From: Fodinisporobacter ferrooxydans
GTDB taxonomy: Bacteria; Bacillota; Bacilli; Tumebacillales; MYW30-H2
Direction of reading: 5' to 3'
DNA: 64,000 nt
Assembly (NCBI RefSeq): GCF_022818495.1
Contig: NZ_CP089291.1
Coordinates: 248,001 to 312,000 of the forward strand
A program made the translations under genes and the position numbers. The notes below the pieces were generated by a model that saw only the letters and a program-made list of their open reading frames with translations, made no database searches and was not told the DNA's origin. Each line of letters opens with the position of its first letter. The first letter of the stretch is position 1. Shown here piece after piece: positions 1 to 64,000 of this stretch.

Positions 1-1338
1 GATACCAGCACGCATTTGACGAATCACACGATGAGCTTTAGCCCCATCATTTGTAAAGACCGCAGCCGCCAAGCCAAAGTTTGTACCATTCGCTAATTGA
101 ATCGCCTCTTCTTCTGTTTTGAATGTTTGAATGGCTAATACCGGGCCAAAAATTTCTTCCTGAACAATTCTCATGTCCGGCCTAGTATCCGTAAATATGG
201 TAGGTTCCACAAAGTAACCATCGGATAAGCCATCCTCAACAATACGCTTACCCCCACTAAGGAGTGTTGCGCCTTCACTTAAACCAATTTGTACATAATC
301 TAGTACTGTATTCATATGATCTTCTGAAATAAGCGGCCCCATTTCAATACCGTCAATCCACCCCGGCCCCACTTTGATCGTCTTCGCCCGTGCAACCAGT
401 TCAGGTACAAATCTTTCATATATGCTTTCTTCCAACAGTAAACGTGAACCGGCCGAACACACTTGACCTTGATTGGCGAAAATGGCAAACAGTGCATAAT
501 CGATTGCTGTTTCTAAATCAGCATCCGCAAAGACAATATTCGGTGATTTTCCGCCCAGCTCCAAACTGATCTTTTTAACGGTATCTGCTGCCGATTTCAT
601 TAACTGAATCCCTGTATCTGTACCCCCGGTAAAGGAAATTTTATCTACATCCGGATTTCGGACCAATTCTGCCCCGACCTTACTCCCAGCACCTAACACC
701 AAATTAACAACACCGGGCGGGAATCCAACTTCATCAATAATTTCAAACAAACGAATCACAGAAAGAGGTGTCTGTTGTGCCGGTTTTATGATCACTGTAC
801 ATCCAGCTGCAATTGCAGCTGCAATTTTTTGGTTTGCCATGACCAAAGGATAATTCCAGGGAACGATAAGACCCACAACACCAATCGGTTCACGAACAAC
901 CATTGCTTGAATGTCATCCGGAACATCATAGGTTTGACCATGGGGCTTTGTTGCCAGCCCTGCATAATATCGTAATTGATTTACAGCATCTTCAACATCA
1001 TTCAGTGACTCTCTCAATGTTTTCCCATTATCCAGCGTCTCTAAATACGCAAACTCTTCTTTTCTTTGTTCCAATTTATTTGAGATTTGCAGCAAAAGTT
1101 CCGCACGATGCCTTGCTTTGCTGTTCATCCAGCCATCGTCATAAAATGCTCTGCGCGCAGCCTCAATAGCTTTTTTTGCATCTTCGACTGAACCTTCCGT
1201 AACAATCCCAATAATTTCACCATTTGCAGGATTGATAACTTCTCTCGTGTCACCGCTTACACTTTCGACCCATTTTCCATCGATATACATGCCTTGTGTA
1301 ATATGGTTTGGTGTTAAGACTGATTTGACATCCATCAT
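1..1338 (-). CDS. Aldehyde dehydrogenase, NAD(P)-dependent (3' end outside window)
   Basis: An open frame runs from a tandem ATG at 1338/1335 to the window edge, about 446 codons, so the last 40-50 residues are missing. The translation shows classical ALDH landmarks: PWNYPL near the N-terminal third, the SFTGGTDTG nucleotide loop, LELGGKSP with the general-base glutamate, the catalytic cysteine in NQGQVCSAGSR, and EEIFGPVLA. It most resembles betaine-aldehyde or aminobutyraldehyde dehydrogenases, which oxidise an amino aldehyde to the acid; the exact substrate cannot be read. A ribosome site (AGAGG) sits 9 bases before the first ATG. The upstream neighbour on the same strand is an alanine-type symporter with its own terminator, so this gene probably has its own promoter in 1339-1600. 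Confidence 0.9.
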   Translation of the reverse strand, partial: MMDVKSVLTPNHITQGMYIDGKWVESVSGDTREVINPANGEIIGIVTEGSVEDAKKAIEAARRAFYDDGWMNSKARHRAELLLQISNKLEQRKEEFAYLETLDNGKTLRESLNDVEDAVNQLRYYAGLATKPHGQTYDVPDDIQAMVVREPIGVVGLIVPWNYPLVMANQKIAAAIAAGCTVIIKPAQQTPLSVIRLFEIIDEVGFPPGVVNLVLGAGSKVGAELVRNPDVDKISFTGGTDTGIQLMKSAADTVKKISLELGGKSPNIVFADADLETAIDYALFAIFANQGQVCSAGSRLLLEESIYERFVPELVARAKTIKVGPGWIDGIEMGPLISEDHMNTVLDYVQIGLSEGATLLSGGKRIVEDGLSDGYFVEPTIFTDTRPDMRIVQEEIFGPVLAIQTFKTEEEAIQLANGTNFGLAAAVFTNDGAKAHRVIRQMRAGI

Positions 1339-1602
1339 ATTAGGTATCCTCTCTTCTTATTTTTCGCTACTATTCGCAAAACTTTATATCTTTTCTGTAG
1401 ATTAATTAAATAATATTTTGACTCGATGTTCATTGGACACTCTGTTAAATAAAATGGTTCGTTTTTTTAACTACTGAATGTATTACGTGTATTTAATCCT
1501 TATTGACTGCTTCACATCATTATCGATTCGGTATTCTCAGTGTCCCTCTAAATCGGTCTTGTATAGTCACACGATCCTCTTTGTAATCTTGAAGTATAGT
1601 GC

Positions 1603-1642
1603 CCACAAAAAAAGAACAGATTCGCTTCAAAGAAACGTCTGT
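1603..1642 (-). terminator. Rho-independent terminator of the symporter gene
   Basis: On the minus strand an imperfect hairpin (outer arms ACAGA/TCTGT, inner arms CGTTTC/GAAGCG) is followed by CTTTTTTT. It lies 62 bases beyond the stop codon of the AGCS symporter and separates it from the aldehyde dehydrogenase gene. The rest of 1339-1703 shows no gene. Confidence 0.7.
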
Positions 1643-1703
1643 CCAAAATTAACTTCGATTTTTCTTATTAATACCTCATTTTCTAAAAATACCAAACCAC
1701 CTT

Positions 1704-3200
1704 CTATATTGATGTAGCTGTACTCTCTATAGCCTTGCTTTCTTTTGGCATATCTTGTTCGATTTCTTTATATTCTTTTTCCCAAAAATCTGCTCCTTTA
1801 ATCCCTAACTTTGCAGGTTCAAATAAAGGATTATTCCCTGCTTTTTTCTGCATTTCATAGTCCTTTAATACTTTTAACACCGTCTTAGTAAGGAAGAAAA
1901 TCACAGTAAGATTTACCCAAGCCAAGATCCCCGTACCTAGATCCCCCATCGCCCATACTGTAGCTGCTGTTTTAAGGGTACTGTACAATACAGTGGCTAG
2001 TAAGATAATTTTCAATATTTGATTTGGCCAAATTGACTTGGTTTTTAGATTTTGTCTAAGAAACGCAAGGTTTGTTTCTGCTTTATAATAATAAGAAGTG
2101 AGTGTTGTAAAGCAGAAGAATAGTAGAGCAATGGAAATGAAAGCGGCACCAAATTTATGGAAAACAGAATCAACAGCAAGTTGTGTATAAAGTGATGGCG
2201 CTACGTCTCCAAGCTTATTCGTAATTGGCGCCATCCCTTTTGGTTTCACATCATACATTCCTGTCATAAGAATCATAAATGCCGTTGAAGTACAGACCAA
2301 AAAGGTATCAATGTAAACAGAAAATGCTTGAACTAAACCTTGTTTTGCTGGATGAGAGACCTCTGCGCAACCGGATTCATATGTTTCACTACCTAAACCA
2401 GCTCCATTGGCATAAACTCCTCTTTGAACTCCAAAAGCAATTGCAGAACCGATTATCCCTCCAAAAGTCGCATTTAAATGAAAAGCACTTGTAATAATTA
2501 AGGAAATAACGCTTGGTATGTTAGTAAAATTAAAGACAAGAATGATCAAGCACATGATGATGTAACCAGAAGCCATAAATGGAACAACGATCTGAGAGTA
2601 TTTTGCTATTCTCTTAATACCGCCAAAAATAATAGCTCCTAATAGAATAACCACGAAGATTCCGGTTATTATTGGTGGAATTCCAAAAGCGTCATGCATC
2701 GCCAATGCAACTGTATTGGCTTGTACGCCTGGCCATAAAAAACCCATGACAAGCAATGTTAAGAATGCGGAAATAATGGCAAACCACTTTTGGTTTAATC
2801 CATAATCAATATAAAAAGGTGTACCCCCTCTGTATTCACCATCAATTTTTCTTTTATATACTTGAGTAAGAGTTATTTCTGTGAACGAAGTAGCACTCCC
2901 GAAAAATGCTGCAAGCCACATCCAAAAAACAGCACCTGGTCCTCCTAACGAAATTGCAGTAGCTACACCTGCTACATTCCCTACACCAATTCTACCTCCC
3001 AATGACAAAGCTAATGATTGAAAGGAACTTACCCCAGCCTTAGAACCTCGGCCCTCAAAAACTAGCTTTATCATCTCTTTAAAACACCTTACTTGTATAA
3101 AACGTGTGAGAATTGTATACATAAAACCTATTCCTAGAAGCAAATAAACTAATATTGGACTCCAGACATAACCGTTTAACCAATTCACAATGTCACTCAT
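1704..3200 (-). CDS. Alanine/glycine:Na+ symporter, AGCS family
   Basis: The protein has 498 residues with about ten hydrophobic segments. It carries AGCS-family features: the N-terminal WLNGYVWSPILVYLLLGIG segment, the glycine-rich GRIGVGNVAGVATAI stretch, GPGAVFWMW and the GAGLGSETYE motif. Members import alanine or glycine with sodium; a membrane location is certain and the substrate is inferred. Length is normal (about 450-500). An ATG with an AAGGGGG ribosome site decides the start. The nearby aminotransferase, alanine dehydrogenase remnant and AdeR-like regulator suggest a role in alanine or beta-alanine use. It is probably monocistronic: a terminator follows and an IS remnant lies upstream. 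Confidence 0.93.
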   Translation of the reverse strand: MSDIVNWLNGYVWSPILVYLLLGIGFMYTILTRFIQVRCFKEMIKLVFEGRGSKAGVSSFQSLALSLGGRIGVGNVAGVATAISLGGPGAVFWMWLAAFFGSATSFTEITLTQVYKRKIDGEYRGGTPFYIDYGLNQKWFAIISAFLTLLVMGFLWPGVQANTVALAMHDAFGIPPIITGIFVVILLGAIIFGGIKRIAKYSQIVVPFMASGYIIMCLIILVFNFTNIPSVISLIITSAFHLNATFGGIIGSAIAFGVQRGVYANGAGLGSETYESGCAEVSHPAKQGLVQAFSVYIDTFLVCTSTAFMILMTGMYDVKPKGMAPITNKLGDVAPSLYTQLAVDSVFHKFGAAFISIALLFFCFTTLTSYYYKAETNLAFLRQNLKTKSIWPNQILKIILLATVLYSTLKTAATVWAMGDLGTGILAWVNLTVIFFLTKTVLKVLKDYEMQKKAGNNPLFEPAKLGIKGADFWEKEYKEIEQDMPKESKAIESTATSI

Positions 3201-3224
3201 CGAAATCCCCCTTGTTCAAAGATA

Positions 3225-3366
3225 AATTTTTAATTCGACGATTAAACCGATAAAAGTTCATTTAGGTAAGCTTGCAAATGACGGCAATCGGTCCCGTGAA
3301 ACGTTCCCGAAATAAAGGCTTTGACATTTGAAATGATCGTATGCACCCACTTCAAAAACACCTCGT
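3225..3366 (-). pseudogene. IS1595/ISXO2-type transposase C-terminal remnant
   Basis: Reading the minus strand gives VFLKWVHTIISNVKAF, then GTFHGTDCRHLQAYLNEL, and after a one-base frame change YRFNRR. This matches the conserved C-terminal end (WVH..IsNaKa...GtyHG.....LQaYLdEf.yRfNRR) that I know from ISXO2-like transposases of the IS1595 family. Only about 45 codons remain. No intact reading frame or terminal repeats were found, so this is a dead scrap just upstream of the symporter start. Confidence 0.7.
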
Positions 3367-3677
3367 TTATCATGGGATACCAGATAAATCATGTGGAATC
3401 GCTTTCATAACGGAGTCAAGGCTTTTCAAAGATTATACCAACGGTAACTATGGTTTGCTGCCGACAACTAATAAATTCACAACATTTGTCCCTTAATAAA
3501 GACATTTGATTTAATTTTTACTTGCCCAAACAATTCAAGAGGTAATTTACAATAATTCTAGAATAAATTTGCATTTGTGAGTACTTTATCTAAAAAATAA
3601 ACTTTTCCACCCCTCCAATTCCATAGGAAATTTCAATTTCATCTGCCTTTTTGTAAACGCTATCAAATTTGTTTGCG

Positions 3678-3706
3678 TTTTCTAATCTGATAATTAGATT
3701 AGAAAA
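3678..3706. repeat. 11-bp inverted repeat, possible operator
   Basis: Perfect 11-base arms TTTTCTAATCT and AGATTAGAAAA are separated by 7 bases. It lies in the 850-base gap between the symporter start (3200) and the aminotransferase stop (4052). It could be a repressor site or a simple hairpin. The half-site TTTTCTAA is shared with the sites near 36.1 kb, but the central CG found there is absent. Apart from this, the IS scrap and the terminator at 3961, nothing is recognisable in 3201-4051. Confidence 0.45.
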
Positions 3707-3960
3707 ATATCTTTATTTGTAACTACTCATTCTGCACGAAAATACTGACTCTAAGAAAAACCTATATTCCATCCGAACACAATATGTGCCGTTGTTTTTC
3801 TCTTTAGTATCCATGTGCAATAGATGAGTGGTTACTTTATTAATCCAAATATAATGTATATTTTGAAAACAGACACTAGACACAGTGTTAAATATTGATG
3901 CCTATTATTTTTACATTAATATTTGTTACAAATTGATTGGGGCAGACTACATCGTGACAA

Positions 3961-3995
3961 TAAAAATACCTGGACAAATAAATATGGCCCAGGTA
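3961..3995 (-). terminator. Terminator of the aminotransferase gene
   Basis: On the minus strand TACCTGG and CCAGGTA form a 7-bp stem with a 15-base loop, followed by TTTTTA. It lies about 57 bases past the aminotransferase stop codon. The large loop makes it a weak candidate. Confidence 0.5.
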
Positions 3996-4051
3996 AAGGG
4001 ATTTTAGGAGTCGGTGATTGTCAACGAGTATCAAATACTCCACTTTAATCT

Positions 4052-5407
4052 TTACTGTAAATTTCGAATGGCGTTCTTCAACGTACCGATAATGAAATCC
4101 ACATCTTCATCGGTAGCGGATAGCGGTGGAGATAGAGCAATGACGTTATTATAGCCAGCCACCGTATCACCATTTCGGCCAACAATCAATCCGTTTGCTT
4201 TGCATTCTGCTATCACTTTTCCTACTTTTGCCGCCGCAGGATCTTTGGTCACCTTGTCTTCAACAAGCTCAATTCCAAGCAAAAACCCAAAACTGCGAAT
4301 ATCGCCTACAGACGGATGATCTAACAGTTCCACCATCTCTGCTCTGAGACGTTCTCCCAAGATGTGTGCACGTTCAACCAGGTTTTCCCGCTCCATGATT
4401 TCCAGATTTTTAAGTGCGAGTGCACAAGCTGCGGGCGTTCCACCAAATGTATTCACGTGGCGGAAATAACCATATTCTTCGGAGGTCTTGAATGTTTCAT
4501 AGATATCCTTGCGCACTGCAGTGGCGGAAAGTGGGAGATATCCACTAGTCAAGCCTTTGGCCATCGTGATGATATCCGGTTTCATATTGAAGTGCATATG
4601 ACCGAATTTTTTCCCGGTACGGCCAAAACCGCAAATCACCTCGTCAATAATGAGCAGAACCCCGTGTTTGTTGCAGACCTCCTGCACTTTTTCCATATAT
4701 ATCGGATGTGGGACTATGATACCGCCACCTGTAATGGCAGGTTCCATAATCACACCAGCAACCGTTTCTTTCCCTTCCCAAATGATGGTATCTTCAATAG
4801 ATTGGGCACATTGCAAATTAAACTCTTCTATACTTTGGCCGGCGGGACGACGATAACTATCAGGTGGACGAACATGAACAAAGCCAGGTGCCAACGGTTC
4901 ATATTTATATTTTCGCACGGCTTGGCCAGTCGCCGCTAAAGCACCCATTGAATTTCCATGATATGCACGATAGCGTGACACGAATTTATACCGGCTGGGT
5001 TCTCCATTTTGTTGGTGATACTGCCTTGCTATTTTAAAGGCGGTTTCATTGGCATCAGAACCGCTGTTCGAGAAAAAGATGACGTATTCACCCTCTAGCC
5101 ACTCATTTAATTTTTCGGCTAATTGAATCGCTGGCAGATGGCTTTGAGCCAATGGGAAATACGGCATAGTCTTTAATTGATCATAGGCAGCTTGTGCCAA
5201 TTCTTCTCTTCCATATCCTACGTTGACACACCATAAACCGGACATCCCATCAAGATATTTCTTTCCATTACTATCTGTAACCCATGATCCTTCAGCCTCA
5301 ACAACCACCGTGGGAGGAACCGCTTCGTTATAAGGTACAAGATGATGCCATAAATATTTTCGATCTTTAGCAATTAGATCTTCCGTTTTATTTTGAGCCG
5401 TAATCAT
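4052..5407 (-). CDS. Class III omega-aminotransferase (beta-alanine/taurine:pyruvate type)
   Basis: This is a 451-residue class III PLP aminotransferase. Visible landmarks are FFSNSGSDANETAFK (cofactor phosphate region), RAYHGNSMGALA, the aspartate in LLIIDEVICGFGRTG that binds the PLP ring nitrogen, and the lysine in DIITMAKGLTSGYLP that forms the Schiff base. Members transfer an amino group from an omega-amino acid such as beta-alanine to pyruvate, giving malonate semialdehyde and alanine. The start is supported by AAAGGGGG seven bases before the ATG. It lies 20 bases downstream of a semialdehyde dehydrogenase pseudogene and near an alanine dehydrogenase remnant, which would have used its two products. 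The substrate assignment is inferred from this context. Confidence 0.9.
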   Translation of the reverse strand: MITAQNKTEDLIAKDRKYLWHHLVPYNEAVPPTVVVEAEGSWVTDSNGKKYLDGMSGLWCVNVGYGREELAQAAYDQLKTMPYFPLAQSHLPAIQLAEKLNEWLEGEYVIFFSNSGSDANETAFKIARQYHQQNGEPSRYKFVSRYRAYHGNSMGALAATGQAVRKYKYEPLAPGFVHVRPPDSYRRPAGQSIEEFNLQCAQSIEDTIIWEGKETVAGVIMEPAITGGGIIVPHPIYMEKVQEVCNKHGVLLIIDEVICGFGRTGKKFGHMHFNMKPDIITMAKGLTSGYLPLSATAVRKDIYETFKTSEEYGYFRHVNTFGGTPAACALALKNLEIMERENLVERAHILGERLRAEMVELLDHPSVGDIRSFGFLLGIELVEDKVTKDPAAAKVGKVIAECKANGLIVGRNGDTVAGYNNVIALSPPLSATDEDVDFIIGTLKNAIRNLQ

Positions 5408-5427
5408 TACAATTTCCCCCTTTCGAA

Positions 5428-6527
5428 TTAATAACGTGCCGTTAACATTTTCTTGCGGGTATAGAACTCCACTCCATCACGGCCATTAGCATGAAGGTCA
5501 CCATAGAATGATTTCTTATATCCGGAAAACGGGAAAAATGACATCCGAGCTGGTACCCCAATATTAATTCCGAGCATCCCAGCATCTATTTCATCACGGA
5601 ATTGTCGTACCGCTTTTGCACTATCTGTAAAGAGACATGCACCATTTGCAAATTCAGATCGATTCGCAAGAACAATCGCTTCATCCAAATCTTTAATGCG
5701 TACAATCGAAAGTACAGGCGCGAAGATTTCTTCTTTCCAAATGGACATATCCGTTGTCACATGATCAAAAATGGTAGGCCCTACAAAATAACCGCGGCCA
5801 TCCGTTTCATGATTCTTTCTTCCATCACGGACAAGTACAGCGCCCTCTTTTTCCCCAGCTTCAATGTATCCAATGGTTCTGTTCTTATGAGAATCACGGA
5901 TCACAGGACCTAAAAACACACCCTCGTCCAGTCCATTACCGATTTTGATTTCATCCGCAGCTTTTTTCAATCTGGTTCCAAGTTCATCCGCAATTTCATC
6001 TATAGCAACAACAACCGAGCATGCCATGCAACGTTCACCAGCAGAACCAAATGCCGCACTGATAATTTGCTTGACTGCCTGGTCTAGATTTGCATCTGGC
6101 ATAACAATTCTGATTCTAAACCACTTGCAATATCAGGAAGTTGTGTTCCCATCATTAATGTTGGAATACCTGCTGCAAATTCTACACATTCAATGCCTCG
6201 TAGCACTTCACCGTATGCTTCTTCGTAGCTTTTTCCATTTTCCACTGTTATGAAACGAGCCAATTCTCCCCAGTGATCCACAAGAAGCTGTTGATATTTG
6301 AAAAGAATGCGTGCCCGACGTGGTACAGGAGTTTTTTTCCATACTTTAAAAGCATCTTTTGCTGCTTTTACCGCATAGTCAACTTCTTCACGATTCGATA
6401 GTGGTACATAAGCAATTATTTCACCAGTTGCCGGGTTCATTACTTCTTCATAGCGCTCAGATTTAGATTCTACCCATACACCGCCAATAAAGTTTTTTAA
6501 ATTCTTGACTTTTTCAACAACTGTCAT
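5428..6527 (-). pseudogene. mmsA: Methylmalonate/malonate semialdehyde dehydrogenase, internally deleted
   Basis: The gene for the CoA-acylating dehydrogenase (MmsA/IolA family, about 487 residues) survives as two pieces. The N-terminal piece starts at ATG 6527 (GGAGG seven bases upstream) and matches the family to about residue 145 (VPRRARILFKYQQLL, GIECVEFAAGIPTLMMG), then meets TAG near 6099. The C-terminal piece resumes in another frame at [10 protein letters not shown], keeps the catalytic cysteine in [10 protein letters not shown], and ends normally at [12 protein letters not shown]. About 125 codons (roughly 370 bases), including the NAD-binding core, are missing at a junction near 6100-6112, and the frame is shifted. 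The enzyme would convert malonate semialdehyde to acetyl-CoA; this copy cannot. A simple sequencing error would not remove this much. Confidence 0.88.
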
Positions 6528-6607
6528 ACGCAACCTCCCATGTTCTCTGAATCTGGTTTTCAAACACTATCAATCTATATTCGCAAAAATATCCTAAATT
6601 GTTCCAA

Positions 6608-6861
6608 CTAACTAATAAGAATGGGTTCTTTATTTAATAAATCATCTATAGGAAAATACCTATAGCCGTGAACTTCAGCCACCGATTTACATGTCACATT
6701 ACCTTCTATTACGTTAATTCCTTTAGCCAGTGCTTTACTAATCCTGCACCCGTCTCGATCCATACTTCATGTCCACTATTTTTAAAAGCAGTAACAACTG
6801 CAGGAGTCATGCCTACCCTATTTTCACTATTTTTAATCTCTTTTGGTATGCCGATTATCAT
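6608..6861 (-). pseudogene. ald: Alanine dehydrogenase remnant with large internal deletion
   Basis: From ATG 6861 (GAGGAGTG upstream) the minus strand reads [20 protein letters not shown] and on to [10 protein letters not shown], the unmistakable N-terminus of alanine dehydrogenase. Immediately afterwards, in another frame, comes [17 protein letters not shown] and then VAEVHGYRYFPIDDLL, its C-terminus, ending at TAG 6608. About 870 of 1120 bases are gone, including the NAD-binding and catalytic core. Alanine dehydrogenase recycles alanine to pyruvate and ammonia. Its place between the semialdehyde dehydrogenase and the divergent AdeR-like regulator matches the known B. subtilis pairing of AdeR (PucR family) with ald. 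Confidence 0.85.
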
Positions 6862-7170
6862 ATAAGATTTTCACTCCTCACCTTTGGATTTTTGTCTACA
6901 TGCTAACTATACAAATCATTCAAAACACCTTCATTAGACAAAACGTTAAAGAAAAGGCTATTAACTTTTAACATTTGCTTCGGTATTACCCATAAGAGGA
7001 TAGAATTTGATTTGTATGAACCCTGGATTTGTCCCAGTAACTAACCTTGAAGATTCACCTAAAGATGATGTATCATTGCTTTAAATAAAAACGCTTACAA
7101 GATTTATTTACATTAGCGTTAAAATCAACTTAAAACGAAAAAATGAACATCACTAAAGGAGATGGGGCAT

Positions 7171-8862
7171 TTGGAAGTCGAATTTATGCTAACTTTATAT
7201 GATGTACTCAAGCGCCCACTCTTTCAACAAGCGCAAGTTATAGCAGGAAAAAATGGGCTGCATCGTCGCATTCGTTGGGTTCACGTACTCGAAATATCAA
7301 ATTTTGCTCCATTTGCATTAATTCTCGGTGAAGAAATGATTTTAACATCAGGGATTGGGTTTCATTCGGGAGAAGATAACTTAATCCACTACATGCAAAA
7401 ACTAATAGAATTAAATGTCTCCTGTTTATGCGTAGAAATGGGAGAGTATCTACAATTTATTCCAGATGAAATGATTGATATTGCAAATCAGAACAATTTT
7501 CCATTAATTGTATTTCCGAAAATGGTTCGCTTTGTTGATATAACACTAGATCTGCATCCTTTAATCATCAATGGTCAGTATAAAATGCTACAAAGTCTTC
7601 TGGAGGTATCTCGTGAATTTAGCCGTTTATCACTAACATCTCAAGGTACCACGGATGTTATTAAATTGCTTCATAAAAGCACGCAAAACCAAATCATTTT
7701 TCTTCCGCTTGATGGAACCCCTTATGTTGCACCGAAAATGGAACATATTGCTCAAAACAAATTATTAAACTTTCTCAAAGATCATGTACAGATTTTACTA
7801 GATAAAAATACAAGTTCTCCTTATACCTTAAAAAAAGATGATCAAATCATTCTGCTGCAACCGGTAGGGGCGATGGGACAAACATGGGCATTTATTGCGA
7901 TGGTAAGTGACCAAGAACCTCATGAATATCACTCTTTAATAATTGAATCAGCCTCACTTTCTATTTCACAAGAGTTATTAAGAGAACGTTACATGGAGGA
8001 ACGAAAACTTCATACAGAAAATCTATGGGTAGATGATTTATTGAATGATCGAATTGAAGATGATTTGCAAATAAAGAAATTTGTTGGCCCGAATTACCAA
8101 AAATGGAATGAGATGAGCTGCCGTGTTTGTATAATTGAATTGGAAAGATCATCCGTTGGCGGTCTTGATTTTTCGAAGGATTCCTTAGATTTAGCAGGCT
8201 CACATCTTTCGCTAATCGTTCGTTCAGTTTTTAAACAACATGCTTTCTTGCCTTTTATTACGACAAAAGGAAATCGAATTGTTATATTGGTCCTGGATTT
8301 AATGGATAAAGCTAAAGAAAAAACACTAAGTAAAGAAAGGCTTCAATACGTACTGAGTTATATAAATAATTTGAGTTTGAAAAAAAAAGTGAGTGATTTT
8401 CAATTATATTTCGGGGTTGGACAAACATATGTTGGATTTAAAAATGCGCATCGAAGTCATGATGAAGCTGTAAAAGCATTATCGATTCGTTCCCAGTACA
8501 ATAAAACATTTATTTTTTATGATGATCTTGGTTTTTTTCAACTACTTATTGATCTCAATGAAAAAAATATGCTTGAAAGCTTTGTTCATCATCATTTGGG
8601 ACCATTGATTAAAGAAGATAAGGCGAAAGGTAGCGATCTGCTTCGCACAATGAAAGTTTACTTAGAAAACGGTGGTTTAAAAAAACAAACCGCTGATGCC
8701 CTTCACATAGTTCGACAATCACTTTATTATAGATTGGAAAAAATCGAAGAACTCCTTGGAAAAGAATTTATGTCTCCGGAAAATCGGTTAACAATTCAAT
8801 TAGCTTTATATTCATACGCATTCTTATATCCAAATAGTTTTGATATTGGATCAATAGATTAG
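7171..8862 (+). CDS. PucR-family transcriptional regulator, AdeR-like
   Basis: The product is about 563 residues. The N-terminal part (residues 5-125, MLTLYDVLKRPLFQQAQVIA with RWVHVLEISNFAPF) is a PucR_N ligand domain. The middle has CdaR/GGDEF-like features (FGVGQTYVGFKNAHRSHDEA). The C-terminus holds a PucR-type helix-turn-helix (LRTMKVYLENGGLKKQTADAL, then LYYRLEKIEELLG). I prefer TTG 7171, with AAAGGAG nine bases upstream; the ATG at 7162 directly abuts that ribosome site. It diverges from the ald-mmsA-aminotransferase cluster. In B. subtilis, AdeR of this family activates ald, so activation of this cluster by an amino acid is likely. It is intact although its presumed targets are broken. 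Confidence 0.85.
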   Translation: MEVEFMLTLYDVLKRPLFQQAQVIAGKNGLHRRIRWVHVLEISNFAPFALILGEEMILTSGIGFHSGEDNLIHYMQKLIELNVSCLCVEMGEYLQFIPDEMIDIANQNNFPLIVFPKMVRFVDITLDLHPLIINGQYKMLQSLLEVSREFSRLSLTSQGTTDVIKLLHKSTQNQIIFLPLDGTPYVAPKMEHIAQNKLLNFLKDHVQILLDKNTSSPYTLKKDDQIILLQPVGAMGQTWAFIAMVSDQEPHEYHSLIIESASLSISQELLRERYMEERKLHTENLWVDDLLNDRIEDDLQIKKFVGPNYQKWNEMSCRVCIIELERSSVGGLDFSKDSLDLAGSHLSLIVRSVFKQHAFLPFITTKGNRIVILVLDLMDKAKEKTLSKERLQYVLSYINNLSLKKKVSDFQLYFGVGQTYVGFKNAHRSHDEAVKALSIRSQYNKTFIFYDDLGFFQLLIDLNEKNMLESFVHHHLGPLIKEDKAKGSDLLRTMKVYLENGGLKKQTADALHIVRQSLYYRLEKIEELLGKEFMSPENRLTIQLALYSYAFLYPNSFDIGSID

Positions 8863-9334
8863 ACACAAATCAAAATTTTTGAGCCTTTCGATTATTGCCG
8901 TTTTATTGGCACGATCAGCACATGTCTTACTAACATTTCAATACCGCAAACCGTAGAATGAATGTACATTAAAACTAGCGTTTGCATAACTTCCGAACTC
9001 AGATCTACCTTTGGTGATAACATTCGGTTTTTTGTTTTTCACCCATCATTTTAAAACTTGCTTCGGTAAAGCACCTGTCTAAGGATGCCTGGATGGATAA
9101 CAAATATGACTAAATAAATTACACTTTTGTAATGTAAATTTTTATAATCTCTTTTAACTGTCCATAATGACTAATGCAGTATCGTTCGAACAAGGAAGAT
9201 CAGGCCTGTTCCTTCCTACATACAGCACACGAATTGAGGATCCTCAGAGTTTCTGCGTACGCTAATCCGGTGATGCAGATACTTAGGCTGAAAGTGACGA
9301 CTTTCGGCCTATTCGTGTGCAATAAAAAAGACCG
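8863..9334. other. Intergenic region without recognisable gene
   Basis: No convincing coding region was found on either strand. An imperfect inverted repeat (arms AGGCTGAAAGT/ACTTTCGGCCT, 9287-9312) lies 25 bases past the stop of the small XRE gene and may end its transcript, but no T-run follows on either strand. Confidence 0.5.
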
Positions 9335-9523
9335 CTACATTTGCGGCCAAATATCATAAACGGTTAAATTAAGAACTTTTGCAATGGCATACGCTTTATC
9401 TAAAGCCGGTACCGCACCATTCATATATGCATGTATTGCATTTCTACTTATACCGGATTTTTCAGATAGCCAAGTAACCGTGAACCCTCGTTCCTCTTTG
9501 ATTTGTTCCAATCGACATTCCAC
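9335..9523 (-). CDS. Small XRE/Cro-type helix-turn-helix regulator
   Basis: Only GTG 9523 has a good ribosome site (GAGGTGG, six bases away), giving 62 residues beginning MECRLEQIKEERGFTV. It is essentially a single XRE domain: the helix-turn-helix spans WLSEKSGISRNAIHAYMNG and is followed by the family's usual tail LDKAYAIAKVLNLTVYDIW. Longer versions starting upstream translate AT-rich leader sequence and look spurious. It is divergent from hicAB and may repress its own and the hic promoter; this is inferred from position only. Confidence 0.75.
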   Translation of the reverse strand: MECRLEQIKEERGFTVTWLSEKSGISRNAIHAYMNGAVPALDKAYAIAKVLNLTVYDIWPQM

Positions 9524-9617
9524 GTTTACCACCTCACAAATGCATTCGTTCAGTGGCTTGTCGAATCCTTTGGTGAGGATTGTCGAAACATTTTTAGAAT
9601 AACAATCGTAATATTTA

Positions 9618-9646
9618 TTGATATTTGCCACTATATATAGTACTAT
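9618..9646 (+). promoter_or_regulatory. Sigma-A-like promoter of hicAB with palindrome
   Basis: TTGATA (9618-9623) and TACTAT (9641-9646) are 17 bases apart, 20 bases before the hicA start. A perfect 12-bp palindrome ACTATATATAGT (9630-9641) lies in the spacer and reaches the first base of the -10 box, a natural place for autorepression by the HicB antitoxin or the divergent XRE protein. Confidence 0.5.
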
Positions 9647-9665
9647 AATTACAGAGGTGAGGTTG

Positions 9666-9908
9666 ATGAGTCAGTTTGAAAAACTATTACAGAAAATCAA
9701 GAATAATCCGAAACAAGTTAGCTTTGAGGAACTCGAAAAGATTCTGCGTCGTTTAGGATTCGAAGTTCGTCAACCTCGCGGCGGTTCTAGTCATTATGTA
9801 TTTCTAAAAGGACCAAAACAAATATCCATCCCAAAACACGGAAAGCATGTCAAAGTTATATATGTAGAACAAGTAATTGAGACATTGAAAGAAGAAGGAG
9901 TGATGTAA
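9666..9908 (+). CDS. hicA: HicA mRNA interferase toxin
   Basis: An 80-residue protein starting at ATG 9666 with GAGGTGAGG just upstream. It has the HicA double-stranded-RNA-binding-like fold signature: SFEELEKILRRLGFEVRQ, then GGSSHYVFLKGPKQISIPKHGKHVK, with the catalytic histidine in SSHYVF. HicA toxins cleave mRNA when not neutralised. The partner antitoxin gene begins one base after its stop, so the two are co-transcribed and probably translationally coupled. All family landmarks are present, so it looks functional. Confidence 0.92.
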   Translation: MSQFEKLLQKIKNNPKQVSFEELEKILRRLGFEVRQPRGGSSHYVFLKGPKQISIPKHGKHVKVIYVEQVIETLKEEGVM

Positions 9909-9909
9909 G

Positions 9910-10293
9910 ATGACCGAAAAGAATCTTGATTATTACCTATCTCTTCCGTATACCATTACGCTGATCCCTGCACAAGAAGGTGGCTATGTGGTTAAGATCA
10001 ACGAGCTGCCGGGTTGTCTTAGCCAAGGAGAAACTGTCGAAGAAGCGTTGTCCATGATTGAGGATGCCAAACGAGCTTGGATCGAGGTTGCTCTGGAGGT
10101 AGGAAACGATATACCTGAACCGGTTCGGGGTGAGGAAGAGTATTCGGGCAAATTTAACGTGCGTGTACCTAAGTCTCTTCACCGCCTGCTGGCCGAAAAA
10201 GCTAAAGAGGAAAAGGTCAGCCTGAACCAATATGTGAACTATCAATTGTCACGTAGCGTTGGTCATCTTACCAATAGAAACAAGGGTGTGTAA
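9910..10293 (+). CDS. hicB: HicB antitoxin with C-terminal DNA-binding domain
   Basis: A 127-residue protein. Residues 1-70 form the partial RNase-H-like HicB domain (YYLSLPYTITLIPAQEGGYV, then LPGCLSQGETVEEAL.MIEDAKRAWIE). Residues 80-115 (KFNVRVPKSLHRLLAEKAKEE, then VSLNQYVNYQLSRS) form a ribbon-helix-helix of the HicB/Arc type. It would bind and silence HicA and repress the operon promoter. A terminator follows 115 bases downstream. Confidence 0.92.
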   Translation: MTEKNLDYYLSLPYTITLIPAQEGGYVVKINELPGCLSQGETVEEALSMIEDAKRAWIEVALEVGNDIPEPVRGEEEYSGKFNVRVPKSLHRLLAEKAKEEKVSLNQYVNYQLSRSVGHLTNRNKGV

Positions 10294-10408
10294 TTAACTT
10301 CACCATGGCATGGTTTTTTGTCGAAACTTTTTTTAATTGTAAACTCCCATTTGGTACCAAAGTAAAATTTATCGGTGTTACAATATCAATAGCCATTGAC
10401 ACACCTTT

Positions 10409-10438
10409 GCCGTCTGCTGTGAGGTTGGCGGCTTTTTT
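10409..10438 (+). terminator. Terminator downstream of hicAB
   Basis: GCCGTC and GGCGGC pair over six bases (one G-T wobble) around a 12-base loop, followed by TTTTTT on the plus strand. Confidence 0.55.
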
Positions 10439-10598
10439 ATGCGAAAAAATATTTTGAAAAATGTATTGCATAAATCAGCGCCTTAAAAGCAAAGCTCCAC
10501 AAACATAATAAAAGTGGTTATAAAGGTGTCATATGGAAGTACTGATACGTAAATAAAAGAACGATCTTTCGTATCGCCGATCTGATGAATCGAATTAT

Positions 10599-10620
10599 AG
10601 GGGTGAAAAATTTCACCCCT
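10599..10620. promoter_or_regulatory. Palindrome, candidate enhancer site of the sigma-54 activator
   Basis: Perfect 10-base arms AGGGGTGAAA and TTTCACCCCT around AA, just beyond the stop codon of the enhancer-binding protein gene. It lacks the T-run expected of a terminator for that gene. A near-copy (18 of 22 bases identical) lies at 18442, about 165 bases upstream of a sigma-54 promoter. Two nearly identical palindromes bracketing one regulon suggest protein binding. In B. subtilis the RocR-dependent rocG gene is likewise activated from a site beyond its coding region. Confidence 0.5.
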
Positions 10621-10634
10621 AACGCAAAAATTTT

Positions 10635-12026
10635 TTATCTTAACTTGTACTTGTCCATTTTATATTTTAATAATTGTTTGGAAACACCCAACCGTCTGGC
10701 AGTCTCTCCTATTTTCCAGTTTGTCGTTTTTAATTCACTGATAATGATCTCTCTCTCAAATTCTTCAACAGTATCTCTTAAAGATTTTACTTTTATGTCT
10801 GCACTTCCATTTATTTCTGCGCTGTCACTCATTGAATTTTTACCAGAAATACGGATCCTTCGAGGTATATCATACAATGAGATTTGATTTGAACAAGCAT
10901 TATTATAAGCTGTTTCAATAGCATTCCTGAGCTCTCTTATATTCCCCGGCCAGTCATATCCTTTAAAACACTCTAAAACCTCCTGTTGAACGCTATCAAT
11001 AAATATGTTCATATTATTGTTGTAAAAATTTATAAAATATTCCACTAGTACTTCAATATCTTCTTTTCTCTCCGTCAAGTTTGGCAAGTCGATCTCTACA
11101 ACTCCCAACCTAAAAAATAAATCCTCTCTTAATCTTTTCTCAGCAAGTAGAATGTCCGGATCTTCGTTGGTTGCCGATATCACCCTTATATCTACATTGA
11201 TATTTTTCTTGCCGCCTATTCGCCTAACTGTCTTTTCTTCAATCGCTTTCAGAAGCTTTACTTGAAGATTGATATCTAAAGAGTTTACTTCATCTAAGAA
11301 CAATGTGCCACCTTCCGCTTGTTCAAATAGGCCAGGCATTTCTTCCGATCCTGTAAAGCTCCCTTTCGCCGTTCCAAACAAGATACTTTCCAATAAGCTT
11401 ACAGGTACAGCGCCACAGTTCAGAGAAATAAACGGTTTTTCATACCTATCACTTAAATTATGTATGGCCTGTGCGACAACTTCTTTTCCCGTACCTGTTC
11501 TGCCATATATTAATACTGTAGAGTTTGTCCTTGCTATTTTTTCAATTTTATTTTTAATGGCTTTCATCCTTGAATTGACGGTTATTATGTTATCAATCGT
11601 ATAGATTGTATTGTTTTTTCTGTAAATTTTATGGCCTGCAAATTTATCCAATGATCGAATATTGTCTTTCCTAAAGTAGTGTTTTGAAAATTCTATCGCC
11701 CCAATTATTGTATCCTCTTTTTTGATCGGGTACGTGGAATTTTTGCTTACAAAGGTGTTCCCTTTTTTGGTTATCAGTTCCTGTCTAACATTGCAAATTG
11801 CTACCCCATTTTTTAATACGTTCATCACTGTACTATTCTCATTCGTAAGGTCTCTATAAAATGAGGTTACATGTTGTCCTATAAACTCTTCAGGCCTTGT
11901 GCCAAGTTCTTTAAGAACATTTAAATCAGCCATATCATAAAAAACGATGACTCCATGTCCATCTGTTACCAAGATATTGTCATAGGCGGACAAGTCCTCA
12001 AAATTCCCCAGCGCCATGTTCAACAT
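10635..12026 (-). CDS. Sigma-54-dependent enhancer-binding protein, RocR-like
   Basis: A 463-residue regulator in three parts. The N-terminal PAS-like sensor (residues 10-125) includes ILVTDGHGVIVFYD. The AAA+ domain (about 150-385) has Walker A GRTGTGKE, Walker B GGTLFLDEVNSLD and the sigma-54 contact loop GSFTGS in place of the usual GAFTGA, followed by MPGLFEQAEGGTL as in RocR-type proteins. The C-terminal Fis-type helix-turn-helix is WKIGETARRLGVSKQLLKYK. Such proteins activate -24/-12 promoters in response to amino acids or their breakdown products. Two such promoters occur nearby, upstream of the glutamate dehydrogenase gene and of the amidohydrolase operon. Start choice between ATG 12026 and ATG 12017 is uncertain. 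Confidence 0.9.
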   Translation of the reverse strand: MLNMALGNFEDLSAYDNILVTDGHGVIVFYDMADLNVLKELGTRPEEFIGQHVTSFYRDLTNENSTVMNVLKNGVAICNVRQELITKKGNTFVSKNSTYPIKKEDTIIGAIEFSKHYFRKDNIRSLDKFAGHKIYRKNNTIYTIDNIITVNSRMKAIKNKIEKIARTNSTVLIYGRTGTGKEVVAQAIHNLSDRYEKPFISLNCGAVPVSLLESILFGTAKGSFTGSEEMPGLFEQAEGGTLFLDEVNSLDINLQVKLLKAIEEKTVRRIGGKKNINVDIRVISATNEDPDILLAEKRLREDLFFRLGVVEIDLPNLTERKEDIEVLVEYFINFYNNNMNIFIDSVQQEVLECFKGYDWPGNIRELRNAIETAYNNACSNQISLYDIPRRIRISGKNSMSDSAEINGSADIKVKSLRDTVEEFEREIIISELKTTNWKIGETARRLGVSKQLLKYKMDKYKLR

Positions 12027-12104
12027 TTCACCATCCTATCCAAAGTCAGCATAACATACTAAACATGAAACCGGAAACCAAAAGCAAAGCTGCGGAAGCC
12101 AAAA

Positions 12105-13412
12105 TCATACAAATTTTATATAAAAAATGTTAGGAAGTGTGAATGTTTCGATAAACTGAATCTTTATATACGAAAATATATATGCAGCGATTCGGGTAGA
12201 GACTTTTCGATTCCGAGCAGTTGCTAAAATATTTTGCACAGCAGCTACCATCTTTTGTTTCAGTTTATCGTTGACTTCTTCTTCGATCCAATACCATCCC
12301 TGGTTGTTTTGTACCCATTCGAAGTAGGATACTGTCACTCCTCCGGCATTTGCCAAAACATCCGGAATAATCAGCACTCCGCGTTGTGTTAAAATTTTAT
12401 CTGCCTCAGGAGTTGTGGGACCGTTCGCCGCTTCCACGATAATCGATGCCTGTATATCATGTGCGTTTGCTTCTGTAATTTGATTTTCCAAGGCTGCCGG
12501 AATTAAGAGATCACATGGTTTCACCAGCAGTTCTTCATTTGTTATAACGTTTTTGAAAATCGGTGTGACCATGCCAAAGGAATCTTTTTTGTCGATCAAA
12601 TCAGGAATTTGCAGCCCCTCTTCATCGTAAATTGCACCTCCTGCATCGCTGATTCAAACAATTTTGGCGCCCATTTGATGTAAGATTAAAGCCACATTGC
12701 TACCCACATTTCCGAATCCTTGTACAATTACACATAACCCTTCGATTGACTGGTTTCTGGTTTTTGCCGCTTCACGGGCTGCAACACAGACACCAAGCGC
12801 GGTAGCTTTTTCGCGTCCTGCTGATCCCCCTAAGATAAGTGGCTTGCCAGTAATAAAGTTAGGAGAATCATATTCCCGGATCCGGCTATACTCGTCGTAC
12901 ATCCATGCCATAATCTGGGCATTTGTATATACATCCGGCGCAGGAATATACTTTGCCGGCCCGACAACCTGGCTGATTGCACGCACATATCCGCGAGCTA
13001 AAGCTTCTTGTTCCCGAAACGACATTTGACGTGGGTCACAAACAATTCCACCTTTTGCACCGCCATAGGGCAATTCGAAGATTCCGCATTTAATGCTCAT
13101 CCAAATGGATAATGCTTTCACTTCTTCTAACGAAACGTTTGGATGGAATCGAATCCCACCTTTTGTTGGCCCTACGGAATCATTGTGTTGTGCACGAAAA
13201 CCGGTAAACACTTCAACATGACCATCATCCATATGAACAGGAATTCGTACCGTAATGACTCGAACTGGTTCTTTTAAGAGTTCGTATACTTCTTTTACGT
13301 AACCTAATTTTGTTAGTGCATCAAAAACCACTTGCTGAGTATTTCCAAGAACGTCATCTGTTACAGGTGGAGCAGCCGCTCCAATTGAGAGACGTTTGTT
13401 AGCTTTATCCAT
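12105..13412 (-). pseudogene. Glutamate dehydrogenase interrupted by an in-frame TGA
   Basis: One continuous frame encodes Glu/Leu/Phe/Val dehydrogenase: dimerisation/substrate domain with [20 protein letters not shown], catalytic lysine in [26 protein letters not shown]-binding [10 protein letters not shown]. At 12654-12656 a TGA replaces a residue in KIV-stop-ISDAGGAIYDEEG. B. subtilis RocG has glycine here, so a GGA to TGA change is the simplest explanation. The rest continues in frame to NNQGWYWIEEEV and RIAAYI, after which the last 20 or so family residues are replaced by unrelated sequence. No sign of selenocysteine or other recoding was seen. The truncated 252-residue product would lack half of the NAD domain. 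A sigma-54 promoter upstream fits rocG-type control. Confidence 0.85.
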
Positions 13413-13514
13413 CTAATTTTTCCCCAACGACAAAACACCTCTTGGTTCAAGACCGAATGAACGGGCCTCAATATGTTTTAACTTCTTAGAAATATTTAAC
13501 ACTATATTGCACAC

Positions 13515-13530
13515 GCAATTTTCATGCCAA
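13515..13530 (-). promoter_or_regulatory. Sigma-54 (-24/-12) promoter of the glutamate dehydrogenase gene
   Basis: The minus strand reads TTGGCATGAAAATTGC, with GG and GC separated by exactly 10 bases as in the consensus TTGGCACGNNNNTTGC. It lies about 100 bases upstream of the gdh start. A RocR-like sigma-54 activator is encoded directly downstream of gdh, as expected for this promoter class. Confidence 0.8.
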
Positions 13531-13576
13531 CTTTAAATAAATGAATCATCTTTATCGTTTCATGCATTCAAATTAT

Positions 13577-13636
13577 AAGCGCAATATTTTTTTGCGCTTA
13601 TTGTTGTTTTTTTGCATAATGCAAATTTTTTTGCAA
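13577..13636. promoter_or_regulatory. Palindrome cluster upstream of the gdh sigma-54 promoter
   Basis: Two symmetric elements lie 50-110 bases upstream of the -24 box: AAGCGCAA/TTGCGCTT (13577-13599, 7-base spacer) and the perfect TTTGCATAATGCAAA (13611-13625). A TTTTTTTGCAA repeat follows. Position and symmetry suit enhancer sites for a sigma-54 activator. They do not resemble the palindrome at 18442, so which protein binds is open. Confidence 0.5.
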
Positions 13637-13792
13637 TCTTTTTGTTCGAATTAATCTAATAATATCTACCAAATTGTATGCTGAAAAAGCTTAAACCGGT
13701 AAGAAATCCCATTATAAAACGGAAGAAAACACTATATTGGAAATATAGAAATAAATGTAAATTAAACAGTGCATGTATAGGATGCGGAATAC

Positions 13793-13826
13793 AAAAAGAG
13801 ACCCCGTTCAAATCAGGATCTCTTTT
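13793..13826 (-). terminator. Terminator of the MFS-amidohydrolase operon
   Basis: On the minus strand AAAAGAGATCC pairs with GGGTCTCTTTT (one wobble) around a short loop and runs into T residues. It lies 27 bases beyond the transporter stop codon and ends the 18.1-13.85 kb operon. Confidence 0.8.
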
Positions 13827-13852
13827 CACTATCCACATCTACAATTGGCCGT

Positions 13853-15091
13853 TCAGTTGTTGATCCGTGTAGGATCGGGAGTTGACACAGTCCTAGTCTG
13901 TACCCCGCTTCCCGCAAACAAGGTGAGAATGAAGGACAACAAACTTGATACGCCAAGAGTTACGATGCCCGATTTGACAAACCCTATTGGCAAGAAAGCC
14001 GCAAACACCGGGCCTCCCAGCATTGCGCCTATATTAAATAAAAAGAAAAGCCATCCAGTAACGATTCCGGTAAGTTGTTCCTTGACGGAATCCTGGCCAA
14101 GTGCTGCTGCCAAGCCTACAAAACCATTCCCTGCCCCAAATACGAATGTAAAAATGCTAAGAGCTGTCAGATCCCGACCCACACTGAACATTCCCACTCC
14201 ACTGATAAGAAGCAACAAGGATGCCAAGCGAACCACATGCTTTCTCCCGATCTTGTCAGCCAGCATTCCTATTGGAAACGTACTGATCAGCGCTCCCAAT
14301 CCATACATGGATGATATTGCAGCTGCCTGAATTGGATGGATAGACTGTACTTTTAGAAGATATTGGCTATAAAACCCTAAATACCCAAATAAAGAAATTC
14401 CATAAAGTAAGATGGCAACTGACAAAATACAAACATTTTTGTTCAAAATTCCCTTCATTCCAATCCTGTGTTTCTCTACTTTCTTATATGTTTTGGGAAC
14501 AATCAAATAAAAAGCAACAAGCGAGAGGACTGCCAAAATCCCTGAAATCACAAACGGAACCTGAATGTGGGGTAAGAATGGCGAAATAATATAGGGAGCA
14601 AAAAATATACCTGCACCATAAATGACACCAAATACGGATATCGATCTGCTTCGCGTCTTCGGAAAAATATCCCCTAAAAAGGCTATGATTGCAGGTTGAA
14701 ACATTCCTATGCCAATTCCAACCAGAAGCCGAGCGATGATTAAAGTGGCTAAACTGCGTGCCAACCCACTCACCAAAGTAAACACAGCGAAAATTGTCAC
14801 GGAAATAAGAATTGTGTATTTCACCGAAAATTTATCAAACAAAATACCCCCTATCATACTGAACAAGGCCATTCCTACCGCGTATCCAGTGGCTAAAACA
14901 CCGAGCATCGCAGGTGCTGCTTGAATATTCTGTACAACATATGGAGCGGCAAACTGAAACAAACTTCCATCAAATCCCTCTAGGAAACCAGGGATAACGG
15001 AAACCATGACAATCAGAACAAAATACGCTTTGCTTCTACCTGCAATCGAACGTATTGTCTCATCATTTCTGAGACCAAGCGGCTTTGCCAT
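13853..15091 (-). CDS. MFS transporter
   Basis: About 412 residues with twelve hydrophobic segments. The cytoplasmic loop motif GGILFDKFSVKY after helix 2 and its second-half repeat PIGMLADKIGRKHV are typical of the major facilitator superfamily. I prefer ATG 15091 (GGAAGAG upstream), giving MAKPLGLRNDET; a longer version from 15163 lacks a ribosome site. It is the last gene of an operon with two amidohydrolases under a sigma-54 promoter, so it probably imports their amide substrate or moves a product. The substrate is not recognisable. Confidence 0.85.
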   Translation of the reverse strand: MAKPLGLRNDETIRSIAGRSKAYFVLIVMVSVIPGFLEGFDGSLFQFAAPYVVQNIQAAPAMLGVLATGYAVGMALFSMIGGILFDKFSVKYTILISVTIFAVFTLVSGLARSLATLIIARLLVGIGIGMFQPAIIAFLGDIFPKTRSRSISVFGVIYGAGIFFAPYIISPFLPHIQVPFVISGILAVLSLVAFYLIVPKTYKKVEKHRIGMKGILNKNVCILSVAILLYGISLFGYLGFYSQYLLKVQSIHPIQAAAISSMYGLGALISTFPIGMLADKIGRKHVVRLASLLLLISGVGMFSVGRDLTALSIFTFVFGAGNGFVGLAAALGQDSVKEQLTGIVTGWLFFLFNIGAMLGGPVFAAFLPIGFVKSGIVTLGVSSLLSFILTLFAGSGVQTRTVSTPDPTRINN

Positions 15092-15203
15092 ATTAACTCT
15101 TCCAATAGCATCGGTTTGAAGTGCTCCAGCGATTTTGAGCACTTGTTTCATCATCTTAAACACAATTCTGCGAAAATTTACAGAAAACTGGAAAATTGTG
15201 CAA

Positions 15204-16379
15204 TTACGATAAAAACTTCAATGCAGCGTTTACAAAGATTTTCACACCGTATTCCAATGCATCTTCATCAATGGTGAAACGAGGATGATGGTGTGGATAA
15301 ACGATTCCTTTTTCCTGATTCCCTGCACCGATTACAAAATAGCATCCCGGTGCCTTTCGTAAAAACGCTGAAAAATCCTCGGCCCCCATTTTGGGTTTTT
15401 GCAGGTCAATCGCATCGTCACCGTATACTTCGAGAACTGTTTCTTCAATGACACGGGTCACCTCATCGTTGTTAATAACCGGAAAATACCCGTATTCATA
15501 GCGAAACTTATAAGTTGCTCCATGCGCTTCCGTAATCCCTTTCACGACCCGTTCCATATGAACCGGCACGGATTTACGGAATTTCTCGTCAAAACTCCGA
15601 ACCGTGCCAGCCATCTCTACGGTGTCGGCAATCACATTTGGTGCTTCTCCTCCTGTAAACTTTCCGACTGAAATTACGAGGTTATCCAGCGGATCTGTAT
15701 AACGGGAAACAATATGCTGAAGATTCGTGACCACTTGTGCGCCAATCGCAATGCTGTCGATCGTTTGATGAGGTGCAGATCCATGACCGCCTTTCCCTTT
15801 GATCGAAATCCAAAAGCCGTCCGGAGCCGCCATCATGGGACCATATACAATTCCTACTTTTCCAATTTCAAAATCTGATATCAGATGAGCACCGATGACA
15901 ACATCAACCCCCTCCATCACACCGGCATCTACCATTTCCTGCGCCCCACCCGGAAAATACTCCTCTGCATGCTGAAACAAAAAGCGTATTTCCCCCTTGA
16001 TTCGTTCCTTCAATCCCGTAAGAATCTTTGCAGTCCCTAGAAGCATGGCCGTATGTCCATCATGTCCACATGCATGCATGACACCAGGAGTCCGAGAAAC
16101 AAAAGCAAACGTATTCTCTTCATTGATCGGCAGCGCATCCATATCCGCGCGGATCGCCAGTGTTTTCCCCGGGTGTGCGCCAATCAAGCGTGCCATTACA
16201 CTATATTTTGTTGGACGTGTCACCTCAAGATTCCCAAAGGACAAAAGCGTTTCGTATACAAACTGTGATGTCTTCTCTTCATGAAAAGACAGTTCGGGAT
16301 TTTGATGGAGATGACGCCGCCAATCAATGACTTCTTTCTTTATACGCTCTATCACATCATCGAATGTTGTTGATGACAT
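15204..16379 (-). CDS. M20 family amidohydrolase (N-acyl amino acid hydrolase type)
   Basis: A 391-residue metal-dependent hydrolase starting at ATG 16379 (GGGAGG upstream; the longer frame from 16439 has none). Landmarks are WRRHLHQNPELSFHEEKTS, DMDALPINEE, the metal and catalytic cluster MHACGHDGHTAMLLGTA, QHAEEYFPGGAQEM, and the C-terminal PKMGAEDFSAFL with its metal ligand. Members cleave N-acyl (acetyl, benzoyl, indolyl) amino acids to the free amino acid. It sits between a TIM-barrel amidohydrolase (99 bases upstream, same strand) and an MFS transporter. Confidence 0.9.
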   Translation of the reverse strand: MSSTTFDDVIERIKKEVIDWRRHLHQNPELSFHEEKTSQFVYETLLSFGNLEVTRPTKYSVMARLIGAHPGKTLAIRADMDALPINEENTFAFVSRTPGVMHACGHDGHTAMLLGTAKILTGLKERIKGEIRFLFQHAEEYFPGGAQEMVDAGVMEGVDVVIGAHLISDFEIGKVGIVYGPMMAAPDGFWISIKGKGGHGSAPHQTIDSIAIGAQVVTNLQHIVSRYTDPLDNLVISVGKFTGGEAPNVIADTVEMAGTVRSFDEKFRKSVPVHMERVVKGITEAHGATYKFRYEYGYFPVINNDEVTRVIEETVLEVYGDDAIDLQKPKMGAEDFSAFLRKAPGCYFVIGAGNQEKGIVYPHHHPRFTIDEDALEYGVKIFVNAALKFLS

Positions 16380-16477
16380 ATTCAGACCTCCCAAAGAAAT
16401 AAGTTGCCACTTTCTAGTGAAATAGAAAGAAACATTCAATTGATTTTCAAATGATTAACCTGGAAACGAAAAACTGG

Positions 16478-18088
16478 CTATTCATTGCGACTTTTCTGAT
16501 AGACCAAGTTACCGCCGATATAGGTTTCTTCCACTTGAACCTCGTCAATTTGCTCCGGACTAACCTTTAGAATATCCTGGTCTAGCACCGTGAAGTCCGC
16601 ATAGTACCCTGGTTTAAGCTGCCCCACATCAGGAATTCCCGTAATTTGCTGGGCAACCCGGGTATAAAGCATGATCGCGGTAGACAAATCTACTCGCTGT
16701 TCCTGACCTGTATCTGTCCCATCATGCGCCATGCGTGTGACAGCAGACTTAAGTCCGACAAACGGATTCACCGGATCGGCCCATGCAGTCCCCGGTGCAT
16801 CCGAAGAAAAAGCGATCTTTACTCCAGCCTGCAACAGAGATTGAAAGGGATAAGAACGTTTCGTCCGATCTCTACCTAAGTTATTCAAATAGCTCTCAAT
16901 TTCCGCATATAAGAAGATCGGTTGAGTTACGATTCCGATCCCCGTTTCGGCCAAGCGGCGGATTGCTTCATTTGTAGGCAATGCAGCATGCTCGATCCGA
17001 ATCGATGGAGCGTCCGAAAGCCAGCTTTTTCTTCCGTAAAACGTATCGACAATCAAATCAATTGCTTGTTCACCCATTGCATGCACGACTAATTGGACCT
17101 CGTGCTGTTCGGCAAACTCGGCTGCCTCCAACAACTCCTGCTTGGATGTCGTGGAAATTCCATAATTTTCGCTTTCCCCTAAAAACGGCAGATTGACCCA
17201 AGCGGTTCGTCCGGACACACTGCCATCTGCGAACAGCTTTACACCCCCAACGTGAATGGGATTTTCAGCATGTTTTTTGGCAACGCTTAATACGGGCTGC
17301 TTCTTTATATCCTCCCATAAATAGTAAAGAACACTTCGCTGCCGGAGTCCTTTTTCACGGGCTGCTTCATATATAGTAAAATAATCGATGGGCTCCATTC
17401 TTGCCATAAGATCGGTTATCGCTGTGATGCCATGTGCCAGAAGTTTTGGACTTAGCTCAGCCAGAGCGGCAGCGTTATCTTCAAGTGTTCTGGTTGGCAT
17501 GACCGTAAATACTAAGTCCTTTGCATTTTCTCGTAAGGTGCCCGTTAACTCACCGTTTGCGTCTTTATCAATTTGCCCGCCTGACGGATTTGGCGTGTCT
17601 TTTTCTATCCCGGCCATTTTTAGTGCCAGACTATTCACAACAGCGATATGTCCACATGTACGTGTCACAATAACGGGAACATCGCTAGCGGCTTGATCCA
17701 AATCCCAACGTGTAGGAGCTCGTCCTTCTAACAACTTCCCTTCATCGTACCCCCAACCCTGGATCCAGGCATCCGGGCCTTGAAATTCTCGCCGTTTTCG
17801 TATTTGTTCAAGCAAACCCGCAATGGAACTGACGATTGGAGGGGAACACGCAATGTGCTTTGCTGCATCTGCCAGATACAATGGATGCAAATGAGCATCG
17901 ATGAATCCCGGAAGCACGCGGCGACCATGAAGATCTATACAATTCCCCTCCATCCCTTCAAGATCTGCTTGCTCTCCAATCCACACGATCCGTCCATCGC
18001 GTACCACCATGGCATTTGCATACGGTTGCTCAGGATTGGACGTAAAAATCCGCCCATTAAAAAAAGTATACTGTCCCACTTTATTCAT
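16478..18088 (-). CDS. TIM-barrel amidohydrolase, YtcJ/N-substituted formamide deformylase-like
   Basis: About 536 residues. Metal-site landmarks of the YtcJ-like amidohydrolase family are visible: GFIDAHLHPLYLA near the N-terminus, GGVKLFADGSVSGRTAW in the middle, VVHAMGEQAID, IRIEHAALP, and FSSDAPGTAWADPVNPF near the C-terminus, followed by LKPGYYADFTVLD. Such enzymes hydrolyse formamide or amide bonds; the substrate is unknown. ATG 18088 has GGGAGG twelve bases upstream; GTG 18121 is an alternative. It is the first gene of a three-gene operon with a near-perfect sigma-54 promoter 140 bases upstream. Confidence 0.85.
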   Translation of the reverse strand: MNKVGQYTFFNGRIFTSNPEQPYANAMVVRDGRIVWIGEQADLEGMEGNCIDLHGRRVLPGFIDAHLHPLYLADAAKHIACSPPIVSSIAGLLEQIRKRREFQGPDAWIQGWGYDEGKLLEGRAPTRWDLDQAASDVPVIVTRTCGHIAVVNSLALKMAGIEKDTPNPSGGQIDKDANGELTGTLRENAKDLVFTVMPTRTLEDNAAALAELSPKLLAHGITAITDLMARMEPIDYFTIYEAAREKGLRQRSVLYYLWEDIKKQPVLSVAKKHAENPIHVGGVKLFADGSVSGRTAWVNLPFLGESENYGISTTSKQELLEAAEFAEQHEVQLVVHAMGEQAIDLIVDTFYGRKSWLSDAPSIRIEHAALPTNEAIRRLAETGIGIVTQPIFLYAEIESYLNNLGRDRTKRSYPFQSLLQAGVKIAFSSDAPGTAWADPVNPFVGLKSAVTRMAHDGTDTGQEQRVDLSTAIMLYTRVAQQITGIPDVGQLKPGYYADFTVLDQDILKVSPEQIDEVQVEETYIGGNLVYQKSRNE

Positions 18089-18260
18089 ACGTATCGGTTT
18101 CCTCCCACTATTCTTTGACACATCAATGGTCTGAGTTTATTTCATCTACCATTCTCTCTGAATTCCACCTTTATGAAATTGCTTTCATTCATTTCTATTA
18201 TTGTCTCTATTTCGCGTACCAACCCCATGATTTTGAATGTATATTTTTGAGCATTTGATT

Positions 18261-18278
18261 AAGCAAGATACGTGCCAA
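18261..18278 (-). promoter_or_regulatory. Sigma-54 (-24/-12) promoter of the amidohydrolase operon
   Basis: The minus strand reads TTGGCACGTATCTTGCTT, a perfect fit to TTGGCACGNNNNTTGCTT. It is correctly oriented, about 140-170 bases upstream of the amidohydrolase start. Expression should depend on SigL and an activator, most simply the enhancer-binding protein encoded at 10635-12026. Confidence 0.88.
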
Positions 18279-18441
18279 TTTGTAATATTACGTTTATTTT
18301 TACCACTTTACTTATGCCCTGCATAATCAAATAGTTGAATGCTCAATCGATTTGAAACGTGTTTCATTTAAATGAGATTTTTTTATTTTTCTAATATATA
18401 AACTGACTTGAGTACATAATTTGACTTCAATCACTCTAATT

Positions 18442-18481
18442 GGGGGTAAAAAATTTCACCCTGATTGTGAAAATTTTTTTA
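18442..18481. promoter_or_regulatory. Candidate enhancer sites of the sigma-54 operon
   Basis: A 22-base imperfect palindrome with arms GGGGGTAAAA and TTTCACCCTG around two A residues differs at four positions from the perfect palindrome at 10599. A second degenerate GTGAAAA/TTTTTAC element follows at 18466. They lie about 165-200 bases upstream of the -24 box, the normal position for upstream activating sequences. Nothing else was recognised in 18122-18785. Confidence 0.55.
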
Positions 18482-18785
18482 CCTTTTTTTAAAAAAACCG
18501 TTTGTGTTATTGAAAATCGGCACAGCAAACGCTTACATATTCGCTATAACAAGATCGAAACAGCTTTATTTGAAGATTTGTAACCATATTTGTATACATT
18601 AGAAACATCTCATTATAAGTTCGTGTTCACAAATTGGCGAAGTACAACACAAGAAGTGCGAAATTGAAGCACGAAAAATCCGACAGAGTGTACGTGTTTG
18701 ATACATGAGTAAGGAGCTTTTGGGGATTCGGCAAAGCAATCCGCCGTATAGTTTTGACTACTTTTTGAACATCCTCTGTAAACAA

Positions 18786-18815
18786 ACAAAAAAAGTAAGC
18801 TTGAAGTGCCTACTT
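18786..18815 (-). terminator. Terminator overlapping the AraC fragment stop
   Basis: On the minus strand AAGTAGGC pairs with GCTTACTT (one wobble) around ACTTCAA and is followed by a T-run (TTTTTTTG). It overlaps the stop codon of the AraC-type fragment. Confidence 0.7.
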
Positions 18816-19166
18816 TCTTCCATTCTTCCGGTATGTTTTGGGTGTGGCAGCGAACGTTTCATTAAATAATTTGCTGAAATATTGCGAATTATTAAATCCT
18901 ACCATTAATGCAATTTCAGTGATGTGAAGATTCGAATTTTTAAGTAAATGGCATGCTTCTTCCAATCGTTTTGACGTAATGGCTTCATTTATGATAGTTC
19001 CTGTTTCTTTCTTAAAGGTACGCATTAGATGCACACGTGTGACAAAAAATTCATCGGCAATTTGGCTGATATCGATTGGATTCATGAAATTCACGGATAT
19101 ATAATGTAACACCTTGACGGATAACGATTCATTTAAATACACATCAGGAAATACGATGCGTAACAC
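18810..19166 (-). pseudogene. AraC-family regulator, C-terminal DNA-binding half only
   Basis: About 105 residues match the AraC double helix-turn-helix: IDISQIADEFFVTRVHLMRTFKKETG, then LEEACHLLKNSNLHITEIALMVGFNNSQYFSKLF and ATPKTYRKNGRK at the end. The usual N-terminal sensor domain (150-180 residues) is absent. The frame runs only a few codons past the domain before the sequence turns into a differently oriented gene fragment near 19150. It is therefore a truncated gene, unless the bare domain is used as a stand-alone regulator like MarA/SoxS. Confidence 0.75.
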
Positions 19167-19590
19167 GACAGTGATCGTGAAAAACCCATTTAAGGTGAAT
19201 CCAACCGATCCAGATCAGGTAACAGTAGATTTGGCTGTACCAGCCCAGTATATTGATGGTCAAATTTATGTTCCGATTCGGTCTATTATTGATGCGGCTA
19301 ACAATCTTTACGGTTTTGGTACTGTATTTAAGTGGTTCCCTATTCAGCAAGAATTAAACTTCGATTATGGTGTTAATTACGATTTCCAAACTGGAAAAGA
19401 CACATACACTTGGTATACTCAGACGTCAAAATTGCCTGGGGAAATACGTATATACCATGGAGAATTAATGGTTCCGGTTTACGATACTACCCAACCGCAA
19501 TATCGGTACGTTGGATGGTCTTCCACTTGGGATGCACAAAACAGGGTACTTACTCTAAATATTGGATACCCGGAAACACCCATGGCATGA
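19157..19590 (+). pseudogene. Stalk/copper-amine-oxidase-like domain protein, N-terminus missing
   Basis: About 140 residues. VTVDLAVPAQYIDGQIYVPIRSIIDAANNL resembles the copper amine oxidase N-terminal-like (stalk) repeat common in secreted Bacillales proteins. A second strand-rich segment ends in VGWSSTWDAQNRVLTLNIG. There is no signal peptide and no ribosome site, and the apparent N-terminus runs antisense into the AraC fragment, so the 5' part has been lost at a junction near 19150. A strong terminator follows. Confidence 0.6.
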
Positions 19591-19632
19591 TCATCTATTA
19601 CTAAAAATCAACATTAAAGACTAATCTATTTC

Positions 19633-19659
19633 GGCGACAATTATTTGTCGCCTTTTTTT
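19633..19659 (+). terminator. Strong rho-independent terminator
   Basis: GGCGACAA and TTGTCGCC form a perfect 8-bp stem with a TTAT loop, followed by seven T residues, 42 bases past the stalk-domain stop codon. The remainder of 19660-20100 has no recognisable gene. Confidence 0.9.
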
Positions 19660-20111
19660 ATTTTTGGGGATTTTATCGACAATAACGGTGACGAGCCTTT
19701 ATAACGCCCGTCATTTCTAGTAGTATACCGAAAATCGGTGTTAATACAACTTTGATCGAGTTTGAACATGGTTTATTGGCTATCAACTGCATCAAACGAA
19801 TGTTTCTAAACAGTCTCATTATGATGGTGTAACCGTCAAGTACTTTTGAGCAGGCCACCTTTCTTTGTTCCCCACACCGCTTCCCCCTGAAGCTAGAATT
19901 ACCAGTTCAATGATAGCGTAATAGGAAGAGTATGGGGAATTTTGTTCATTCTTATTTTGGGAATCTGTTGATTCTAGTTTACCGGTCACAGATAGTTATT
20001 GATACATTAATATTAGTTCGAACTGCTGCTAAAATCGTCCTCTTTATCCAGTAACTTAACAATATTCTTTTATTCAGACGCTAATTATAATAATGTGTGA
20101 GGAAAGGTAGG

Positions 20112-20441
20112 ATGATGAAGTTGAAGAAATGGAAATTACTTTTTTTCCTATATCTCTTGTCAACATTAGTGGTTTTACTGAATTTATTGTCTCACTTTTC
20201 AATTAGCGGAACCATAGGACTTGTGTCTGGCGTAATTGGGTTACTTGGAGTGTATGGATTTTGTTGGAATAAACCGCTCTTTAGCAGAACCTTTTGGAGA
20301 AATTTCTTTGCCATTTTTACACTGGTAGGCTTAGGAAGTATTTACGTTGACATTGTTCACCTCCATCAAACATACGTTTCTAAGCCACATCCTGTATTTA
20401 TAGGTAGCATTATAGGTGTGTTAGCGGGACTAATCATGTGA
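20112..20441 (+). CDS. Small membrane protein of unknown function
   Basis: About 109 residues from tandem ATGs at 20112/20115, with GGAAAGG upstream. Four hydrophobic segments are evident: LLFFLYLLSTLVVLLNLL, GLVSGVIGLLGVYGF, FFAIFTLVGLGSIYVDIV and VFIGSIIGVLAGLIM. I do not recognise a family. It is followed by its own terminator and lies in accessory DNA. Confidence 0.6.
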   Translation: MMKLKKWKLLFFLYLLSTLVVLLNLLSHFSISGTIGLVSGVIGLLGVYGFCWNKPLFSRTFWRNFFAIFTLVGLGSIYVDIVHLHQTYVSKPHPVFIGSIIGVLAGLIM

Positions 20442-20514
20442 TACTTCGTTTTACATGCGTTATATCTTTATGCTTTTAGGAAGGATGCTATATGGGCGAA
20501 ATAAGGAACATTGG

Positions 20515-20542
20515 CGGCAACTCGTTTGTCGTTTTTTTTTTT
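20515..20542 (+). terminator. Terminator of the small membrane protein gene
   Basis: CGGCAA and TTGTCG pair (one wobble) around CTCGT, followed by more than ten T residues. Confidence 0.8.
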
Positions 20543-21516
20543 GCGGATGCCGACTGTCAATAAGCGAAAGGTACACTTTATATCCACCATACGCTTAATT
20601 TTTGGTAAACGAGGTTAGGACAATATTGTCGTGACGATATTTTTGTCTGGTCACTATCGGGGCAATCTTCTAAACTGGGACAAACGTTGAGGACTTTTTA
20701 TGCAACATCATATGTGTTTCTGGTCGAACCCAGCTAGAGTATCGCAGAAAAATCCACCAAAACGTAACTCGGCAGCGATCAAAACCCGAACGTTCCAGAT
20801 CAAATGGTCATCCGTGTCCGTTAGGTCAAAAATGTCTCATTCCTATTATATATCTTTATCTTTTTATCTTTTAAAAGAATATATAACGTAAGTACTTTCT
20901 AGGACATTGGAGGGATTCGACCAGAACATTATTTACGTTCAATACGATTAAATAGTTGCGTCACCGACCCGTAGCCGCCACTTTGCAAGAGCAACCCCAT
21001 GTTTATTTCGCTATACGCCTAGTGGCATGTACAGATAGAAATGAAATCTCGATACCTCAACGTTACCAGTTACAACCAATGCCCCCTATATTGCACACAA
21101 GTATTTTCGTTCAAAATGGTAAATTATCCAAAAATTTTTTTGCGGTTCTGGAAACTTCGGAGGGCGTAACTGGACAATACGAACATAGCCGTACTTTAAA
21201 TGTCCAATCGTTAGACGCTATTTTTATGTGCATTCACTAGTCGTCACCAGACGACCCCATGACTCCCACGTTTACAGAGAGCAAATCGTTCAATTTTGAA
21301 AACCCACCAAAAGTTTTACGACAGATTTCAAAAATTCGTTATCAGATAATTCTACTGTTACTCAAGTTATAACCACAACGAACTACATATCCCTATATCC
21401 TGTCATGGTATATTTTTTGCATTGAAAGTTGATTTCGAATTTTGGCATGATGTGTGTAATGGACTTTAGCGTCTGGGTAATTAGTAAAGCAAAATTACAT
21501 TAGGTAGGTGAATTGT
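20543..21516. other. Gene-free stretch
   Basis: About 970 bases in which I see no coding region with a ribosome site or family resemblance, no RNA gene and no clear repeat. Short open frames here look random. Confidence 0.5.
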
Positions 21517-22176
21517 TTGAAATTAAGTTTGTTACGTAGCAAAGCCCGAAGTATATTAAAAGGAAAGTGGTTTTCGTTTGTTGGTTATACTATTTTACTG
21601 CTAATTCTTAATACGACTGTGCCCAAGCTTTTAGAAAAATTGTATCTTTATAAGGGTAATTTGGGAATGGATACTGTACTTTCCTTTCTTTATGAAGTCT
21701 TAGTTATCGGTGCTTTAACTTTAGGCAGTAATTCTTTATATTTAAAAATTACCAAGGATGAAAAAGCTTCGGTTAGAACTATTTTCTCATTTTTTTCAAA
21801 TTTCAACAGTTATAAGAAAGCAATTATTTATAATTTGCTAATGGGTCTTTACTTCATCCTATGGTCACTACTTTTGATTATCCCAGGCATTATTAAAAGT
21901 TTTTCCTATGCGATGTCTTCTTATATCCTTATTGAAGAGCCTCATTTAACAGCGAACCAAGCGATTACAAAAAGCCGTCAAATGATGGACGGTTATAAAT
22001 GGAAGCTATTCTGCCTATACCTTTCCTTCGCAGGATGGTTTATCTTATCAATTCTAACAGTTGGAATTGGATTCCTGTGGCTTATTCCTTATTATCAGAC
22101 AAGTATCGCCTGTTTCTATAATGATATTAAAGATAAATACAAAGTAACAGAGCCTAATAGTTCAGATGAATTATAA
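21517..22176 (+). CDS. DUF975-family integral membrane protein
   Basis: About 219 residues, starting at TTG 21517 with TAGGTAGG eight bases upstream (MKLSLLRSKARSILKGKW). The N-terminal R.KAR..L.GKW, the glycine-proline turn LLIIPGIIKSFSYAMSSYIL, the TANQAITKSRQMMDGYKWKLF segment and the C-terminal helix with LWLIPYYQTSIACFYNDI are the hallmarks of DUF975 proteins. Their function is unknown; some lie in peptide-antibiotic clusters. Five or six membrane segments are visible. No functional partners are adjacent. Confidence 0.85.
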   Translation: MKLSLLRSKARSILKGKWFSFVGYTILLLILNTTVPKLLEKLYLYKGNLGMDTVLSFLYEVLVIGALTLGSNSLYLKITKDEKASVRTIFSFFSNFNSYKKAIIYNLLMGLYFILWSLLLIIPGIIKSFSYAMSSYILIEEPHLTANQAITKSRQMMDGYKWKLFCLYLSFAGWFILSILTVGIGFLWLIPYYQTSIACFYNDIKDKYKVTEPNSSDEL

Positions 22177-22273
22177 ATAGATCAATCAAGTAGGGGAGAG
22201 TGACTAACTCCCTTACCCGGTTGAGAAAGAGTAGGTAGAGGCAAAATGATTGGTGGATGATGTCTAATTACAT

Positions 22274-22546
22274 TTAATGGAATATTTGAATTAACCGAAG
22301 CACCGAATGAAGTGTTATGAAAAAGCCGCCTAAAAACAAGAACACAGATAAAGTCGAAAGTAAATGCAAAATAAACAAACTTGGGATGTCTGATATCATA
22401 TTTAGAAAAAATATTGCAATATTCGATAAGACAGACTTTACACGACAATACCTTCCACGAAACTCCCGATAATCCAACGCCATTAAAAACACTGCTAAAG
22501 CCATCAAAAAAATACCAACAAAAAAACCGATTACTGTATTAAGCAA
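22274..22546 (-). CDS. Putative small membrane protein
   Basis: A 90-residue frame from TTG 22546 with GGAG ten bases upstream. Two hydrophobic regions are seen: VIGFFVGIFLMALAVFLMAL and LFILHLLSTLSVFLFLGGFF. No family is recognised; it is supported only by ribosome site and hydrophobic pattern. Confidence 0.4.
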   Translation of the reverse strand: MLNTVIGFFVGIFLMALAVFLMALDYREFRGRYCRVKSVLSNIAIFFLNMISDIPSLFILHLLSTLSVFLFLGGFFITLHSVLRLIQIFH

Positions 22547-22667
22547 AATTTTTTACTCCATTTCATTTCCACAGTTTTCAAAGCGGTTATTTCGGCTGAT
22601 GTGTGAATGATTTTTTCGCCAGCGACATCGTAAACACCTTTGCTCCATTATTGTTGCACGACTTACC

Positions 22668-22698
22668 GAAAAAGACGGCAGCCATTTTAAGCTACCGT
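22668..22698 (-). terminator. Terminator of the 22.7-23.1 kb gene
   Basis: On the minus strand ACGGTAGC pairs with GCTGCCGT (one wobble) around an 8-base loop, followed by CTTTTTC. It begins ten bases past the stop codon of the membrane protein gene. Confidence 0.75.
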
Positions 22699-22708
22699 TC
22701 TAGTTAAA

Positions 22709-23107
22709 TTACTTCTGTCTACGTCGTTTGGCTATTGTATCAAATACAAAATTTACCGCAGCCGCAATAAAAAAGAATATAATACTTTTATCAAAGTCGT
22801 CAGGGAAATAAGTCCAAATTGCATAACCTGCTGAAAAGATGATTGACGCTATGACTGATCCGATTTTACTTCTACTGCTTCGCAAACTGTACAATGCCAA
22901 AGTCAACATGTAGGTAATAAATATCAGTGTCTTAACATAATATCCATTCCAATTGATTGGAACGAAATACGCAATAAAGCCAAAAACAATAGCAAAGAGG
23001 ATAAAAGTAAGTAACCCTGATAATTTCCCCTGTTTTCTTAAAAAGAAAATATTCCAAGTTAGAAATATCAATAAGAAAAGCGTTAGGATGAATGTATTGA
23101 CTGCCAC
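22709..23107 (-). CDS. Membrane protein of unknown function
   Basis: A 132-residue protein from GTG 23107 (AAAAGGGG upstream). Four hydrophobic segments are visible: FILTLFLLIFLTWNIFFL, LLTFILFAIVFGFIAYFV, VKTLIFITYMLTLALYSL and IIFFFIAAAVNFVF, with a basic tail TIAKRRRQK. It could be a small immunity-like or accessory protein, but nothing identifies it. It has its own terminator. Confidence 0.6.
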   Translation of the reverse strand: MAVNTFILTLFLLIFLTWNIFFLRKQGKLSGLLTFILFAIVFGFIAYFVPINWNGYYVKTLIFITYMLTLALYSLRSSRSKIGSVIASIIFSAGYAIWTYFPDDFDKSIIFFFIAAAVNFVFDTIAKRRRQK

Positions 23108-23372
23108 GTTTATTCCCCTTTTGCCTCGTATTCACCTCATTTTTAATGAAGATTGACCGAAAATCAATGTGCAATATTTAGCTGAACGTATGTGATAAGT
23201 AACTGCACGTGAAATTCGTAATTCTATACTTTTGTTCGTTACAGTAACAAATTGAACACATAAAATTTGAATGAAAGAATATATGCAAAACCATACATAA
23301 ATGACCGCCAACGTTTTTCTGCAAATTGAAACTCTGAGCCTTCCTATGTCCATACAGCCGAAACAATGATTC

Positions 23373-24629
23373 CTAGTATATCGATTCAAAAATCCACTTA
23401 ATATTTTTATATTTTGGTATAATAAGATCATCGAAAGATGATCGGAGAGATACCCATGGCACGTTCCAAGAAAGCAGCACTCTTGTTAAGTGAAGAAGAT
23501 AAACAATACCTTCAAAAAATCTGTAATTCTCGAACCGAACAGGTGCGCCGTGTGGAGCGTGCAACGATTCTTCTTCACTATGCCGATGGGATGAGTTCGC
23601 CTCAGATTGCCAAACGGATGGGAATTAGCGTACCTAACACAGATACATGCATTAAGAAAGCACTCCTATTCGGTGTGAGACAAGCATTGGAAGATTTTAA
23701 ACGTTCCGGTCGTCCGGTGGAATTAACACCGGAAGCCCGAGCGTGGATTGTGTCTCTCGCTTGTCAAAAACCTAAGGAACTGGGGTACTCATATGAATTG
23801 TGGACCATGAGCCTGCTTGCCCAACACGTTCGCCAACATGCAATGGCAGAAGGTCATCCCAGCGCAGCGCGAATGGCGAAAGGAACCGTTTCGCGCATCC
23901 TTTCGTCTCATGACCTGAAACCGCATAAAGTGTCGTATTACGTAGAGCGCAGAGATCCTGATTTCGATACCAAACGTGCGCAGGTGCTGCATGTCTATCA
24001 ACAGGTCGAATGGAAGATCGAAAATGACAACTTTCAAATGTCCTGTGATGTTGTTGTCTCATACGATGAAAAACCTGGGATCCAAGCCATCGGGACAACT
24101 TCGCTTGACTTGCCGCCGGTTCCCGGTGAGCATCCGACGATTTCCCGAGATTATGAGTATGTGCGCCATGGTACAGTGACGCTCATGGCGGCTATCGATC
24201 TTGTTAGCGGCGAAGTACTCGGATCGGTTGTGGATCGCCATCGCAGTCGGGAATTTGTTGACTTTCTAAAAATGCTTGATACCCATTATGAACCAGACTT
24301 ACGAATTCAAGTTGTTTTAGATAATCATTCCGCCCATACATCCAAGGAGACAAGAGCGTACTTAGATACGGTTCCCAATCGCTTCGAGTTCGTGTTCACT
24401 CCCAAGCATGGTTCTTGGCTCAACGTGATTGAAACTTTCTTTTCCAAAATGTCGCGCTCTTTCCTTCGCGGAATTCGGGTTGCGTCCAAGGAAGAATTAA
24501 AAGAACGGATTGAACTCTACTTGAAAGAAATCAATGCCAATCCGATTCCGTTTCGTTGGAAATATGGCATGGAATCTGCCGCAAAGTAGCATGTTCAATT
24601 TAAAGCTTATTTTTGAATCGATCTACTAG
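23373..24629 (+). mobile_element. IS630-type insertion sequence, apparently complete
   Basis: Terminal inverted repeats flank one transposase gene: CTAGTATATCGATTCAAAAA at 23373 and the inverse CTAGTAGATCGATTCAAAAA ending at 24629, differing at one position. Total length is about 1.26 kb. IS630 elements target TA, and TA dinucleotides occur at both ends, so exact boundaries may lie 2-6 bases inside the stated ones. Confidence 0.85.
23456..24589 (+). CDS. IS630-family transposase
   Basis: A 377-residue DDE transposase starting at ATG 23456 (CGGAGAG eight bases upstream). The N-terminal half holds a winged helix (MSSPQIAKRMGISVPNTDTC). The catalytic triad is visible as the aspartate in VVSYDEKPGIQ, the aspartate in VVLDNHSAHTSKETR and the glutamate in HGSWLNVIETFFSKM. 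The length is normal and no interruption is seen, so the element may be active. Its GC content is higher than the flanking AT-rich DNA. Confidence 0.95.
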   Translation: MARSKKAALLLSEEDKQYLQKICNSRTEQVRRVERATILLHYADGMSSPQIAKRMGISVPNTDTCIKKALLFGVRQALEDFKRSGRPVELTPEARAWIVSLACQKPKELGYSYELWTMSLLAQHVRQHAMAEGHPSAARMAKGTVSRILSSHDLKPHKVSYYVERRDPDFDTKRAQVLHVYQQVEWKIENDNFQMSCDVVVSYDEKPGIQAIGTTSLDLPPVPGEHPTISRDYEYVRHGTVTLMAAIDLVSGEVLGSVVDRHRSREFVDFLKMLDTHYEPDLRIQVVLDNHSAHTSKETRAYLDTVPNRFEFVFTPKHGSWLNVIETFFSKMSRSFLRGIRVASKEELKERIELYLKEINANPIPFRWKYGMESAAK

Positions 24630-25400
24630 TTTACTTTAAAAATTTCTGCGGCGTTTTCAAAACTTCAGCGTATTTTTTATCTTCAACGTACTATAACTCC
24701 AATAACGTCCACCAATTATTTTTACCATCTACGTTACAAATCGCCTGTTCAAATCGGATAAAAGGGTGATTAGACCACTAGCAACATCCAGCTATGAATC
24801 TTCTTGACCCTGGTTCATGTGATGACATTCGTCGACCAAAACAGCGATTCGTACTAAAGTGATACTGTAGGAAGTTATATCCATGTATCGAATTGGCGAC
24901 AAACGACCAATCCGTGTACTTACTGATACTACTGTTACAAATGGAGAAAAACGTCAATGACGGACACGCAAACACGAATGACAGTTTGTATCCCGTATGC
25001 AATCGCTATGGTCTGTCTGGTTGACATTATGGGTAAACGTAGGGGGACGTATGGAACGACTAAAAGGGCTTCGCCCGGCAATTTTGCTTCGCAATCTTGC
25101 CCCATAATGACCAAGCCATTTTCCATTTCACCAGAAACAAACAGAATCAGAAAAGGTACTTCCCTGAATAGGTGTTTGCCTGTCCCAGACAGGTGAACAT
25201 CCCCGAACGGAGTGAGGGCATCATTTAATCTTTTTAACATTTGCCCCAAAACGTAACGAACGTCCTAAATGTCCTAATAGTCTACTACATTTCCAGAAAC
25301 AAAAATACTATCCCGTATAAATAAGAGACGTACACGGGCACAATGCCGAAACCACTTGGTACGACTGGGTTTGTGGCACTTTTCGATAAAATAATAGGTT
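24630..25400. other. Gene-free stretch upstream of the replication gene
   Basis: No coding region is supported. It contains the palindrome at 25173-25198 and leads into the direct repeats at 25401. It may hold plasmid replication or partition sites. Confidence 0.4.
25173..25198. repeat. Inverted repeat in the plasmid-like module
   Basis: TGTT-TG-CCTGTC and GACAGG-TG-AACA flank CCA: the arms pair over ten positions with only the inner TG unpaired. No T-run follows. Its place 280 bases upstream of a RepL-like gene would suit a replication or copy-control site. Confidence 0.45.
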
Positions 25401-25438
25401 CATCTACGTGAGGGTTAACACTCATTTACGTGAAGGTG
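25401..25438. repeat. Two 16-base direct repeats, 22-base period (iteron-like)
   Basis: CATCTACGTGAGGGTT (25401) and CATTTACGTGAAGGTG (25423) match at 13 of 16 positions and start 22 bases apart, two helical turns. They end 38 bases before the start of the RepL-like gene, as iterons of a replication initiator would. Only two copies are seen. Confidence 0.5.
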
Positions 25439-25476
25439 TTTTTCAATAATGCGAATAACCTGCGGAGGGGAAATAC

Positions 25477-26046
25477 ATGGGAGTTGTTCTTGATGAACGT
25501 TCTGGACAGTGGTTTGACGATGAAACAGGAGAAATTATCAACGTGCTAGCAGCTCGAAACGGGAGTCTTGAAAATAATACTGACAAACCTGTGCTAGCTG
25601 TGGTAGAAGTACCTGCAAATGGCAAAGTTAAGGCAACCAAAAAAGGAAACAAGCTCCAGAAAATTAAGAATGAACCATCATTTACAATGGTATTCAGTTA
25701 TCCCGATATACTGGAATATCTTTTGACGGGACAACTAACAGTGAATGAGAGGGCGTTTTTATTCACACTTCTGTTTTTCACAGAATACGGAAAAACTCAG
25801 ATTATGGTTCCTGATGCCAATGGGAAACCGGAACGACTCATGATGTCTCGTGCAGGACAAATCATGGGATGGAAGCACAGCCAAACTACAAAAACAGTAG
25901 TTGAAAGTTTAGAGAAAAAGAGACTCCTGAAAGTTGAGCAGATTGGGAAGACGAAATATATCGAATTGAATCCAAGAATTTTCTTCAAAGGAAGTACAAG
26001 CCTTCGCAATAAACAGATTAAATTTTATGAAAGTGAAAGTATTTGA
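25477..26046 (+). CDS. RepL-like plasmid replication protein
   Basis: A 189-residue protein with a good ribosome site (GGAGGGG). The C-terminal 130 residues look like the winged-helix replication protein family RepL: LTVNERAFLFTLLFFTEYG, then IMGWKHSQTTKTVVESLEKK, and the closing KTKYIELNPRIFFKG (compare the family's usual Y.iNP.iifkG end). The N-terminal 60 residues are polar. Upstream repeats and a downstream ssDNA-binding-like gene support a replication role. It marks an integrated plasmid or a plasmid-derived integrative element. Confidence 0.65.
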   Translation: MGVVLDERSGQWFDDETGEIINVLAARNGSLENNTDKPVLAVVEVPANGKVKATKKGNKLQKIKNEPSFTMVFSYPDILEYLLTGQLTVNERAFLFTLLFFTEYGKTQIMVPDANGKPERLMMSRAGQIMGWKHSQTTKTVVESLEKKRLLKVEQIGKTKYIELNPRIFFKGSTSLRNKQIKFYESESI

Positions 26047-26190
26047 CCAGAATCATAAATTACTGTTTAACAATCCAGAACACAATTTTTCCTACCTCAT
26101 TTAGCGTTACAAATGCTCATTTAAAAACAGATATAGGGGTGCAAGGTCAATCCGAACATGAAAATAAATCAACCAATAGGGGGAATCATA

Positions 26191-26769
26191 ATGATCGCAA
26201 TCAATAATTATTTCTTAGCAGAAGGAACGGAAGCACGTCAAATAAATGATGGACAGCAGCCAAAACGTTCTAGAATACAATACATCAATTTAAAAGATGG
26301 TCAATTTGTTTGTGGATATATACTGACAACTGATTTCAAAATGTATATTTGCCATGACGATTATTCTAAGAAAATTAAGCAACACATTTGCAAGAATCCT
26401 AAGGACAGACCAGACATGAACTGTTTGTCTTGTATACACAATGTGAAACGTGAAAAAAGGACAATTGTTCCATTCTTCAACGTTGATACACAACAGGTTG
26501 AAATTCTTGCTGCTAAAACCAATATCATGAGAATTATTTACGCCTTTATTGATGAATATGACGATGAAGCTATGACGACTCCAGTCGTCCTTAGCCGTTC
26601 TGGTACTGCTAAAGATACTCGATATACAATCATGCCTGCCCGTGTAAAACCTGCTGAACAATTATTGTTTGAAAAACCGATGGATATTATGTTAGATAAT
26701 AAATTTTATCAAAATATATTGGTTATTCCTGAGGATGACTACATTCGTAAGTTACTCGGAATCCAATAA
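26191..26769 (+). CDS. Gp32-like single-stranded DNA-binding protein candidate
   Basis: About 192 residues from ATG 26191 (AGGGGG eight bases upstream; an earlier ATG at 26158 lacks one). A central zinc-ribbon-like set of C and H residues (ICHDDYSKK, QHICKNPKDRPDMNCLSC) is followed by VPFFNVDTQQVEIL and RYTIMPARV, a layout I associate with phage and plasmid Gp32-like OB-fold proteins. It would coat ssDNA during replication of the element. The family assignment is by pattern only. Confidence 0.5.
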   Translation: MIAINNYFLAEGTEARQINDGQQPKRSRIQYINLKDGQFVCGYILTTDFKMYICHDDYSKKIKQHICKNPKDRPDMNCLSCIHNVKREKRTIVPFFNVDTQQVEILAAKTNIMRIIYAFIDEYDDEAMTTPVVLSRSGTAKDTRYTIMPARVKPAEQLLFEKPMDIMLDNKFYQNILVIPEDDYIRKLLGIQ

Positions 26770-26781
26770 TCTTACAATAAA

Positions 26782-26800
26782 GCCCCCTTATCTTGGGGGC
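26782..26800. terminator. Hairpin between convergent genes
   Basis: GCCCCC and GGGGGC flank TTATCTT. It lies 13 bases past the ssDNA-binding gene stop and 9 bases from the integrase stop, so it may end transcripts from both sides. T-runs are short. Confidence 0.6.
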
Positions 26801-26808
26801 ATACATAT

Positions 26809-27852
26809 TCATCGCAATATTTTCCGTTCTTTATTAAGTTTCCCAGAAATCTGATTTAGCGGCGAAAACTGTTGGTGTTGCTTCATCAGTGAATTTTTTG
26901 ACAAATGTGTATAACGCAAAACCATTCGTAAATCACTGTGTCCCAACATCATTTGCAAGTGCCGCAAATCGCCGCCAGCCTTCAGAAACATCGTTGCAGC
27001 CGTATGACGAAAGAGATGCGGATGTACTCTGGCTTGAATATCTGCACTTTAAGCATATTCTTTCAGCCGATGCCGAAAATGATTTTGATTTAATTGTTCT
27101 CCGTAATTTGTCAAGAATATATAGTCGGTGTCAAACTCCTCGGTTTCCTTTACCAATTCCCTAAGTAGACCCACTGTCTTCTTTTGTAAAGGAACCGATC
27201 TTGAACGTCTGTTTTTTGCTACCTCACCACGAACTGTAACCATACCAGATTCAAAATCAATATCCGATTTCTTTAACGATAATGCTTCGTTAATCCGTAA
27301 AAATGTATCCAAGAGCAAGTTCATTAACACGTAATCCCGAAACCCAGAATAACGCCTTTGATTTGGCGAAGCCAGCAAACGTTTGAGTTCGTCAACTGTA
27401 AGAATGATTATTTCATTTTCTGGTTCCTCGACATTTTTTATTCCTTCCATTGGATCAGTGCCAATTAACCCTTCCATTTTCAAGAAACGAAAAAAAGTCC
27501 GTAACGTCTTAAGGCGTGTATTGATCGTCACTGGAGACAATCCAACACGCTTTTCGGAATCTGGCTTATCCTTGTTACCTTCAAATCGTATCTTTTCCTG
27601 AAGCATCCAAACGATATAGTTTCGGATAATGCTTGTATTTATGTTGCGAACATCCCGACCGATTCCCATTAGATCAAGGTATTCGACTAAAAATCCATAA
27701 TTTAAACGATACTGTTCAAGTGTATTTTTTGCTCTGCCTTCCGCAATCTTTGCATGATAATAACGTTCGAATAACGTATCCAAATTATACTCATATATTT
27801 TATTCTCGTTTACTCTTTCACTTTTGATACGTTGCCCTGATCGTCTATCCAT
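26809..27852 (-). pseudogene. Tyrosine recombinase/integrase split by an in-frame TAA
   Basis: A single 347-codon frame encodes an XerC/D-like recombinase: SAM-like N-terminal domain, catalytic arginine in LLDTFLRINEALSL, then TAA at 27049-27051 after RLKEYA, followed in frame by VHPHLFRHTAATMF, MLGHSDLRMVLRYTHLS with the remaining catalytic H, R, H and Y residues. One substitution, probably AAA to TAA, kills it: the first part lacks most of the active site. It borders the RepL module, so it was probably that element's integrase. Confidence 0.88.
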
Positions 27853-28035
27853 AATGAAAAACGCTCCTTTATCCGATTTTTATCTCGAATATCGAAGCGT
27901 TTAGGCTTTCTTTGGCGGCGCAGAAAGGTACTGTACCTTGTACGAATGGGAAGCTGTACCCTGTTCGCTTTCTATCGTACTGTCCACGTTCAGTCTACGT
28001 CCCGAAAACGTTGATATTATGCGGTTTTTACGTTC

Positions 28036-28085
28036 TGGTCGGAATGACAGGATTTGAACCTGCGACCTCTACCTCCCCAAGGTAC
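28036..28085 (-). other. 3' half of a tRNA-Pro gene, candidate attachment-site scar
   Basis: On the minus strand the 3' half of a tRNA is readable: anticodon loop TTGGGGA (GGG anticodon), part of the anticodon stem, variable region AGGTC, T-arm GCAGGTTCAAATCCTGT, acceptor CATTCCG and encoded ACCA. The D-arm and 5' acceptor are absent upstream, so this is not a working tRNA. Integrases of mobile elements commonly use tRNA 3' ends, leaving such half copies. It lies between two decayed recombinase genes. Confidence 0.75.
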
Positions 28086-28263
28086 TGGGGGCAATGTTTT
28101 TTAATACTGAATAATCCTGAAAACGTTGCTATATCAAGTGTTTGCGATGTTCTTAGTATGTTCTATTATGATACTTTATTTTAAAAAATGTTGAAATTTG
28201 CCCCCAAAATGCCCCCAACATTCTAAGCATGACCATATAAAGTGCGGTTGCATCTATTTAACT

Positions 28264-29244
28264 TCACACCCCCAAATACCGAGCCGAACTATCTGTTGGC
28301 CTAGCGTGCAAATAACGTCCAGTAGTAGCAACACTTGCATGACCCAGCGTGGATTGAACCAAGTGAATCGGTGCTCCACGATCAAGCGAATGAGAAGCGT
28401 GTGCGTGTCGTAACCAATGAGCGCTTACGTTATCGCCTAATCCTGCGCGTTTGGCAGCTGCTTTGACAATTCGATGCACTTGAGAAGGGCTAAGTTGGCC
28501 TTCCTTCTTCCGGCTCACAAAGATTGGATCATCGAGTTCAGCTTCTTCACGCAATTTCACAAGTTCCTTTCAGGTATCGGCAGATAATAAGATTGTCCGA
28601 GTCTTTGCCCCTTTACCAAACACCGTAATCTGTCCTGCATCGTCCCGTTCCTGAACGTCCCGCTATTTTAGTCCGCATATTTCAGATACACGAAGTCCAC
28701 CAGCATACAGTAATAACAACAGGATAGAATTTCGCGTATTCGTTTCAAGCGCCAGCATTCGGTGTACTTCTTTTTGCGACAGAATCCGTTCCGCTAATGT
28801 ATTCTTTTGCGCTGGCAGTTTGATCGGTGCTGCTACGTTCACTGACAGAACCCCAATCTCCTTATGAGCGAATGCGAACAGGGACTTTACAGAGGATAGG
28901 ATTCTCGCTTGCGTTGCCGGGGCTAATTCTACTAAACTATCTGCGAACATTTGCATGTCTAGGATGGTGACTGTATCAAGTGATTTATTTACGAATTTGA
29001 AAAAACGTTTTGCATCGGCTTTGTACGAACGCTTTGTATGTTTGCTGCGTCCATGCAACCAGAGTTGAATGATTCGTTCGTCTGGCGATTGATGGACAAC
29101 CTCTATTTTGTGTGCAGTTGAAACTGTGATTTCATTGGATAATCTAATCACTCCAATGCAAGATAATGTTTCTTCTCTTGCATCCTCTTTGAGGAGATCC
29201 AAAACTATCTGTGCTTTGAATGCTGCAGTGTAATGTTTTCTCAT
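28264..29244 (-). pseudogene. Tyrosine recombinase with two stops, fused to an IS3 OrfA fragment
   Basis: The frame begins with MRKHYTAAFKAQIVLDLLKE, the N-terminus of IS3-family OrfA transposases, then changes near codon 25 into a tyrosine recombinase (SKHTKRSYKADAKRFFKF core-binding part, LYAGGLRVSEICGLK with the catalytic arginine). In-frame TAG (28663-28665) and TGA (28570-28572) both occur where tryptophan is expected (LK-stop-RD and ADT-stop-KEL), consistent with two G-to-A changes. The rest (HWLRHAHASHSL, LGHASVATTGRYLHA) carries the other catalytic residues. It is not functional as it stands. Confidence 0.82.
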
Positions 29245-29385
29245 ACGCCTATTATAGCTTATATGACCCCTTTCAAACTGTTCGATTTCTTGGATCCACT
29301 ATAGCCAGTACCTATGGAAAGTCAAAGAAAATGCAATGAGAATCTTGCAGGAAAACTATCATTTAACTTTCCATAGTCATTATCT

Positions 29386-30398
29386 CTATAACCTATATTG
29401 TTTTAGAAATTCTGTCAGTTCCTTCTTCTGTTCCATACCGTATTTCTTAATACCCGTCATGTTGTCCGCAGTACTTTCTTCAATTGCTTTGCGCATAAAT
29501 TCCGGGTTGGTCTTTGCATAACGTTCGGTCGTTAAAACAGAAGCATGTCCAAGGAAATCCCTAATGTAAATAAGATTTACCCCGCTCATTAGCAAATGTG
29601 TGGCTTTGGAATGCCTCATGTCGTGAACCCTTGGATATCTGCCATTTGGAAGCTTTGAAATTCCTGCCTTGGCATATATGTTTTGTATGGTTGATTTTGC
29701 AGAATGCCTGGTGTATTTTCCACCGTCCGACGATGGAAAAAAATAACCATTGCTATTCGCACTGAATGACATCCTTTTAGCGTAATCCCTGCAGGTTTCT
29801 GCCATGGAATGTGACATAGGAACAAATCGGCTTTTTCCCTTTTTTGATTTTTCTATAAAAAGGATACCCTGAGCCAGATCGACGTCCTGACACTTCAAAG
29901 TCAACGCTTCAGATATACGCAAACCACAGCTGTATAAGAGTCGCACAAGAACAGGATAAATAAATGTGTAGGTCGGATAACGAGATATCACTGGCAAGTG
30001 GTCTGAAACATCAAAAATGGATATAATCTCCGAATGACTAAATATATATATGGCACAAAACTGCTGCTTTCGTTATGTCGGCTAATTTCTGGATAAATGT
30101 AGGCTTCAATCCCTCTGTTTTTTAAGAAGCCAGCAAACTGCCGGAGCATTCCAACCCGTTTGGATTGGGTTGAATAAGCCTCATGCGGTCGTTTGGCACA
30201 GATCTCTTCCACCATGCACTTTGTCAGTACAGGTTCCTTGACATGGTATCTGTTTAGCTGATGGTTCGTGAAGCGGAGTGTATATAGCATGGAATCCTCG
30301 TACTTCAGCCCACATCCGCGTTTATAGATGATGAATTCCAGGAACAGCTTCTTAAAGGGGCCTTCCTCAAATGGAATGGAAATCGTTTTATTTTCCAT
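29386..30398 (-). pseudogene. Tyrosine recombinase frameshifted at an AT repeat
   Basis: The N-terminal core-binding domain (from ATG 30398) and the C-terminal catalytic domain (LLYSCGLRISEALTL, VHDMRHSKATHLL, FLGHASVLTTERYAK) lie in different frames. The change occurs at the run ATATATATAT at 30042-30051: reading past it in the other frame restores IFSHSEIISIFDVSDHLPVI, which joins the two parts. Loss or gain of one or two bases in the run would restore a protein of about 337 residues. Its start overlaps the stop of the preceding recombinase gene, as in recombinase-in-trio (RIT) elements. Confidence 0.82.
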
Positions 30399-31008
30399 AA
30401 GGCACCTCCAGTGATACTTTCCGCAACTGCTCCGTATTCATCCACAGGTAGCGGTTTGTCACTTTCGTGCTGCTGTGTCCCAGTATGCTCGTAACGACTG
30501 GCAGGGACGTTCCATTTTCGAGAAGTCTGGAGGACAGGCTGTGTCTCATGGCATGCATTCCATGCCGTTTCCCTTCTGTATAGATGCTTGTTTTACCCAT
30601 ATATGAATTAAGGATGCGGTATAAAGCACTGCTAGCTGAAAACGCCTCATAAGGTGCTCGCATCTTTATGAATAGACTGTTACAGGACGTATCGGGTCTC
30701 CCGTTTTTTAGATAATCCGCAAGCGCATAACGGATGCCTTCTGTCATGGGAAGAATCTGATGATTGCCCGTTTTCTGTTGAAGAAAGGATATTTCGTCTC
30801 TTTCCCAATGGATATCAGAAATTTGCAGATGGCAGATATCACCAGCTCGCATTCCCAAAGATATGGCTATTAATAGGATGGCATAATCCCTTTTTCCTAT
30901 TGCGGTGCTGCAGTCTACAACCCGAAGAATTTCGGCTGTCTCATCCGGAGTATAGTAAGAATTGCATGTAGCTTGCACTTTTGCAATTTTATTGTTGCTA
31001 TGATTCAT
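30388..31008 (-). pseudogene. Tyrosine recombinase catalytic domain, N-terminally truncated
   Basis: 206 residues containing only the catalytic domain: SLGMRAGDICHLQISDI with the first arginine, KRHGMHAMRHSLSSRLLE, ILGHSSTKVTNRYLWMNTEQL. The usual 100-200-residue N-terminal domain is absent, and a stop codon lies a dozen codons upstream of ATG 31008. Its last codons overlap the next recombinase start (ATGGAAAATAA), a coupling typical of RIT elements. Nothing recognisable lies in 31009-31235. Confidence 0.7.
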
Positions 31009-31235
31009 AAAGTGAAACTTGAATGCAGGTGTATTTTGTTGAGGTTAGCTATCGGATAAAATGATCGCTTTGTGAGAAAAAAGAAATTAATTTTGCAATT
31101 TCCAGTTCTATCAGGGTGGAATTATATGTTTACTGCACGGGGACAATCAATAGTAAGCTAAAAATTGCCCGGGGAATTCAGCTTTGGTATCTCAACCAGC
31201 TCGGAACGAACGGTCCCCGGACAGCAAGAATCTAA

Positions 31236-31943
31236 TCAAGCACCAAAATATGCAGATAAAATGGTACTGTCGTTTTTAAACAGTGCAGGTTCGCCAGACC
31301 TTGTAATTTCCCCGTGATCCATAAAATAGACTTGTGAAGCAATTTCGAGGGCATTCATTGCATTTTGTTCGGCCAACAAAATCGTTAGTTTTTCTTCATT
31401 TTGAATTTTGACCAATGATTCATAAACGGTTTGAACGAGCAATGGACTCAATCCTAAGGATGGTTCATCCAAAATTAAAACCTTTGGAAAGGACATGAGC
31501 GCTCGGCCAATCACCATCATTTGCTGCTGCCCGCCGCTGAGAGAACCAGCCACATGATGTAATTTAGCTTTCAAGTCGGGAAAAACCTCAAGTATACATT
31601 CAAGCCGGTTTTTTAATTGACGGCGAACCGTCTTATTGATGGCACCCAACTCAAGGTTTTCAAGGACAGTTAACGTGTACAATACACCTCTTCCCTCTGG
31701 TACAAGAGAAATTCCTGCCACGGATACACGATGCGCAGGAAGTGTTGATAATTCTACGCCATTCAAAGAAATTCTGCCTGAGGTCAGCGGAATCATACGG
31801 CAAATCGCCCGTATGAGTGTTGTCTTTCCGGCGCCATTTGGCCCGAGTAATGCTGTAGTTTGCCCACTTGGTATGGTTAATGAAATATTGTTTAGGATTT
31901 TTACTTCTCCATATCCTGCATATACGGACTCAATACTAAGCAT
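31236..31943 (-). CDS. livF: Branched-chain-amino-acid-type ABC transporter ATPase LivF
   Basis: A 235-residue ATPase: Walker A GPNGAGKTTLIRAI, signature LSGGQQQMMVIGRAL, Walker B VLILDEPSLGLSPLLV, and the LivF-typical LVPEGRGVLYTLTVLENLELGA. ATG 31943 overlaps the livG stop by 8 bases, with GGAGGAG upstream, so the two are translationally coupled. It is the last gene of livJHMGF. The importer class takes up branched-chain amino acids, amides, urea or aromatic acids; the substrate here is unknown. Confidence 0.92.
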   Translation of the reverse strand: MLSIESVYAGYGEVKILNNISLTIPSGQTTALLGPNGAGKTTLIRAICRMIPLTSGRISLNGVELSTLPAHRVSVAGISLVPEGRGVLYTLTVLENLELGAINKTVRRQLKNRLECILEVFPDLKAKLHHVAGSLSGGQQQMMVIGRALMSFPKVLILDEPSLGLSPLLVQTVYESLVKIQNEEKLTILLAEQNAMNALEIASQVYFMDHGEITRSGEPALFKNDSTILSAYFGA

Positions 31944-32673
31944 TTTGTGCCACTCCTCCTTTTCCAATATACGATTCGATTACAAGAGGATTCGACAACA
32001 CGACATCGGGGAGATCCTGCATTAATACTTTTCCCGTATCTAAGACAAGAAGACGATCCGAAACTGATCGTATGACTTTCACCAGGTGCTCAATTATCAC
32101 AATCGTTAAACCTTGATTTTTTAAGGATCGAATTTTTTTCACCAAATCTTGAATTTCCTCATCTGTCAGACCTGTAAGCACCTCGTCCAAAAATAAAAGT
32201 TTTGGTTGTGTTCCAAGTGCCCGTGCCATATCCAGCACTTTTCTTTGTGCAAAGTTTAATGAAGATGACGGTTCATGAAGAAACGAATGGAGTCCCACCA
32301 AATCCAATATTTCTTCTGCTTTCTGTTCAGCTTCTTTATGGGACATCCCGCGAGTTAAACATGCTACCTTGACATTATCCAGACAATCCAAAGAGTTTAA
32401 GGTTTGTGGATGTTGAAATGTGCGGGCCATCCCCATACGGGAAGACAAAAATAATCGGGATTTTGTAACAGGCTTAGATTCATAAAAAATTTCTCCAGCG
32501 TCCGGTGCGATGACACCCGTGATGACATTGATCGCGGTCGTCTTCCCTGCTCCATTTGGGCCGATTACTCCGAGAATTTCTCCTCGTTGTATATGAAATG
32601 TGATATCCTGTAGCGCTTTTACCCCGCCGAATGTTTTTTGAACCCCTTTGGTTTCCAATATCCAATCACTCAT
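31936..32673 (-). CDS. livG: ABC transporter ATPase LivG
   Basis: A 245-residue ATPase with Walker A GPNGAGKTTAINVITG and the LivG-type ARTFQHPQTLNSLDCLDNV. The signature reads LNFAQRKVLDMARAL rather than LSYGQ, and Walker B is LLFLDEVLTGL rather than LDEPAAGL. This AQRK/DEV variant occurs in a subset of LivG proteins, so it is not evidence of inactivity. It starts 13 bases after livM, with GGGAG upstream. Confidence 0.92.
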   Translation of the reverse strand: MSDWILETKGVQKTFGGVKALQDITFHIQRGEILGVIGPNGAGKTTAINVITGVIAPDAGEIFYESKPVTKSRLFLSSRMGMARTFQHPQTLNSLDCLDNVKVACLTRGMSHKEAEQKAEEILDLVGLHSFLHEPSSSLNFAQRKVLDMARALGTQPKLLFLDEVLTGLTDEEIQDLVKKIRSLKNQGLTIVIIEHLVKVIRSVSDRLLVLDTGKVLMQDLPDVVLSNPLVIESYIGKGGVAQNA

Positions 32674-32685
32674 TTTTTCAACTCC

Positions 32686-33675
32686 CTAAACAACCTCTTT
32701 TGTATTATTCAAGATTTTATTTTTCGAAAAAAAGGCTGGAATTCTAAGCAAAAGATCTAGGACACCTTTTTTTGCAAACAAAACAATTACCATGAGTACC
32801 AAACCAAAGCACGCATTTACATAACCTGCATTTTGAGCGGATAGATCATTCGTGAATATAGTAATTCCCTCAAGTATAGCTGCGCCAATAATCGGGCCAA
32901 AAATAAAATTGCTGCCCCCGATAATAGGAACTACTGCCATATAAGTAGCAAGAGTTAATCCTGTCATATAATTTGGATCCAGAAAGCCAACTGAAAAAGC
33001 GGATAGTATCCCGCCAATCGCTGTAAACGCAGCACTCAAAACAAGAATCAAAAGCTTGATTGTGAACGAGTTGATCCCGATAGATTCCGCCGCAATCGAA
33101 TTGGTTTTAACCGCCTGCAAATAATAACCAAATTTCGTGCGTGGAATAAAATAAAATAAAATGATCAATATCGCCACAAAAATGGCTCCAATAATTGTAT
33201 ACACATAAGGATTCAGAAACTCTAGATTCGCCCAGTTGTCGGAGGAAAACGAAATTTGCAGCCCGTTGGCCCCACCTGTCACAGTGTCAAAATGCAGGAT
33301 AAGACTCAGCAATACTGCTGAAAAAGAAAGTGTGGATAAACTGAAATATGGGCCTTTTAAGCGAAAACTAAAACAACCTATTAGTAATGAAAACAGCACA
33401 GCCGCTAAAACTCCAAACATCCAGCCATAGATCGGATAAATATTGAATTTTTGAAATAGAATGACCGTGGTGTATGCACCAATCGCAGCAAAGGAACTAT
33501 GCCCGAGTGAAATTTCCCCCGCATAATTTGCAATCAGATTCCAGCTGTAGCCCCAAATTGCGTATAAAACAAACGAATTCGTTGCGGAAGGATTCGATTG
33601 CAGGACTGTCCATACTATTAAAAACACAGCCCATCCCAGTACCATCCATATGACCTTGTAGGATTGTCGTTTCAT
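32686..33675 (-). CDS. livM: ABC transporter permease LivM
   Basis: About 329 residues from ATG 33675, which overlaps the livH stop (ATGA). A hydrophobic protein of 8-10 segments with the LivM landmarks YAIWGYSWNLIANYAGEISLGHSSFAAIGAYT, GPYFSLSTLSFSAVL and a GGANGL loop. It pairs with LivH to form the channel. Confidence 0.92.
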   Translation of the reverse strand: MKRQSYKVIWMVLGWAVFLIVWTVLQSNPSATNSFVLYAIWGYSWNLIANYAGEISLGHSSFAAIGAYTTVILFQKFNIYPIYGWMFGVLAAVLFSLLIGCFSFRLKGPYFSLSTLSFSAVLLSLILHFDTVTGGANGLQISFSSDNWANLEFLNPYVYTIIGAIFVAILIILFYFIPRTKFGYYLQAVKTNSIAAESIGINSFTIKLLILVLSAAFTAIGGILSAFSVGFLDPNYMTGLTLATYMAVVPIIGGSNFIFGPIIGAAILEGITIFTNDLSAQNAGYVNACFGLVLMVIVLFAKKGVLDLLLRIPAFFSKNKILNNTKEVV

Positions 33676-34553
33676 ACCACTCTTCCTTTCTTTGAAAACA
33701 GACCTTCCGGCCGAAACCATAAAACAAGCAGAAAAATGATGTAGATTGACGCAACGGAAAGGTCAATCGAAATATATCCGGATGTTATAGATTCAACTAT
33801 TCCAATGAATAATCCGCCAAAAACGGAGCCGTTCACATTTCCTAGCCCGGCAATCACGACAACCAAAAACGCGATGATCACATAATTACTTCCGACACTC
33901 GGGTACACATATTGATAGGGTGCAAGCAACGCACCTCCAAGAGCAGCCAGGATTCCTCCCACTGCGAAGGCGCTTGCAAAAATGATTTTTGAATGAATCC
34001 CCAAGACAGAACTCACCTGGCGATTTTCTGCAACAGCGCGGATAGATTTTCCCCAAAATGTTTTCTTAAGCAGGAAAGAAAGAATGATTGTCGCAATCAT
34101 CGCCACGACAAACGCGATCAAAGGGCCTTCTTGAACCGTCAATTTTCCTATATGCAGGCTTGCTTCATGCATGGTGCCTGGAATCGCATGAAAGGAAGAT
34201 CCAAAAATAATTTGCGCAAGGCCTTGCAAAAAGAAAGACAATCCAAGAGTCAAAAGGATTTGTGTTCGATCATCATGGCCGACAACATGTTGAATGAGCA
34301 ACAAATATAAAACAAGTGTGAATATCCCGGATAGTATAACTGCCGGCAGCACCAACAAATAAATATCGGTTGCAGATTTTGTTGGATACAGCGAGTAGAG
34401 TGCGAACGCAACAAACATACCGATCATCAAAAACTCACCTTGTGCAAAATTCACAATTTTCATAACGCCAAAAATCAAATTCAAGCCTACAGCAACGAGA
34501 GCAAAGACTCCCCCAAGCATCAAGCCATTTAATAAGACCTGAATGAAATACAT
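33672..34553 (-). CDS. livH: ABC transporter permease LivH
   Basis: 293 residues with about eight membrane segments. LivH landmarks: FALVAVGLNLIFGVMKIVNFAQGEFLMIGMF at the N-terminus, GKSIRAVAENRQVSSVLGI (the cytoplasmic EAA-like loop that contacts the ATPases) and VVIAGLGNVNGSVFGGLFIG. It lies 72 bases downstream of the binding-protein gene, with a hairpin between. Confidence 0.92.
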   Translation of the reverse strand: MYFIQVLLNGLMLGGVFALVAVGLNLIFGVMKIVNFAQGEFLMIGMFVAFALYSLYPTKSATDIYLLVLPAVILSGIFTLVLYLLLIQHVVGHDDRTQILLTLGLSFFLQGLAQIIFGSSFHAIPGTMHEASLHIGKLTVQEGPLIAFVVAMIATIILSFLLKKTFWGKSIRAVAENRQVSSVLGIHSKIIFASAFAVGGILAALGGALLAPYQYVYPSVGSNYVIIAFLVVVIAGLGNVNGSVFGGLFIGIVESITSGYISIDLSVASIYIIFLLVLWFRPEGLFSKKGRVV

Positions 34554-34583
34554 AATTTCGCCCCATTCTCATTGATATTAAAA

Positions 34584-34608
34584 TGGAGAGCCAGAAGCTC
34601 GCTCTCCA
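34584..34608 (-). terminator. Intercistronic hairpin between livJ and livH
   Basis: Perfect 8-bp arms TGGAGAGC/GCTCTCCA with a 9-base loop and no T-run. Hairpins here commonly protect the abundant binding-protein message or attenuate read-through into the permeases. Confidence 0.6.
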
Positions 34609-34625
34609 CTGTACCCATGCCAACT

Positions 34626-35885
34626 TTATGGTTTTTGCAGTTTGGTTGCAGCCTGGTCTAAAGGAAATACAGTCTTTGGAACATTATCTTGCCATTGAAT
34701 CATCACGGCATTGGTAGGAGCATTGTATCCAGTATTATCGAATTGAACTTTCCCTGGCTGCATCAAGGTTGCTCCACCCGTTGTCACGTCGATTTTAGCC
34801 AATTCATCACGAACCTTTTGCGGATCAGCGGATTTTGCCTGATCGATCGCATCAGCAATCGTATAAATCGCTGCATACGCTTCACCTGCGTGTTCCGGCA
34901 TATATGTTCCATATTTCTGCTTATATTCTTCCGTTGCTTTCACAAGGTCCGTATTTTGGGTAATGTTCTTTGAATCCCAGTTCCAAGAAGCCACACTCGT
35001 TAAACCATTTACCTTCGAACCAATCGCCTTTTCAATTGTTGGCCAAATAAAGCCCGCTCCTCCGCCAATCGTAAGGATATGCAGGTTTTGAGACGCAATA
35101 GCACTTAAAATTGCTTCTGCATCCGGTACGTATGAAACAGGGAATAATACCTGAGCTCCTGACTCTTTTACCTTGCTGATCAGTGGTGTCGCATCCGTAA
35201 TGGATGGAGGATAAGCGGAATCCAATACCACATCTAAGCCTGCTTTTGTAAGCAGTTTCTTTGTACTCTTGGCTGTCGATGTACCATATGGATCGTTTGT
35301 ATATAAAAGGGCTGCTTTCTTGATTCCCATATGATACTTGTCGTTCAGCATCTTTAAGAAATTAATTTGTGCTTCACTAAATTTGCTGGCTTTTGGCGCA
35401 ATTTCAAATACATACGGGTTCTTGGCAGCTGTGATGCTTTCTGAAATGGATGCTGTTACCATTGGCACATGGTGTCGTGCCATAACTGGCATTGCGGCAA
35501 CTGTTAATGGAGACAGATCCATACCAAACAACGCTGATACTTTATTTCCACTTAATATTTTATCTGTAACGGTTGCTGCATCATTTGGCTGGCCTGTACT
35601 ATCTGTTACAATTAAATTGATTTTTGCTCCACCTAAAGACTTGATTCCTCCAGCTTTATTGATATCCTCAGCAGCCAGCTTTGCCGCATTCGCACTTTGC
35701 GTGCCAGCATCTGCATTTGGTCCCGTCAACGGAACAACAACTGCTATATTGACTTCCTTTCCATCTTGGCCTTGTGAACCATTTGAGCTCGAGCTGCCCG
35801 TTGCAGAAGCGCCACACCCTGTTGTCATACCAATTAGTGATGTAATACAAGCTCCATAAAGTATCCCTTTCCATTGCTTTCTCAT
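34626..35885 (-). CDS. livJ: ABC transporter substrate-binding lipoprotein (LivJ type)
   Basis: About 419 residues from ATG 35885 (AAGGGG upstream). The signal peptide ends in a lipobox (MTTGC, lipidation at cysteine), followed by a Ser/Gly-rich linker. The mature part is a type I periplasmic-binding fold: VNIAVVVPLTGPNADAGTQ, LAAEDINKAGGI, GNKVSALFGMDLSP, VPMVTASIS. It delivers the ligand to LivHMGF. Two LacI-type palindromes lie 200-250 bases upstream. Confidence 0.92.
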   Translation of the reverse strand: MRKQWKGILYGACITSLIGMTTGCGASATGSSSSNGSQGQDGKEVNIAVVVPLTGPNADAGTQSANAAKLAAEDINKAGGIKSLGGAKINLIVTDSTGQPNDAATVTDKILSGNKVSALFGMDLSPLTVAAMPVMARHHVPMVTASISESITAAKNPYVFEIAPKASKFSEAQINFLKMLNDKYHMGIKKAALLYTNDPYGTSTAKSTKKLLTKAGLDVVLDSAYPPSITDATPLISKVKESGAQVLFPVSYVPDAEAILSAIASQNLHILTIGGGAGFIWPTIEKAIGSKVNGLTSVASWNWDSKNITQNTDLVKATEEYKQKYGTYMPEHAGEAYAAIYTIADAIDQAKSADPQKVRDELAKIDVTTGGATLMQPGKVQFDNTGYNAPTNAVMIQWQDNVPKTVFPLDQAATKLQKP

Positions 35886-36086
35886 GACTGTTCCCCTTTT
35901 CCTTGTTTTTTCTTTTTTCATGTTTTCTTCGCACGTTTTTTTTCCGTGTTTTAACTGCCTTTTCTTAGTTATCTAAGAAAAAACCACCCCCTGAAAATAA
36001 AACGCTTACATGCAACTCATAACTTTCGTTCGGTTCTTTCAAATCTACCTGATTATTCTAATCTATCAATTTCAGTATCCTTCCCA

Positions 36087-36137
36087 TTTTCTAAACGATT
36101 AGAAAATAAACCATAAAATTTCTAAACGATTCGAAAA
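36087..36137. promoter_or_regulatory. Two LacI-type palindromic operators upstream of liv
   Basis: TTTTCTAAACGATTAGAAAA (36087-36106) and TTTCTAAACGATTCGAAAA (from 36119) both centre on CG with arms TCTAAA/TTNGA, 31 bases (three turns) apart. They match the elements at 43.5 and 51.6-51.7 kb, consensus TCTAAWCGWTTAGA. The AT-rich remainder of 35886-36387 probably holds the liv promoter; no gene is seen. Confidence 0.65.
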
Positions 36138-36387
36138 GGATACTTCGATTGTATTTTAGTTTCTTTTTTCAGTCAATACAGAAAATAATATATTTTTAGT
36201 CAATATGCAACATTCAGAATAGTATTTCTAATAACGAAAATTACTTCATCTTATTTGTTTACAACCCATTACATTTTCTTGCATATGAATCTACAAGAAA
36301 TGGGGAAATTTCCATATTTTATATCTTGATTGAATTGTTTTGGCATATCTTGCATACATCGTTCTTCTATTCAAAACCTTAAAACTA

Positions 36388-37980
36388 TCAAATAACTTTA
36401 ACTAATTTCTTTGAAAGGGAAGATGACATAGGTTCCGCCAAGAATATAGATTCATCCATTATTTTTAGATTTTTATCGATTATAGGCTGAAAATCCATTT
36501 GTTGAAGAATGTCCCTTTCCAGATCGATGCCAGGAGCGATTTCGCTTAATACAAAACCATTTTCAGTTAGCACAAATACGGCCCGTTCTGTGACATATAA
36601 AACACGTTTTCCATTCGCCGCTGCATATTTCCCACTAAATGTAATTTGCTCGACCTGTTGACGGAACTTTTTGATTTTCCCCTCTTGCAGGATGTTCAAT
36701 TGCCCATCCTCGATGGAAACCTCTAAACCGCCTCCCGTAAAGGTTGTACAAAATACCACTCGTTTCGCGGGTTGTGTGATATCGATAAATCCCCCGCATC
36801 CTGTGGTTCGACCACCAAACTTCGATACATTCACATTCCCGTATCGGTCAACTTCCGCTGCACCCATGAAGGTGATATCGATCCCGGCACCATGATAATA
36901 GTCAAACAAATATTCATGCTCGATAATCGCATCGGCATTGCGTGTAATTCCAAATTCATTTCCGCCAACAGGAACACCGCCAATTACGCCAGATTCTAAA
37001 GTGAGTGTAATTGTCTGATTGAGTCCCTCTTCTTGAGCAATCGGGCCGATCACATCACCTGGAATTCCAATCCCCAAATTAACGACAACCGGAGATTTTA
37101 ATTCTTGTACCGCTCTTCTCCCTATGACTTTTCGAATATCTAAGGGAATAGGATGAAAATTGCCTGTGGGTGTACGAACATCTCCCGAAAAGATAGGGTT
37201 AAATACTGTACTTGGTACTTGCCGATGCTCAGTATTCGGGTCATCCACCAATACTGCCCCATCAATTAAATACCCAGGAACAACCACGTCTTTTGGATGA
37301 AAAGACTCTTTCTTGGCTAAATATTTGATTTGGGCAATGACCTTCCCACCATATGCTTTTGCTGCTTGGGCTCCTGAAAGAATCTCCAATTTCAAAGGTT
37401 CTTCTTCTGTAGTGATATTACCATTTTCATCAATACTCGTTCCACGGATAAAGACATAATCAAATGGAATGGACGAATACAACAAAAATTCATTCCCTTG
37501 AATATTCAAAAGGTGCACCAGATCTTCTTTTTCTTTCGTTCGCTCATTGAATTTTCCTCCCTCAATTCTGGGATCTACGAACGTTCCCAATCCAATCGGG
37601 GAAATTTGCCCTGGCAATTTATTGGCCATCGCCCGCAAAAGATGAGTAAGTTGCCCTTGTGGCCAACAATAACAATCCACTTTATTTTCTTCAATTAACT
37701 TCCGCATTTTCGGAGCCAGACCCCAGTGTCCACCTATCACTCGGCTGATCAAGCCTTCTTCTGCAATATATTCAATGCCATTGGACTTATCTGATTGTCC
37801 GGCAGTATGAAAAACCGTTAAATTTCTCGGATGACCTTCCTCTTTAAAACGTTTTCCGATGGCTTTCAAAATCTTATCACATTGTCCCATTCCCCCAAAG
37901 CCAACCAGTGCGATCGTGCTTCCATCGTGTATCTCTTGAGCTAGTTGTTCCGCCTTAATCAGCTTTTCCATCTTTGCCAC
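36388..37980 (-). CDS. Acyl-CoA:carboxylate CoA-transferase, fused alpha-beta (family I)
   Basis: 530 residues, with both halves of a family I CoA-transferase in one chain, as in propionate/acetate CoA-transferase. The first half has GSTIALVGFGGMGQCDKIL and HTAGQSDKSNGIEYIAEEGL; the second has VVNLGIGIPGDVIGPIAQEE and the active-site glutamate in LESGVIGGVPVGGNEFG, then GAGIDITFMGAAEVDRYGNVNVSKFG. It moves CoA from an acyl-CoA donor to a short carboxylate. It is the last gene of the thiolase operon and has a close paralogue at 39.0-40.6 kb. Confidence 0.9.
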   Translation of the reverse strand: MAKMEKLIKAEQLAQEIHDGSTIALVGFGGMGQCDKILKAIGKRFKEEGHPRNLTVFHTAGQSDKSNGIEYIAEEGLISRVIGGHWGLAPKMRKLIEENKVDCYCWPQGQLTHLLRAMANKLPGQISPIGLGTFVDPRIEGGKFNERTKEKEDLVHLLNIQGNEFLLYSSIPFDYVFIRGTSIDENGNITTEEEPLKLEILSGAQAAKAYGGKVIAQIKYLAKKESFHPKDVVVPGYLIDGAVLVDDPNTEHRQVPSTVFNPIFSGDVRTPTGNFHPIPLDIRKVIGRRAVQELKSPVVVNLGIGIPGDVIGPIAQEEGLNQTITLTLESGVIGGVPVGGNEFGITRNADAIIEHEYLFDYYHGAGIDITFMGAAEVDRYGNVNVSKFGGRTTGCGGFIDITQPAKRVVFCTTFTGGGLEVSIEDGQLNILQEGKIKKFRQQVEQITFSGKYAAANGKRVLYVTERAVFVLTENGFVLSEIAPGIDLERDILQQMDFQPIIDKNLKIMDESIFLAEPMSSSLSKKLVKVI

Positions 37981-38138
37981 CTCAATCTATTGATTCTATA
38001 TTTATGAGATTATAACAAAATTACAAAAAGACCCCAAAAATACATATTACAAAAAAGGTAAATAGAAAAAAGAGCCATGAGAAAGTGATTCCGAAAGTGA
38101 TTCGATGACTGTTATATTTTTCGGTAGAATTGAAATTC

Positions 38139-38894
38139 TTATTCTTTAAAGATTCGTGGAAAACAACTGCTTTGATATTTTTGAATCGCTCCTTCATGTC
38201 CCGGTATAATAAATTCCGCCCGCTTACGAACTGCTTCCATACTCGCGTAGATTGCTTTGGTACAAGTTAAAATGCCCGCCGGTATATTTTCTCGAATATT
38301 TTCTAAAAGGTTCGAAACATCGCCAGATACACAAACGATACCTTCTTCCGTATTCACTAAGACCGATTGATGTCCATCCGCATGTCCAGGGGTAGGGAAG
38401 ACTTTCACACCTGGTACCACTTCTTCTTCGCCATCTACAAATCTCCACTGAGAGTAATTCACAGCACGGGAATCATATAATTCTCTTAAATAGATGCCAT
38501 CCTGACACGGAATCGGATGAAAAGCCGCTTCCCATTCCCGTTTTTGCACAATAAATTGAGCATTCTTAAACAGGTTATTATTTCCGCAATGGTCATAATG
38601 GAGGTGTGTGTTAATCACTATGTCCACATCTTCAGGATTCCACCCTACCCCTTTTTTCAAAGCCTCGACAATGGTTTCATCCGCTTCTTGCCGACATGGA
38701 CACACGTTCTCGTTCACCCATTCCAAACTATGAATTCCTGTATCGACCAGGATATTGTATCCTTCTCCAGATATTGCGGTTGCCCACATCGGAATCCACA
38801 GGTATTGTCCTAAATCTTTTTGATAGGTTAACGAGGATTTTTCCACAAACAATTCGCCCATTTTGAGTGTAGTTACTTTCCAAAGTTTGCTCAC
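38139..38894 (-). CDS. Metallo-beta-lactamase-fold hydrolase, lactonase-like
   Basis: 251 residues of the MBL fold: zinc-binding INTHLHYDHCGNNNLF (HxHxDH), TPGHADGHQSVLV, CVSGDVSNLL and FIIPGHEGAI. The arrangement resembles the N-acyl-homoserine-lactonase (AiiA/AttM) group, members of which open lactone rings. It lies between two CoA-transferase genes, so it may open a lactone to a hydroxy acid that is then CoA-activated; this role is inferred. Confidence 0.8.
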   Translation of the reverse strand: MSKLWKVTTLKMGELFVEKSSLTYQKDLGQYLWIPMWATAISGEGYNILVDTGIHSLEWVNENVCPCRQEADETIVEALKKGVGWNPEDVDIVINTHLHYDHCGNNNLFKNAQFIVQKREWEAAFHPIPCQDGIYLRELYDSRAVNYSQWRFVDGEEEVVPGVKVFPTPGHADGHQSVLVNTEEGIVCVSGDVSNLLENIRENIPAGILTCTKAIYASMEAVRKRAEFIIPGHEGAIQKYQSSCFPRIFKE

Positions 38895-39005
38895 GATATC
38901 ACTCCTTCTCTAGAAAATTCTAACTTTTTCATTATTTCAATGCTTTCTTGCGATAAGAATATATTTCATCCTGCCGTTCTCTAGATCATCCGAATGAACC
39001 ATATC

Positions 39006-40586
39006 CTATCTTAAATTGAAGAATTGTTGTTTGAAATTCATGACCTGATTTTTAAAAATGTCATGTGACATTTCTTTTAAATTTGGAGAAATACTAGGCT
39101 TAAATTCCATTTGTCCTATAATATCTTTTTCGATATCAACACCAGGTGCATATTCGACCAATTCCACACCATCTACATGAAGTTTGAATACTGCCCGTTC
39201 TGTAACAAAAAATACAGGCTGTTGATTTTCTCTCGCATACTTTCCACTAAATGTTATTTGCTTAACTTGTTTTAAAAATTTCTTATTTTTTCCTTCTTGA
39301 AGAATTTTTAGTTTTCCATCTTCAATGGCAACTTCCAGCCCACCTGCCGTGAAGGTCCCGAGGAAACATACTTTTTTTGCCGGCTGCGTAATATCGATGA
39401 ATCCACCGCAACCGACAGCTTTCGTACCAAATTTGCTGACGTTCACGTTCCCCATTACATCGATTTCGGCAATTCCCATGTAGGTAATATCGATTCCTGC
39501 CCCATTGTAATAGTCAAACTGATATGGGTGTTCGATGATCGCTTCAGCATTTTTGCCAATCCCAAAATCCGTTCCACCAGCGGGTACGCCACCAATCACC
39601 CCAGATTCAACGGTCAGAATAATCTCCCTTAAGATTCCTTCTTCACTTGCGACTGGACCAATCGTGTCTCCCGGAATTCCAGTTCCAAGATTCACTACCG
39701 CTTGTGGGAATAGCTCCATCACACCACGCCGCCCAATGATTTTGCGAACTGTCAGTGGAATCGGATCAAGCGCACTATCGGCAACTTTCAAATCTCCTGA
39801 GTAAACCGGATCATAGAACGTACAAGACGTTTGCCGATGCTCTTGAACAGGGTCTTCAGCAACCACGATGGCGTCGACATAAATTCCAGGAACAACGACT
39901 TGTCTGGGATGAAGCGATCCTCGACGGGCCACATGCTTCACTTGAACAATCACTTTCCCGCCATACCGTTTGACAGTTTGAGCGATGGAAATTGCCTCAA
40001 GCTTGATAGCTTCATCTTCCATCGTCACATTACCAAACTCATCAGCGGTCGTTCCGCGAATAACCGCAACGTCAACGGGAATCGCATTGTAAAACAGATA
40101 CTCCTCCCCTTTAATATCGACTACTTCTACCAAACTACCGGCTTGCTTGGCTTGTTCGTTCATTAATCCCCCTTCGACGCGGGGATCGATAAATGTTCCT
40201 AAGCCGACTTTCGAAAAGTTTCCTGGTTTTCCGGAGGCCATTGCTCGGAACAAGTGTGTCATCTGTCCTTGAGGGAGACAATGCGCCTCTACCTCATTGT
40301 TAAGAATCAGTTCCCCCCATTTAGGTGCCAGTCCCCAGTGTGAACCAATGATCCGACGAATAAGTCCAGGATGAGCCAAATGAAGGATCCCGTTGACACG
40401 ATCGCTGTGTCCGGCACAGTGAACCAATGTCAATTGAGAAGGAGCCCTCTGTTCTAAAAATCGCTTCTCAATTTCTTTTAAAACGGTTTCACAAGCTCCC
40501 ATAAGAGTAAACCCGCAAACCGCAATCGTTGAACCGTTTTGAATAAAATCTACTGCTGAGGAGACGGGAACAACTTTGTTCACCAT
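39006..40586 (-). CDS. Second CoA-transferase, fused alpha-beta (family I)
   Basis: 526 residues, closely similar throughout to the 36.4-38.0 kb protein: HCAGHSDRVNGILHLAHPGL, GTGIPGDTIGPVASEEGI, active-site glutamate in VESGVIGGVPAGGTDFG, GAGIDITYMGIAEIDVMGN. The two probably arose by duplication and may use different acids or act on successive steps. Its ATG overlaps the dehydrogenase stop by 7 bases (ATGGTGA), so they are translationally coupled. Confidence 0.9.
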   Translation of the reverse strand: MVNKVVPVSSAVDFIQNGSTIAVCGFTLMGACETVLKEIEKRFLEQRAPSQLTLVHCAGHSDRVNGILHLAHPGLIRRIIGSHWGLAPKWGELILNNEVEAHCLPQGQMTHLFRAMASGKPGNFSKVGLGTFIDPRVEGGLMNEQAKQAGSLVEVVDIKGEEYLFYNAIPVDVAVIRGTTADEFGNVTMEDEAIKLEAISIAQTVKRYGGKVIVQVKHVARRGSLHPRQVVVPGIYVDAIVVAEDPVQEHRQTSCTFYDPVYSGDLKVADSALDPIPLTVRKIIGRRGVMELFPQAVVNLGTGIPGDTIGPVASEEGILREIILTVESGVIGGVPAGGTDFGIGKNAEAIIEHPYQFDYYNGAGIDITYMGIAEIDVMGNVNVSKFGTKAVGCGGFIDITQPAKKVCFLGTFTAGGLEVAIEDGKLKILQEGKNKKFLKQVKQITFSGKYARENQQPVFFVTERAVFKLHVDGVELVEYAPGVDIEKDIIGQMEFKPSISPNLKEMSHDIFKNQVMNFKQQFFNLR

Positions 40587-41452
40587 AAGATCTTTTCCCC
40601 TTTTTCATTATACTTATAGAATCCTCTTCCTGTTTTCCTACCGAGTGTCCCGGCTTCCACCATTTTCACCAAAAGCGGGCACGGGCGATATTTCGAATCA
40701 CGGAATCCGTAATACAAGCCTTCCATGGTAGCCAAAAGCGTTTCCAGACCAACAAAGTCAGCCAAAGTGATCGGTCCCATTGGGTGGTTGGCGCCAATTT
40801 TCATAGCTGCGTCGACATCTTCCGGCTTCACACCTTCCATGACCAAATAAATCGCTTCATTAACCATTGGGATCAAAATCCGGTTGACGATAAAGCCTGG
40901 ATAGTCTTTACAGGCTACTGGAGTCTTTCCAATGCTCTTTCCAAAATCCATTACCGTTTGAAATACCTCTTCGGAAGTAAGGAGTCCTGGAGTTACTTCC
41001 AAAAGCCCTAAAACCGGAACGGGATAAAAGAAATGGGCACCGATGACTTGTTCTGGCCGTTTCGTGGCGGAACTAATAGCAGCCACGGAAAGTGCAGATG
41101 TATTGGAAGCTAGGATAGCTTTCGGTTGAATGATTTCATCTAATTGGGTAAAAACTTTTTTCTTCAACTCAAGAATTTCGGGAACCGCTTCAATTACCAA
41201 ATCAACATCGGCGATATCCTCCAATTTGGAAAAATTTTGCAACCGAGACAACGTTTCATCTACATGTTGAGCTTCACATCTACCTTTTTCAACTTTTCGT
41301 TGGAGTAAACGTTTGATATTGTCTCTTCCCTTTTCCATTTGACATGGGGAAACATCCACCCATTTCGTTGTATAACCTGCTTCAGCGATGACCTGGGCGA
41401 TACCCGTCCCCATTAAACCTGCTCCTACGACTCCCACATTTTTGATTTCCAT
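40580..41452 (-). CDS. 3-hydroxybutyryl/3-hydroxyacyl-CoA dehydrogenase
   Basis: 290 residues from ATG 41452 (AAAGGAG eight bases upstream). NAD-binding VGVVGAGLMGTGIAQVIAEAG, catalytic histidine region IGAHFFYPVPVLGLLEVTPG, PVACKDYPGFIVNRIL, and the C-terminal GANHPMGPITLADFVGLETLL and KTGRGFYKYNEKG are all diagnostic. It interconverts 3-hydroxyacyl-CoA and 3-ketoacyl-CoA, the step before the thiolase encoded upstream in the operon. Confidence 0.94.
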   Translation of the reverse strand: MEIKNVGVVGAGLMGTGIAQVIAEAGYTTKWVDVSPCQMEKGRDNIKRLLQRKVEKGRCEAQHVDETLSRLQNFSKLEDIADVDLVIEAVPEILELKKKVFTQLDEIIQPKAILASNTSALSVAAISSATKRPEQVIGAHFFYPVPVLGLLEVTPGLLTSEEVFQTVMDFGKSIGKTPVACKDYPGFIVNRILIPMVNEAIYLVMEGVKPEDVDAAMKIGANHPMGPITLADFVGLETLLATMEGLYYGFRDSKYRPCPLLVKMVEAGTLGRKTGRGFYKYNEKGEKILW

Positions 41453-41504
41453 GCTTTTTCTCCTTTCTTCTTGTAAGGGGGACCATTCGGTCCCCTTAAT
41501 ATTT

Positions 41505-42245
41505 TTAAAGAATAAATCCGCCACCCACGTTGATGACTTCTGAAGTGATATACGAAGCAGCATCGGAAGCTAAATATGCGATGCAATTGGCTACGTCCTC
41601 TGGCTTGCCTGCACGTCCCAATGGAATTTTCGAAACCATGATATCCCACACTTTTTCCGGCACTCCACGTGTCATATCTGTTTCGATAAAACCTGGGCAA
41701 ATAGCATTACACGTAACATTAAACTTAGCTAATTCCCTAGCTGCTGTTTTGGTTAATCCTATAACTCCCGCTTTCGCTGCCGCATAGTTTGCCTGTCCGA
41801 TATTTCCTAACCAGCTGGCAGAAGAGATGTTGACGATACGTCCATAGCCGCGTTCCCGCATATGGGTCGCAGCCGGCTGGAGACAGTTGAATACACCTGT
41901 CAAATTTACGGAAATCACGCTATCCCATTGTTCGGAAGTCATGTTATGAATCATAGCATCGCGGTTGATCCCAGCGTTGTTCACTAAAATATCCAATTTT
42001 TCATATTTGGTGATAGCAAACTGAATCAATGCATTTGCTTGTTCACGATCCGCAACATTGGCTACAAACGTATCGGCCAAGTACCCTTTTTCCCGAAATT
42101 CGGAAGCCGTTTTTTCGACACCTTCTTCGTTGATATCACTAATAATAACTTGTGCTCCTAGGGAAGCTAATTTTTCAGCAATCCCTCGCCCTAATCCACG
42201 GGCAGAACCTGTGACAATCGCCACTTTCCCGTTAAATTCGATCAT
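41505..42245 (-). CDS. SDR-family acetoacetyl-CoA / 3-oxoacyl reductase (PhaB/FabG-like)
   Basis: 246 residues, classical short-chain dehydrogenase: TGSARGLGRGIAEKLA cofactor loop, LDILVNNAGINRD, the catalytic serine in IVNISSASW and YAAAK, and CPGFIETDMTRGVPEK. FabG and PhaB cannot be told apart by eye. Next to a thiolase and a hydroxyacyl-CoA dehydrogenase, a 3-ketoacyl-CoA/3-hydroxyacyl-CoA role is likely. Confidence 0.9.
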   Translation of the reverse strand: MIEFNGKVAIVTGSARGLGRGIAEKLASLGAQVIISDINEEGVEKTASEFREKGYLADTFVANVADREQANALIQFAITKYEKLDILVNNAGINRDAMIHNMTSEQWDSVISVNLTGVFNCLQPAATHMRERGYGRIVNISSASWLGNIGQANYAAAKAGVIGLTKTAARELAKFNVTCNAICPGFIETDMTRGVPEKVWDIMVSKIPLGRAGKPEDVANCIAYLASDAASYITSEVINVGGGFIL

Positions 42246-42278
42246 GTTATTTTCCCCTCCCTAGTTCTCTCAGTATTT

Positions 42279-43457
42279 TCATTGAATATTTTCGAAGATC
42301 GTAGCGATGCCTTGCCCACCGCCGATACACATCGTTACAATTGCACGTTTTAATCCACGACGCTTCATATCATAGAGGGATTTGACCGTAAGGATCGCAC
42401 CTGTTGCACCAATAGGATGTCCCAGAGCAACAGCTCCCCCGTTTGGGTTGACTTTTGCTTCATCGACTTCCAAATCACGAATTACCGCAACGGCTTGGGC
42501 TGCAAATGCCTCATTTAATTCAATTAAATCAATGTCATCTAACGTCAAATTTGCTTTCGCTAAAACTTTTTTAACCGCTGGTGCTGGTGCAAAGCCCATG
42601 ATTTCAGGGTCAACACCGGCCACGGCTTGCTCACGTATATAAACAAGCGGTTTCAATCCTAATTCTTCCGCTTTTTCTTTCGTCATGACAACGACAGCCG
42701 CAGCTCCTTGATTGATTCCTGAAGCGTTCCCCGGAGTCACACTTCCCCCTTCTTTAAACGCAGGCTTCAGTTTCGCTAGCTTTTCCAAAGAGGTTTGGCG
42801 TGGATGTTCATCTTGATCAAAGAAGGTAACTTCCCCTTTGCGTCCTTTCACCGCGACTGGCACGATTTCTTCACTGAAGTATCCGTTAGCAATCGCCAGC
42901 AAAGCTTTTTCCTGACTGGCTAATGCAAAAGTATCCTGATCTTCACGGCTTATGTTAAAACGCTCTGCCACTTTTTCTGCTGTCACACCCATTGCGTACT
43001 TTCCAAACGGATCGGTTAGCGCCGTTAACAACCCATCTTCCAATATCTCATGTCCCAAACGGTTACCATAACGTCCTTTGCGAACGTAATAAGGTAACAA
43101 ATCCATATTTTCCGTACCACCTGCAACCACGATTTCCGCATTCCCACTTTGAATGGTTTGAACTGCACTGTTAATTGCTTGAAGTCCCGAACCGCAAAGG
43201 CGATTGACAGTTAAAGCAGTAGAATGTGTAGGCAACCCTGCACGAAGGGCACACATCCGTGCAATAAAAGCACTCTCTGCTACTTGCCCAACACACCCCA
43301 TAATGACTTCTTCTACCAATTCAGCGGTAATCCCCGCTCTTTTCATAGCTTCTTTAATCGCCGTTGCACCCAAATCGGCAGCATGGACATCTTTAATGAC
43401 TCCCCCCATGGTTCCAATTGCCGTACGTGCGCCTCCTACGATAACTACGTCTTTCAT
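42279..43457 (-). CDS. Acetyl-CoA acetyltransferase (thiolase)
   Basis: 392 residues. The acyl-binding cysteine is in NRLCGSGLQAINSA, and the C-terminal catalytic parts are NEAFAAQAVAVI, GGAVALGHPIGATGA and MCIGGGQGIATIFE. It splits acetoacetyl-CoA (or a longer 3-ketoacyl-CoA) to acetyl-CoA, or runs in reverse. It is the first gene of the operon that ends at 36.4 kb. LacI-type operators lie 60-90 bases upstream. Confidence 0.94.
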   Translation of the reverse strand: MKDVVIVGGARTAIGTMGGVIKDVHAADLGATAIKEAMKRAGITAELVEEVIMGCVGQVAESAFIARMCALRAGLPTHSTALTVNRLCGSGLQAINSAVQTIQSGNAEIVVAGGTENMDLLPYYVRKGRYGNRLGHEILEDGLLTALTDPFGKYAMGVTAEKVAERFNISREDQDTFALASQEKALLAIANGYFSEEIVPVAVKGRKGEVTFFDQDEHPRQTSLEKLAKLKPAFKEGGSVTPGNASGINQGAAAVVVMTKEKAEELGLKPLVYIREQAVAGVDPEIMGFAPAPAVKKVLAKANLTLDDIDLIELNEAFAAQAVAVIRDLEVDEAKVNPNGGAVALGHPIGATGAILTVKSLYDMKRRGLKRAIVTMCIGGGQGIATIFENIQ

Positions 43458-43515
43458 TTTTTCATCCTCCTTGTAATCGCTATTTCTAACTTGTAATCAT
43501 TTGAAATCGTTATCA

Positions 43516-43547
43516 TTAAACGTTAAGAAAAAATCTAAACGTTTAGA
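43516..43547. promoter_or_regulatory. LacI-type operators upstream of the thiolase operon
   Basis: A perfect palindrome TCTAAACGTTTAGA (43534-43547) and a partial copy TTAAACGTTAAG (43516-43527) have centres 19 bases apart, in the 150 bases between the glycerate kinase stop and the thiolase start. The motif is shared with 36.1 and 51.6-51.7 kb. Confidence 0.75.
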
Positions 43548-43608
43548 ACTTTGAATTCATTATACTACAACTTTATGAAAAAAGATGTAAATTTTTTTTA
43601 GGCTAAGT

Positions 43609-44748
43609 TCATTTTCCTACGTTAATAGAAAAAATTCGTACTACGGACTCAACCATCTCCTCAATCCATATTGCGCCAAACTCAAAAGCCTCTTCGATAG
43701 TCCCGGGCCGCGGCATAATACTAAAAGCTGCATCGATTCCATGTTGATAAATTTCTTGATATCCATCTCCAAGACCACCAGATAAACAAATCACAGGACG
43801 TTGAAATTGCTTGGCCCGTTTGGCTACACCTACCGGAGTTTTTCCCATGACCGTTTGAAGATCCGTATTTCCTTCTCCAGTCAAAACCAAATCTGCATCT
43901 TGAGCAAATTGATCAAATCCGCATTCATCCATTACGATTTCAATTCCACTTTTTAATGTAGCACCAAGAAAAGCAACTAATCCAGCTCCCAATCCTCCAG
44001 CCGCACCACCCCCGGGCATGGAAATAACATCCATTTCTAGAGTTTCTTTTATTTTATCGGCCAAATGGGCCAATCCTTGATCCAGCAAGCCAACTATTTT
44101 GGAGGTAGCCCCTTTTTGAGGTGCAAATACAGCAGATGCTCCTCGTTCACCGCACAATACAGTATCTACATCACATGCGACAATCACTTGCACGTTTTCT
44201 AAACGGGGGTCTCTATTTTTTACATCGATCGTTTGAATCTTGTACAAAGAACCTCCACCAAAAGGGATTTCTTCACCGTTTTGATCGATAAAATGGTAAC
44301 CAAGAGCCTGTGCCATTCCTATTCCACCATCATTTGTAGCACTACCCCCGATTCCAATAATCAATCGAGTACATCCCCGGTCTAACGTCTGTCGGATCAA
44401 CTCCCCTGTTCCAAAGGTAGTAGTCAGCATTGGATCTCGAAGTTCTTTGGGGACAAGAGGGAGTCCGGAAGCTGCCGCCATTTCAATTATCGCGGTTTTT
44501 CCCTCAGGGAAAAGTCCATAAAAAGCCGATACAGGTTCCCCTAAAGGCCCGGTGACTTGGCAATGGATCATTTCCCCTTTGACAGCTTCAACCAACGCTT
44601 CAACGGTTCCCTCGCCCCCATCAGCCATCGGTAAAAGATTCACTATTGCATGGGGATCTACCTTCAATACACCGCGCTTCATCGCTTGAGCGACTTGAAG
44701 GGCAGATAGACTCCCCTTGTACGAATCGGGTGCAATTAAATATTTCAT
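43609..44748 (-). CDS. Glycerate kinase (GlxK/GarK family)
   Basis: 379 residues from ATG 44748 (AGGTG six bases upstream). Family landmarks: YLIAPDSYKGSLSALQVAQAM, LLPMADGGEGTVEALVEA, IGIGGSATNDGGIGMAQALG, GGGAAGGLGAGLVAFLGA and LVLTGEGNTDLQTVMGKTPVGVAKRAK. It phosphorylates glycerate with ATP, feeding lower glycolysis. It starts 9 bases after the cyclase-family gene, as the last gene of the LacI/importer operon, so glycerate is probably an end product of the imported substrate. Confidence 0.93.
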   Translation of the reverse strand: MKYLIAPDSYKGSLSALQVAQAMKRGVLKVDPHAIVNLLPMADGGEGTVEALVEAVKGEMIHCQVTGPLGEPVSAFYGLFPEGKTAIIEMAAASGLPLVPKELRDPMLTTTFGTGELIRQTLDRGCTRLIIGIGGSATNDGGIGMAQALGYHFIDQNGEEIPFGGGSLYKIQTIDVKNRDPRLENVQVIVACDVDTVLCGERGASAVFAPQKGATSKIVGLLDQGLAHLADKIKETLEMDVISMPGGGAAGGLGAGLVAFLGATLKSGIEIVMDECGFDQFAQDADLVLTGEGNTDLQTVMGKTPVGVAKRAKQFQRPVICLSGGLGDGYQEIYQHGIDAAFSIMPRPGTIEEAFEFGAIWIEEMVESVVRIFSINVGK

Positions 44749-44757
44749 CCCCTTCAC

Positions 44758-45492
44758 CTACTTTTGAGGCACGAAGGCCAAAGCCCGAATCGGTGAACCT
44801 GAACCTCGATCAATTTTTAAAGGGGTTGCAATAAAAAAACATTTTGCCGGGAGTTGTTCTAAATTGACCAGACACTCCATCAGATAAATTTCTTTTCGTA
44901 AAACTCGTTGATGGAAATAGCAATACTCTTCTTTTCCGTTATTTACGGGGGTTCCTACAGCAATCGTATCTGTTCCAAAAGCTTTAATTTTCTTTTGAAT
45001 CATATACTCAGCAACATCTTCCGCAAGTCCGGGTTGATTGGTTGCATAGTACTTCCATTGAATCCCTTTCGACCAATACTTCTTCAACCATCCAAAATTT
45101 AAAAGAACAATATCTTGTTCTTCAATCTGAACCCCTGATTTATTCAATGCTTGTTGAATGTCAGCTAAAGTAGCACGTTCGCCTGGTTTCCATTCGCGAT
45201 CCGATAAATCAATGACGGTACAGGTTCCGATCAGCGCATCTGGTTTAACCTGTTCAATTGTCAAGGAAGAAAGGTCGGCATGAACATGATGAGGTGCATC
45301 CACATGAGTCCCACAATGTTCCGGCATGGAAATCGATTGACAATAATATCCATCATGCTCATGGTTAACGGTCGGATCGATTATCAAATGGGGGTGGGAA
45401 GGCCAACGTGGAATCCCATTTTCTAACAAGACCGTTAAATCCACCACTTTACTGTTCGAGAATATTGAAGAAAGTGTTGCTAAGCTACTCAT
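44758..45492 (-). CDS. Cyclase-family metal hydrolase (kynurenine formamidase-like)
   Basis: 244 residues from ATG 45492, which overlaps the LacI gene stop by 8 bases (ATGAGTAG) with GGGGAGAG upstream. The PF04199-type metal site is EHCGTHVDAPHHVHA, with VVDLTVLLENGIPRWPSHP at the N-terminus and KAFGTDTIAVGTP later. Family members hydrolyse ring or formyl amides and lactams (kynurenine formamidase, isatin hydrolase) or related esters. The substrate is unknown here; the context is a sugar-type importer and glycerate kinase. Confidence 0.85.
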   Translation of the reverse strand: MSSLATLSSIFSNSKVVDLTVLLENGIPRWPSHPHLIIDPTVNHEHDGYYCQSISMPEHCGTHVDAPHHVHADLSSLTIEQVKPDALIGTCTVIDLSDREWKPGERATLADIQQALNKSGVQIEEQDIVLLNFGWLKKYWSKGIQWKYYATNQPGLAEDVAEYMIQKKIKAFGTDTIAVGTPVNNGKEEYCYFHQRVLRKEIYLMECLVNLEQLPAKCFFIATPLKIDRGSGSPIRALAFVPQK

Positions 45493-46519
45493 GTTTATCT
45501 CTCCCCACATGCAATTCTACTCCACAAGATTTTCGCAAAACCAATTGTGGTTCTAATAGTATTTCGCGTGTTTGTTGGTTAACTGGTTGTTGATTTAAAA
45601 GTTCCATTAGGATTTTCGCAGAAATTTCACCTAAAGCTTTATGTTGCATATCCACTGAACTAAGATCAATCAAGTGGCCAAACGGATTATTATCCAGTCC
45701 CGTCAGAGCAACATCTTCGGGAATTCGAATTCCATTTTCTTTAAAAGCTGTATATACGCCGAAAGCCAAAAGATCACTTGAACAAACAATCACTTCCGGA
45801 ATATTTTTATCTTTAAGCATCCTTTGAGCATATTCATAACCCTTTTCCTGCGAGTAATCGCCAATACAGATCCATTTTTGTTCGATCTCGAGGTTTTGAT
45901 TCTTCATTCCTTTAAGGAATCCATCATATCGTTCCCGAAAGGTGGAGAGATGCAATTGTCCACATAAAAAGGAGATTTTTTTGTATCCCATATTTGCTAA
46001 ATGGGCAATCACTTTTTCAACGGCTAGACAATTGTCTGTCCCAACAAAAAACTCATTTTCTAAAAGTTGTTCTGGTTTTCGGTTTAAAAACACATATGGA
46101 ATCTTCAGCTTCCGCAATTTCTCATAGTATTCATCTCGCTCCAATTGAGCAGTTGTGATAATAATACCATCAACACGTTTTCCTATTAAATTATCGATAT
46201 ATTTCCGTTCTCTTTCCACATTGTTTTCAGTATTGCAAAGGAACACTTCATAGCCGTAGGACCATGCAACCTCTTCCAAACTTGAAATAACCTTGGGATA
46301 AAAAGGATTCGTAATATCCCGAACAATGATTCCAATCGATGAGGTTTTTGAAGTTTTCATACTTCGTGCAACAACATTGGGACGATATCCTAATTCTTCA
46401 ATCGCTTTTAGAATTTGTACTTTTGCTTTTTCACTAACCACTGGGAGATTATTGATGACAGCTGACACTGTAGCAACGGAAAACCCTGATTTTTCTGCAA
46501 CTTGCTTCATTGTAACCAT
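45485..46519 (-). CDS. LacI-family transcriptional repressor
   Basis: 344 residues. The N-terminal helix-turn-helix is TMKQVAEKSGFSVATVSAVIN with the hinge helix ARSMKTSKT. The rest is a sugar-binding-protein-like ligand domain (IGIIVRDITNPFYPKVI, FVGTDNCLAVEKVIAHL, VALTGLDNNPFGHLIDL). Residues SVATV in the recognition helix are typical of repressors binding CG-centred palindromes, and such palindromes occur at 36.1, 43.5, 51.57 and 51.73 kb. It lies inside the importer operon and probably represses it until the substrate is bound. Confidence 0.93.
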   Translation of the reverse strand: MVTMKQVAEKSGFSVATVSAVINNLPVVSEKAKVQILKAIEELGYRPNVVARSMKTSKTSSIGIIVRDITNPFYPKVISSLEEVAWSYGYEVFLCNTENNVERERKYIDNLIGKRVDGIIITTAQLERDEYYEKLRKLKIPYVFLNRKPEQLLENEFFVGTDNCLAVEKVIAHLANMGYKKISFLCGQLHLSTFRERYDGFLKGMKNQNLEIEQKWICIGDYSQEKGYEYAQRMLKDKNIPEVIVCSSDLLAFGVYTAFKENGIRIPEDVALTGLDNNPFGHLIDLSSVDMQHKALGEISAKILMELLNQQPVNQQTREILLEPQLVLRKSCGVELHVGRDKHE

Positions 46520-46545
46520 TTATTATTTACCCCTAGTTATAAATT

Positions 46546-47559
46546 CTATTGGCGAAGTTTAGGAGCACGAGAATACATCATCAGGATCAAGAGAAGAATG
46601 ACACCCTGAATCAATTCGCGTATTCCCGCCGGCATTTTTAACGCAATTAACACAGAAGTCAAAAGAACAAGTACAATAGACCCTAATGCCGATCCAGAAA
46701 ATTTCCCTTCGCCACCGGTTAATGCCGTTCCGCCAATCACGACAGCAGCGATGGATAGCAGAGAGTAATCTTTTCCCATCTCTAATTGAGCGGTTCCAGT
46801 GAAACCAAGGAGAATTAGTCCTCCCAATGTACCAGCAATTCCGGCGATTATATAAGTTAAAAATACTGTTTTGTTCACTTGAATTCCTGCTATTAAGGCT
46901 GCTTTGTGATTGCTTCCCGACAAATATAAATTTCTTCCATAACGAGTCTTCCGTAACAAAACCTCAACGATTACGATCAAAATCATACCTAATATTACCA
47001 TGAGAGGTATAGAAGCAAGATGGCCAGTTCCCAATTGAATTAATAAACTTGGTGCACCTCCTGTTGGTTGTCCTTTTGTATAAGCCAGTGCAAATCCGTT
47101 GACTACAGAAGTCATTCCTAATGTCATTACTAAGGGTGGAATGTCTAACCATTGAATCGCTGCAGCATTAATGAAACCGAATACGGATCCGATCACTACT
47201 AAAACAAGAATAGCCAGCCAAATTTTATCATTCATCCCTTGCGAAAATTCCGCCCCAAGCAACGCCCCCATGGACATCATGGCTCCGACAGAAAGATCAA
47301 TCCCTTCCTTTCCGGAAATGATGATAATCGTCTGCCCGATTGTAGCAATTGCTAAGACAGTAGCCATGGAAAGGATATTCCCAATATTGCTTAATGAAGC
47401 AAAACCAGGGCTTAATATTTGTCCTAAAATCAATAGAAGAATACTTGCTGATAGTGAAGGTATATACAGCTTATAACGGCTTTTCCATTTTTGGAATCCT
47501 GAAAACTTGATTGGTTCTTCATGTTGGTTTTTAACTTCTATTTGGGTTTGAGATTGCAT
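46546..47559 (-). CDS. Sugar-type ABC importer permease (RbsC-like), second copy
   Basis: 337 residues, about ten membrane segments, with the RbsC-family TIGQTIIIISGKEGIDLSVGAMMSMGALLGAE and the loop GRNLYLSGSNHKAALIAGI, then AAVVIGGTALTGGEGKFSGSALGS. It starts 15 bases after another permease gene, so the importer is a permease heterodimer served by one double ATPase. Confidence 0.92.
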   Translation of the reverse strand: MQSQTQIEVKNQHEEPIKFSGFQKWKSRYKLYIPSLSASILLLILGQILSPGFASLSNIGNILSMATVLAIATIGQTIIIISGKEGIDLSVGAMMSMGALLGAEFSQGMNDKIWLAILVLVVIGSVFGFINAAAIQWLDIPPLVMTLGMTSVVNGFALAYTKGQPTGGAPSLLIQLGTGHLASIPLMVILGMILIVIVEVLLRKTRYGRNLYLSGSNHKAALIAGIQVNKTVFLTYIIAGIAGTLGGLILLGFTGTAQLEMGKDYSLLSIAAVVIGGTALTGGEGKFSGSALGSIVLVLLTSVLIALKMPAGIRELIQGVILLLILMMYSRAPKLRQ

Positions 47560-47574
47560 AGTCCCCCTCCTATT

Positions 47575-48540
47575 CTAAGAACTTAGTGAAAACTTCTTCT
47601 TTTTTAACATCGAGGCCCCAATAATCCCTAGCAATACGATAACCCCTGATGCTAAATTTTGATAATAGCTCTCCAAATGAATGGAGAACACCAAAGTAAA
47701 GGCACACCCTAAAAAGATTGAACCAAAAATAGCTCCAAATGTATCCCCACTGCCTCCCATAAGAGAAACGCCACCAATAACACTTGCCGCTACGGCATAG
47801 AGTGTATACGTGGTTCCGATGAGTGGATCTCCTGCTCCAGTTGTCCCCAATAAAGCTAAAGCAGCGATCGCGGAAAGGATACCAGAACTTATATACATCA
47901 ATAATTGGATCCGTTGCACGGCAATTCCTGAAACATAGGTTTTGTTTATATCACGTCCCATAGCGTAAAGTTGCAGGCCCTTCGGCGAATATTTCCACAA
48001 CATCCAAATCGCTAAAGCAATCAGAATAAACACAATTGGGGCGGGTATAATACCTAAAAGAGATGAGCCGTACCACGTTGTAAAATCTGTGGATATACTA
48101 CCGCCCGGTTGAGGCATAATGGTTAAAGCTAATCCTTCGGCAATGGAGGTCGTTGCTAAAGTCGCCAGTAACGGAGTGACACGTAAATACCCAATGATCA
48201 ATCCATTTAAGGCACCCACTGCACCACCTAATACAGTACCAATAACCATTGCAACAGGAAGGGGGAATTGGTAATGACCGTTGGGGTCCGCTAACGTCAC
48301 GACCACAACAACCACTAACGAGATGATTCCCCCAATGGAAAGATCAATTCCACTTCCAATCAACACAATAGTCTGAGCTATCGCTGCAATAATTAACGGC
48401 GTGTAATCGCCGAAGAAACTTGATGCGTAAGAAACGCTTAAAAAGTTATTTACTACAAACGTATTAATGATTGTAAGCAATACGACAAGTGCCAAGGACG
48501 GAAAAGATGTCCAACCTAAAAACTGTTTTTTTATTTCCAT
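47575..48540 (-). CDS. Sugar-type ABC importer permease (RbsC-like), first copy
   Basis: 321 residues, similar plan: IAAIAQTIVLIGSGIDLSIGGIISLVVVV, LQLYAMGRDINKTYVSGIAV, SVIGGVSLMGGSGDTFGAIFGS. Its ATG overlaps the ATPase stop (TAATG), so translation is coupled. Confidence 0.92.
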   Translation of the reverse strand: MEIKKQFLGWTSFPSLALVVLLTIINTFVVNNFLSVSYASSFFGDYTPLIIAAIAQTIVLIGSGIDLSIGGIISLVVVVVVTLADPNGHYQFPLPVAMVIGTVLGGAVGALNGLIIGYLRVTPLLATLATTSIAEGLALTIMPQPGGSISTDFTTWYGSSLLGIIPAPIVFILIALAIWMLWKYSPKGLQLYAMGRDINKTYVSGIAVQRIQLLMYISSGILSAIAALALLGTTGAGDPLIGTTYTLYAVAASVIGGVSLMGGSGDTFGAIFGSIFLGCAFTLVFSIHLESYYQNLASGVIVLLGIIGASMLKKKKFSLSS

Positions 48541-50036
48541 TAGTGTGTCTCCACTCCTTCCCTTGGTAATGAAGCCGCAATAATATTATGAACGGTCATC
48601 TCTTCTCCTTTAAGTTCTCGAACAAACTGTCCATGATACATAACTAAAATCCGTGAATTTTTCACCATTCTCGCTAGGTTGACCAACTCTTCATCATCAC
48701 TTGATACCATGATGACGGCGGAACCTACTGCAGCTAGCTTTTTGAAAACTTCATGTACATCCCGACGCGCCGGGACATCAATCCCTTTGGTGGGATCATC
48801 CGCTAAAAGAACTTTGGGTTTTGAACCAGTCCAGCGTGCCAACACCACTTTTTGTTGATTTCCCCCACTTAAATTCTTGATGGGTTGTGCCGGAGTATCA
48901 TATTTTACCCCATATTCTTTGAGCAACTCTTCTTCATTTAATGAAGGACGCCCTAATGCCCCTTCATTGACAGCAGCTAAATTTTCCGAGATGGATCTTC
49001 CTGCAAACGTCCCTTCTCGCTCCCGATCTCCAGACAGAAAAGCAAGACCTTCTTTAACCGATTTTCGACCCGAAGAAAGATGGATCGGTTTTCCATCCAA
49101 TTCGATATCCACTGGCCCCGTCAACCCAAACAGGGTTCGAACAAAATCCGATTGTCCTTGCCCTTGCAACCCTGCGATCCCAATAACCTCCCCTTGGTAA
49201 ACATTTAAGTTAATCGAGCTTCCAAATCGTTTCAACTGCATTCCATTTACTGATAATAATACATTGTTAGAAGTAACCTGTTCTTCCATATCAGGGATTT
49301 CTACATTGCTTTTTTCTTTTGGACCGGTTAGTAACGATAACAAGGTTTCTTCATCGACGTCCTTGATATCATAAGTTCCTATAACTAACCCGTTTCTCAT
49401 GACTGTAACAGTGGAACATAAAGAAAATATTTCATTCATTCGATGTGAGATGAAAAGGATCGAGCATCCTTGATCACTTAGTTCTCGAACAATACGTTTA
49501 AAAATTTCCACTTCTTCCCGATAAAGAGCGGATGTAATTTCGTCGACAATTAGAATTTGAGGATCTTGCAGCAAAGACTTCGCAAACTCTACCATAAATT
49601 GCTCATTGGCCGGGAGATCACCTGCTAACGTCTTTGCACGATCAGTAAGGCCAATCTGTTCCAATACTTTTGCAGCTCGTTTTTCCATTTCCTTTCTATT
49701 GGTCCAAAGCCCCATTTTTTTCGGGATCGAGGGAAGAACCAAGTTTTCTTCAACAGTTAAATTCATTAAAAGACTTAGTTCTTGTGAGGTAATAACAACC
49801 CTTTTCTTTTTTGCTTGTGCTGGTGAATGAACTTTATAGGGTTCTCCTACTAAAAATAATTCCCCAGAATTTGGTTTTACAGCTCCTCCTATAATTTTGG
49901 CCAATGTACTTTTGCCGGAACCATTCCCACCCAAGATGGCACGGATTTCTCCTTTTTCAAGCGATAAGGAGGCATCTCGAATGGCAACGACGGACCCGTA
50001 TGTCTTCACAATATGTTTACAATCAAAAAAAGGCAT
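48540..50036 (-). CDS. Sugar-type ABC importer ATPase (RbsA-like, two domains)
   Basis: 498 residues with two ABC domains. The first has Walker A GGNGSGKSTLAKII and Walker B ILIVDEITSALY. The second has the usual degenerate Walker A GLQGQGQSDFVRT, the signature LSGGNQQKVVLARW and LLADDPTKGIDVPARRDVH. Motif deviations in first-domain signature (LPANEQFMVEFAKSL) are common in this family. It powers the two permeases downstream. Confidence 0.92.
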   Translation of the reverse strand: MPFFDCKHIVKTYGSVVAIRDASLSLEKGEIRAILGGNGSGKSTLAKIIGGAVKPNSGELFLVGEPYKVHSPAQAKKKRVVITSQELSLLMNLTVEENLVLPSIPKKMGLWTNRKEMEKRAAKVLEQIGLTDRAKTLAGDLPANEQFMVEFAKSLLQDPQILIVDEITSALYREEVEIFKRIVRELSDQGCSILFISHRMNEIFSLCSTVTVMRNGLVIGTYDIKDVDEETLLSLLTGPKEKSNVEIPDMEEQVTSNNVLLSVNGMQLKRFGSSINLNVYQGEVIGIAGLQGQGQSDFVRTLFGLTGPVDIELDGKPIHLSSGRKSVKEGLAFLSGDREREGTFAGRSISENLAAVNEGALGRPSLNEEELLKEYGVKYDTPAQPIKNLSGGNQQKVVLARWTGSKPKVLLADDPTKGIDVPARRDVHEVFKKLAAVGSAVIMVSSDDEELVNLARMVKNSRILVMYHGQFVRELKGEEMTVHNIIAASLPREGVETH

Positions 50037-50059
50037 AGCGTCCTCCTTTAAGGAAATTT

Positions 50060-50087
50060 AAGGAATACGTAGATTTACGTATTCCTT
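50060..50087 (-). terminator. Intercistronic hairpin after the binding-protein gene
   Basis: Perfect 12-bp arms AAGGAATACGTA/TACGTATTCCTT with a 4-base loop, between the binding-protein stop and the ATPase start. On the coding (minus) strand only AAATTT follows, so it is more likely a message-stabilising or partial-attenuation hairpin than a full terminator. Confidence 0.65.
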
Positions 50088-50095
50088 TTTCATGC

Positions 50096-51310
50096 TTACT
50101 TAGCTGGTTTACTAAATAAACTATCAAGATCTTGTTCGGACCACACGGAGTCAAGTGATGCTCCATCCGGTTGACCTTTCCCAATCTTTAACGCATCATC
50201 TAACCCGATCGCTTTGGTTCTCGAATCTAAACCTTTCATCCAAGCTCCATTCGGATCGGCCGTTTTGGTGACTACATATGGAGCAGGGTTCATAATGGTG
50301 TTTTTCACGCCAGGTTGTAATGGATTCTGAACCAATACATTTGGTTTCAGCTTATATCCCTCAAGCAATCGAACGGCTACTTCTACTCCATCAGCACCGA
50401 CCCCTGGTGCATATGGAGTCGTCATGGTATTCAAGTTTGGATATTGGTTCTTCCACTTTCGAAGAAATCCATAGGTATAGTCACCGGTCATAACTGGAGG
50501 TTGTTTCCCGGCAGCTTTATAGGCTTGGAGAACTCCATCTGCCATTACGTCTTGTTCCAAAATTCCATCAATGTTTTTATATGCAGATAGGAAATTCGAC
50601 ATGGCCTGTTTCGCTTTCGTTTCGTCCCACCCTCCTGGGGCAGAAGCAAGAACATGGATGTTAGGATAATTTTTCAAAACATCATTAGCAGCTTTTTGAC
50701 GAAGTTGATCTGCACTGTTTCCAGCGATTCCGGTAATCTCAACAATATTTCCTTTTCCGTGAAGCTGTTCCGCTAACCATTTTGCTTGAATTTTCCAAAA
50801 TGCATAGTTATCATTTGTAACATTTATTGTGTTCGGGTAATTCGCCGGATCATCATCAATGATAACTAATATCCCTTTTGATACCGCTTTCGCAACGACT
50901 GCGCTAAGTGAACTAGACGAAACCGGGTCAATAACGAGCGCATCCACACCTTGGTTGATCATGTTTTGAATCGCCGCAATTTGATCAGGAACCCCGTTGG
51001 TATTTTGAATAATAAGATCCTTAAGAACCCCCTCTTTTTTTAATTTATCACCTATAGCCTTAGCACCATCAACATATTGACTTCGCCATGTATTTCCAAA
51101 ATACCCATTACTGAATCCAACAGTAAATCCGTTTTTCTTTTTTGGAACATAGTCTAACACAAAGTTTCCAGTTTTATTGCTTTTTGAAGAGATGGCAGTA
51201 GATTTAGTTTGGTTTGAACTTGAAGTTGAAGTTCCGTTACTTCCACAAGCAGTTAAAACGAGAGATGTAGCCAGAGTTGCTCCGAGAAAAAAAGTAACTT
51301 CACGTTTCAT
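50096..51310 (-). CDS. Sugar-type ABC importer substrate-binding lipoprotein
   Basis: 404 residues. Signal peptide with lipobox LTAC, then a Ser/Thr-rich linker and a Peripla_BP_4-type fold: FTVGFSNGYFGNTWRSQYVDGAKAIGDKLK, LIIQNTNGVPDQIAAIQNMINQGVDALVIDPVS, ITGIAGNSADQLRQKAANDVLKNYP. At 404 residues it is longer than typical ribose-binding proteins (about 300) because of an extended C-terminal part, as in a subset that binds unusual ligands. It is the first gene of the operon; a cre-like site lies 70 bases upstream. Confidence 0.92.
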   Translation of the reverse strand: MKREVTFFLGATLATSLVLTACGSNGTSTSSSNQTKSTAISSKSNKTGNFVLDYVPKKKNGFTVGFSNGYFGNTWRSQYVDGAKAIGDKLKKEGVLKDLIIQNTNGVPDQIAAIQNMINQGVDALVIDPVSSSSLSAVVAKAVSKGILVIIDDDPANYPNTINVTNDNYAFWKIQAKWLAEQLHGKGNIVEITGIAGNSADQLRQKAANDVLKNYPNIHVLASAPGGWDETKAKQAMSNFLSAYKNIDGILEQDVMADGVLQAYKAAGKQPPVMTGDYTYGFLRKWKNQYPNLNTMTTPYAPGVGADGVEVAVRLLEGYKLKPNVLVQNPLQPGVKNTIMNPAPYVVTKTADPNGAWMKGLDSRTKAIGLDDALKIGKGQPDGASLDSVWSEQDLDSLFSKPAK

Positions 51311-51379
51311 TATCGCATCTCCTTATTAAAAATGGGTTTAATTTTACAATTCGATAAAGTGGAACTTTAAAAACTGAAG

Positions 51380-51393
51380 TGATAACGCTTTCA
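51380..51393. promoter_or_regulatory. cre-like site (CcpA)
   Basis: TGATAACGCTTTCA differs by one base from the consensus TGAAARCGYTTWCA. It lies 70 bases upstream of the binding-protein start, where carbon catabolite control of the importer would be expected. Confidence 0.55.
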
Positions 51394-51563
51394 ATAGTAC
51401 TAAAAATATTAACCTACTATCTCTTTTTGATACTTTACATTTTTGCTAAACTAGTAAAACCGTCATTCAACCTACAATACATTTTCCATTTGACATTTTT
51501 GCCCTCAACATCTGCTGGCCATAATTTCGTAACTGAAAGCCTTGGAATCCCCCTTTTTCAAAT

Positions 51564-51591
51564 TCTAATCGTTTAGTTCTAATCGTTTAGA
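51564..51591. promoter_or_regulatory. Tandem LacI-type operators
   Basis: Two head-to-tail 14-base copies, TCTAATCGTTTAGT (51564) and TCTAATCGTTTAGA (51578), lie in the shared intergenic region between the importer operon and the divergent cyclase-family gene. Confidence 0.7.
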
Positions 51592-51726
51592 AAGGCTTGC
51601 CCAAATCATATTCTGAAAAAGAGTTAAAGTCAACCCCATTTTTTACGTTTCCAATCTTTTAAAAAAACACTAAATTTTATTATTGACTCTAAATGCTTAT
51701 CAGAATATGATTTATATAGATTCAAT

Positions 51727-51740
51727 TTTAAACGTTTAGA
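51727..51740. promoter_or_regulatory. LacI-type operator near the divergent cyclase gene
   Basis: TTTAAACGTTTAGA differs at one position from the perfect palindrome at 43534. It lies 59 bases upstream of the TTG start at 51799, overlapping the likely promoter. Confidence 0.65.
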
Positions 51741-51798
51741 TTTTGTTTTGAATTCTTGATCAATATTCGTTAAACTTGGGTACGGAGGTGGTTTTTTT

Positions 51799-52713
51799 TT
51801 GGAATCGAATGATAGCGTTTACAAAAAAATTTTTAATCTTAATGAAATGGGAAGAGTTTATTCACATACAACTAACCAATCAATAATCCAAGCTGCACAA
51901 TTAGTTAAAAAAGGGATTGTGTATGATTTAGGAACAGAGCGTTATCGAGGAATGCCTGTTCATCCGATCCATCCTCCTTTTGAAGTTATCGGTTATCGTA
52001 CTCCCATGGGCCTGGTAAATGAACAAGATCAGCCTTGGATGGAAGAAAACAATTCCGACAATATGCGAGTGCTTAGTGAAGTAATTTTTGGAACTATGCA
52101 TACGGGAACTCATATAGATTCCTTTGCTCACATAACCTGTGGGCTTGATAATCATTGGTTTAACAACTTTAACGCAGAGAAGGATTTAGGAGATAAAGGT
52201 CCTTTAAAAGCTGACGGTTCTAAGTTTCTTCCTATTTTTAGCCGTGGAGTGTTACTCGATATTCCTAAGTATGTTGGTGTTGATATTTTGCCTCGTCATT
52301 TTGCAATCACTGCCGAAATCCTGGACAAAACCGCAAACTCCCAAGGAGTTGCCATTCAAAACGGTGATACGGTTCTCATTCGAACGGGTTATATGCAAAA
52401 ATGGCCTTCCCCGGAAGCTCAAGACTTTTTTGGATCCGGGATCAATTTGGATGCCGCAAAATGGCTTAGTGAAAAAGGTGTAGTGAATATTGGTGGAGAT
52501 AATGAATCACTTGAACAAATTCCCGCAATAGATCTTAATAACCCCCACCCTGTGCATACCTATTTCCTAATACAGGAAGGTATTCATATTATGGAGTTTG
52601 TGGAAGTCGAGGCATTGGCTCGTGATCAGGTTTATGAATTTCTTTTTGTCGCGGCACCCCTTACAGTAAGAAATGCTACTGGTTCCATGATTAATCCACT
52701 TGCTATTGTCTAA
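51799..52713 (+). CDS. Second cyclase-family metal hydrolase
   Basis: 304 residues from TTG 51799, with the strong ribosome site GGAGGTGG seven bases upstream. The metal-site motif is MHTGTHIDSFAHITCG (the usual proline after HxD replaced by phenylalanine), with VYDLGTERYRGMPVHPIHP at the N-terminus and NIGGDNESLEQIPA near the end. It belongs to the longer subgroup of PF04199 proteins. It is divergent from the importer operon, with LacI-type operators between, so it probably acts on the same imported compound as the 44.8 kb paralogue. Confidence 0.85.
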   Translation: MESNDSVYKKIFNLNEMGRVYSHTTNQSIIQAAQLVKKGIVYDLGTERYRGMPVHPIHPPFEVIGYRTPMGLVNEQDQPWMEENNSDNMRVLSEVIFGTMHTGTHIDSFAHITCGLDNHWFNNFNAEKDLGDKGPLKADGSKFLPIFSRGVLLDIPKYVGVDILPRHFAITAEILDKTANSQGVAIQNGDTVLIRTGYMQKWPSPEAQDFFGSGINLDAAKWLSEKGVVNIGGDNESLEQIPAIDLNNPHPVHTYFLIQEGIHIMEFVEVEALARDQVYEFLFVAAPLTVRNATGSMINPLAIV

Positions 52714-52739
52714 TCTTTAATTCGTTTCAACTCTCATTA

Positions 52740-53225
52740 TTAGAATACCCTTCGGTAAGGGGACGCACAAATTTGCGTCCCCGTACCTGAAAAGTATTTG
52801 AATAGAGTAAAAACGCTAACTGCTGATCGTCGTTCGCCACTTTCTTCTTGTTGACCTTTTTCGCTTTGGACAAAGCCAAACGATGCCCGCAGCTCTGCAT
52901 TGGTGACAATAAGCACGCTCGGCTCATACACAGGCTCAACTTCCACAACTGGCGCAACCTGTGCGCTTGCCCCAATCGGATTCACGCCGAAATCGAACGT
53001 AAAATAAGCCAAACTTGCCACTTGCAACTACAGGTTCCGCAGCAGGCACAAATGCACTCATCGGTTCCACTACTGGCGCGTTTTCTTGCGGTTTCGTGTT
53101 ATTTACCACTACAACCGGTACACCACAAAGTCGACGTGAGAGGAAATGTCATATTGACAAACGAGATGTGGCAGTGTTCGTATATCAAATATCTAAAATA
53201 TCTCCATTCCAATTTCACACTTTTA
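52740..53225. other. Gene debris without identifiable parent
   Basis: Less AT-rich than its flanks. On the minus strand coding-like stretches rich in V, P and E (KPQENAPVVEPMSAFVPAAE, then GASAQVAPVVEVEPVYEP and LIVTNAELRASFGFV) lie in changing frames. It looks like a frameshifted remnant of a repetitive or extended protein, but I do not recognise it and no ribosome site precedes it. Confidence 0.3.
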
Positions 53226-53596
53226 TCATTTTTTGCGTAAAGTACCGACAATCCATAACAGCAATGGAACCCCAATCATACTAATTGGAAATACAAAATA
53301 TGCCCATATTTTAACATCATCAGTGTGTACAGTAACTCTTGGGAGCCATGTTGTTGCAAATAAAAACTCGAAAGGAATAATAAACCATATGATGATTCGC
53401 CAATTTTTCACGCCTAGCCATTGAGCGGTTCCGTAGCTTGCAATAAAGAAATTAAGTGATAAATGTACAAAAACACTCAAAATCCATAGAATCACAACCA
53501 GTGCATCAATGTTTTGGATAAACTCCATCATCGAAATGAATCGCACCATATCAAAAAATGGATACCACATTTTTGCAGGCAGATTGGAACCAAATG
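53226..53596 (-). pseudogene. GerAB-type spore germinant receptor permease, C-terminal remnant
   Basis: About 120 residues, ending in a basic tail LRKK, with three to four membrane segments: MVRFISMMEFIQNIDALVVILWILSVF, LNFFIASYGTAQWLGVKNWR, IIWFIIPFEFLF, FPISMIGVPLLLWIVG. The pattern (VR.IS..EFI..IDAL.V.iWi..vFv, then A..G.AQ.....yR) is that of the C-terminal third of GerAB-family spore permeases. The upstream codons (LRIGQKLRKVGL) are translated from the end of the IS1634-type element, so the gene is cut at 53597. The N-terminal 240 residues are not found beyond the element. This supports an endospore-forming host. Confidence 0.7.
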
Positions 53597-55689
53597 TTAG
53601 CCCAACTTTCCGCAGTTTTTGTCCAATTCGGAGCAAAAACTGCTTTTTTATAGCCGAAAATCCTTGCTATTACTGGGGGCGCTCCTCAAAATCGCAAATG
53701 TAGTGACCTAATATTTAAATATAGTATTTACTTTATTTTACACTTCTGCTATACTTAGAGGTATGTTCATACGACAAACATCTACCAAACATAAAAAATC
53801 GAATACAACCTACATCAAACATCAATTGGTCGAGTCCTATCGTACCGACAAAGGGCCGCGTCAGCGGGTTATTATGGAACTGGGCACGCTTACGCTGCCT
53901 AAATCCGACTGGCGCAAGCTTGCTGCTGTGTTGGAGTCTCGTTTAGCCGGACAGGAGTCTCTTTTTACTGAAGACGCTACCATAGTCGAGGCTGCCGATG
54001 CAGCCATGAAACATTATCACTTCGTTCAAACGAAGTCACAAGAAAAGCAACAACGGCACGAGCAACGCGATTTGGTAACGATAGATTTGCAAAGTATCGC
54101 AACTTCTGAGTATCGCTCATTAGGACCGGAATTAGTGGCGCATACCTTTTGGGAACACCTTGGGTTTAACCAAATCCTCCAGAACTGCGGACTTTCCACG
54201 GAACAGCAAGCCCTGGCTCAGGCAGTGATAATTGGCCGACTCGTGGCACCTTCCAGTGATCTTGCATCTTGGAACTGGCTTCGCAACCAGACTGCCTTGT
54301 TGGAACTGTTGCCTGTTGATCTCTCTAACATCCGTAAAGATGCTGTATATGAGATTGCAGACATCCTGCTTGCGCATAAAGACAAGATAGAGAAGGCGCT
54401 CAGAGATCAGGAGGCGCTCTTATTCCCGAGTCAGACAACGTTGTTTTTGTACGATTTGACCAACACCTATTTCGAGGGCCAGTGTAAGAACAATGCGCTG
54501 GCCAAGCGGGGTAATTCTAAAGAACAACGTACCGAGCGACCACTGGTGACGCTAGCGCTTGTGGTGGATCAACGCGGTTTTCCGATTTTCAGTCGTATTT
54601 ATGGTGGTAACCAGTCTGAACCGCAAACATTGCCGGAAATTCTAAAGCACTTGTACGTACCAGAAGAGCCGCAACTCTTTTCGCAGGAACGGCCTACAAT
54701 CGTCATGGATCGTGGGATTGCCACCAAAGAAACTATCCAATTGCTCAAATCCGTCGGATATCCGTATTTGATCGTCGAGCGCAGAGCTGTCGAGAAGGAG
54801 TACGTTCAGGAGTTTGAGCAAGCCAAAACCACGTTCGAACCCATTGGCCATGAAATTGCCTCTGGGACAGTGTATGTCAAAAAACTCCTGTGGGAGAACG
54901 GATCGAGAGTACTCTGCCTAAGTGTAGGACGCGAACAAAAAGAGCAAGCAATGGATGCGCTCAAGGAAGAACGTTTTCTGCAGGATCTTGGCCGCTTGCA
55001 GGCTTCCGTCACCAAAGGGAACATTCAACTTGTTGAAAAGGTTGGTGAACGGGTAGGCCGACTGAAAGAGCGTTATCCAAGCACCGCTTCTCACTATGAC
55101 ATCGTACTGCAACTTGATGATGCACAGAAGAAGGTGACGACAGTCACTTATGACAAAAAAGAAAGCCGCGTGAAGCGCCAAACCCTGACGGGTTGTTATG
55201 TGATCGAAACAAGCCATCAAGACTTGGCGGCGGCTGACATTTGGCGTCTATATACAACACTCACAAAAATCGAAGAGGCGTTTCGTTCGCTCAAAACGGA
55301 TTTGGGCATGCGCCCGGTTTATCATCAGCAAAAGAGCAGAACAGAAGGTCATCTGTTTATTTCCGTTCTTGCGTATCACTTGCTCATTTGTATTGAGAAG
55401 ACACTCGCCGAGCAAGATGATCATCGCCAATGGTCGACGGTGTGTAAGGCATTATCTACGTATCAACGCAGCACAATCATACTCACTGATGATCAAGACC
55501 AGATTCACCACGTTCGGATTTCAAGTACGCCGGAGAGCGCTCATCAGGAAATCTATCGTTTGCTCAATGTTAAAGATCCGCTCAAACGTAAACATACGGT
55601 GATAGCAAAAAGGTTGTAGTGACCGACAAAATTTTAAAAATCCAGTCAGGTCAAGGTTTCACGCGATTAAGTGCGGAAAGTTGGGTTAA
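53597..55689 (+). mobile_element. IS1634-type insertion sequence, apparently complete
   Basis: Inverted repeats of about 21 bases (left TTAGCCCAACTTTCCGCAGT at 53597; right, inverted, TTAACCCAACTTTCCGCACT ending at 55689; two mismatches) bound one long transposase gene. Total about 2.09 kb. I see no clear target-site duplication, consistent with loss of flanking DNA by deletion or recombination. Confidence 0.88.
53763..55619 (+). CDS. IS1634-family transposase
   Basis: 618 residues, uninterrupted. DDE residues are visible in LFLYDLTNTYFEG, PTIVMDRGIATKETIQLL and LTKIEEAFRSLKTDLGMRPVYHQ, with the family's long insertion between. The C-terminal GHLFISVLAYHLL helix is typical of IS4/IS1634 transposases. 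GC content exceeds that of the flanking genes, suggesting recent arrival. Confidence 0.93.
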   Translation: MFIRQTSTKHKKSNTTYIKHQLVESYRTDKGPRQRVIMELGTLTLPKSDWRKLAAVLESRLAGQESLFTEDATIVEAADAAMKHYHFVQTKSQEKQQRHEQRDLVTIDLQSIATSEYRSLGPELVAHTFWEHLGFNQILQNCGLSTEQQALAQAVIIGRLVAPSSDLASWNWLRNQTALLELLPVDLSNIRKDAVYEIADILLAHKDKIEKALRDQEALLFPSQTTLFLYDLTNTYFEGQCKNNALAKRGNSKEQRTERPLVTLALVVDQRGFPIFSRIYGGNQSEPQTLPEILKHLYVPEEPQLFSQERPTIVMDRGIATKETIQLLKSVGYPYLIVERRAVEKEYVQEFEQAKTTFEPIGHEIASGTVYVKKLLWENGSRVLCLSVGREQKEQAMDALKEERFLQDLGRLQASVTKGNIQLVEKVGERVGRLKERYPSTASHYDIVLQLDDAQKKVTTVTYDKKESRVKRQTLTGCYVIETSHQDLAAADIWRLYTTLTKIEEAFRSLKTDLGMRPVYHQQKSRTEGHLFISVLAYHLLICIEKTLAEQDDHRQWSTVCKALSTYQRSTIILTDDQDQIHHVRISSTPESAHQEIYRLLNVKDPLKRKHTVIAKRL

Positions 55690-55710
55690 GGAATGCATAT
55701 AGATGAGCAA

Positions 55711-55755
55711 GGGGGCGTCGCAAAACTACTTTTTGAAGTAGTTAGCGACGCCCCC
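55711..55755. repeat. Long GC-rich hairpin between IS and importer gene
   Basis: Outer arms GGGGGCGTCGC/GCGACGCCCCC (11 bp, perfect) and inner arms AACTAC/GTAGTT enclose a small loop, 45 bases in all. It lies 37 bases past the stop of the minus-strand binding-protein gene, so it could terminate that operon. No T-run follows on either strand, so it could also be a palindromic repeat or an IS scar. Confidence 0.6.
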
Positions 55756-55791
55756 AAATACTACAAGTATATCAAACCCTTATATACAGCA

Positions 55792-56808
55792 TTATTTCAA
55801 ATAAGAGCTTACGTTATTTTTTGTAATAACGGTAACACCAGTATCAACACTTGGCGGAACCGGATCAACTTTAGCCGTTTTCCAATCGGCAACCGGTTTT
55901 GTCAAGTTGTGATGAACCATGAATGCTTCCATTGTACCCCAGTAACCCATGTTCCAGGTACCTTGTGCAATGGTTGCTGTGATCTCTCCGGATTGAATTT
56001 GTTGTAATGTAGATTTGTCTGTATCAAAGCTTACAATCTTGATTGAATTTGTTTTATTGGCTTCTTTAACAGCCGTAGCTACCCCTGTTCCTTCATCCGC
56101 TTCTGTTGCGAACACACCAGCGAGATTTGGATATTTTTGAAGTAATGTTGATGTAACCTGTGCTGTTTTAATTTGATCCGAATTTCCGTTTTCCTCTGCG
56201 ACAATCTGTACACCTGGATAATCCTTTTGCATTTCTTCCTTAAATCCTTGTACGCGTTGATCAAGATTCAATTCGCCAGGTGTGGAGACAATTGCAACTT
56301 GTCCATGCCCGCCCAGTTGTTTCCCAAGGAATTTGGCTGCTTTTTGACCTGCTTCTACATTACTTGTACCTAAATACCCATAACGTTCACTGTTTGGAGC
56401 ATCGGAGTCAAACGTGATAACCGGAATACCTTGTGCAATTGCTTGGTTGATAACTGGTGTAAGTGCCTTCTGATTGATAGCAGTTACCAAAATTCCTGCT
56501 GGTTTTTTCGCAATAACCTGTTGCAGTGTAGTTACCTCTTGATTGATATCATATTGTGGCGCCCCTGTATATACAGTTTTAACGCCAAGGGCTTTTGCTG
56601 CGTCCTGCATTCCGGCATAAACGCCTTTCCAATATTCAATACCTGATAAGAATGTCACCATATAATACGTTTCGTTTGTATTACCTTTTAATGCAGATGT
56701 GTTATTTGCTACACCGGATGGTGTACTGCTACTTGTACCACAACCTGCAAGGCCAACAGTCAATGCACCGATAACGCCAAGAGAAGCTAAAAATTTTTTG
56801 GATTTCAT
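55792..56808 (-). CDS. ABC sugar importer binding lipoprotein (arabinose cluster)
   Basis: 338 residues with lipobox LAGC, a Ser/Thr linker and an RbsB-like fold (TYYMVTFLSGIEYWKGVYAGMQDAAKALGV, IAKKPAGILVTAINQKALTPVINQA, GIPVITFDSDAP, GVFATEADEGTGVATAV). It is the last gene of the importer operon next to araD, kinase and araR genes; with AraR boxes upstream, the ligand is probably L-arabinose or a related pentose. Confidence 0.9.
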   Translation of the reverse strand: MKSKKFLASLGVIGALTVGLAGCGTSSSTPSGVANNTSALKGNTNETYYMVTFLSGIEYWKGVYAGMQDAAKALGVKTVYTGAPQYDINQEVTTLQQVIAKKPAGILVTAINQKALTPVINQAIAQGIPVITFDSDAPNSERYGYLGTSNVEAGQKAAKFLGKQLGGHGQVAIVSTPGELNLDQRVQGFKEEMQKDYPGVQIVAEENGNSDQIKTAQVTSTLLQKYPNLAGVFATEADEGTGVATAVKEANKTNSIKIVSFDTDKSTLQQIQSGEITATIAQGTWNMGYWGTMEAFMVHHNLTKPVADWKTAKVDPVPPSVDTGVTVITKNNVSSYLK

Positions 56809-56922
56809 TTCATTTTCCCCTTTCTATTCATTCGTTTTGAATTCTGTTATAAATTTTGTTTTAAACTGTGCCGTATTGGGCACAATTTAAAGATGTTTAC
56901 ACTTTTATCAATCTAAACCCAA

Positions 56923-57927
56923 TTACGCTTTATTTCTGTGTGTTAACACATCTAATGTAACTGCAGCAATCAGAACAAAACCGGTAACCAAACTTTGCCA
57001 GTAAACAGATACATTCAATAAAACCAGCGCATCATTTACCAAACCGACAAGCAAGCTTCCTAACAAGGCGCCCAAAACTGTACCTTCACCACCTGTTAAA
57101 CTTGCACCGCCGATGACGCATGCTGCGATCGCCTGCAATTCCATCCCAATTCCGGCAGTCGGAGCAGCCACACTAAACCGGGACAGTGTTAACAAGCCTG
57201 CTAAACCAGAAAGAACTGCTGTCAAAATATAAATCCAAATTTTTACGCGAGCTACACCAACACCGGAAAGATATGCCGCCTTTTCGTTACTTCCGAGATA
57301 GTAAACTTTTCTGGCAACAACCGCTCGACGCATAATATAATCGCTCACAATTACGACAATCAACAAAATCCATATTAATGTCGGAATACCGGCAATTTTC
57401 CCCTGTCCAAGGAAGAGGAAGGACGGTGACATTCCAGTTACAGAAATTGGCGCCCCCTGTGTCAAAACATACGCAATACCTTGTATCACACCTTGCATAC
57501 CCAACGTCATAATAAATGGGTTAATACCTACTTTACCAATGAATGTTCCGGTTAATACACCAGAAGCCAAACTTGCCAACAATCCAATCAAAGCCGCAAT
57601 CCAAATATTCATTCCGCTTAGCGCCAAACTTCCGGTTAATACACCCGCCATTGACATCACGGAGCCAACCGAAAGATCAAATCCACCGGATACCAGGGCC
57701 ACTGTCATACCTACAGCTACAATCCCCATCATGACAACCCCCATGACAGTTGTTGTCAGATTATCAGCCGTTAAAAATGTCGGGCTTATTACAGATAGAA
57801 TAATAGCTAATAGAATAATGACAGCAAAAATTGTAACTTCCCGTATTTTGCTCAATTTTGCAAATAAAGATGGTTTTTTAACCATTGTATCTGCTGAACC
57901 ACCTTTAATAACGTTTTCACTAGACAT
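56923..57927 (-). CDS. ABC sugar importer permease (RbsC-like, arabinose cluster)
   Basis: 334 residues from ATG 57927 (GAGGAGGG upstream). RbsC-family features: GMTVALVSGGFDLSVGSVMSMAGVLTGS, GIPTLIWILL, YYLGSNEKAAYLSGVGVARVK and ACVIGGASLTGGEGTVLGALLG. Being the only permease gene here, it probably forms a homodimer. Confidence 0.92.
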   Translation of the reverse strand: MSSENVIKGGSADTMVKKPSLFAKLSKIREVTIFAVIILLAIILSVISPTFLTADNLTTTVMGVVMMGIVAVGMTVALVSGGFDLSVGSVMSMAGVLTGSLALSGMNIWIAALIGLLASLASGVLTGTFIGKVGINPFIMTLGMQGVIQGIAYVLTQGAPISVTGMSPSFLFLGQGKIAGIPTLIWILLIVVIVSDYIMRRAVVARKVYYLGSNEKAAYLSGVGVARVKIWIYILTAVLSGLAGLLTLSRFSVAAPTAGIGMELQAIAACVIGGASLTGGEGTVLGALLGSLLVGLVNDALVLLNVSVYWQSLVTGFVLIAAVTLDVLTHRNKA

Positions 57928-57949
57928 CAACTTACCCTCCTCAATCGTG

Positions 57950-59449
57950 TTAACTTACGGTTTCCAAACCGGATGCATACGACATGATCTCTTCATCATT
58001 GATTTGTGATCCCGTCAGATTTCCTACTATTTGGCCTTTGTGGATGACAAGTACGCGATCACTTAGCCCCACAATTTCTGGCAATTCTGAAGATATGACG
58101 ATAACGCCAAACCCCTCGTTTGCCAGTTGCCGCAGCAATTGATGAATTTCTGATTTCGCGCCCACATCAATCCCGCGGGTAGGCTCGTCCAAAATCAATA
58201 TTTTCGGATTCAGTGTCAACCACTTGCCGATCATGACTTTTTGTTGGTTTCCCCCGCTGAGACTCCCTACAAGCTGTTCCGTAGATGATGCTTTCACACG
58301 TAAATCTTTTAGGACCTTTTTGCTTACTTCTTTTACATATTGTGAATCTACCATCCCACTACGTGATGCTTTTTTCAAATGGGTGACGGCAACATTTTCA
58401 TCAATCGACATTTTCAAAAACAGCCCTTGTTGTTTCCTGTCTTCCGTCAGGTAGTAAATCCCATGGTGAATCGCATCTTTCACGCTTCGTATACGAACAG
58501 AATTCCCAAACAGTTCAAACTCGCCACTCTGACGTGGATCAATAGCGGTTAAAGCCCTCATAATTTCTGTACGGCCAGATCCCACAAGCCCGAACACACC
58601 CAGAATTTCGCCACGGTGTAAATCGAATGATACATTTTGGCATTTTTCGCCGGCGTCCAGATTCGTTACACGAAAGATACGCTCTTCACTAACAGTCCCT
58701 TTTTCCGGATAAATTTGATCGAGTGACCGACCAACCATCATCTTGATCACAGTGGCAGAATCTAAATTTTGAGCCAACTCTGTCCCAATGTGCTGGCCAT
58801 CACGCAAGATAGATATCCGGTTTGAAATCCTGAATATTTCATCGAATTTATGGCTTACATACACAATAGCTTTCCCTTGATGTTTCAAATCATCAAAAAT
58901 TTCAAATAAGTGTTCAACATCCTTACTGCTTAAAGTTGCCGTCGGTTCGTCGAAAATATAAACATCTGCTTTTACCAATAGTGCTTTTACAATCTCCACA
59001 ATTTGTTGTTGCGATACACTTAAGTCTTTAACCAGGCTATCCAGCTCAAAATCAATGTCAAATCGTTTAAAATAGGTGTTTGCCAACTGAATGATTTTCC
59101 GTTTATCGATAAATCCAAACCTATGGGGTGTAATCCCTACCACAACATTTTCCAGTACTGTTACTTCCGGAAATAGGCTCATTTCTTGGTGTACGATTGA
59201 AATTCCATTTAAACGAGCCTCATTTGGAGTTCGAAAATGGACTGTCTTACCGTTTAACAAAACTTCCCCTGAAGTAGGTGATAAAGACCCCGTAAGAATA
59301 TTTAATAACGTTGATTTACCTGCACCGTTTTCACCCATAATGGCATGAATTTCACCTGGATAAAACTGGAGAGACACATTATTTAAAGCAACTGTACCAG
59401 GGAAGCGCTTTATAATGTTTCGTGTCTCAAGAAGTGCATGTACTGACAT
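57950..59449 (-). CDS. ABC sugar importer ATPase (RbsA/AraG-like, arabinose cluster)
   Basis: 499 residues from ATG 59449 (GGAGGTG six bases upstream). First domain: GENGAGKSTLLNILTG, LSVSQQQIVEIVKAL, YIFDEPTATLSSKDVEHLF. Second domain: GLVGSGRTEIMRAL, LSGGNQQKVMIGKWL, ILDEPTRGIDVGAKSEIHQLL. It is the first gene of the importer operon; a perfect 14-base palindrome lies just upstream of the start and an AraR box about 300 bases upstream. Confidence 0.93.
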   Translation of the reverse strand: MSVHALLETRNIIKRFPGTVALNNVSLQFYPGEIHAIMGENGAGKSTLLNILTGSLSPTSGEVLLNGKTVHFRTPNEARLNGISIVHQEMSLFPEVTVLENVVVGITPHRFGFIDKRKIIQLANTYFKRFDIDFELDSLVKDLSVSQQQIVEIVKALLVKADVYIFDEPTATLSSKDVEHLFEIFDDLKHQGKAIVYVSHKFDEIFRISNRISILRDGQHIGTELAQNLDSATVIKMMVGRSLDQIYPEKGTVSEERIFRVTNLDAGEKCQNVSFDLHRGEILGVFGLVGSGRTEIMRALTAIDPRQSGEFELFGNSVRIRSVKDAIHHGIYYLTEDRKQQGLFLKMSIDENVAVTHLKKASRSGMVDSQYVKEVSKKVLKDLRVKASSTEQLVGSLSGGNQQKVMIGKWLTLNPKILILDEPTRGIDVGAKSEIHQLLRQLANEGFGVIVISSELPEIVGLSDRVLVIHKGQIVGNLTGSQINDEEIMSYASGLETVS

Positions 59450-59467
59450 TTCGGTCACCTCCACTTA

Positions 59468-59481
59468 TACGGATATCCGTA
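59468..59481. promoter_or_regulatory. Palindrome overlapping the importer leader
   Basis: TACGGATATCCGTA is a perfect palindrome flanked by TTA and CAA, 19 bases before the importer ATPase start. It resembles an AraR box with an altered centre (ATAT-type in place of CGTA) and could act as a secondary operator. Confidence 0.45.
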
Positions 59482-59740
59482 CAACATTCTACATGTTTGA
59501 CTACAGGTTGTTGCGAACTGGCGGTTTGCAACACTTAATGGTTTTAAAAAAAGTTTTCAATAGATAGACGCTTTCAAAAAACGGTTTCACAGAAAATCAA
59601 AGTTTTCCCTAATAACGAGAGCCAACGCATTGATGATACGCCAACCTCGCGCCATTCAGTTTCTTAAAATAGGCAACATAAATAAATTCTTTATCTCTAT
59701 TAGAAATGTAATTGCTTTCAGTTAAATTATACAAACTTTT

Positions 59741-59756
59741 CGATGTACGTACAAGT
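59741..59756. promoter_or_regulatory. AraR box upstream of the importer operon
   Basis: CGATGTACGTACAAGT contains the TGTACGTACA core of the B. subtilis AraR operator (ATTTGTACGTACAAAT). It lies in the gap between araD and the importer operon, 290 bases before the importer start. No gene is seen in 59450-59807. Confidence 0.8.
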
Positions 59757-59807
59757 TGTTTTTATAACCTAATTTTTCAAAAAAAACCATCTTATTCAAT
59801 GAGCTTT

Positions 59808-60503
59808 TTACTTTTGCCCATAATATGCGTTTAATCCATGCTTTCTCAAAAAATGTTTATCCAATAGAACCTGATTCATTGGACCCACTGCCGGATTCAG
59901 CACATACGTATGGAATGCAATCTTAGCAACCTCTTCTAAAACTACAGCATTATGCACGGCGTTGTCCGCATCTTTCCCCCAACAGAACGGAGCATGATTA
60001 CGTACAAGCACGGACGGGATCTGCATAGGATCCAACTGTAATTCCTTGAATGTTTCAACAATCACCTTCCCCGTTTCCAGCTCGTATTGGTTTTCGATTT
60101 CTGCAGCTGTCATTTCTCTGGTACAGGGAATCCAACCATAAAAATAATCTGCATGTGTGGTACCCAAGGCTGGAATGGGTCGACCTGCTTGTGCAAAGCT
60201 TGTTGCCCAAGGCGAATGTGTATGCACAATTCCACCGATCTGTGGAAACGCTTTATATAACGCAAGATGTGTAGGCGTATCAGACGATGGATTTAACTTG
60301 CCTTCCACCTTGTTACCATCCAAATCCAGTACGACCAAATCCTCTAACGTAAGTTGATCGTATGGTACGCCACTTGGCTTAATGACAAACAATCCCGCTT
60401 CCCGGTCAATTCCGCTTACATTCCCCCAGGTAAAAGTGACTAAACCATGTTTTGGAAGCTGAAGATTGGCTTCTAAAACATCCTTTTTCAACTGTTCTAA
60501 CAT
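59808..60503 (-). CDS. araD: L-ribulose-5-phosphate 4-epimerase
   Basis: 231 residues: [29 protein letters not shown], zinc-binding [34 protein letters not shown] and the C-terminal [13 protein letters not shown]-type segment are all present (here [19 protein letters not shown]). It converts L-ribulose 5-phosphate to D-xylulose 5-phosphate, the last step of arabinose entry into the pentose phosphate pathway. It lies 118 bases downstream of the kinase gene and has a strong ribosome site (GGGAGGAA). Confidence 0.95.
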
Positions 60504-60621
60504 AATGTTTCCTCCCTGTCTTTCCTTGTACCTATTTCAACAAGTACAGTTCTTCCTGATTTGTGTCCGGCTTGAAACACTTCTTCTTTAAGCTGCTATA
60601 ACAAAGCTGGTCTTCTTCCTT

Positions 60622-62229
60622 CTAAATTAAACTATCAATAGCTGCTTGCTCGATTGTAAGTCCTTGTTTATAACGCTTGATAAAGACTTCAAAGCCTTCA
60701 ACATCTTTTTCGTCTGCATCTACTTTCACACCGGTATAGGTAACAAATACTTTTTTGTCAAGATACTCTTCCAATGATTCATTTTCTTGTCTATTTGTCA
60801 TAAAGGATGCAAGCAGAGCAATCCCCCATGCACCTCCTTCACCAGCAGTTTCCATAACAGATACAGGCGCACTCATAACTGCGGCCATTACCTTTTGTCC
60901 AACACCTTTGGTCTTAAACAGACCTCCATGTCCCAATATTTTGTCGATTTGAATATTTTCTTCAGTTAACAAAATATCTATTCCGATTTTTAGAGCTCCA
61001 AGTGCTGAGAATAAATGTACGCGCATAAAGTTTGCAAGATTGAAATTACTTTCTGGTGAACGTACGAATAATGGTCGGCCTTCTCTCATTCCTGTGATAT
61101 TCTCACCAGAATAATAGCCATAAGACAATAGTCCTCCGCAATCCCTATCCCCTTCAAGAGCCTTACTGAATAAGATTTCAAAGATTTTGTCTATGTTTAC
61201 TTTACAACCTAGAACTTCTGAAAACTCACGGAAAAGCTTCACCCAAGCATTGATATCAGAAGAACAGTTATTCGCATGAACCATACCAACCAAACTTCCA
61301 GAAGGCGTGGTGACTAGGTCGATTTCTGGATGAACCTTTTTCAATTCTTTTTCCAGCACAATCATAGCAAACACCGAAGTTCCTGCTGAAACATTTCCTG
61401 TACGTTTAGCAACACTGTTAGTTGCGACCATACCAGTTCCTGCGTCGCCTTCTGGAGGACAAAGTGGAATGCCAGCTTGAAGGTTCCCGCTCACATCTAA
61501 TAGCTTTGCTCCTTCTTCTGATAATTGCCCAGCTTCATCGCCAGCTAACATCACCTGTGGTAAAATCTCTTCTAATTTCCATGGATAATTCTTTTCACCA
61601 ATCAAATCATCAAAAGCTTGAATCATCCTTGTATCATAATTCTTTGTTTCCACATCAATTGGAAACATACCGGAAGCATCTCCAATTCCTAAAACCTTTT
61701 TTCCAGTCAACTTCCAGTGGATATAGCCAGCTAGTGTGGTGAAGAATGTAACATCTACTACATGTTCTTCTTCATTTAGAATTGCTTGATACAAATGAGC
61801 AATACTCCATCTTTGCGGAATATTATAATTGAAAAGTTCTGTCAATTCTTTTCGCGCTTGTTCAGTGATCGAATTCCTCCAGGTACGAAATGGAACCAAC
61901 AACTCTCCATCTTTGTTAAACACCATATAGCCGTGCATCATCGCACTAAATCCAATTGCGCCAATCTTTTGAAGGGTTACTCCATATTTTTCTTTCACTT
62001 CAACTGCCATCTCTTGATAACTTATTTGAAGACCTTGCCAAATATCATCAAGAGAATATGTCCATATCCCCTCTTCCAAGCGATTCTCCCATTCATAGCT
62101 TCCAGAAGCTATTGGTGAATGATCAGAATCAATCAAAACTGCTTTGATACGGGTAGAACCAAACTCAATACCTAAAGCTGTTCGACTGTTAGCGATATCA
62201 GCTTTTATTAGATTCAGCTTATTAGCCAA
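60622..62229 (-). CDS. FGGY-family carbohydrate kinase, probable L-ribulokinase (AraK type)
   Basis: About 535 residues from TTG 62229 (AGGGGG ten bases upstream; the longer frame from 62304 lacks a site). FGGY landmarks: [18 protein letters not shown] at the N-terminus, [41 protein letters not shown], and [22 protein letters not shown] followed by [14 protein letters not shown]. It is not the standard AraB sequence type; it resembles the alternative ribulokinase (AraK) described next to araD in Clostridium acetobutylicum. Position beside araD and araR makes L-ribulose the likely substrate, with xylulose as alternative. Confidence 0.82.
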
Positions 62230-62355
62230 TGTAATAATTCCCCCTAAAAGTTTTTCGAAAACTGAACGGTATTTGTACAGCATGAAATCACATTTCAATT
62301 GCACGTAAGAACATAAGTTAAAAATTACATTTGAAAAATTATATGAAAAAGATTA

Positions 62356-62402
62356 CATATATACGTATAATTATTTCTATAACTTTTATTGTACGTACAA
62401 AT
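62356..62402. promoter_or_regulatory. AraR boxes upstream of the kinase gene
   Basis: TATTGTACGTACAAAT (62387-62402) is a near-perfect AraR box. A degenerate partner, ATATATACGTATAATT (62357-62372), is centred 30 bases away, three helical turns, as for cooperative AraR binding. Confidence 0.82.
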
Positions 62403-62542
62403 ATCATAATGGTCAATACATGATTCATGAAACCTTGACTCTTATACTTGTAGTGTTAGTTCAAAGGCATCGTAAAAGTTTGATCCGTGGACCACATGCA
62501 GACATATAAAAGTTCAAATCAGGAATAAATTGTTTAGAATTA

Positions 62543-62558
62543 TATTGTACGTACACAT
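62543..62558. promoter_or_regulatory. AraR box upstream of araR
   Basis: A box with the TGTACGTACA core (62546-62555) lies 190 bases upstream of the araR start and 150 bases from the kinase-side box, suiting autorepression and possible looping. No gene is seen in 62230-62745. Confidence 0.8.
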
Positions 62559-62745
62559 TAAAAAATATAAGATTATAGATAAAAGATCGCTTCACATTTA
62601 AAATTATCCTATTACAACTAAAATCCCGCTTTAGATATACAAAGCTCTCGGGTTTATAAAACAATTATAGATTGTAGATTTATATAAAACTGCCATTTTG
62701 GAATGTAAATTATGATTGTATGCAGATTAAAAGGGTGAGAAAATT

Positions 62746-63861
62746 GTGAACATACAAAACAAGGTACCAAAATACATTCAACTTATAAGTCAAATTAAAT
62801 CATGGGTTATCTCGGGAAAGATGGAACCTGGCCAACAAATTCCTACCGAACACGAATTGGCGCAACAATTTAATATTAGCCGCCATACAGTTCGGCAAGC
62901 GATTCATGAGTTGGTTCATGAAAAATGGTTGTATAAAGAGCAAGGGAAAGGAACATTTTTTTGCCCCACCCTGCCTGGACATCAACCGGAAAACTCGTCC
63001 CAAAGCCATATGATCGGTGTTGTTACAACATATATTTCGGATTACATTTTCCCTTCAATTATTCGCGGAATAGAATCCTATTTGACACCAAAAGGGTATT
63101 CGATTCTTTTATTAAGCACAAATAACGATTTTGCCCAAGAAGCAAAAGCTTTAGAAATCATAATGAACAAACAGGTTGATGGTTTGATTATTGAACCAAC
63201 CAAAAGTACGTATCCAAACCCAAACCTTGAATATTATTTATCTTTGCTGGGAAAGCGGATTCCTTTTCTTATGCTGCACGCGTCCTATGAAGAGCTTGGA
63301 TGCACTACCATTAAAGTGGACGATGAAAGAGGAGGCAAGCTTGCCGCCAACCATCTGATCAACTTAGGCTATCGACGGATCGGGGCGATCTTCAAATCGG
63401 ATGATTTACAGGGGAAATATCGTCTAAAGGGTTTTCTGAATGCATTGCAAGAAAATTCTCTTACATTCTATTCTGATTTGATCTCTTTATATACAACCGA
63501 ACAAAAAGATCTGGTTTCCAAAAAGTACGCTGATTTTATTTGTACAAAGCCTGTCGAACAACGTCCGGATGCAATTGTATGCTACAACGATGAAATCGCA
63601 ATCCAATTAATTCAACAATTAAAAAACTATGAAATTCGTGTTCCAGACGATATCTCAATTGTCGGTTTTGATGATTCAAAACTCGCCACGATCAGCGATG
63701 TTCAACTCACGACGATCTCGCATCCCAAATTTGAAATGGGAATGAAAGCAGCTGAAACCATACTGCATCTTATCCAAAATGCGGACATTACTACCAATCA
63801 CAGTATGGATTATACGTTCGAACCGGAGCTAATCGTGAGAAACACGACAAAAAATAAATGA
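62746..63861 (+). CDS. araR: Arabinose repressor AraR (GntR-LacI chimera)
   Basis: 371 residues from GTG 62746 (GGGTGAG upstream). The N-terminal 70 residues are a GntR-type winged helix (PKYIQLISQIKSWVISGKME, HELAQQFNISRHTVRQAIHELV, GKGTFF). The remainder is a LacI/GalR ligand domain (IGVVTTYISDYIFPSIIRGIE, VDDERGGKLAANHLINLGYRRIGAI, CYNDEIAIQLIQQL, IVGFDDSKLATI). This fusion is characteristic of AraR, which releases its operators on binding L-arabinose. It is divergent from the kinase-araD genes with AraR boxes between. Nothing is seen in 63862-64000. Confidence 0.94.
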   Translation: MNIQNKVPKYIQLISQIKSWVISGKMEPGQQIPTEHELAQQFNISRHTVRQAIHELVHEKWLYKEQGKGTFFCPTLPGHQPENSSQSHMIGVVTTYISDYIFPSIIRGIESYLTPKGYSILLLSTNNDFAQEAKALEIIMNKQVDGLIIEPTKSTYPNPNLEYYLSLLGKRIPFLMLHASYEELGCTTIKVDDERGGKLAANHLINLGYRRIGAIFKSDDLQGKYRLKGFLNALQENSLTFYSDLISLYTTEQKDLVSKKYADFICTKPVEQRPDAIVCYNDEIAIQLIQQLKNYEIRVPDDISIVGFDDSKLATISDVQLTTISHPKFEMGMKAAETILHLIQNADITTNHSMDYTFEPELIVRNTTKNK

Positions 63862-64000
63862 CTTTAATTTCGCTTCCCAAAATCAAAAACCTCAAGATAC
63901 GTGTGATGCCAGTAAAGGAAGCATACGAATTCTTGTGGTTTTTTTATGTGCATGTTTGAGGTATTCTTCCAAATATTATAAAAAACATGGCAAAAGGGCT

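Follow-up and report, generated by a model that had tools for sequence, protein, structure and literature searches.

A stretch of the chromosome of Fodinisporobacter ferrooxydans, in which two small genes lie between an insertion sequence and a tyrosine integrase, raises the question of what kind of element left them there. An initial annotation took the stretch for the replication module of a small or integrative plasmid, recently captured by the chromosome. We have analyzed it within the window, the whole 64,000-nucleotide stretch of DNA (bases 248001-312000 of a single contig of 4,856,687 bases, C1), which has a G+C content of 40.3%. In its published description the genome of the strain, MYW30-H2, is given as 4.86 Mb in one contig with a G+C content of 44.2% (PMC11123200). 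We conclude that the region is probably the decayed relic of a tailed phage, or of a compact phage-derived element, of the kind represented by the Bacillus phages vB_BauS_KLEB27-1 (OM654379) and phi18-2 (OR208547). The integrase, its tRNA-derived site and a single-stranded-DNA-binding protein (SSB) point to tailed phages, and it is these that carry the argument for a phage. The plasmid reading of the region thus becomes a phage reading and, as a relic, the region is ordinary.

The coordinates of the features are collected in Table 1. The gene for a wHTH protein and the SSB gene both run rightward and have open reading frames (ORFs). The SSB frame extends from 26158 to 26769, and the start is probably at 26191 rather than 26158 because relatives in IMG/VR align from there. 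The integrase gene opposes these two genes, about 40 bp off, and the hairpin in between is a putative terminator. On the left of the wHTH gene there are about 850 bp with no recognized gene, within which two ORFs have no match in PHROGs, and beyond this lies an IS630-family insertion sequence. The latter is 99.6-99.8% identical to two further copies in the genome, so its insertion is probably recent. No tRNA genes were found in the window by ARAGORN, and the sole Rfam match in 18000-36000 is a miRNA that falls far under its cut-off.

Table 1. Features of the region in window coordinates, from left to right.
Feature	Position	Strand	Remarks
Shared stretch without recognized gene	20545..21036	+	Collinear with C1:2.973-2.974 Mb: 20545-20688 76%, 20779-21036 86%
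IS630-family insertion sequence	23373..24630	+	Transposase ORF 23438-24589; NF033545, 217 bits
Palindrome	25173..25199		Arms 10/12
Two 16-mer copies, TCAT(C/T)TACGTGA(G/A)GGT	25400..25437		Upstream of wHTH gene
wHTH protein, 189 aa	25477..26046	+	Apparent distant relative of phrog_9501 phage family, plasmid-borne wHTH group and RepL
gp32-like phage SSB	26191..26769	+	HxC...CxxC motif; no acidic C-terminal tail, unlike L007-L009
Hairpin GCCCCC/GGGGGC	26782..26800		SSB and integrase genes converge here; for 26770-26812, -14.2/-13.3 kcal/mol on the two strands
Tyrosine integrase, KLEB27-1/phi18-2 type	26809..27852	-	One in-frame stop at 27046-27048
183-nt arm, integrase to tRNA core	27853..28035		One repeat copy at 28000-28017
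Attachment-site core	28036..28084	-	49/49 nt identical to 3' half, with CCA, of tRNA-Pro(GGG)
Arm beyond core	28085..28221		Second repeat copy at 28115-28132; three (T/C)TGGGGGCA motifs at 28085, 28199 and 28210

The integrase is full length but for its single in-frame stop. The parts on either side both match PF00589 (3.4e-21 and 3e-14), and the stop severs the section containing HxxR...Y, the catalytic motif of tyrosine integrases. The gene is a pseudogene. The initial annotation was therefore right to call the integrase broken, and the gene lies just outside the interval 25173-26800 to which the module had been assigned. When DNA 24631-28300 was searched against 50,697 phage records 97 were matched, and the top two matches are integrases, those of phi18-2 (69.7% over 347 bp, E = 9e-34) and KLEB27-1 (66.8%, E = 8e-9); among the best 20 of the 97 matches, 18 fall on the tRNA core. 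At the protein level the identity before and after the stop is 52% and 70% to KLEB27-1, and 42% and 71% to phi18-2. The integrase of Paenibacillus phage Tripp (Halcyonevirus, NC_028930) is distant, with 31% identity along 64 aa downstream of the stop and no match upstream of it. Further tyrosine recombinase ORFs form a cluster on the minus strand at 28264-31008, comprising a split one (28663-29244 plus 28264-28560) and those at 29386-29997 and 30388-31008. Amid these the ORF at 29988-30398 has no family match, and the start of the split recombinase matches an IS3-OrfA-like ORF at locus L039 (71% over 21 aa).

The core of the attachment site lies 74 kb from the intact tRNA-Pro(GGG) gene at C1:349948-350024. 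The repeat GAAAACGTTG(A/C)TAT is present on either side of the core, and there are three GGGGGCA motifs on one side of it, a fourth falling in the hairpin, at 26793. In both KLEB27-1 and phi18-2 the sequence immediately upstream of the integrase resembles, by eye, the 3' half of a tRNA. It is placed and oriented like the core in the window and has TATATCAACGTT close by. With the repeat flanking the core on both sides, together with the GGGGGCA motifs, the site and its arms look like an unrecombined attP. Both arms around the tRNA core thus look phage-derived, unlike what simple integration would leave. Tandem insertion, stacked elements or rearrangement might each account for the presence of an attP-like site away from the tRNA gene. 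Stacked islands might fill the 74 kb to the intact tRNA-Pro gene and the 54 kb to a partial copy at C1:221784; the genes in these intervals are by eye largely those of metabolism and transport.

The site could instead be a hybrid junction of two stacked elements on tRNA-Pro, with the arm 28085-28221 coming from the neighboring integrase (28264-29244) and the arm 27853-28035 from the integrase of the window. This would fit with the neighboring split integrase ending just 42 nt from the former arm, with a related arm and decayed core at C1:4.1047 Mb that have no tyrosine integrase found near, and with another broken integrase flanking the intact tRNA-Pro gene. However, the repeat occurs on both sides of the core and similar sequence flanks the core of KLEB27-1 in the same way, suggesting that one phage supplied both arms. 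We consider the hybrid unlikely, though a serious possibility, and it is compatible with a phage relic.

There are other partial copies of tRNA-Pro, at C1:221784-221829 and, decayed, at C1:4104642. The partial copies at C1:276036 (the core) and 221784, taken with an integrase-like gene at locus L040, suggest that tRNA-Pro(GGG) has been used repeatedly as an insertion site. The gene at L040 (C1:348680-349887) is in two frames and ends beside the intact tRNA-Pro(GGG). At C1:4104642-4104803 (L036) the decayed core has an arm that is 68% similar to window 28057-28218, with no tyrosine integrase within the 20 kb examined.

The SSB was proposed in the initial annotation as a Gp32-like candidate, and this has stood up. 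It matches phrog_14578 (1.6e-7) and is 47-51% identical to proteins of three IMG/VR contigs, and a second scan, made with the SSB alignment, gave these three contigs again. There the relatives adjoin genes that by eye resemble those for primase, sigma factor and DNA polymerase I. The SSB profile was searched against five records, of which three, including the source contig, were matched. Its other two matches are the SSB annotated in phage Tripp (E = 1.2e-8) and, weakly, a DNA-binding protein of KLEB27-1 (E = 0.004) that belongs to phrog_20486; phi18-2 and 268TH002 gave none. The Tripp protein also belongs to phrog_20486, while L008, a relative of the window SSB, belongs to phrog_14578 with a faint match to phrog_20486 (E = 0.045), and also matches the SSB of Dp-1 (8e-4). 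By eye the zinc-type motif HxC...CxxC, which has a role in gp32, is present in the window SSB, in L007-L009 and in the Tripp and KLEB27-1 proteins. Searching with the protein against named plasmids and named phages gave no match. Among 200 relatives, those listed sharing no more than the order or class, the SSB is found by protein in one, which is the present genome. By profile it is found in 5 of 398 genomes, one being the present genome and two having internal stops; a scan of genome contigs with the alignment gave none in 70 candidate stretches. The AlphaFold2 model of the SSB has a pLDDT of 31.6, too low for use.

The wHTH protein had been called RepL-like. It has no match to the RepL model of Pfam, where nothing is above cut-off (best E 0.019, a DUF), and none in NCBIfam at E<=0.05. 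Nor does any protein of this genome match PF05732 at E<=0.001, compared with 15 of 151 genomes that have such a match. Two distant relatives, L051 and L045, score 18.8 and 12.8 bits against the Pfam RepL model, for which the cut-off is 20.3 bits. A distant relation to genuine plasmid RepL is suggested by profile-profile comparison only, at 95% with five sequences (62 columns), 71-83% with three and 19-32% with the single sequence, the similarity being limited to the wHTH and the stretch after it. In both the RepL of small plasmids and the window protein the wHTH is followed by an N-P-x5-G motif, and there is D-x-x-(T/S)-G-E near the N terminus.

Relatives of the wHTH protein are found in 3 of 200 genomes by protein search and 11 of 398 by profile, this genome included in each. 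Nearest, at 34-36% identity, are a pair of genes in Aneurinibacillus sp. Ricciae_BoGa-3, and both lie directly before a gene that by eye resembles terminase, with phage-type genes near. Using five or three sequences of the window family, profile comparison gives 97-98% with members of phrog_9501 and 96-98% with a group comprising L046, L048, L049 and L053, against 0.6-4.4% for a control with two other HTH proteins of KLEB27-1 and phi18-2. For the lone window sequence the values are 7-11% for phrog_9501, 10% for the L049 group and 0.1-0.9% for the control. Proteins of phrog_9501, which are weaker relatives, are also encoded in phi18-2, KLEB27-1 and Tripp; in Tripp the gene precedes that for the terminase small subunit by four genes. 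On the plasmid side, there are matches of L049 to 58 plasmid records, of which Priestia accounts for 49, and in the 12 rows listed the annotation is mostly helix-turn-helix protein, with one Rep protein. The proteins of this Priestia group are about 220-250 aa long, compared with 189 aa for that of the window.

At the profile level the comparisons link the phage family phrog_9501 with the plasmid-borne group of L049 and with the RepL of plasmids. The wHTH family appears on this basis to be common to phages and plasmids, RepL included, and hence the wHTH gene alone cannot decide between phage and plasmid. BLAST of the protein against named phages gave no match, and scans of viral contigs with the protein and with its alignment found no relatives. 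The wHTH profile found nothing in five phage records including KLEB27-1 and phi18-2, which counts against a close relation to them. The AlphaFold2 model (pLDDT 44.2) has matches listed that are mostly winged-helix, none at E<=0.001. Sequence searches of the PDB gave E values of 0.82 and 0.34 at best. A phage transcription regulator seems somewhat more likely than a replication initiator, because two relatives directly precede a terminase-like gene and others are located where the early genes end.

Had the region been a captured or integrative plasmid, the RepL-like protein would start replication at the upstream repeats and the integrase would have inserted the plasmid at tRNA-Pro. The profile similarity to RepL with its common N-P-x5-G motif, the nearness of the wHTH family to the plasmid-matching group of L049 and the two close repeats upstream of the wHTH gene are all consistent with this. 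Yet neither the wHTH nor the SSB protein matches any of 72,556 plasmid records (PLSDB) at E<=0.01, DNA 24631-26160 matches no plasmid record, PF05732 is absent from the genome, and the integrase and SSB are of phage type. Moreover there is no perfect DnaA box (TTATNCACA) between the insertion sequence and the wHTH gene; a box with a single mismatch lies at 25450 and a perfect one inside the wHTH gene. A plasmid origin is therefore set aside as improbable, with some weight left to it by the occurrence of the wider wHTH family on plasmids. A recent capture is likewise unsupported, given the broken integrase, the IS630 to the left and another decayed relative elsewhere in the genome.

The upstream repeats had been described as iteron-like with a 22-base period. 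There are exactly two copies (25400-25415 and 25422-25437), identical at 14 of 16 positions and spaced by 22 bp, so that an iteron array is ruled out. Such a pair arises in 1.7% of 300 dinucleotide shuffles of 24631-25476, and there are four repeat clusters of comparable quality in the whole window. The pair is possibly an operator or initiator-binding site. The palindrome noted earlier does exist, but it is ordinary, since one of its quality occurs in 25.7% of the shuffles of the same region and 35 times in the window.

The three genes lie side by side with little space between them, a hairpin separates those for SSB and integrase, the wHTH and SSB frames are open and no structural genes are recognized nearby. 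This might indicate a mini-element or phage satellite, in which a compact unit of attP-integrase-SSB-wHTH replicated itself and was packaged via a helper phage. Against it, no gene for a primase or for interference with packaging was recognized among the ORFs (by eye, with some scanned), and neither the wHTH profile nor the integrase is matched in the approximately 3.2 kb around the SSB matches in four other genomes, two of which have internal stops. The gene order is likewise not found in the three IMG/VR contigs, and deletion of a larger prophage explains the compactness equally well. We think a satellite of this kind improbable. The same low likelihood attaches to a compact phage-derived mini-replicon, a satellite keeping only its integration and replication genes, namely the attP-integrase, the SSB and a RepL-like initiator with its repeats. 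Were that so, the initiator would come from a wHTH family common to phages and plasmids.

We return then to the relic of a tailed phage. Judging from the architecture, the integrase would have recombined the tRNA-Pro gene of the host with an attP that contains the 3' half of tRNA-Pro(GGG). The gp32-like SSB would bind along the single-stranded DNA of phage forks. The wHTH DNA-binding protein would be the second phage-type gene remaining besides the SSB. A nonsense codon broke the integrase and IS630 landed on the left, so that the element should no longer excise alone and has presumably lost its mobility. All of the pieces probably derive from one phage. KLEB27-1 is one phage with relatives of all three window genes, those of the SSB and wHTH only distant. 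KLEB27-1 and phi18-2 are phages of 64-65 kb with all genes, in which the SSB and wHTH genes are far from the integrase and the tRNA cores, by eye, are others. KLEB27-1 is likely to be temperate because it has an integrase, and it is the best phage match of 268TH002, which is described as temperate in PMC9476937. An AimR lysis-lysogeny receptor is annotated in phi18-2. The phages that PMC10674732 itself reports are lytic.

Some observations weigh against a phage. The three genes that are adjacent here are far apart in KLEB27-1 (gp31, gp55 and gp95), and the wHTH family is equally near (96-98%) to the plasmid-matching group of L049. In addition no structural, packaging or lysis genes were recognized by eye in shortened translations of the ORFs of 216-352 kb, so a phage is deduced from few pieces.

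A second relic lies at 2.97 Mb. At C1:2972225-2972347 the terminal part of an SSB gene is preserved, which is 54-56% identical to the window SSB and by eye stops at the same point. A tRNA-Ser-like half follows, with which the four tRNA-Ser genes compared have runs of no more than 20 nt in common. The collinear stretch listed in Table 1 lies near it, and in the whole genome the pieces of this stretch match only the 2.97 Mb neighborhood; the two relics are therefore probably sister elements. This suggests that the relic in the window once extended left as far as 20545-21036. Beside the relic at 2.97 Mb, positions 10510-11166 of locus L042 (C1:2972510-2973166) contain by eye a CopG-like ORF together with a broken one, which we take to resemble a BrnT/BrnA toxin-antitoxin pair. 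A repeat of about 170 bp at window 18614-18785 recurs at 84-85% in two places, C1:234 kb and 2.968 Mb, and there is a further, short match at 244.7 kb.
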